IMG/VR virus record: IMGVR_UViG_3300035670_001426
Coordinates: 1-20,886 of that record
Reading direction: 5' to 3' (one strand)
DNA length: 20,886 nucleotides
Origin: a virus
Below the pieces are notes generated by a model, which made no database searches, was not told the DNA's origin, and saw only the letters and a program-made list of their open reading frames with translations. This document shows, piece after piece, positions 1 through 20,886 of the stretch. The position numbers and the translations under genes are program-made. Numbering within the stretch: the stretch's first letter is position 1; the number at the start of each line of letters is the position of its first letter.

Positions 1-3000
1 GATATTATTGACGGTATTATACGATGTACCTTGCCCACCTGCAACACCTAATTTACCGTCTTTACCCCGCTGTAAAGGTATTATTGCCTCTGGCCCTGCT
101 TCTCCCATTAAACCAGTTGCATTACGAAGTGGGAATAAGGTGGGCGAAGTCACTATACCACCTTTAGCAAAAGGCTTTACCTTTCCATCGCTTATAACAT
201 TACCTTTTGCGCTAGGCACAGCTGCTTCTGCCCCGCCTAAAAAGCTAAGTCCTGGTATGCCAGCCACTTTAGAGAGGAACATCATGGCTATTTTATTAGC
301 CATAATTTGCATAGCACTATCTAATATAGTCATAGCGAAACTTTGCATAGCCTCGCTGGCACTTTTAGCCCCTGATATAAAGTCCTTAAATGAATTAGCA
401 AAAGCCCCTTGTAGTGTAGTCCTTATTTTGTTTGCAACAACATCGCCTGTTATACCAAGTTCCTGTAATTGCCATTGTGCTTCTTCGATATTTTTAGTTA
501 ATGACTCTGGGACTGGTTGACCCGCGCCAGCTAGGGTCTCTTTTTGCTTCTTCCAAGCATCTAATGCCGCTTGCGTGTCAGCCATTAGTTGCTTGTTAAT
601 TTCAGTTTGCCGAGAAGCCCCCTCCCATTCCCCAATAAGTCCCGCCCCCATTTGCGCCTGCACAATGCTACCGCGATGCCCTGCAAGTGACCGGCTATTT
701 TCTAATGCTTTTTGAGTAGCAAGTTCTTTATCTTTAGCACTTGCTAATGCTTCATAAAGGGTCTTTTGCTGTTTAAGCAATTCAACTTGTTTGGTGGCTT
801 CGCTAGTTTTTTGCGTTTCATAGAATGCTATAGCCCTATCTAAGTCAACAGCCTTCGCTAAGTAGTCATTATAGGTCTTTGTCGGTTTGCCCAACAGCGC
901 GTCAATAGCTGCCCCGACCGTAGCCGCAGTACTTTTAGCTTGTTTTTCAAACTCTTGCGTTAGCGCAGCATACGTTCGTTGGGCTAATGCAACGTCTTTT
1001 GCCGTTTTACTCTGAATTTCTGCCCGTTCACTGTCTAATTTAAGCAGTTCAGAACTTAAAACAAGTTCCTCTTTCTGCTCTTTAGTCATCGTGGATGATT
1101 TAACAGCAGAAGCTAGCACTTTATTAACGTAGGCTTCAGCAACTCCACCTAGCGTCTTTAATCTAGCATTTATTTCTTCTTCTGTGACTTCTGCTGCTGT
1201 CTTATTTATAGAAGTCAACCATGCCCTGACGGAAGATGGCCCCTCTTTATAAGCAAGCAATGCTAATTTAATTCTGCCAAAATTCTCTATCTGCTGGTTT
1301 AGGTAAGCCTGCCCAGCTTTTTCCGTTTCCTGCAATGCGTCTACTTGAACCTGGTTTAATTCATTTTTTGCTTGCGTAGCAATTTCATGAATTATTTTGT
1401 AGGCATTATTGAAGCGTTCCTCTAGTGCTTTTCTATTATTGCCGTTTACGCCCATACCTTCAATGTAAGCTGCGCGTGTAGTTTGCATCGGCCCAATAGC
1501 AGTGCTATCAGCATTAACTAAATTGCCTCGCTGGGCCTTAGTTAATGTTCTATAGTCAGCGGTCTTTAAGCTGCTTTCTGCTAATTTAATAGCATTAGGT
1601 AATTCATCACTAAGTAATGTTATATCCTTTTTAATAGTGGAGCCAACTTCAATGAAAGTCTGATGCAACTGATTTGCATACTCTATTTCCTCTTCTTTAG
1701 ACTTTCTACTAGCTTCTGCTATTTGTTGTTGCAATTCAAGCGTCTTCTGCAAGGCTTCTTGCGGTGATATTTCACCGATGGCAGGCGATGCCTTGGTCTT
1801 TAGAGCCTCAATGTCAGCTTCCCTGGCAGCTATAAATTCTTTTAACTGCTCCCGATGAACTTGTTGATACTTTTCAAACTGTTTACGAAGCCCTTTTTCA
1901 AATGATGATACATCTTTCTCACTCATCTTGAATGCTTCAAATAGCGCAGTATTCTCCCCTGGGGCAGTTGGCTTATAGTCTGCGACAGCCTTATTAACCC
2001 TAGTTAGCTCTGCCTCTACGACGCTCTTTATTTTCTCAAAATAAGTATGGTATACAACCCTCGGGTTAGCATTCTCCGGTATAGCTAAACTTTCCCTTGT
2101 TATAGTTTCCCCAAGTACAACTATTTGCCCTTTTTGTTCATTTAATTTCTTTATAAACTCATCGACTCTACCCTTAGCTGCTGCATTTTCATTAGACAGC
2201 ATGGGTTCAGCCGATTTAGTGTAGTCTTGAAGGCTTTTTTGTGCTTGCGTGAATGCTTCAGTTACATCTTTTTGCCTTTTAAGTAAATCAATGCGCTTTA
2301 GTGCCGCTTCTTCCTCCGGTATTTTCTGCAATTCACTTAACTTATGCAATAATACATCAGTTACAACAGCTCCTTTATCTAATTGTACATTTAAGTAGCC
2401 AAGGCTAGCACCAACAGTTGTTATAGCCAATCCAGCAGGATTAAGCACTTTAGGTAGAACGGAAATAAGCGTTTGAACTGCCGCAATACCAAGTAGCCCT
2501 TCTAGGGCACCACGAACTGCACCAATGCTTTCACTGAATTTATAGGTATCGGCAGAAGCCTCCGTGAGGGCGTCTACATACGAAGTGACCCCTTTAAGTA
2601 GCGTCTTTAGAGTGTGTTCAAATGTTCTATAAACATTATCTTCAAGTTTAGTTACTGCGGTTTGGTAATCCCCTATAGCAGCATTAAGCCCTTCTCGCGC
2701 TGATTCAAATGCACTACCGCCAAAGCGTTCGGCCATAAAGCGTGAAAACGCATCAAGCTCTTTATGGGCATATACATTTCCCTTCTTCATTTCCTCCGCA
2801 AGCTGCATAGTAGTCCTACCGGTTGCAGCAGCAAAACTAGAGAACGCGCCTGGTAGGTAGTTTGAAAGCTGTTTAACTAGCTCTTCACTTTGAATTTTAC
2901 CTTTGTTAAACATCTGTGCAATGGCTAGAAATACATGCGCGGTCTTATCCCCACTAGCATGTAATGTAGTCATTACAGTGTTTATATTCTTAAAGATTTC

Positions 3001-5019
3001 CCACGTTGTCTCGACACTCTCACCCGCCATAGTTGAGGATGCCGCGAAGTTTCTGAAGTTCTCACGCAGTGTATTCACCGCAATACCTGTCCTTTTTGCT
3101 TCCTTATCTATTTTAAGGAACTGCATGGCGGATTCAGTTGCACTACCCATAGTAGCTTCTAAGCTAGCAAAGGTAGCCTCAAGTTCAATGCCCTCTTTAG
3201 GTATTTCTCGTAAAACCTCTTGTATCTTATTAGATATAGTATAAATGCTGCCCATAATAGCGTACACCTTAGTGTAATGCGCTATGCTCTGAGCAAGGTT
3301 CATATTATAGGCATTTACCTTTTCAGGGTTAGGTTCAACCGAGGCGATTGCACGCTGTAAATTCGTTAGTTGCGCCTTATAGTTACCTATAATGGCATTC
3401 CTTGCTTGCGTAGCTTCCTCTAATGTTGTTATAGTTTTATTTTTAATCTTATCATCAATAGCGGCTAAGGCGGCAGCTAGACTTTTATAAATCTCTTTCT
3501 CACGTTCAGCAAACATGAGCAATTTAGTTTCTTTAGACTCTAGTCCTGTGCGGTATACAGATAGCTCAATTTTATTGGCCATTTGTATAGACGCAACAGC
3601 TTCTTTATTAGCCTCTTTTTGCTTACGAAGCAACGCTGCTATTGCTGCTTCCTCATCCTTATAGCGTTTAATAGGCGCATAAGCCTCGATAGCTCTTGCG
3701 CTTCGTTCTTCCATAAGGGCATTTAGCTTCCTTTGTACCGTACTTTCCCTAGCAATCTTATTCTCTAAGTATTGCTGATTTACTTCATCGCGTTTAGCCT
3801 CATACTCTCTAGTAATAGCTAGCAAGTCTTGCTGATATTTTGTCTGCAATGCCTTAAGGCTATCATTGCCCCCTAGCATAACAGCCTGTTCGTGTGCTAG
3901 CGATAGCTCTACTGCTTTTTCATTATAACGCAGATATTGCGTAATCCATTCTTTTTTCTTATCATAAATTTCCTTTTCAGTTTTAATTGCGTCAATTCTA
4001 GCTTGAGTTTCACTTTGTATGGCCTTTTCAGCCTTCTCTGCACTTAACGTAACGCGATTCATCTCATTAGTTAACGCGGTTGTGTCAGCTGTTGGGCCTT
4101 CTTTTTGCGCGTTAGCAATGAGTGTTTTTATCGCAATATCAGTATTTTTACGGATTGTTAGAATGTCATGAGCGCGTTTTAGCTCTATCCCCCGTATAGT
4201 GTCTTCCCCATGTTTGGCAATAGCTATTTCAACGTCTATTTGCCCTCTATAGTCATTTATGTATTCCTTAAATAAATTACTCGTACTTTGCAGTGCTTGC
4301 TTGAATTTATCTTGTTCTGCCAGTGTTGCTTGCGCCTGCGCCTGTGCTAAACGCAATTTATCCATTGAATCGGCCACAAGGCTAGCTCTCATAGCATTTG
4401 CAAATGATACTAGCTTTTCCGGGTCTTCCGATTTATAAATTATTTCTTCTAACTCTTTAAGGTCAAGTGCCAACGAACGCATAATAGCTTTACGCTGGTT
4501 GGCATAACTGCGTATAATCCCTATACGGGTCGTTTCTCCATTTAATATAACCCTTGCGCTTTCAGATTCAAGCAATTCTTCCTGGTTAAGCAAGGCATTA
4601 CTTGTTTTCTTAAACTCACTTACAGTGGCTTTACCTCGCTCCGCTAGTTGAGCCGTAATATGTTGCGTCGTTTGCTCTTCCCCTGTGCGTAATTTACTCT
4701 CAAGGTCTCGATACTCGGACATATTAAGTATCTGCTCCTTTGATAATAGCATTTTAGCTATTCCCATATCCTGCGAGTGCAAGGCATACTTAACTTCTCC
4801 TATAGCCCTTGCTAGCGACCGTAAGTTATTTGCTTCTAATTTAAGGTCGTGGGAGAAGAAAGATTTACCACCGTCACCCTTCGATAATGTACTATAGAAG
4901 TCTTTTACATTTACTTTAAGGTCTTTGAGAAGTACAAGCAGTTCGCCGAGTTCTTCCGCAGAAGTGCCTGTCTCAGCAATAACTGAAAGTTTATAAGTGC
5001 TTGTTGTTTCAGTCGCCAT
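1..5019 (-). CDS. H: Tail tape measure protein (C-terminus beyond window)
   Basis: The frame is open from ATG 5019-5017 to the left edge, at least 1673 codons; I read it codon by codon and found no stop. Residues about 590-790 match the phage tape-measure domain (TMP_2 type), including a stretch beginning AQMFNKGKIQSEEL and continuing to YLPGAFSSFA. A hydrophobic Ala/Gly/Leu segment follows at about 834-877, as in lambda-type tape measures. The flanks are long, charged and Ala/Lys/Glu-rich, probably coiled coil. Near the edge, at about 1635-1660, lies the signature GLMGEAGPEAIIPLQRG, typical of the C-terminal region. The protein sets tail length and is thought to be threaded through the tube into the host envelope. 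An AGAGG site lies just upstream, and the start overlaps the end of GT by 11 nt, suggesting translational coupling. Homologues of lambda M, L, K, I and J would be expected further left. Confidence 0.95.
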   Translation of the reverse strand, partial: MATETTSTYKLSVIAETGTSAEELGELLVLLKDLKVNVKDFYSTLSKGDGGKSFFSHDLKLEANNLRSLARAIGEVKYALHSQDMGIAKMLLSKEQILNMSEYRDLESKLRTGEEQTTQHITAQLAERGKATVSEFKKTSNALLNQEELLESESARVILNGETTRIGIIRSYANQRKAIMRSLALDLKELEEIIYKSEDPEKLVSFANAMRASLVADSMDKLRLAQAQAQATLAEQDKFKQALQSTSNLFKEYINDYRGQIDVEIAIAKHGEDTIRGIELKRAHDILTIRKNTDIAIKTLIANAQKEGPTADTTALTNEMNRVTLSAEKAEKAIQSETQARIDAIKTEKEIYDKKKEWITQYLRYNEKAVELSLAHEQAVMLGGNDSLKALQTKYQQDLLAITREYEAKRDEVNQQYLENKIARESTVQRKLNALMEERSARAIEAYAPIKRYKDEEAAIAALLRKQKEANKEAVASIQMANKIELSVYRTGLESKETKLLMFAEREKEIYKSLAAALAAIDDKIKNKTITTLEEATQARNAIIGNYKAQLTNLQRAIASVEPNPEKVNAYNMNLAQSIAHYTKVYAIMGSIYTISNKIQEVLREIPKEGIELEATFASLEATMGSATESAMQFLKIDKEAKRTGIAVNTLRENFRNFAASSTMAGESVETTWEIFKNINTVMTTLHASGDKTAHVFLAIAQMFNKGKIQSEELVKQLSNYLPGAFSSFAAATGRTTMQLAEEMKKGNVYAHKELDAFSRFMAERFGGSAFESAREGLNAAIGDYQTAVTKLEDNVYRTFEHTLKTLLKGVTSYVDALTEASADTYKFSESIGAVRGALEGLLGIAAVQTLISVLPKVLNPAGLAITTVGASLGYLNVQLDKGAVVTDVLLHKLSELQKIPEEEAALKRIDLLKRQKDVTEAFTQAQKSLQDYTKSAEPMLSNENAAAKGRVDEFIKKLNEQKGQIVVLGETITRESLAIPENANPRVVYHTYFEKIKSVVEAELTRVNKAVADYKPTAPGENTALFEAFKMSEKDVSSFEKGLRKQFEKYQQVHREQLKEFIAAREADIEALKTKASPAIGEISPQEALQKTLELQQQIAEASRKSKEEEIEYANQLHQTFIEVGSTIKKDITLLSDELPNAIKLAESSLKTADYRTLTKAQRGNLVNADSTAIGPMQTTRAAYIEGMGVNGNNRKALEERFNNAYKIIHEIATQAKNELNQVQVDALQETEKAGQAYLNQQIENFGRIKLALLAYKEGPSSVRAWLTSINKTAAEVTEEEINARLKTLGGVAEAYVNKVLASAVKSSTMTKEQKEELVLSSELLKLDSERAEIQSKTAKDVALAQRTYAALTQEFEKQAKSTAATVGAAIDALLGKPTKTYNDYLAKAVDLDRAIAFYETQKTSEATKQVELLKQQKTLYEALASAKDKELATQKALENSRSLAGHRGSIVQAQMGAGLIGEWEGASRQTEINKQLMADTQAALDAWKKQKETLAGAGQPVPESLTKNIEEAQWQLQELGITGDVVANKIRTTLQGAFANSFKDFISGAKSASEAMQSFAMTILDSAMQIMANKIAMMFLSKVAGIPGLSFLGGAEAAVPSAKGNVISDGKVKPFAKGGIVTSPTLFPLRNATGLMGEAGPEAIIPLQRGKDGKLGVAGGQGTSYNTVNNI

Positions 5020-5796
5020 AAGAGCCTCTAATAATGCTTACAAAACCATCATGTATGTATTGAACGCTAACTAAAGTTTCCCTCAATGGAATATCGAAGT
5101 CTTTTATTAGCGCAAGCAACATCGTGGTGTCTATAGTATAGTCACTTTTGGTAAAGGGGTACAGAATCTTGTAAAGTTCAAAGACTTGTGAATTGCATTC
5201 CCATAGGTCGATAACTATCGTTTCGTCTTTTACGTCAGTAGTTACGATAGTATTGTCGCTATCAATATCTAGTAGAGCCTCTAACGCTTCTTCATCGCTT
5301 TTATTATTCAATAGTTCCTTTCGCGGGGGAGAGGAGGCTCTACCTAAAGCCTCCCCCGCTTGTCTCAGTTTCCCAGACTATCTTCTTTATAAGAAGATGC
5401 GTTAGTGATTGCGATGTTAAATGTGGCGAAAATTGCTGTTTTCCACGGCAAACTTGCGAAGTATTTATCAATCATAACTTCCAAGCATTCCTTGGGGGTT
5501 TCCCAAACACCTGGCAAAGCCTCTGCCGTTCTAGTGTCAACGATGAGTTCTTCAACTTTACCCGTCTTTGTGTCTTCAATTTCTACTTTTGCGTTACAAA
5601 TGTAGGCAATCTCAGCCTTAACAACGGCATCAAAATCAGTCAGGTTTTGCCAAGAGACAATTTTTTCTTCCATCGTTGGAATGTCATAGCGATGAAACCC
5701 TACGCTTATGCTATCTTGCGTATTCGCAGCATCTTTCGCGGTCACTTTAAGTTCAATGACGGGTGTTTGCAATTTAACGTACAACTTCTTTGACAT
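5009..5796 (-). CDS. GT: Tail assembly chaperone GT, -1 frameshift fusion
   Basis: Predicted 262-residue product: the 143 residues of G plus 119 residues in the -1 frame, entered at heptamer GGGAAAC (5374-5368) just before the G stop. The extension starts LRQAGEALGRA and continues through an acidic segment to ...IIRGSYGD. It contains an alpha-helical part with VIDLWECNSQVFELYKIL, like the T half of lambda gpGT. The lambda proteins are about 140 and 279 residues, so both lengths fit. From the family: G coats the tape measure during assembly and the T part recruits tube protein. The T-frame ORF has only a TTG at 5311 as a possible start and no evident ribosome site, so it is most likely reached only by frameshifting. 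Its stop overlaps the tape measure start. Confidence 0.85.
5323..5374 (-). promoter_or_regulatory. Programmed -1 ribosomal frameshift signal
   Basis: Read on the minus strand: slippery heptamer GGGAAAC at 5374-5368 in the frame G GGA AAC (pattern X XXY YYZ, as in lambda G GGA AAG). The zero-frame stop TGA follows at 5367-5365. After an 8-nt spacer (5367-5360) comes a GC-rich hairpin: GCGGG (5359-5355) pairs with CCCGC (5327-5323), and GGAGGCT (5354-5348) pairs with AGCCTCC (5339-5333). There is a 5-nt bulge on the 3' side and an 8-nt loop. Heptamer, frame, spacer and stem all fit a classic -1 frameshift site. Efficiency cannot be judged from sequence. Confidence 0.85.
5365..5796 (-). CDS. G: Tail assembly chaperone G (unshifted product)
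   Basis: 143 residues starting at ATG 5796-5794, with a modest AGGTAG ribosome site. The sequence is beta-rich at the N-terminus (KLYVKLQTPVIELKV) with a helical C-terminal half (ECLEVMIDKYFASLPWKTAI). I do not recognise it from residues alone. The assignment to lambda gpG rests on length (lambda G is about 140), position directly before the tape measure, and the frameshift signal at its end. The last codons are CTG GGA AAC TGA, so the slippery heptamer touches the stop codon. It probably binds and keeps soluble the long tape measure before tube polymerisation. It lies 8 nt after the holin-like gene in the same transcript. Confidence 0.8.
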   Translation of the reverse strand: MSKKLYVKLQTPVIELKVTAKDAANTQDSISVGFHRYDIPTMEEKIVSWQNLTDFDAVVKAEIAYICNAKVEIEDTKTGKVEELIVDTRTAEALPGVWETPKECLEVMIDKYFASLPWKTAIFATFNIAITNASSYKEDSLGN

Positions 5797-5804
5797 TTCT
5801 CTAC

Positions 5805-6086
5805 CTATCTGTGTTTATTTGGTAATGCGGGACAGCTTTTCGGCACTTCTATATCTTCTGGCATAGTGTACTTTATCTGATGGACAACTTGCGTAAGTTC
5901 CCTAATGACCTCAGTATGGTCTGCCATAGATTTTTCAAAACATTCACGCCATTCTGCCCGTTCTTCTCTTTGCATATTCAATAAGTGTAGTATAATACTC
6001 TTACCTACCATCCAAATTGTTAAGAACAAGGCTCCAATGACCATTCCGGCTAGGCCGAAGTTTTGCCAGGGTGTAATTTCTAACAT
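5805..6086 (-). CDS. Small one-TM protein, holin-like (BhlA/UviB-like pattern)
   Basis: 93 residues. A single hydrophobic segment at about 11-32 (GLAGMVIGALFLTIWMVGKS) is followed by a charged, probably coiled-coil stretch with QREERAEW and a polar C-terminus. One N-terminal TM helix plus a charged helix is the architecture of BhlA/UviB-type small holins, but the match is by shape only and it could be another small phage membrane protein. The start at 6086 is supported by an AGGTG site 5 nt before the ATG. It is the first gene of the minus-strand operon, 8 nt before G, and lies directly behind the putative promoter at 6104-6132. A holin would make membrane holes and let the endolysin reach peptidoglycan. 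Confidence 0.5.
   Translation of the reverse strand: MLEITPWQNFGLAGMVIGALFLTIWMVGKSIILHLLNMQREERAEWRECFEKSMADHTEVIRELTQVVHQIKYTMPEDIEVPKSCPALPNKHR
5969..5996 (+). promoter_or_regulatory. Weak candidate promoter for the plus-strand packaging operon
   Basis: A perfect TATAAT lies at 5991-5996, with TTTGCA (4 of 6) 16 nt upstream. It is inside the divergently transcribed holin-like gene, about 150 bp before terS. A second weak candidate is GATAAT at 6100-6105, with no good -35 box. The 59-bp divergent gap has no strong plus-strand promoter, so packaging genes may be read from inside the neighbouring gene or need a phage activator. Confidence 0.25.
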
Positions 6087-6103
6087 GGTTCACCTACAAG
6101 ATA

Positions 6104-6132
6104 ATTTTACAAAAAAAGTGGACAAATTTCAA
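6104..6132 (-). promoter_or_regulatory. Putative sigma70-like promoter for the minus-strand tail operon
   Basis: On the minus strand, TTGAAA (6132-6127), a 17-nt spacer containing a T7 run, and TAAAAT (6109-6104). Each hexamer matches consensus at 5 of 6 positions. Transcription would start near 6098-6096, leaving a very short leader in which the AGGTG ribosome site (6095-6091) is almost at the 5' end. The same two hexamers with the same spacing recur on the plus strand at 18728-18756. Confidence 0.5.
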
Positions 6133-6145
6133 GACGAGTACAAGC

Positions 6146-6751
6146 ATGAGCAATGATACTAACCCTACGCTAGTAGATAACATTAACTTAAACTCTAAGG
6201 TTAACGTAAATACACTAGCTTACATTCTCGGTCTCTCTCGCGGCGCACTATACAATGATGCTAAGTCAGGTAAGTTTGGCGGTAAAACATTAAGTGACCA
6301 AACTTACATGGAGGCAATACAGAATTATAGAAACTACTTCACTTCTGGTGGCCGTGCCCATTATGCAAATGCAGCGGCTAATGCCGAGGGGGCCACCCTT
6401 GTTGAGCGTCAGCTAACGCAAAAGTTGCGGGCCGATAAAGCAGCGGAGGTTAAAACGTGGTTAACCATTGCTGAAAAGCGCAAAAAACTCTTATATGAGC
6501 CAGAACTTCGGCGTTTCTATGAACCCTTTATTCATATTATAAAAAATGGAATAGTCTCAATTTCATTAGATTTCCCTGAAACACGAACTAAAGTAGACAA
6601 CGTGTTAAACTCTTTAGCAGAATTTGGCTCTGTCATTATAACACAGGCCGAAGAGGACTCGGATAAATTTCTTACGGAAATGCTGGAACTTGACCTTGAC
6701 AGCGATATAGCAAAATTGTCATTTATTGCAGAAGAAGTAGAAACGCTATAA
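6146..6751 (+). CDS. Terminase small subunit (Nu1-like)
   Basis: 201 residues. A helix-turn-helix is visible at about 19-41 (VNVNTLAYILGLSRGALYND), the N-terminal DNA-binding element expected for a protein that recognises the packaging start. A long charged helical region follows (QLTQKLRADKAAEVKTWL), and an acidic C-terminal part would contact the large subunit. Length is close to lambda Nu1 (181). It directly precedes the GpA-type large subunit (3 nt between stop and next ATG), which strongly supports the call. The ATG at 6146 has only a weak purine-rich site upstream (AAGACGAG). By analogy with lambda, a packaging site could lie just upstream, but only 59 bp of noncoding DNA is present there. 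Confidence 0.85.
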   Translation: MSNDTNPTLVDNINLNSKVNVNTLAYILGLSRGALYNDAKSGKFGGKTLSDQTYMEAIQNYRNYFTSGGRAHYANAAANAEGATLVERQLTQKLRADKAAEVKTWLTIAEKRKKLLYEPELRRFYEPFIHIIKNGIVSISLDFPETRTKVDNVLNSLAEFGSVIITQAEEDSDKFLTEMLELDLDSDIAKLSFIAEEVETL

Positions 6752-6754
6752 ATT

Positions 6755-8731
6755 ATGAGAACCATTTATAACGCACCAGAAAGAGCCTTGCTTGGGTCTT
6801 TATTTAAGATATTCCAGAGAGTTCCAGCAATGTCTACCATTGATTGGGCTAAAAAGTATCGCCTTATTTCAAAGAAAGAAACATCTTTTGGCGAAGGTAA
6901 GTTCGATGCTAACTTAACCCCTTATATGGAATACGTCTACGATTGCTTGGATAATCCTAGAATATCTACGATTGTAGCTAAAAAGAGCGCACGCATAGGG
7001 TGGACAGAAACCATCAATAACTATAGGGGAAAGCGTATTCACGTTGACCCAACCACGATGTTATTAGGGTTTCCCACCCTTACTGCCGCTAAAATCTTTG
7101 CTAAGGAAAAGTGGAGAGTATTCATTGAAAATGTACCTGTGCTTCGCACCCTTGTCAATCAAGGTATTGCAGAAAATAAAAAGTCATTTTATGACTATGA
7201 CTTTCCAGGGGGGCACTTGCGACTTTCAACCCTCGGTAGTATTACTAATCAGAAAAGTTCAAATTTAGAGTATATTGAAGTAGAAGAGCCTGATGATGCC
7301 CCCGATGACGTGTCTGGCCAGGGCGACACCTTTGCTAACCTTAAAGAACGGCAAAAACTTGTCCCTCTTATAAAGCGTAAGTTTATTTTTGGCGGCACAC
7401 CAACTTTTAAGGACTTTAGCCGGGTTGAAAGTGCTATTAAAGCGTCAAATTGGATGATATTTAAGGCAGAATGCCATAATTGCGCGGCACTTGTGCCAAT
7501 GGATGGCAGTTCATTTAACAACCTTGTCTATGATGTTTATCCTAATAAAAAGATAGATGAAATATACGGGGTAAATGACCCAGATAGTGCTAAATTCATC
7601 TGCCCTCATTGCGCGGCTGAGTGGACTTTTGAACAGAAAAACGCTAATATAATTGCCGGCAAAAAGTATGGTTTTACCGACCACACCGGCAACTTCTCTA
7701 AGGGGTGGCATCCTAAAAATGAAGGTGTCATAGATACCTTCGGGTTTGACTTTAGCGAAATGCTGTGCCCTTTTTCCGGTAGCTCATTTGTAGAAATGGC
7801 TAAGGCACGTATACTTGCTGAGAGGGAGTTAGCTATAGGTAAAGAACTTCTTATGAAGTCTTTTGTTAATAATAAGATGGGAGAACCCTATTCGTCCGGC
7901 TTTAATGCTATGGAGCCTGAGGAAATGAGAAAATATCGCAGAAACTATCAAGAGGGGGTAGTTCCAATGGAAGCCGTGATAGCTTTTGCTGGTATTGACG
8001 TGCAGGATAATAGGTTTGCCTATGTTATACGCGCTTGGGGGCGTGATGGAACATCCTATTTAGTAAAGTGGGAAGAAATTTATGGAAATACCCTAAATGG
8101 TGATGATAAAATATGGGATGAACTGGCCCGCAGAGTAGTGACAGTATCACTGCCCCATGCAAGCGGTAAGGAAATGCCGGTTACAATGGCGTCTATAGAT
8201 AGTGCATTTAATACCGAACTTGTCTATCGTTTTGTCTATAGAATGCACGAAGATTACCCAGGGGTTTTACTTTGCTGTCGCGGCGTAAAGGACTTACGTT
8301 TTAGTGAAGATGAAATTTATAGGGAACCTTCTATGTTTGAAATAGCTACAACAGCGCAATATAGAAGAACATTGGCAGAACGCCTCGGTGTTACCGTGTA
8401 CCACGTTGGGACACATAAAGCGCATGGGGAGATACTTAGAAGAATGATGCTCGCAGTGCAGGCATCAAAATCTCCTGAAAATTACCGTTCCGACATTATG
8501 TATTGGAATGACCAAAGTTACGGTGGCTATGAAGAACAAATAGTATCTTGCCGTAAAATCTTTACGATTGACCATAATGGGAATACTAAAGAGAATTATA
8601 AATTGATTCCAGGTAAGCGTAAAGAAGCAATAGACTGTGAAAAACTTGCACTTCATGCTGCTATTGCTCATGGGATACGACAATATACCCCTGAGCGTTA
8701 TGCAGAACTTGAGCGATACTATTGGAGTTGA
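6755..8731 (+). CDS. Terminase large subunit, GpA family
   Basis: 658 residues, close to lambda gpA (641). It is the ATP-driven DNA translocase and nuclease that cuts the genome and packages it through the portal. The Walker A-like segment VAKKSARIGWTE lies at about 74-85 (lambda also has a deviant KSAR form here). The acidic Walker B-like segment EYIEVEEPD is at about 172-180, and GGTPT at 213-217 is a likely coupling segment. Two CxxC pairs (C240/C243 and C283/C286) form a probable zinc-binding unit. The C-terminal RNase H-like nuclease shows FAGIDVQDN (D415) and ASIDSAFN (D482). No strong ribosome site is seen; it starts 3 nt after the terS stop, so translation is probably coupled. Confidence 0.97.
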   Translation: MRTIYNAPERALLGSLFKIFQRVPAMSTIDWAKKYRLISKKETSFGEGKFDANLTPYMEYVYDCLDNPRISTIVAKKSARIGWTETINNYRGKRIHVDPTTMLLGFPTLTAAKIFAKEKWRVFIENVPVLRTLVNQGIAENKKSFYDYDFPGGHLRLSTLGSITNQKSSNLEYIEVEEPDDAPDDVSGQGDTFANLKERQKLVPLIKRKFIFGGTPTFKDFSRVESAIKASNWMIFKAECHNCAALVPMDGSSFNNLVYDVYPNKKIDEIYGVNDPDSAKFICPHCAAEWTFEQKNANIIAGKKYGFTDHTGNFSKGWHPKNEGVIDTFGFDFSEMLCPFSGSSFVEMAKARILAERELAIGKELLMKSFVNNKMGEPYSSGFNAMEPEEMRKYRRNYQEGVVPMEAVIAFAGIDVQDNRFAYVIRAWGRDGTSYLVKWEEIYGNTLNGDDKIWDELARRVVTVSLPHASGKEMPVTMASIDSAFNTELVYRFVYRMHEDYPGVLLCCRGVKDLRFSEDEIYREPSMFEIATTAQYRRTLAERLGVTVYHVGTHKAHGEILRRMMLAVQASKSPENYRSDIMYWNDQSYGGYEEQIVSCRKIFTIDHNGNTKENYKLIPGKRKEAIDCEKLALHAAIAHGIRQYTPERYAELERYYWS

Positions 8732-8736
8732 CTGTT

Positions 8737-9012
8737 ATGACTGCCGCAGAAATTAAAGTAGCATTAGACACTGTTAATACCGCTATAGCGCAGCTACTAT
8801 CAGGTAAGCGCGTGCTAGAACTTCGTGTAGGTAGCGGGAACTTTTTTCGTCAGTTTCGCTACGGTGAAGTTACGCTAGACGCATTAAAGGAATATAGAAC
8901 GGAATTGATGCAAATGTTGCAAACTATAGATGCAGCTAATGCTCCCCCGTCTTTTAGAACCTACGCAACCGTACCACTTGTTGTTAAGAAGGCCAGAGCA
9001 TGTCTAATGTAA
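8737..9012 (+). CDS. Head-tail connector, gpW family
   Basis: 91 residues from ATG 8737. I chose this over the TTG at 8722 because a GGAG site (8724-8727) lies 9 nt upstream of the ATG, while TTG 8722 would overlap that site. The core, ALDTVNTAIAQLLSGKRVLE followed by VTLDALKEYRTELMQML, has the gpW pattern: a helix, GKRV turn, beta hairpin and closing helix. gpW plugs the portal after packaging and provides a surface for tail attachment. The position between terminase and portal is the same as in lambda (A-W-B). The C-terminal about 25 residues extend beyond the family core. It overlaps the portal start by 13 nt. Confidence 0.85.
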   Translation: MTAAEIKVALDTVNTAIAQLLSGKRVLELRVGSGNFFRQFRYGEVTLDALKEYRTELMQMLQTIDAANAPPSFRTYATVPLVVKKARACLM

Positions 9013-10487
9013 TTGATGACGTTTACACCATTCTGCATCGTGGGGCGACGGCTTTCGACGGTGCATCCACTAAATATAAGGAGGATATGAATAATGTCTT
9101 CTTTGGTTCGCCTGACCAGATTATAAGTAGGGAATTGTTGCTGCTTCAGCAACGTAGCTTACATGCAATTCGCAATAACGGTTATGCTAAAATTGCAAGA
9201 GATAAGTATGTGACCAATGTTGGGTCATTGAAAGTGCTTTGGCATGATAATAAAAATAGACGGCATAACCGTATGCAAGATTTATGGGATGCCTTTGCAG
9301 ATAACCCTTCTTTAGACGGCTATGGAACGCTTTGTAATTTACAAAGCCTTTGGCACTCAAGTCTTTTTTCTACTGGAAATGCTTTCACTAGAAAGTTAAT
9401 CCGGAAGGGGCGTAAAAATAGCATTGTCCCTCTTGTATTAGAGCCTATACAGAGTGAATTGCACGATTTATTCTATTTTGGCGATGGAAGAAAAACTGTT
9501 AGGCATGGGATCGGTTTTACCGATAATGTGCCTGACACGTATTACTTTAGGTTGCAAGCCTACCAAGAGTTTCCAATTATAAATAATACGCAAAACATAA
9601 CCGCTATACCATCTAATGAAGTTTTGCATTTATTTAATAGAGAGTTGCCAGGGCAATGGTTGGGCGTGCCCGTCCTTAGTAGCATTTTAATCCCTCTATA
9701 TGAGTTAGATGAACTCATGGATGCTACTGTGGCGAGGCAAAAAGCATCGCAAGCAATAAGTTGGATTATCACTAATAGCAATCCTACTAATATGATGCCA
9801 GTAGGTGTACCTATTATTGATAAAGCAGCAAATAGTAAAGAAAAGGTTGTATTTAAGGCAACCGGGTCAAATGTGCAATACCTTAATAAAGGGGAGAATA
9901 TAACCTTCCATCAGGGGGCAGACATTGGGCCTAACTTTGTTAAATTAGCTGAACTTGAGCTTCGTAGAATATCTAACGCATGTCACGTGCCCTACCATCA
10001 GCTAACGGGAGACACAAATGGCATTGACTTTAGTACACTTCGGGCACTTTTGATTGAATTACGTTCAAGAATAGAGTATACTCATCACTTTCTAACCATA
10101 CCGCTTGGGCTAGCCCCGTTAACTGCATATTTTAAGGAACTAGCGCAGCTATACTACCCAAATGTGAAGAATGCCACCCCGTCGTACCAGCTTCCGCGCT
10201 TTTACGGAGTCGATGACTTGAAGGACGCTCAAGCCGATGTACTTGAGATACAGAATGGGCTAGCTACATTAGATAGTAAATTGCAGGAAAGGCATACTAC
10301 GTTTGAGGCGATTGCTGCTGATAGGGAGCGGTTAAAGGAACTAGGATTGGATAATTTATTATTCCCAAATGGGGCAGGTAGGCCAGAGGGCAATGGCACA
10401 GGTAGGCCAGGAAGTAATGGCTCAGGTGTAACAACACCCCCTATAAAAGGGGTTACAAGTGCTACAAGTGGTGAAAACGATGTATGA
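9000..10487 (+). CDS. Portal protein, lambda gpB family
   Basis: 495 residues (lambda gpB is 533). Family features: an N-terminal helical part with NNGYAKIARDKYVTNVGS at about 59-76; the segment SNEVLHLFNRELPGQWLGVP at about 205-224, corresponding to the conserved H-F..R.GQ.RG.P region; a stem and helical region (LDELMDATVARQKASQAIS); and GDTNGIDFSTLRALL in the distal part. The last 40 residues are Gly/Pro/Ser-rich low complexity (GRPEGNGTGRPGSNGSG) and may be a flexible tail. The dodecameric portal is the vertex through which DNA enters and leaves. An AAGG site lies 7 nt before the ATG. It overlaps the protease start by 8 nt. Confidence 0.95.
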   Translation: MSNVIDDVYTILHRGATAFDGASTKYKEDMNNVFFGSPDQIISRELLLLQQRSLHAIRNNGYAKIARDKYVTNVGSLKVLWHDNKNRRHNRMQDLWDAFADNPSLDGYGTLCNLQSLWHSSLFSTGNAFTRKLIRKGRKNSIVPLVLEPIQSELHDLFYFGDGRKTVRHGIGFTDNVPDTYYFRLQAYQEFPIINNTQNITAIPSNEVLHLFNRELPGQWLGVPVLSSILIPLYELDELMDATVARQKASQAISWIITNSNPTNMMPVGVPIIDKAANSKEKVVFKATGSNVQYLNKGENITFHQGADIGPNFVKLAELELRRISNACHVPYHQLTGDTNGIDFSTLRALLIELRSRIEYTHHFLTIPLGLAPLTAYFKELAQLYYPNVKNATPSYQLPRFYGVDDLKDAQADVLEIQNGLATLDSKLQERHTTFEAIAADRERLKELGLDNLLFPNGAGRPEGNGTGRPGSNGSGVTTPPIKGVTSATSGENDV

Positions 10488-11667
10488 AAGAATACTAAAT
10501 AGGCTAGCTGCTCCTCTGTTGCTGGATGAAACAAAATTTAAGGATATTCATGATAATTTAATTTTACCGTTGACATTAGGGGAAACCCCTTCTGGAATTG
10601 CTAAAGTAACGCATGAAGCAACGAGCGAGGCAGGTAAAATTAAAGTTATAAATGTAAAGGGAACCCTTACTAGCGGTAATGCTGCCGGTGATAGCGGTAC
10701 TAGAAGCTATACAACTATCGCTAGAGATATAAAAACAGCTATTGCCGATGGCTACCGCAGTATTGCATTTAACTTTTCAACTTATGGTGGTGAAGCTGAC
10801 GGAGCTATGGGACTGGCTAAATTCATCAACTCACTACCGTCACTGTATGACGCAAAGACTATTGCAATTATAGATGGCCCTTGCTGTTCCGCAGGTTACC
10901 TGCTGGCTAGTAACACGCAAGAAATTCTATGTACTGCCGGGGCGGAACTTGGGTCAATCGGCGTAATTGCAAGCATCCCCAATAGCGTTAGCAGTGATGA
11001 AAAGACGGGAACAACCTGGACAATACTGCGAAGCCATAGTGAAAAAGCATTGGGCAATCCGCACGAACCTATTTCTGATGCGGCATTAGCCTCTATTCAG
11101 AAAAAAGTTGACAACTTAGCTAAAGTTATGATAGATACTATTGTAACTGGGCGTCCTAAATTGTCTAAAGACATTATTGCTACCTTAAATGGCAAGACTG
11201 TCCTGGGAGACGAGGCTATCTCACTTGGTCTAGCCGATGGCTTGATTGAAAGTGTAGATATAACATTAGAAATGTTAAATAGACGGTGTAAAAATATGAG
11301 TTCTTCTTTTGATAATTCATCTGCACAAGTTGACGAGACCCTGCGTCTTCGTGCGGAACTTGAAGCGGTGAAAGCTGCTTCATCTGTAGCTATTAGTAAA
11401 GCAGTGGCCGATGAACGCGCACGCTGCCTGGCCATTTTGGATGCGGCTAAGACGTTTGGCCTGTCGTCAGACGTTGCCATTAAGCAAATTAACTTATCTT
11501 CAAGCATTGAGCAAAGTGTAGCTATGTTTGAAGCGGTTAAGGAAGCTATACAAATGGCGAATCCAACTCCTGTCGCTGCTACGGCTACCCCGCAAGTAGC
11601 AGAAAGTGCCTCTAGCCCATTCGCTGAATGGATTAAAGGTAATGAATTTTTGGCATCAATTAAGTGA
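10480..11667 (+). CDS. S49 (SppA-like) head maturation protease, lambda gpC-like
   Basis: 395 residues from ATG 10480, preferred over upstream in-frame GTGs because GGTGA lies 5-6 nt before it and the ATGTATGA overlap with the portal stop is typical coupling. The protease domain has a crotonase/Clp-like fold: FNFSTYGGEADG, then IDGPCCSAGYLLAS with nucleophile S137, then ELGSIGVI, then SHSEKALGNP with probable catalytic K189 (Ser-Lys dyad of S49). After about residue 272 comes a helical, Ala/Glu-rich part that doubles as the scaffold from an internal start. Lambda gpC (439 residues) has the same fused layout. It cleaves capsid proteins during procapsid maturation. The residue before the nucleophile is Cys rather than the usual Ala. 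Confidence 0.93.
   Translation: MYERILNRLAAPLLLDETKFKDIHDNLILPLTLGETPSGIAKVTHEATSEAGKIKVINVKGTLTSGNAAGDSGTRSYTTIARDIKTAIADGYRSIAFNFSTYGGEADGAMGLAKFINSLPSLYDAKTIAIIDGPCCSAGYLLASNTQEILCTAGAELGSIGVIASIPNSVSSDEKTGTTWTILRSHSEKALGNPHEPISDAALASIQKKVDNLAKVMIDTIVTGRPKLSKDIIATLNGKTVLGDEAISLGLADGLIESVDITLEMLNRRCKNMSSSFDNSSAQVDETLRLRAELEAVKAASSVAISKAVADERARCLAILDAAKTFGLSSDVAIKQINLSSSIEQSVAMFEAVKEAIQMANPTPVAATATPQVAESASSPFAEWIKGNEFLASIK
11296..11667 (+). CDS. Nested scaffold protein (Nu3-like) from internal start in protease gene
   Basis: An in-frame ATG at 11296 inside the protease gene is preceded by GGTG with a 7-nt spacing. It would give a 123-residue protein starting MSSSFDNSSAQVDETLRLRA, rich in Ala, Glu and helix formers, ending in EWIKGNEFLASIK. 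Lambda Nu3 is made in exactly this way from the 3' part of gene C and scaffolds gpE assembly. The start lies at the junction between the protease domain and the helical tail, where it is expected. Inference from architecture and ribosome site; no direct proof from sequence. Confidence 0.6.
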   Translation: MSSSFDNSSAQVDETLRLRAELEAVKAASSVAISKAVADERARCLAILDAAKTFGLSSDVAIKQINLSSSIEQSVAMFEAVKEAIQMANPTPVAATATPQVAESASSPFAEWIKGNEFLASIK

Positions 11668-11675
11668 GGTGACTT

Positions 11676-12476
11676 ATGGCTAATTGGAATGGTGGGTGGC
11701 GGTCATACCCGAACCGCCCGACTATCGCATCTTTGCGTACTTTCTTTAGGGCAGAAGCGCATAGCACTAAACCGCTTACTATTAAAGCAGGTCAAGTGCT
11801 TCGTAAACATAGCTTTGTTGAAACTGACGCAGCAGGCTTGGGTGTAGCTCATACCGGTATGGCTGAAAAAGCCCTGCTTACTTTTACCGCAGGCGTAGGT
11901 GCAGCAAAGACTGTTATCATCGCCGGTCTTACCTTCACCACTACTGGCATCGTAAGTGCCGCCGATGTAGTTAAGGCATTTAGCGGCCTTACTGACGGCA
12001 TGACGGCGGCAGAAGCTAATGCGGCTAACGCTGTGGCAGGTGGAAGTTTCACCGCAGGCGCACTGACAGGGTTTCATACCTATAAGAGCAGCACTGCTAA
12101 TAGCGTTCTGTTCGTTTCAACGTCACCTAACACTAATGTAACTGACCTTGCTGATGCAGGTAACTCAACGGTCACTAGCGTCACCGTCGTAGCATACCCT
12201 AATCCGCAAAAGAAGATTGCCGGTGTTCTGTTGATGGATGTTGACGCTAGTGCGGGTGACGTTGACACGACTGTGTATAAGGAAGCTAGCTTTTATGCAA
12301 GTGCCCTTGTGTGGGAAGCTGACGCAACCGATACTATTGAACTTGCTGACGGCACTACTGTAGCTTGTACTGATTACAATGTCGGTGCATTCACTGATGC
12401 TGCAAAACGTAAGTTTGTAGAGAACACTGAATTTGAAGAACTTGGTATTTTGAAAGCAGGGGAAGATTATGTCTAA
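11676..12476 (+). CDS. Capsid decoration protein, gpD-like, with inserted beta domain
   Basis: 266 residues, about twice the usual size for the gpD family (lambda D is 110). The N-terminal half of the decoration fold is at about 32-62 (KPLTIKAGQVLRK...GVAHT). The second half resumes at about 177 (QKKIAGVLLMDVDASAGDVD, then YKEASFYASALVWEAD) and ends with FEELGILKAGEDYV. Between them, about residues 66-175 form a Thr/Ala/Val-rich beta module (IIAGLTFTTTGIVSAADVVK ... SVLFVSTSPNTNVTDLAD). It stabilises the expanded capsid by trimerising on its surface, so the insertion is probably displayed outward. GAGGTGA lies 5 nt before the ATG, one of the strongest ribosome sites in the window, fitting high expression. 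It overlaps the major capsid start by 8 nt. Confidence 0.85.
   Translation: MANWNGGWRSYPNRPTIASLRTFFRAEAHSTKPLTIKAGQVLRKHSFVETDAAGLGVAHTGMAEKALLTFTAGVGAAKTVIIAGLTFTTTGIVSAADVVKAFSGLTDGMTAAEANAANAVAGGSFTAGALTGFHTYKSSTANSVLFVSTSPNTNVTDLADAGNSTVTSVTVVAYPNPQKKIAGVLLMDVDASAGDVDTTVYKEASFYASALVWEADATDTIELADGTTVACTDYNVGAFTDAAKRKFVENTEFEELGILKAGEDYV
11871..12200 (+). other. Inserted S-layer-like beta module in decoration protein
   Basis: Codes residues about 66-175 of the decoration protein. The pattern is a strand with G-L-T-F-T-x-T-G, a helix with VSAADVVKAFSGL, a spacer, then FTAGALTGFHTYKSS and a strand ending SPNTNVTDL. This pattern is familiar from beta-strand repeat proteins of bacterial surfaces. 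Related segments occur in the tail tube protein (15195-15482 and 16293-17033). Boundaries are approximate. Confidence 0.6.
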
Positions 12477-13692
12477 TATGCAATTTGCTGATCCGTATTC
12501 AGCACAAAAGATTCTGTCCGGGGTAATTCGTGCCCTGAATGATGGACAGCCGAAGCGGCCTAATTGGTTGCAGTCATTCTACCCAACGAATGCTGCTCTC
12601 ATCAATGATAGAACTGTTAACTTCGACCAGCAGCTATCAGTTCGCAATGTCATGGGTACGTTTGCATTGCCGAATGCTGACGTTAACCCTGTTTCATTGC
12701 CGACCTATGGGCATAAAGAGCATAGCTTCAGCTACGCTAAGGAAAGTGTAACTGACGGTGATGATGATTTTGAAACGCTCAATATGCGCGAAATGGGGCA
12801 GCAGTTCGGCCAACCTAACATTGCCGCTAATATGGCTATGCGGTTGAATGCTAAGTTTGCAGCAGTTGAACAGCGTTTTGAAAACTTGTTTGAACTGGTT
12901 GCTTCGCAAATTCTGCTTTATGGCGGTTATGGTGCAAAAAGCGAGTATTACCCGCTTTATGTATATGACTTTGAACGGTCTGTATGTAATAAATACAGTG
13001 ACATTAAGACGGATAAGGATACTCTTGTCTCTAGTGTAAACTTGACTACTTCACCTGTCACTGCTCCTTGGGATGCTTCACGAGTTATCCTGCCCGTTAT
13101 TGCTTCTGCCGGTGCTGCTTATACCGCCGGTGAGAAAGCCTGGACGAAAGCAAACGTCGATGCTGGCACCGCTACGCCCTATAAAGACTTGTTGCAAATG
13201 ATCTTGACTTGTAATGAGTGGTCGCGTGCAGATATGGTTCACATGAGCCAAGATGCTTATGAAGTTTTCAATTATGATATTGAAAAGAACTATAAGGAAG
13301 CGGCTGTAACCACCACGCTTGCTATGCTGCAAATTGAACGGGATATTTTGCCGCGTATGCAAAGTGTCGATGACTTGCACTTTCAGCGCAACATTAGCCT
13401 TGGTGGTGGCATTAACCTACCCATTTACACTTATAAAGCTATTTATCATAACCGTAATACTGGTGAGCGCACTCGCTACATTGGTAATGGTTGGGTTAGT
13501 GTTATTCCTAACTCAGGTTATGTTAAAGCCTACGGTAGAATTATGCACCGTAAAGCCAACTATTCCGCTATGCCGCGTTGGATAAATAGCTGGATGGATG
13601 AGAAAACGGGTGTGCAGCAGTGGGAATGGCATACTAACTTTGTTATGGCAAATTCTGCTATAAACAGCCTCGTTACGTGGAAAGTTGCATAA
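12469..13692 (+). CDS. Major capsid protein, lambda gpE family
   Basis: 407 residues (lambda gpE is 341), with the HK97 fold expected from the family. The N-terminal arm holds NFDQQLSVRNVMGTFALPNA. A long helix follows, with MREMGQQFGQPNIAANMAMR and then FAAVEQRFENLFELVASQIL, the spine. The peripheral domain contains CNEWSRADMVHMSQDAYEVF, like the conserved segment near the A-domain, and the C-terminal part reads RYIGNGWVSVIPNSGYVKAYGR. It builds the icosahedral shell around the scaffold. The call also follows from position directly after the decoration gene (lambda D-E). The GGGGAAG site is close to the ATG. A 12-bp gap separates it from the next gene. Confidence 0.93.
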   Translation: MSNMQFADPYSAQKILSGVIRALNDGQPKRPNWLQSFYPTNAALINDRTVNFDQQLSVRNVMGTFALPNADVNPVSLPTYGHKEHSFSYAKESVTDGDDDFETLNMREMGQQFGQPNIAANMAMRLNAKFAAVEQRFENLFELVASQILLYGGYGAKSEYYPLYVYDFERSVCNKYSDIKTDKDTLVSSVNLTTSPVTAPWDASRVILPVIASAGAAYTAGEKAWTKANVDAGTATPYKDLLQMILTCNEWSRADMVHMSQDAYEVFNYDIEKNYKEAAVTTTLAMLQIERDILPRMQSVDDLHFQRNISLGGGINLPIYTYKAIYHNRNTGERTRYIGNGWVSVIPNSGYVKAYGRIMHRKANYSAMPRWINSWMDEKTGVQQWEWHTNFVMANSAINSLVTWKVA

Positions 13693-13704
13693 ACTAACAC
13701 GGTC

Positions 13705-14337
13705 ATGAAAAACACAGGCGATACCAAGGTTCTTGATAACTTTATCGGCTTAGTTGACCTTCAAACTATGACGAAAAAGAATGAAAAACGCACAGTTACC
13801 CTACTTAAGGATATAGATGCAATAATTCATTCTGCTGTCAATCGCCGGTATCGCCTGCCCGCCAATATGACTACCGCATCCGTTATTAGGGGGAGGCTTC
13901 CCTCTAATACCGGTAGAACCGGTAGGTATATTTATAAGAATGGCATAACGTATGGGTATAAATCCATTCCTCTTAGCCGCTTTCTTACGTCAGAATACAT
14001 TGGAAATATCGAACCAATCGCGGAAAAGACTAAGCCAGGACTTGTCCATCGAGTGCAGATACGACGCAAAGGAGGTGAAAAAATATCGTATGGTAAATTG
14101 GGCTTTGGTGGCTTCATACCGCGAGAAGGCAAAATAGACGGTAAAAAGGTTAGAAATAAAAACTTTCCTAAATGGGGCATTACTATGTGGGAAAGAAATA
14201 GTCGCAGCGCGTATGAGATACATCCGCTTCGTGGGCCGTCTATATCGCAAATGGTAGCTACTACTATGAAGGAAGATGCCTCCCTTAAGGGGAGGATAGA
14301 GAAACTGATGCTAGATAGGCTTATTTCATATAAATAG
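13705..14337 (+). CDS. Minor tail / neck protein, lambda gpZ-like
   Basis: 210 residues (lambda Z is 192), basic. An N-terminal helical part contains KDIDAIIHSAVNRRYRLP. The centre and C-terminus have KPGLVHRVQIRRKGG, then KLGFGGFIPREG, then KWGITMWERN and IHPLRGPSISQMVATTM. The R-rich beta strands, a central GF-I segment, an [LM]-[FW]-x-R strand and the final L-x-G-P-S-I-x-x-M are the pattern of gpZ and HK97 gp10-type neck proteins, which complete the tail end that docks to the head. No strong ribosome site is seen (CACGG before the ATG), so it may be translated at a low level, as expected for a minor protein. Similarity is judged by eye. Confidence 0.65.
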   Translation: MKNTGDTKVLDNFIGLVDLQTMTKKNEKRTVTLLKDIDAIIHSAVNRRYRLPANMTTASVIRGRLPSNTGRTGRYIYKNGITYGYKSIPLSRFLTSEYIGNIEPIAEKTKPGLVHRVQIRRKGGEKISYGKLGFGGFIPREGKIDGKKVRNKNFPKWGITMWERNSRSAYEIHPLRGPSISQMVATTMKEDASLKGRIEKLMLDRLISYK

Positions 14338-14354
14338 CTTTAATTAGGTTAATT

Positions 14355-14663
14355 ATGGTAGAAGACATAGCATTAGTATTGTCAGTGTTTGGCGACCTTT
14401 TCGAGTGTGACGCTGGCCGCTTTCGTGGTATACTTGGGACGGAATTGGTCACCCTAGCAGGCGGGGCGTATGAACTTGCCTCGCAATCAATAAGTATACA
14501 AGTTGCTACGCAAACAGTATATGACTATGATATAGGGGCAGGCACCACGCTTACATATAGTAAAGTAGGCATGACCTATAATTTAACTGTGAACAGCTTT
14601 ATAGATAGCTTAAATGGTTGGACTGAGCTTTTCTGCGATGCGAGTAGCGTAGAAGATGTATAA
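14355..14663 (+). CDS. Head-tail joining protein, FII-like
   Basis: 102 residues (lambda FII is 117). The layout is a short N-terminal part with GDLFECDAGRFRGILGTE, a strand ISIQVATQTVYDYDIGAGTT, and a closing LTVNSFIDSLNGWTELFCD. This resembles the FII family plan: a short barrel protein with a self-contained beta core and a near-terminal Gly-Trp-Thr segment. FII-type proteins bind the gpW/portal plug and present the surface to which the tail attaches. In lambda FII comes before Z; here it comes after the Z-like gene. AGG lies 7-8 nt before the ATG. The stop overlaps the next gene by 8 nt. Moderate confidence; similarity is weak. Confidence 0.5.
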   Translation: MVEDIALVLSVFGDLFECDAGRFRGILGTELVTLAGGAYELASQSISIQVATQTVYDYDIGAGTTLTYSKVGMTYNLTVNSFIDSLNGWTELFCDASSVEDV

Positions 14664-15066
14664 TGAAAGCACTCTTATCAATAGGTTGCAGACTGAAACT
14701 GGTTACACTGTAACGTATAGCCCTGGTAGGCAGGTTGATTTACTTTCAACCAATGAAACACTACCGAGGTTATATGTGGGCCATTTAGGTATTCAGCTTT
14801 TTGATAAGAATACTTTATTCAGTAACGGTTATGTGGAGTATGAGAATCCTGAAATACTCCTAACGGAAGTTAACTATGTCTGCTTGCGTAGCAACTGGGC
14901 AGAAGTTAGAACGAAGATTAGAGCAGCCTATACAGGTTACTCGCCGTTTCCCGATGACGCAGATTATTCCAGTATCACTTTTGTTGAAGCTATGATAAAA
15001 GGTGAAACTAATACAAAAGTATGGTGGAATGAAGTGGTCGGGCTTGTTATGCCTAGAATTTCTTAG
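14656..15066 (+). CDS. Tail terminator protein, gpU-like
   Basis: 136 residues (lambda U is 131). I do not see a diagnostic motif. The evidence is size, an alpha/beta composition with strands such as RLYVGHLGIQLF and EILLTEVNYVCL, a helix with NWAEVRTKIRAAY, and position directly before the tail tube gene, as in lambda U-V. gpU-type proteins form a hexameric ring that stops tube growth and connects to the head. The start overlaps the previous gene by 8 nt (ATGTATAATG), which indicates coupled translation. It could instead be another neck protein. Confidence 0.55.
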   Translation: MYNESTLINRLQTETGYTVTYSPGRQVDLLSTNETLPRLYVGHLGIQLFDKNTLFSNGYVEYENPEILLTEVNYVCLRSNWAEVRTKIRAAYTGYSPFPDDADYSSITFVEAMIKGETNTKVWWNEVVGLVMPRIS

Positions 15067-15083
15067 TTAATGAGGTTTATGCT

Positions 15084-17414
15084 ATGAGTGTTGTACGGTT
15101 TCACGAAAAAGCAGTGCAGATATTTGCCTGTAAACAAAATGCAGAATTTAATAGTGCTGTAAAAAGCCTTGAAGACACTACGGGTACCGTGCAGTTTGGT
15201 AGCTCAAAAGTGCTTACTGTTCCCGCGCTTGCTACTGGTAATGTGCTTACTATTGGCACAGTTACATTTACTGCGAGTGGTGCTGTAAGCGCAGCCGACC
15301 TTAAGCGTCGTTTGTTGGATGATGCGGTAGCAGTTACAAACCTTACTGTAAGTGCAGGGACGTTACCGATTCTTGAGGATATTGGTGGGGCACAGGTATT
15401 GGTATTTAGTCCTGGTTCTGCTACGTTTTCAACGGTAATTAGTGGCACAGGAGTAACGCTAACACTCTCAGACGCATCAACTAAATACGTTGTTGGTGGG
15501 CCTGATTGCCGTTTTAAGTATCAAGAGGCTGAGGGGGATGGACTGGGCCAAGCTACGGTTGGTATGTATATTAGGCGTGGTGGCGCAACAGATGTTAATA
15601 TCGGTAGAATCGAATCTATATTGACGAACACTGTTTTGCTTTTGGAAAACCTTGACGATACTGCCAGGGCAACAGAAAATAAATACTTTGATTACTCTTT
15701 CGACTTCGGCCCTAAAAATGCCGTAGCAGTGCTAAACTTGACGTATTCACTTGAAACTACAAGTGAAGCCTTTTTGTATAGCGGGGATGAAAATGAGATT
15801 GATGAAAAAACCGTCATTACTGACCGCTATGGTAAGATTGATTTTGAAACCTTTGTTCCCGCAGTAGATACGGCTTATGCAAGCAAGACGCTAGTTGGCG
15901 ACTACATACCTATGGGTGACTTCTTTAATGCCACGGGCCTTAAAGCAGATACAAGTGTGGCTGGAAGCGTTACTTACACTACAGAAAATTCAGTAGATTC
16001 TTATTTAACTATTGAAATTCGTCGTTCATCATCTTCAAGTACTTTCAACACGCAAGAAAAGGCATTTACCTATACTGACGTTAGGGGGACTGTTGATTTT
16101 GACGCAGTTATCGGTACTAAGGCTAAGTTGAAATGGGCCTTTATGGGTAACTTTAAGCGAGTAACTGATAAACAGCGCATAACGCCTGACCCGGCTACTA
16201 GAGCGTTGCAGAAGTCTCGTATTGCTGCAAACATTTCAGCTGACTCGTTGGACACTTGTCAGATGGACTTGGAAAGTTTTGCTACAAAAATTCAGTTTTT
16301 GTCTAGTTTGCCTGCCGGAGGGGGCATTTCATTAGGTGGGTTAAAACTTAATGCAACAAGCGCAATAACTGTTAGTGACCTTACCAGATACTTTACAAAT
16401 GGAATTGAAGGACTGCCTAATGGCATGGAAGCCTCTGCATTAAATAAGCTGTTTGGGTTTGGTAAAAAGTATAAAATTACACTTCCAGCAACTATTAGCG
16501 CAGGGCAGTCTGTTACGGTAGGAAACTACGTTTTAACCGTAAAAACAGGTAGGGCAGATAGAACTGCCGCAAATATAGCTAATATACTAATCGCTCTTGG
16601 GTCTGAAAAAGGTGAAACACCGGCTAACCTGGCAAAAGTAAACGCTAATTACACAAATTTTACAGTAACCCTTCGAGAGGCCAACGACTACCCCACAGGG
16701 TCTACTATAAAAGCCATCTTAGCTTCTTACACAATCTCTAATGTCGATGGAGAAACTGGACAAGTGTATTTTTCTGGAACTAGCATAAATGGAACATCAA
16801 GTGTGCCTTCCGAGTTTGCTAGAACTACGGCAACGTCAGGTGTAACTTCTGCGATTATAGCGGCAAATTATTTCACAGGTGCTTTGGCTGGTTACACTAC
16901 AACCAAAGATAAAGCTACTGATACCGTTGTGTTTTCACCTGTTTTGCCAAATAGAGGGACTACGGCATTGCCTGTTGATGGTTCCGTGGCCTCAACAAGT
17001 AGTTCTGGTGACGTTAGTATTAGCATAGGCTCTATATCAAAAGCCAGTGCCCTTACTATGGTCGATGGACGCAAGAATGTCTGCTTTGATAAACTTTCAT
17101 CGCCCAACTTCAGTAGCAAAGAATATGTTAGGATTCAAACGGGTTGTGGTGACGGTTGGTCACGCGGTTCCGTCCCAACTGACGTAAGCCTTACCATCAC
17201 TGAAGAACAGGCGAACGCATCTTATAATCCTGACAATCACTTGGAAGAAGACCATGCGCTTTACGTTAAATGGACTAGCGGAAGTGGCTACGTGCTGGTT
17301 AAATTTAACAAATTGCAACTTGTTAAAGTAACTAATAGCACTGTTGGTAACTATGCCGGACAAGACCTTTCTTTCAGAAAGATTGGCATATCTTCAATTA
17401 CGCTGAAGGGCTAA
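15084..17414 (+). CDS. Tail tube-like protein with two beta-rich insertions
   Basis: 776 residues, about three times lambda gpV (246). The position after the U-like gene and a strong GAGGT site 7 nt before the ATG suit the major tail tube subunit. The core is residues about 1-37, 134-403 and 651-776. It includes GQATVGMYIRRGGATDVNIG, a stretch with KLKWAFMGNFKRVTDKQRIT, and a C-terminal part with NKLQLVKVTNSTVGNYAGQD and SFRKIGISSITLKG, which resembles the end of tube or tail-sheath-like subunits. Two Thr/Ser/Ala/Gly-rich insertions, residues about 38-133 and 404-650, resemble the module in the decoration protein. Tube subunits stack as hexameric rings around the tape measure. It could alternatively be a tail-surface protein while another gene makes the tube. 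Confidence 0.65.
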   Translation: MSVVRFHEKAVQIFACKQNAEFNSAVKSLEDTTGTVQFGSSKVLTVPALATGNVLTIGTVTFTASGAVSAADLKRRLLDDAVAVTNLTVSAGTLPILEDIGGAQVLVFSPGSATFSTVISGTGVTLTLSDASTKYVVGGPDCRFKYQEAEGDGLGQATVGMYIRRGGATDVNIGRIESILTNTVLLLENLDDTARATENKYFDYSFDFGPKNAVAVLNLTYSLETTSEAFLYSGDENEIDEKTVITDRYGKIDFETFVPAVDTAYASKTLVGDYIPMGDFFNATGLKADTSVAGSVTYTTENSVDSYLTIEIRRSSSSSTFNTQEKAFTYTDVRGTVDFDAVIGTKAKLKWAFMGNFKRVTDKQRITPDPATRALQKSRIAANISADSLDTCQMDLESFATKIQFLSSLPAGGGISLGGLKLNATSAITVSDLTRYFTNGIEGLPNGMEASALNKLFGFGKKYKITLPATISAGQSVTVGNYVLTVKTGRADRTAANIANILIALGSEKGETPANLAKVNANYTNFTVTLREANDYPTGSTIKAILASYTISNVDGETGQVYFSGTSINGTSSVPSEFARTTATSGVTSAIIAANYFTGALAGYTTTKDKATDTVVFSPVLPNRGTTALPVDGSVASTSSSGDVSISIGSISKASALTMVDGRKNVCFDKLSSPNFSSKEYVRIQTGCGDGWSRGSVPTDVSLTITEEQANASYNPDNHLEEDHALYVKWTSGSGYVLVKFNKLQLVKVTNSTVGNYAGQDLSFRKIGISSITLKG
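15195..15482 (+). other. First beta module inserted in the tail tube protein
   Basis: Codes residues about 38-133. VLTVPALATGNVLTIGTVTF leads into TASGAVSAADLKRRL, then QVLVFSPGSATFSTVIS. The strand-then-SAAD-helix order matches LTFTTTGIVSAADVVK of the decoration protein (11871-12200). Boundaries are approximate and set by where the tube-like core breaks off and resumes. Confidence 0.55.
16293..17033 (+). other. Second, compound beta insertion in the tail tube protein
   Basis: Codes residues about 404-650. Three related segments are visible: ISLGGLKLNATSAITVSDLT (about 415-434); QSVTVGNYVLTVKTGRADRT with a following AANIANIL helix (about 475-502); and NYFTGALAGYTTTKDKATDT with VVFSPVLPN (about 595-623). 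The last matches FTAGALTGFHTYKSS ... SVLFVSTSPN of the decoration protein closely in order and spacing. Confidence 0.55.
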
Positions 17415-17415
17415 T

Positions 17416-17856
17416 ATGGCTCTCATTACTTCTACAGAATGCCTTAAAATTTTCGGGCATCCTAGTTCTGAGAAGTACATGAAAATGTGGGATGTGCCTA
17501 CTCCGTTGGAGATAGGCGCAATCCCAAAGCGTATCTATTGTTCTACTTTGCTTCCTCTTGCATTAGAGGAAGCATTTAGAAACTTAATAGACGCTGACAT
17601 TGTAAATGAACTACGAACGTGGGATGGCTGCTATAACCTTCGCCTTAAAAAAGGTGGAAGCACCTATAGTATGCACGCATGGGGGCTTGCGATAGATGTC
17701 AATGCAGCATGGAATGGTTTTGGTAAGCCGCCAAAACTATCGCAGGCATTTGTAGATTGCTTCACTAGCGAGGGTTTTGAGTGGGGAGGTAAATGGAAAA
17801 CTCCAGATGGTATGCACTTTGAACTCAGTAAAGAGTTCATCCTTAAACATAGCTAA
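17416..17856 (+). CDS. M15-family peptidase, probable endolysin
   Basis: 146 residues, full length for a small phage D-Ala-D-Ala carboxypeptidase or L-Ala-D-Glu endopeptidase. The zinc motif STYSMHAWGLAIDVN supplies H87 and D94. The second motif, FEWGGKW...PDGMHFEL, supplies H134, with D131 as the likely catalytic acid or base by analogy with the family. No signal peptide is present, so release would depend on a holin. The gene begins 1 nt after the tube gene (GAAGGG ribosome site) and lies among structural genes. It could be a lysis endolysin or a virion-carried peptidoglycan hydrolase used at entry. Confidence 0.88.
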   Translation: MALITSTECLKIFGHPSSEKYMKMWDVPTPLEIGAIPKRIYCSTLLPLALEEAFRNLIDADIVNELRTWDGCYNLRLKKGGSTYSMHAWGLAIDVNAAWNGFGKPPKLSQAFVDCFTSEGFEWGGKWKTPDGMHFELSKEFILKHS

Positions 17857-17867
17857 ATTGGTGATTT

Positions 17868-18731
17868 ATGGCCGTTGACGCTGCAAGTACCGCTACCACT
17901 GGTAGTGAATTTTCAATGTTAGATACATTACTTAAAGGTGCAAATATGGGTAATTTATTCGGTGGCAATGATTCAAATAACCTTATCGGTGGACTTATAC
18001 TTGGCTCGCTGATGCGAAACGGTGGCAATTTGTGGGGGCCAACCAACGGTGTAGCCATTGACCCAAATGCCCAAAAGCTTGCTATTGATGCCGCCGTTTC
18101 AGCCGCTTTGGCTAATGCCAACCAGGCTAACAACAATAGCATGTTGCTTCTGAAAGACATACAGGACTCCTCCCAAGAAGTAATATCTTCTATTAGCGCG
18201 GCTGAAAATGCCATTAACGCTAGCATTACGCAAGGCAATCAAACGATCCTCATCCAGCAGTTGCAAGCCCAAATTGCCAACTTGATGGGGCAAGGGGAAA
18301 TTAAGACGGCTATCGCTACCACAAGTGGCAATATCGTCAATGAGATTCATGAATCTGAATCCGCCTTGTCTTCGCAGATGAATGCTCTCAACACCAATAT
18401 GTTGCAGGGCTTTAATAATGTTACGAGAGAAATCACCGCAGATGGTGATAAAACTCGTACTATGATTATGGCGAATCTTGTCACGGAACTTAATAATCAA
18501 ATTGCTGACTTGCGTACTCGCAGTGCAGTTGACGCAGGTGGGGTAAATGTTACTAATAACATTAACCAGAACCAAATGCAGATGCAGCAGCAACAGCAGG
18601 CTATTTTGCAAAGTACCCTTTTGCAGCAACTCGTAGGGGAAATACAAAAGAATACGCAAAGTGTAGTTAACTTAGGCACTATGTCAGGTGGGGCAGGGCA
18701 GCAAACTGCGGCTAACACCAAAGTGTATTGA
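17868..18731 (+). CDS. Coiled-coil phage protein of unknown function
   Basis: 287 residues; I do not recognise a named family. The N-terminus has a Gly/Asn-rich patch (LFGGNDSNNLIGGLILGSLM), then Ala-rich helix (AAVSAALANANQANN). A long heptad-like coiled coil covers about 95-220 (ILIQQLQAQIANLMGQ, ESALSSQMNALNTNM). Near the end come VTNNINQNQ, a Gln/Met-rich run and a C-terminal VNLGTMSGGAGQQ. Similar layouts (Gly-rich head, coiled coil, NNINQNQ and poly-Gln near the end) are common in uncharacterised phage proteins next to tail genes. It is probably a virion-associated trimer or fibre-stalk protein, which is inference. GGTGA lies 5 nt before the ATG. No TM helix or signal peptide. Confidence 0.75.
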   Translation: MAVDAASTATTGSEFSMLDTLLKGANMGNLFGGNDSNNLIGGLILGSLMRNGGNLWGPTNGVAIDPNAQKLAIDAAVSAALANANQANNNSMLLLKDIQDSSQEVISSISAAENAINASITQGNQTILIQQLQAQIANLMGQGEIKTAIATTSGNIVNEIHESESALSSQMNALNTNMLQGFNNVTREITADGDKTRTMIMANLVTELNNQIADLRTRSAVDAGGVNVTNNINQNQMQMQQQQQAILQSTLLQQLVGEIQKNTQSVVNLGTMSGGAGQQTAANTKVY

Positions 18732-18756
18732 AAAAAGGATGAAAAAGAGGTAAAAT
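18728..18756 (+). promoter_or_regulatory. Putative sigma70-like promoter for the accessory gene cluster
   Basis: TTGAAA (18728-18733), 17-nt purine-rich spacer, TAAAAT (18751-18756). Hexamers and spacing are identical to the minus-strand candidate at 6104-6132. It overlaps the stop codon of the previous gene and lies about 33 bp before the next ATG, where a new transcript would be expected. Caution: the spacer is A/G-rich and contains a GAGGT that could be a ribosome site instead. Confidence 0.45.
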
Positions 18757-18784
18757 ATGGCCTTAAAATCCTTGAAAGGCCATA
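18756..18784 (+). promoter_or_regulatory. Perfect 9-bp inverted repeat before the next gene
   Basis: TATGGCCTT (18756-18764) and AAGGCCATA (18776-18784) are exact reverse complements, separated by 11 nt. It begins on the last base of the putative -10 box and ends 4 nt before the ATG at 18789, covering the AAGG that would act as that gene's ribosome site. It could be an operator, an mRNA hairpin limiting translation, or both. There is no T-run, so it is not an intrinsic terminator. Confidence 0.5.
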
Positions 18785-18822
18785 ATTCATGTATGATATT
18801 GCCTCTTTACAAGCGCAATTAG
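18757..18822 (+). CDS. Possible 21-residue leader peptide overlapping the next gene
   Basis: ATG 18757 is preceded by GAGGT at 18747-18751 with a 5-nt spacing, the best ribosome site in this gap. It reads MALKSLKGHNSCMILPLYKR, one more residue (N), then TAG. It runs across the inverted repeat and 34 nt into the following gene in a different frame. If translated, ribosomes would open the hairpin and expose the next gene's AAGG site. It can only be made from transcripts that start upstream, not from the promoter at 18728-18756. Speculative. Confidence 0.25.
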   Translation: MALKSLKGHNSCMILPLYKRN

Positions 18823-19211
18823 CCCAACTTCAAGCATCCTTACGGACACAACCGGCTACGCAAGCCGCGCCACCTGTAAGTGACGCTAACGCTAACAGCG
18901 TTAGTAGCGTTAGTAGCGTTAGCAGCCGAGACTATTTGCGAAGCATTGTAAAGGAAGTTTTAATGGAAGAAGTAGAGGCGGCTAAAGTTGCTATGCAGCA
19001 GAAAGCCGCCACTACCCCGCAAGAGCCTGTTTCTGCGGTAAGTCATTTAATGCGAAGCATCGGTAACGCATTAGATGAAAATGACCAAGTGTTTCTAACG
19101 AAGCATATTGCATCAGTAGAGAGTGAACTTCCTAAGTTCTTAGAGACAGAGGATGGTAAATTAGCTATCCACTCATTCATACTTTACTTAAAGGGTATTT
19201 ATGGAAATTAA
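18789..19211 (+). CDS. Hypothetical protein with N-terminal coiled coil and Ser/Val repeat
   Basis: 140 residues, not recognised. An N-terminal helix (IASLQAQLAQLQASLRTQPA) is followed by a low-complexity linker whose SVSSVSSVSS comes from 9-bp tandem DNA repeats. An acidic/helical region (DYLRSIVKEVLMEEVEAAK) comes next, and a C-terminal helical domain ends LAIHSFILYLKGIYGN. It is soluble, with no TM segment. The start at 18789 has only AAGG upstream, inside the inverted repeat. It overlaps the next gene by 11 nt, so the two are probably translated together. An assembly or chaperone-type role next to fibre genes is possible but not supported by any motif. Confidence 0.7.
   Translation: MYDIASLQAQLAQLQASLRTQPATQAAPPVSDANANSVSSVSSVSSRDYLRSIVKEVLMEEVEAAKVAMQQKAATTPQEPVSAVSHLMRSIGNALDENDQVFLTKHIASVESELPKFLETEDGKLAIHSFILYLKGIYGN
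18883..18923 (+). repeat. 9-bp tandem repeats with flanking inverted copies
   Basis: Three direct copies of AGCGTTAGT (the last ends in C) lie at 18897-18923. They are preceded by GCTAACGCTAAC, the reverse complement of the same unit, so the stretch can fold into a long hairpin. It lies in frame in the 18789 gene and encodes alternating Ala/Asn then Ser/Val residues. Confidence 0.8.
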
Positions 19212-19434
19212 GCACATAATTAAACCATCAGCGGATGAAGTTAAGAATTTATTTAACGTCATCAAAGTTCCGGCAACCATAGTATACCCTAGCGTAGCAT
19301 TGCAAGAAGCGGCAATAGACGCCACTATGATAGAATTTGAAAGTCTGCTTACTAGCTATGTTATGGAAGCATTTGAACTAGGGAAGAAAATGGCTAAGGC
19401 AGATATGAAAGATAGAGAAATGTATTCTGCGTAA
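19201..19434 (+). CDS. Small hypothetical protein
   Basis: 77 residues, not recognised. It is mixed charge and mostly helical (EAAIDATMIEFESLLTSYVM, EAFELGKKMAKADMKDREM). There is no TM, signal peptide or catalytic motif. AAAGGG lies about 5 nt before the ATG, and the start overlaps the previous stop by 11 nt, so it is a coupled gene in the accessory cluster. A partner of the 140-residue neighbour is likely from the overlap, but the function is unknown. Confidence 0.7.
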   Translation: MEIKHIIKPSADEVKNLFNVIKVPATIVYPSVALQEAAIDATMIEFESLLTSYVMEAFELGKKMAKADMKDREMYSA

Positions 19435-19452
19435 CGCAAATTAGGTGGCGTT

Positions 19453-19812
19453 ATGGCTAATTTAACAATACAAAGTGAAACTACACGGATAAACTTCATT
19501 GAGTACATAGGCGATACTGTATTGATGCAGTTTGCCTATAAAGATGCCGATGGGGTGATGATTGATTTATTAAACACAACTGTGTCAATGGAAATTAGAC
19601 GTGACCAGTTAGACGCCGTACCAATAGCTAGTTTTAGCTCAACGGATGGCAGCATTGATATTACAGGGGCGGAAGCGAATATAAAGGTTATAATTAGTGC
19701 AACCCAAAGCGCAACCTTTTCATCTGGCGATTACTTCTATTTTATAGCAACGGAAACTGACGGGTTTGTAAATACACTTATAACAGGTAAGATAATCATG
19801 AAGGTGCGGTAA
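19453..19812 (+). CDS. Beta-sandwich virion protein, BppU N-domain-like pattern
   Basis: 119 residues. The order is GDTVLMQFAYKDADGVMIDL, a strand with VSMEIRR, GSIDITGAEANIKVIISA, then a last segment with SGDYFYFIATETDG and LITGKIIMKV. This is a recurrent small phage structural domain: a strand pair with D-x-x-G-x-x-I-D-L, a strand I-R, then A-x-x-T...F-x-x-G-x-Y-x-Y. It is found in baseplate or fibre-linked proteins, related in plan to the N-domain of BppU. It is probably a connector or adapter for receptor-binding proteins. A strong AGGTGG site precedes the ATG. It is the first of several small beta proteins in a row. Confidence 0.6.
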   Translation: MANLTIQSETTRINFIEYIGDTVLMQFAYKDADGVMIDLLNTTVSMEIRRDQLDAVPIASFSSTDGSIDITGAEANIKVIISATQSATFSSGDYFYFIATETDGFVNTLITGKIIMKVR

Positions 19813-19813
19813 C

Positions 19814-20218
19814 ATGGCTGACACCATTTATGTAGTACAATCACCTGTAATAAGAACCGTAGAAGTAATAGGGCAGAAATCCCTTCAAACTATTGAGGCT
19901 ATTAAGCAAGGGCCGCCTGGGATACCCCATAGGTATACTGAACTTGCAAGAACGCTGTCGATTCCGGCTAACTTAGTTAGCGTAGAGCTATTGCCAGTCA
20001 ATAGAACTAGGCTTGCTTTTAGCATCTATAATAACTCAACCGATGCTATTCTTAAGGTGGCTTTTGGTGAAATCGCCACAAACGCGACATTTAGCCATCT
20101 TCTTTACCCAGATGACACTTTAGTATGGGATACGGTGATGTATACCGGCCCTATTTATGGATACTGGAACTTAGAACAAGGTACAGCACAGGTACTTGAA
20201 CTTTATTCACCAGTTTAG
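19814..20218 (+). CDS. Small virion protein with short collagen-like linker
   Basis: 134 residues. The N-terminus (TIYVVQSPVIRTVEVIGQKS) looks like an attachment strand segment. A short collagen-like QGPPGIP follows at about residues 32-38. The C-terminal beta domain has RLAFSIYNNSTDAILKVAFG and VMYTGPIYGYWNLEQGTAQV. The C-terminal pattern (N-R-x-x-x-x-I-x-N-x-S ... Y-x-G-x-I-x-G-x-W ... A-x-V-x-E) recurs in small phage particle proteins, often next to fibres. It is probably a trimeric, surface-exposed virion component. AAGGTG lies 7 nt before the ATG. Two base pairs separate it from the previous gene. Confidence 0.6.
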   Translation: MADTIYVVQSPVIRTVEVIGQKSLQTIEAIKQGPPGIPHRYTELARTLSIPANLVSVELLPVNRTRLAFSIYNNSTDAILKVAFGEIATNATFSHLLYPDDTLVWDTVMYTGPIYGYWNLEQGTAQVLELYSPV

Positions 20219-20257
20219 AGTGTACCCACCTTAGCCAAAGCATACTTAAAAACAATT

Positions 20258-20518
20258 ATGAGTACGATTAAGCGAGCCATTAGAACACACATGGGGGGTA
20301 ATACTAGGTATCATTTCACCGAGCCACAAAAAACTTGGGCAATCGCGCATAATAAAAAAACAGATTTCTTGAGTTATCAAGTCTTTGACTTACAAGGTAG
20401 AAGACAGATACCAAGCCACACCTTAACTACAAACGAGTTAATCCTATCGTTCACCTATCCAACTGCTGGATATGTCGATATTGCCTTTGGTGTTGGACGT
20501 ACAAATGAAATATACTGA
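20258..20518 (+). CDS. Small tail-fibre-type beta domain protein
   Basis: 86 residues. The pattern is HFTEPQKTWAIAHNKKTDFL, then YQVFDLQGRRQIPSH, then NELILSFTYPTAGYVDIAFG. W-x-I-x-H-N, followed by V-x-D-x-x-G, then a strand ending in S-F-x-x-P-x-x-G, is a common small beta unit in phage fibre and neck-fibre proteins. It probably contacts a host ligand or links fibres; the target is unknown. There is no clear ribosome site at the ATG, so translation may depend on coupling or internal initiation. A 39-bp gap (20219-20257) separates it from the previous gene and shows no clear promoter. Confidence 0.6.
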   Translation: MSTIKRAIRTHMGGNTRYHFTEPQKTWAIAHNKKTDFLSYQVFDLQGRRQIPSHTLTTNELILSFTYPTAGYVDIAFGVGRTNEIY

Positions 20519-20720
20519 AGCTACCTTGGTCAAAGTTAAAGACTTACATCTTGCTGCCTACATGAAATATCATGGGGCAGTATTCATAGAATATAAAAGT
20601 AACTATTTTTGGTTTGAGACAGACTTATCTGAGTCTAAGTGGAGAGTCCGGCACAGTAATAGCTGTTGCCGTGGAGTGGACAATGAACTTTTCTCACTTA
20701 AAAAATTCTTGAGGTCTTAA
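20505..20720 (+). CDS. Small phage protein, DUF5659-like
   Basis: 71 residues from ATG 20505; a longer in-frame ATG at 20472 also exists, but the shorter start begins the conserved part. The sequence VKVKDLHLAAYMKYHGAVFI, then YFWFETD, then RVRHSNS, CCRGVDNELFSLKKFLR follows the plan of a small phage family: helix L-x-L-A-A-x-L, a strand F-x-F-x-D, then V-D-x-x-x-x-x-x-x-x-L-K. The assignment to DUF5659 is from memory and unverified. Function unknown; such proteins often sit next to tail or fibre genes. It overlaps the previous gene by 14 nt. Confidence 0.5.
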   Translation: MKYTEATLVKVKDLHLAAYMKYHGAVFIEYKSNYFWFETDLSESKWRVRHSNSCCRGVDNELFSLKKFLRS

Positions 20721-20721
20721 T

Positions 20722-20886
20722 ATGGCTAATTTTCCTATTTATCACGGTATTACTCTTGCTGCTAATGCTTACATTGAAAATTTCCATGTAGAGCAACTTG
20801 CTGCCGATCCAGTTCCAGTCGCTGCTGGCCGCGCTTGGTATAACACCACCGACAAAGTTTGGAAGCATTCTACTCTGGATGCAACC
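20722..20886 (+). CDS. Start of probable tail fibre/adhesin protein (3' end beyond window)
   Basis: Open from ATG 20722 to the right edge, 55 codons. A strong GAGGT site lies 6 nt before the ATG. The peptide starts MANFPIYHGITLAANAYIEN and continues FHVEQLAADPVPVAAGR, AWYNTTDKVWKHSTLD. The P-x-A-G-R-x-W-Y-N-T-T-x-x-x-x-K pattern is typical of the N-terminus of large phage fibre or adhesin proteins. The size and receptor domain are not visible. Confidence 0.7.
   Translation, partial: MANFPIYHGITLAANAYIENFHVEQLAADPVPVAAGRAWYNTTDKVWKHSTLDAT

Follow-up and report, generated by a model that had tools for sequence, protein, structure and literature searches.

Directly upstream of a tape measure gene in a 20,886-base IMG/VR virus fragment (the window, by which we mean this whole stretch of DNA) lie a short ORF and, overlapping it in the -1 frame of the same strand, a second ORF. 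The question raised by this locus is whether the two ORFs are separate genes or are read together by some of the ribosomes. Our analysis of the sequence and its relatives leads us to conclude, with high confidence, that a programmed -1 ribosomal frameshift yields two tail assembly chaperones from one start, comparable to the G / GT pair of phage lambda.

Arrangement of the G, T and tape measure frames

The following features, all on the minus strand, define the locus in the window:

1–5019, minus strand: tape measure protein (PF20155 TMP_3, E 1.5e-16; PHROG tape measure, E 6.6e-38)
5009–5368, minus strand: predicted T extension, -1 frame; 119 codons, the first being CTG at 5368, and a stop
5309–5321, minus strand: possible weak internal start of T, AAAGGA at 5321–5316 followed by TTG at 5311–5309
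5323–5359, minus strand: GC-rich hairpin, likely frameshift stimulator, with perfect 9-bp outer arms (5351–5359 and 5323–5331)
5365–5796, minus strand: G, putative tail assembly chaperone ORF of 143 aa, zero-frame stop TGA at 5367–5365
5368–5374, minus strand: slippery heptamer G_GGA_AAC, in frame and abutting the G stop; XXXAAAC in all seven lineages compared

The 3' end of the G ORF reads CTG GGA AAC TGA, and the heptamer GGGAAAC (5374–5368) touches the stop of the 143-residue ORF in the correct frame, just as the earlier note had claimed. Its second claim, that the shifted frame enters the next ORF and gives lambda-like sizes of 143 and 262 residues, was reproduced from the sequence as well: the predicted -1 product GT comprises 143+119 = 262 residues, ends at 5009 and carries the junction peptide ...DSLGN-LRQAGE.... 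Because a stop closes the -1 frame one codon before the heptamer, entry into this frame must happen at the heptamer itself. The tape measure gene, which is truncated by the contig end, begins with an ATG at 5019 and shares 11 nt with the 3' end of T.

According to the mechanism that we propose, most ribosomes would terminate at TGA 5367 and release the 143-aa G. When GGA occupies the P site and AAC the A site of the heptamer G_GGA_AAC, a minority would slip back by one base, to GGG and AAA, and translate on in the -1 frame to yield GT (262 aa); the hairpin that follows after 8 nt, and perhaps the stop codon too, would promote this slip. In analogy to lambda, the tape measure protein would be coated by G and the major tail protein would be recruited by the T portion of GT, with both G and GT departing before tail completion. 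The slip itself, its rate and these lambda-like protein roles are inferred.

The profile search of G and T against known families that had been suggested as a check gave no Pfam or PHROG match for either window protein, and G had no match in the phage genome collection. Scans of the fused and the G alignments against Pfam and PHROG yielded marginal matches only, with one relative matching PF08748 (Phage_TAC_4) at no better than E 0.038. The AlphaFold model of G (pLDDT 83.2) found no significant Foldseek match in the PDB (E at least 0.27). Among the 1000 best Foldseek chains, VIA-align ranked YqbN (3klu) highest (Z 3.9, 99 residues, 7.3 Å) and put 2ob9, the tail assembly chaperone of HK97, in fifth place (Z 2.6, 86 residues, 7.2 Å), both of them weak matches, and in BFVD the model matched the 'Tape measure chaperone' of Klebsiella phage Solomon (probability 0.97). 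The absence of a Pfam or PHROG match for G or T, together with the weak fold matches, weighs against a lambda-type assignment. Nevertheless G is most likely a tail assembly chaperone, on the basis of position, conservation, the frameshift and the weak fold matches, and not of sequence profiles.

Comparing the strand blocks 1–6086 and 6146–20886 of the window, we found that the G-T-tape measure block and the head genes occupy opposite strands and that the block lies at a long distance from the gene of the candidate major tail protein (15084–17414), as is also the case in the L005 lineage. In L007, L012 and L072–L074 the block shares a strand with this candidate gene and follows it. A module inversion is likely. 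That this gene does not adjoin G in the window, as it does in L007, L012 and L072–L074, again weighs against the lambda-type assignment. Just upstream of G, at 5805–6086, a 93-aa ORF encodes a hydrophobic stretch followed by a charged, possibly coiled-coil part and has no family match.

Outside the tail module, a 146-aa ORF at 17416–17856 of the window resembles, by eye, endolysins of the M15 peptidase type (SMHAWGLAIDVN, DGMHFE). The gene after the portal (10459–11667 in the window), compared with its counterparts in L007, L009, L010 and L012, occurs with two unrelated-looking kinds of N-terminus and similar scaffold-like ends, which suggests exchange of the prohead protease among relatives.

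The heptamer in frameshift-type relatives

Direct searches with G returned near-identical copies only, and relatives were thus reached via the terminase (52–65% identity) and then with a fused-protein profile. In this way seven lineages of the two-ORF type were obtained: the window with L004 and L006; L005 and L015; L007 and L008; L012; L072 (= L034); L073 (= L035); and L074 (= L039). The G domains of the six other lineages are 22–38% identical to that of the window. A search of the contigs of the genome collection with the fused-protein profile gave no match, and the terminase profile matched once in that collection, in a Lake Pavin MAG assigned to Candidatus Roizmanbacteria (L039 / L074, JAPLYQ010000142.1). 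Of 286 genomes of the phylum this is the single carrier, too few for a host assignment, and the match may reflect a binning error or may be a hint at the host.

Conservation of the heptamer in homologues, another check proposed by the earlier note, was borne out: all seven lineages carry an in-frame XXXAAAC at the G stop, and no homologue was found that keeps both ORFs and lacks the heptamer. GGGAAAC is present in two lineages and AAAAAAC in five; the gap between heptamer and zero-frame stop is 0 nt in six lineages and 3 nt in L012. After the slip the -1 frame opens with L-(I/R)-(E/Q)-x-G in every lineage. The X positions switch from G to A at all three sites together, which would argue for selection on slipperiness and not on amino acids.

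In-frame slippery heptamers occupy 0.39% of codon positions (0.0039 per codon) in the genome set, so by chance about 0.8% of genes should carry such a heptamer at a distance of 0 or 3 nt from the stop; among 216 ORFs other than these tail genes we observed 3 such cases. Finding the heptamer in 7 of 7 lineages would have a p of about 2e-15 under independence, an assumption that does not hold for these lineages. Given the rarity of heptamers per codon, the seven-lineage pattern is not due to chance, even allowing for shared ancestry. The bare heptamer, on the other hand, is not rare: GGGAAAC occurs seven times in the whole window against 2.0 expected from shuffles (0 of 100 shuffles reached seven), and it is hence position and frame that carry the signal. 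The other copies inside G and T are out of frame. Among three near-identical genomes 21 sites vary in G and T; that all of them fall outside the signal is not significant (p about 0.17).

An in-frame AAAAAAC directly before a stop was also seen at a different locus. In L014 (6273–7513) a protease-like ORF ends in this way and a scaffold-like part continues in the -1 frame. In genomes related to L014 the protease-like and scaffold-like parts form one ORF, and the scaffold of L014 also has an ATG of its own; the break is possibly a second frameshift or a homopolymer sequencing error.

Internal start of T, downstream hairpin and alternative readings

The earlier note had stated that T has no plausible start of its own. 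This was confirmed for L007 and L073, where the entire T frame is devoid of ATG, GTG and TTG and T therefore cannot be separately initiated, but it does not hold for the window: TTG 5311–5309, codon 19 of the T frame, stands four bases behind AAAGGA, a weak but plausible start from which the ORF caller lists a 100-aa ORF. This TTG with its Shine-Dalgarno-like sequence weighs against the frameshift. In the window itself frameshifting to GT might thus be accompanied by a minor amount of free T initiated at TTG 5311, a dual route that is unlikely on balance, since its TTG and AAAGGA are shared by the near-identical group of window, L004 and L006 and the six remaining lineages showed no counterpart start preceded by a signal of this kind, and since a TTG with 4-nt spacing is a weak start.

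A good deal less probable is a wholly separate T gene, in which re-initiation or a start at the same TTG would give a 100-aa protein and the heptamer would be incidental. The weak hairpin in some relatives leaves scope for such other modes of expression, and the TTG at codon 19 with AAAGGA four bases upstream is what the reading rests on; it is at odds, however, with the lack of any start codon in the T frames of L007 and L073 and, before codon 91, in that of L005. At the protein level, moreover, the stretch ahead of the TTG is conserved (AGEAL, in the window as in L005), the heptamer is retained in all seven lineages, and the sister clade described below encodes the G-T fusion in one frame. 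Frameshifting at the heptamer remains our preferred explanation for the expression of T.

The hairpin (5359–5323) starts 8 nt after the heptamer (spacer 5367–5360) and has a stability of about -22 to -23.8 kcal/mol. RNAfold gave two near-equal forms, a minimum at -23.8 and a centroid at -23.2 kcal/mol; the latter, with 13 pairs and a 5-nt bulge, agrees within one pair with the 12-bp GC-rich stem, 5-nt bulge and 8-nt spacer described from the letters in the earlier note. Published criteria for bacterial stimulators call for a hairpin 4–10 nt past the motif, a first pair G-C and at least 7.6 kcal/mol, and the window hairpin lies within all of these (PMC4066793). Its advantage over shuffles of its own sequence is only moderate (z -1.9, 7 of 200 shuffles equally good), because the region is GC-rich and shuffles also fold well.

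The stem turned out not to be general. It is strong in three of the seven lineages, namely the window, L005 (z -3.6) and L012 (z -5.1), and moderate in L072; in L007, L073 and L074 the downstream fold is no better than shuffles. That a hairpin is absent or weak there weighs against the frameshift. Downstream RNA structure is frequent, but not universal, in lambda-type G/GT pairs. The stop codon directly after the heptamer may partly offset weak stems.

A GC-rich and stable hairpin could also act as a transcription terminator or attenuator instead of a frameshift stimulator, but this is highly improbable here, as the hairpin is followed by GAAAGGAACUAUUG and not by a U run, is located within the open stretch of the -1 frame and upstream of the tape measure gene, and has the 8-nt spacing from the heptamer that fits a stimulator. 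Finally, an assembly or sequencing error that breaks one continuous GT gene, of the kind which does exist in the set (the terminase frame of L037 is broken mid-gene at 324–2304, probably by an assembly indel), is refuted by conservation, as seven lineages, which stem from different metagenomes and in several cases comprise more than one contig, share the position of the break and the type of heptamer.

In-frame fusion in the sister clade and relation to known systems

A different arrangement was found in L010, L011, L029, L032, L033 and L038, which are without a frameshift and carry one ORF of 241–246 aa, then a separate G-like gene of 147–148 aa and then the tape measure gene; in some sister-clade genomes a small gene (92–207 aa) separates the GT-like from the G-like gene. 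In-frame GT-like and separate G-like genes of this clade are located at:

L048, 2652–4137
L049, 2994–4363
L068, 2376–3873
L069, 2899–4089
L070, 2872–4063
L071, 2352–4183

In hhalign the single ORF matched the profile of fused GT from one end to the other (probability 97.6, E 3.6e-12), and the separate gene matched the G profile (probability 98.7, E 2.8e-16). When the fused ORF and the separate G of the sister clade were directly compared by profile, no significant similarity appeared, and the relation between the two is drawn through the frameshift-type family by these two profile matches. The AlphaFold model of the fused ORF (pLDDT 52) was too poor to use; the strand/helix order at its N-terminus resembles that of G.

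At the shift point the sister ORFs read E-(Q/D/A)-N-L-(F/I)-(E/L)-(I/C)-G, compared to (G/K)-N-L-I-E-A-G in the frameshift product, with E-Q-N-L-F-E-I-G aligned to L-G-N-L-I-E-A-G across the junction. The sister ORF spans the same junction in one frame, and what is predicted as the frameshift product of the window is accordingly made in the sister clade as a single continuous chain. The codons used there in the sister clade (CAA AAC TTG, CAG AAT TTG, GAT AAT CTT and others) destroy the heptamer.

The terminase tree places the frameshift and the two-gene types in two separate groups (support 93/97 and 85/75). Its outgroup, Marinobacter phage PS3, is too distant (branch 3.7), and the tree gives no direction of change; that frameshifting would be the older state is suggested by its wide occurrence in tailed phages, not by the tree. 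We consider it probable that, within one terminase family, the frameshifted GT of one clade is replaced in the sister clade by two genes, an in-frame GT and a separate G, the ratio being set by initiation instead of slippage.

The lambda G / GT pair is reportedly treated by Xu, Hendrix and Duda (2004). Shared with the window are the gene position directly before the tape measure gene, a -1 slip on XXXYYYZ near the G stop and similar product sizes (PMC5009743). The window differs from lambda in having no detectable sequence similarity to a curated chaperone family, in the tail module on the strand opposite the head genes, and in the heptamer, which ends in AAC and not in AAG. While the earlier note was right about this last difference, an AAC-ending heptamer is not novel, with precedents in KL1, Colossus, phiCbK and HCTV-1/-2. 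For Burkholderia phage KL1 (gp18/gp19) a GGGAAAC right before TGA, products of 142 and 264 aa and a possible downstream stem-loop were predicted, nearly the same design as in the window, likened here by design and not by sequence relationship; KL1 has a gene between GT and tape measure, the window none (PMC3483164). Caulobacter phages Colossus and phiCbK carry GGGAAAC and AAAAAAC, respectively (PMC3556154), as do haloarchaeal HCTV-1 and HCTV-2 (PMC5009743). These are the same two tail-chaperone heptamers as in our lineages, with the same GGG/AAA exchange between relatives, in other viruses and hosts; the likeness concerns the heptamer and leaves the stem aside. In E. coli an A-site AAC is far less slippery than AAG, since the A-site tRNA re-pairs poorly, which weighs against the frameshift (PMC4066793; PMC5009743).

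Replacement of the frameshift by two genes has a parallel in T4-like phages, whose chaperones, as far as the account of Vladimirov, Gautam and Davidson (2022) is cited in PMC10885494, resemble the sister clade in being encoded by a short gene and by a long one that carries the fusion in frame. The T4-like phages are contractile-tailed, whereas here the frameshift and two-gene states are found in sister clades of one terminase family. Microbacterium EA phages show a mixture of frameshifted and separate chaperone genes (PMC7302621).

The window site is a well-supported further example of a mechanism known since phage lambda, and it adds a phage family without profile-level similarity to known chaperones to the users of lambda-type frameshifting. 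T and GT would be missed or mis-called by annotation in all frameshift-type relatives, and the conserved placement of XXXAAAC together with the junction sequence can find such genes where homology search fails. An A-site AAC, a codon of low slipperiness in E. coli, is common to the seven lineages, which makes them suitable for testing how bacterial signals compensate, with a strong stem, the adjacent stop codon and differences in host tRNA or ribosomes as candidate compensators. With the frameshift clade and its two-gene sister, two solutions for setting one and the same protein ratio can be compared.

Follow-up and report, generated by a model that had tools for sequence, protein, structure and literature searches.

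Does one phage carry the same inserted domain on its head and on its tail, and what would such a domain do there? This question is raised by a stretch of viral DNA of 20,886 nucleotides (IMG/VR virus record IMGVR_UViG_3300035670_001426), which was analyzed at its full length and is called the window here. A preliminary description, made from the sequence alone, had claimed that a gpD-like capsid decoration protein is split by about 110 residues and that matching segments occur in the tail tube-like protein of the same phage. The head genes concerned are the following.

10459..11667, plus strand: S49-type head maturation protease (Pfam Peptidase_S49, 1e-15; PHROG 53, 1e-56)
11676..12476, plus strand: lambda gpD-type head decoration protein with insert, 266 aa (HDPD, Foldseek, gene order)
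11859..12209, plus strand: inserted beta-alpha-beta surface module, residues 62-178 (alignments, tree, predicted structure)
12469..13692, plus strand: major capsid protein of the lambda gpE type (Pfam Phage_cap_E, 4e-7; PHROG 29, 3e-12)

The open reading frame at 11676-12476 is located between the genes for the S49-type head protease and the gpE-type capsid protein. The window shares this order of protease, D and E genes with lambda (C-D-E). Pfam HDPD matched the encoded protein with an E value of 8e-4 and 19.9 bits, below the gathering cutoff of 29.1. Residues 30-220 were aligned to profile positions 21-102 only, which implies a large insert. An AlphaFold model based on a 25-sequence alignment had a mean pLDDT of 81. 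Its best PDB matches in Foldseek were the decoration protein of YSD1 (prob 0.99) and lambda gpD (prob 0.98), and these proteins of 108-124 aa were stretched over 236-261 alignment columns. The direct profile alignment of the window protein with lambda gpD was collinear and not significant. On the basis of the predicted structure the protein can be assigned with confidence to the lambda gpD-type head decoration proteins, with an insert interrupting the fold. It resembles lambda gpD and YSD1_16 (beta-tulip) in core size and, according to Foldseek, in core fold, but adds a domain of 117 residues which the known structures do not contain. A weak profile alignment maps the insert loop near residues 50-57 of lambda gpD. 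In two related loci the gene before gpD (L004:1939-3189 and L082:2818-3780) apparently encodes a head protease of a non-S49 type; portal, gpD and capsid protein are still homologous there despite the other protease type.

The insert comprises approximately 117 residues (about 62-178), compared with the segment 11871-12200 (residues 66-175) of the preliminary description. Its boundaries could be set because homologues without the insert exist. The motifs GLTFTTTG (84-91), SAAD (94-97), FTAGALTGF (125-133) and SPNTNVTDL (150-158) all lie within it. Strands were predicted at residues 65-70, 79-82, 85-89, 123-127, 133-137, 143-148 and 167-172, with helices at 95-102 and 111-117 between them. The pLDDT of the insert was mostly 84-93 and dropped to 64-74 around residues 151-180, near its C-terminal end. 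Searches of viral contigs yielded about 25 distinct gpDs with the insert and five without it (L025, L028, L029, L030 and L054), the latter sharing 53-65% core identity with the window protein. The insertion site is fixed between the conserved motifs AHxG and KIAGV. The insert-free gpD of L028 reads ...AHSGVVGGKKIAGV..., and the window protein reads ...AHTGM-(insert)-KKIAGV... at this position. A tree of the gpD cores contained at least three changes of insert state, of which the starred branches force only one. By these alignments the segment is inserted at a fixed loop, where gpDs either have it or do not. The split of the gpD-like fold was recognized correctly; HDPD alignment and Foldseek confirm it, and the insert-free homologues extend the insert to about 117 residues.

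The second protein in question is encoded further downstream, together with the following features.

15084..17414, plus strand: tail tube protein of the T5 pb6 / P74-26 type, 776 aa, with two inserted regions (Foldseek; homologues of 409-419 aa)
15183..15494, plus strand: module copy in the N-terminal tube socket, residues ~34-137 (hhalign against the gpD-module profile; empty site in relatives)
16278..17063, plus strand: central tube insert, residues ~399-660, probable nested module pair (absent or replaced in relatives; hhalign above 200/200 permutations)
16287..16415, plus strand: outer module, first half, profile positions 6-49 (i-Evalue 2.5, weak alone; predicted E-E-H, low confidence)
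16473..16811, plus strand: inner module, profile positions 6 to ~89-104 (i-Evalue 0.077; 0.0097 in the sister L008)
16824..17003, plus strand: outer module, second half, YFTGALAGYTTT...VVFSPVLPNRGTTAL (i-Evalue 0.03; 2.5e-4 in the sister L008)

In Foldseek the tube model matched the T5 tail tube 9iny first (E value 2.9e-5), followed by the tail tubes of P74-26, DT57C and SH-Ab15497, at a model pLDDT of only 50, which means low confidence. Judged by its predicted fold, which it shares with the T5 pb6 and P74-26 tail tubes, the protein is a tail tube like T5 pb6. T5 pb6 possesses a C-terminal Big_2 domain; the modules of the window tube are instead placed in internal loops. The tubes of L006 and L007 have 409-419 aa and do not contain the inserts of the window, and some tube homologues match PHROG tail-fiber families. 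A GTI-type module (TTGTV...RFKYQEAEGDGLGQATVGMYI) encloses the N-terminal copy, whose hhalign score against the gpD-module profile was above 200/200 column permutations. In the central insert, an inner module likely interrupts an outer one. Nesting is called likely since the central pieces are individually weak; for the second half of the outer module hhalign gave P values of 5e-4 to 6e-4.

Several other features of these tubes were observed. The loci L006 and L007 have connector, tube and gpG-like gene on one strand, with the last of these directly after the tube. In the window the tape-measure-like gene (1-5019) and the gpG-like gene (5365-5796), labeled from the look of their sequences and their position, are located on the minus strand, opposite to the tube at 15084-17414, which suggests a rearrangement of the tail cassette. 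An extra insertion of about 200 residues, for which no known relative was seen, stands beside the module in the tubes of L018 (11685-13643), L019 and L021-L024. In L010 (9541-11232) the tube includes a Gly-rich linker, and its C-terminus is extended by about 130 residues in the manner of a tail-fibre tip.

When gpD and the window tube were compared by pairwise BLASTP, the best E value was 0.03, too weak to decide. A profile was constructed from gpD inserts only and run on 1,684 frames of at least 80 residues from 64 related loci and the window. Besides the gpDs, only tubes were found at E values below 1e-3, namely those of L020 (3e-19), L012 (3.5e-15), L018 (1e-6), L002 and L008 (1e-6), L023 (5e-5), L022 and L024 (2e-4 to 5e-4), and the window and L009 (8e-4). 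Among these is a near-identical sister tube of the window, at 1e-6. A reverse search with a tube module as query led to the gpD of another phage. Together with relatives of both gpD and tube that do not contain the insert, these matches make us confident, as far as profiles can tell, that members of one module family reside as inserts in both the head decoration protein and the tail tube, two scaffolds of the virion which are unrelated to each other. The shared-module observation of the preliminary description is real and stronger than stated. Its term "phage-specific" was an understatement, as many phages share the arrangement.

The sockets of the tube differ in content between relatives. At the N-terminal site, L010 and L006 have the GTI-type module without the insert. 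The central socket is empty in L006 and L034 and holds another module type in L007, L039, L049 and L050; altogether, other modules occupy sockets in the tubes of L006, L007, L034, L049 and L050. In L012 and the L018 group the module is found at different tube sites. The pattern of relatives that have the module, are without it or contain another one suggests an exchangeable surface attachment. A small repeat module of the VISSGTTATVTAPGHGLSNGNxVTISGATG type was also noticed (L049:1862-3343, L050:7908-9380, L007:11609-12838 and L039:79-1308). It is found at the central tube socket, in L049 and L050 also at a third, C-terminal socket, and recurs in two further proteins of L050 (14445-15503 and 15496-16665).

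Inserts and cores were also compared for their rates of divergence. The tube cores of the window and L008 are 98-100% identical (residues 206-398 and 661-776), whereas their central inserts are 54% identical (59% in DNA). This contrast reflects either insert exchange or very rapid divergence. For the L009 tube the values are 93-96% in the cores and 82% in the inserts. The gpDs of L018 and L026 share 95% of their core and 62% of their module residues, and in 283 of 300 pairs, which are not independent of each other, the conservation of the gpD module was below that of the core. Inserts thus diverge faster than cores, and in some cases near-identical cores seem to have exchanged them. The closest match of the L020 tube module is the gpD module of L012, and that of the L012 tube module is the gpD module of L015. 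A recent duplication between gpD and tube within one genome is unsupported, since the copy from the same genome is seldom the closest one (ranks 10, 8, 16 and 2 of 22). The different tube insertion sites favor several insertion events. Several independent tube origins were also favored by the tree, in which a single tube clade was not rejected (p-AU 0.16). It is possible, and we put it forward tentatively, that head decoration proteins and tail tubes draw on a pool of uncharacterized surface modules, which pass between the two scaffolds inside one phage and from phage to phage through repeated insertion, nesting and the exchange of alleles at fixed sockets.

To which family does the module belong? 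Profile searches against Pfam, PHROG, NCBIfam and PDB gave no meaningful match. No match was obtained with gpD and the modules by tblastn against phage and plasmid collections, and none was confirmed in a scan of bacterial-genome contigs, both of which are insensitive searches. PhiJL001 gp68 was a structural match. In the cultured Rhodobacter phage RcTitan, to which a structural lead pointed, phrog_28344 matches both gp13 and the tail tube gp17 (Phage_tube_2, 1.7e-20), which contains two module copies. Gp13, encoded two genes after the major capsid protein, is presumably a head-surface protein, judging from this position and a match to the head family phrog_10405 (1.5e-7). The genes sharing the module are at L065:8559-9128 and L065:10535-12748. 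By sequence comparison RcTitan is a probable second case of the head-and-tail arrangement with a different module; there, the tail tube has one module in common with the product of a gene located shortly after the capsid gene. The RcTitan module is homologous to the contractile sheath extension domain, SED (hhalign P value 8.5e-8), which in Milano gp20 comprises residues 91-203 and is external (PMC10811340). The window module resembles these external inserted domains in its apparent strand-helix order. Its hhalign comparisons with SEDs (6/200 permutations reached the real score) and with the RcTitan-type module (1/200) were not significant, and Foldseek matched the window gpD model to the A-1(L) sheath with prob 0.84 and an E value of 0.095. 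Kinship to SEDs is therefore suggestive at best.

The preliminary description had compared the module to the Ig-like domains of Hoc and gpV. This comparison is good for the logic, not for membership, because helices 95-102 and 111-117 lie between the strands and no Ig-family Pfam match was found. Like the module, the Ig-like domains on Hoc, pb10, gpV, pb6 and gp17.1 of SPP1 are accessory on head and tail, in their case of unrelated phages, and often dispensable. They are appended, whereas the window module is inserted in internal loops, and in contrast to them the same module family is present on head and tail of one phage. The tail tube YSD1_22 also has a beta-rich domain inside a siphophage tail-tube protein; this domain 2, however, is Ig-like and brace-like and was not reported on the head there.

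We consider it rather probable that the module is a portable domain of gpD and tube loops which is displayed outward and binds weakly and multivalently to something outside the phage. It would be a self-contained unit in a loop of the lambda gpD-type decoration protein, and the T5-type tail tube of this phage would carry diverged copies in loops at its surface. If lambda gpD and T5 pb6 are a guide, the module would project outward from capsid and tail, so that hundreds of copies may be displayed per virion. Ig-like domains on heads and tails were proposed as weak binders of cell-surface carbohydrate (PMC7602432, PMC8718954), and the module might act like those of Hoc, gpV and pb6. Candidate ligands are host envelope glycans, capsule and matrix, and binding would keep the virion close to the cell until specific adsorption takes place. 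The suggestion of the preliminary description that host surface, mucus or glycans are bound is plausible by this analogy; the module showed no similarity to any known carbohydrate-binding family.

The strongest competitor is a structural brace which links gpD trimers on the head and subunits or rings on the tail and serves stability instead of binding. Domain 2 of the YSD1 tail tube is such an inserted beta-sandwich bracing neighboring subunits (PMC7385642, PMC8718954), and gpD proteins stabilize heads (PMC7602432). In addition, among the three closest phages the gpD modules are 97-98% identical, a degree of conservation equal to that of the core; this is just as compatible with a structural role and counts against display. 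On the other hand, relatives manage without the module, several unrelated modules occur at one socket, and the inserts diverge much more than the cores, which is unusual for interface elements. We regard a brace as unlikely, though deserving serious attention. Presence and absence, replacement by other modules and fast divergence appear to fit a binding role better than a fixed brace. Acquisition from bacterial S-layer or adhesin repeats, with mimicry of the host surface, is improbable. The S-layer likeness named in the preliminary description, from the impression of a beta-rich GLTFTA... / NVTDL pattern, is unsupported; no match was found in Pfam, NCBIfam, PDB, plasmids or the bacterial-genome scan, which is weak counter-evidence as these searches are insensitive.

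Two further explanations concern the inserts themselves. A shared Thr/Ala/Gly-rich beta composition would agree with the weak pairwise BLASTP result of the window and with several single pieces of its tube that are non-significant alone. However, the profile matched tubes of other phages over its full length with 66 and 53 bits. Local shuffles of seven tubes (300 each, 2,100 in total) reached 8.0 bits at best, compared with 16.6-66 bits for the real sequences; for the window tube 0/300 attained the real 16.6 bits, with a maximum of -0.3 bits. The hhalign scores of the window-type tube inserts exceeded 200/200 column permutations, none of which attained the real values. Composition is thus a very improbable explanation. 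That the inserts are integral parts of the gpD and tube cores in the window lineage, as their occurrence in all five gpD sequences of the first search might suggest, is refuted by the five insert-free gpDs and by the tubes of L006, L034 and L010 without the window's inserts, and can practically be dismissed. The refutation foreseen in the preliminary description has therefore failed.

Surface domains on phage heads and tails are already known as a theme, of which the putatively displayed module described here is a further variant. With it, a second domain class would join the Ig-like domains in virion surface display. The natural sequences show that head and tail scaffolds can accept one and the same module, and the insert sites indicate where gpD and T5-type tubes naturally tolerate an insertion. 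Related proteins of which one has the insert and the other does not, and near-identical phages whose inserts differ, amount to natural experiments on the role of the domain. If modules are indeed exchanged between the two scaffolds, heads and tails would be dressed from a common wardrobe.
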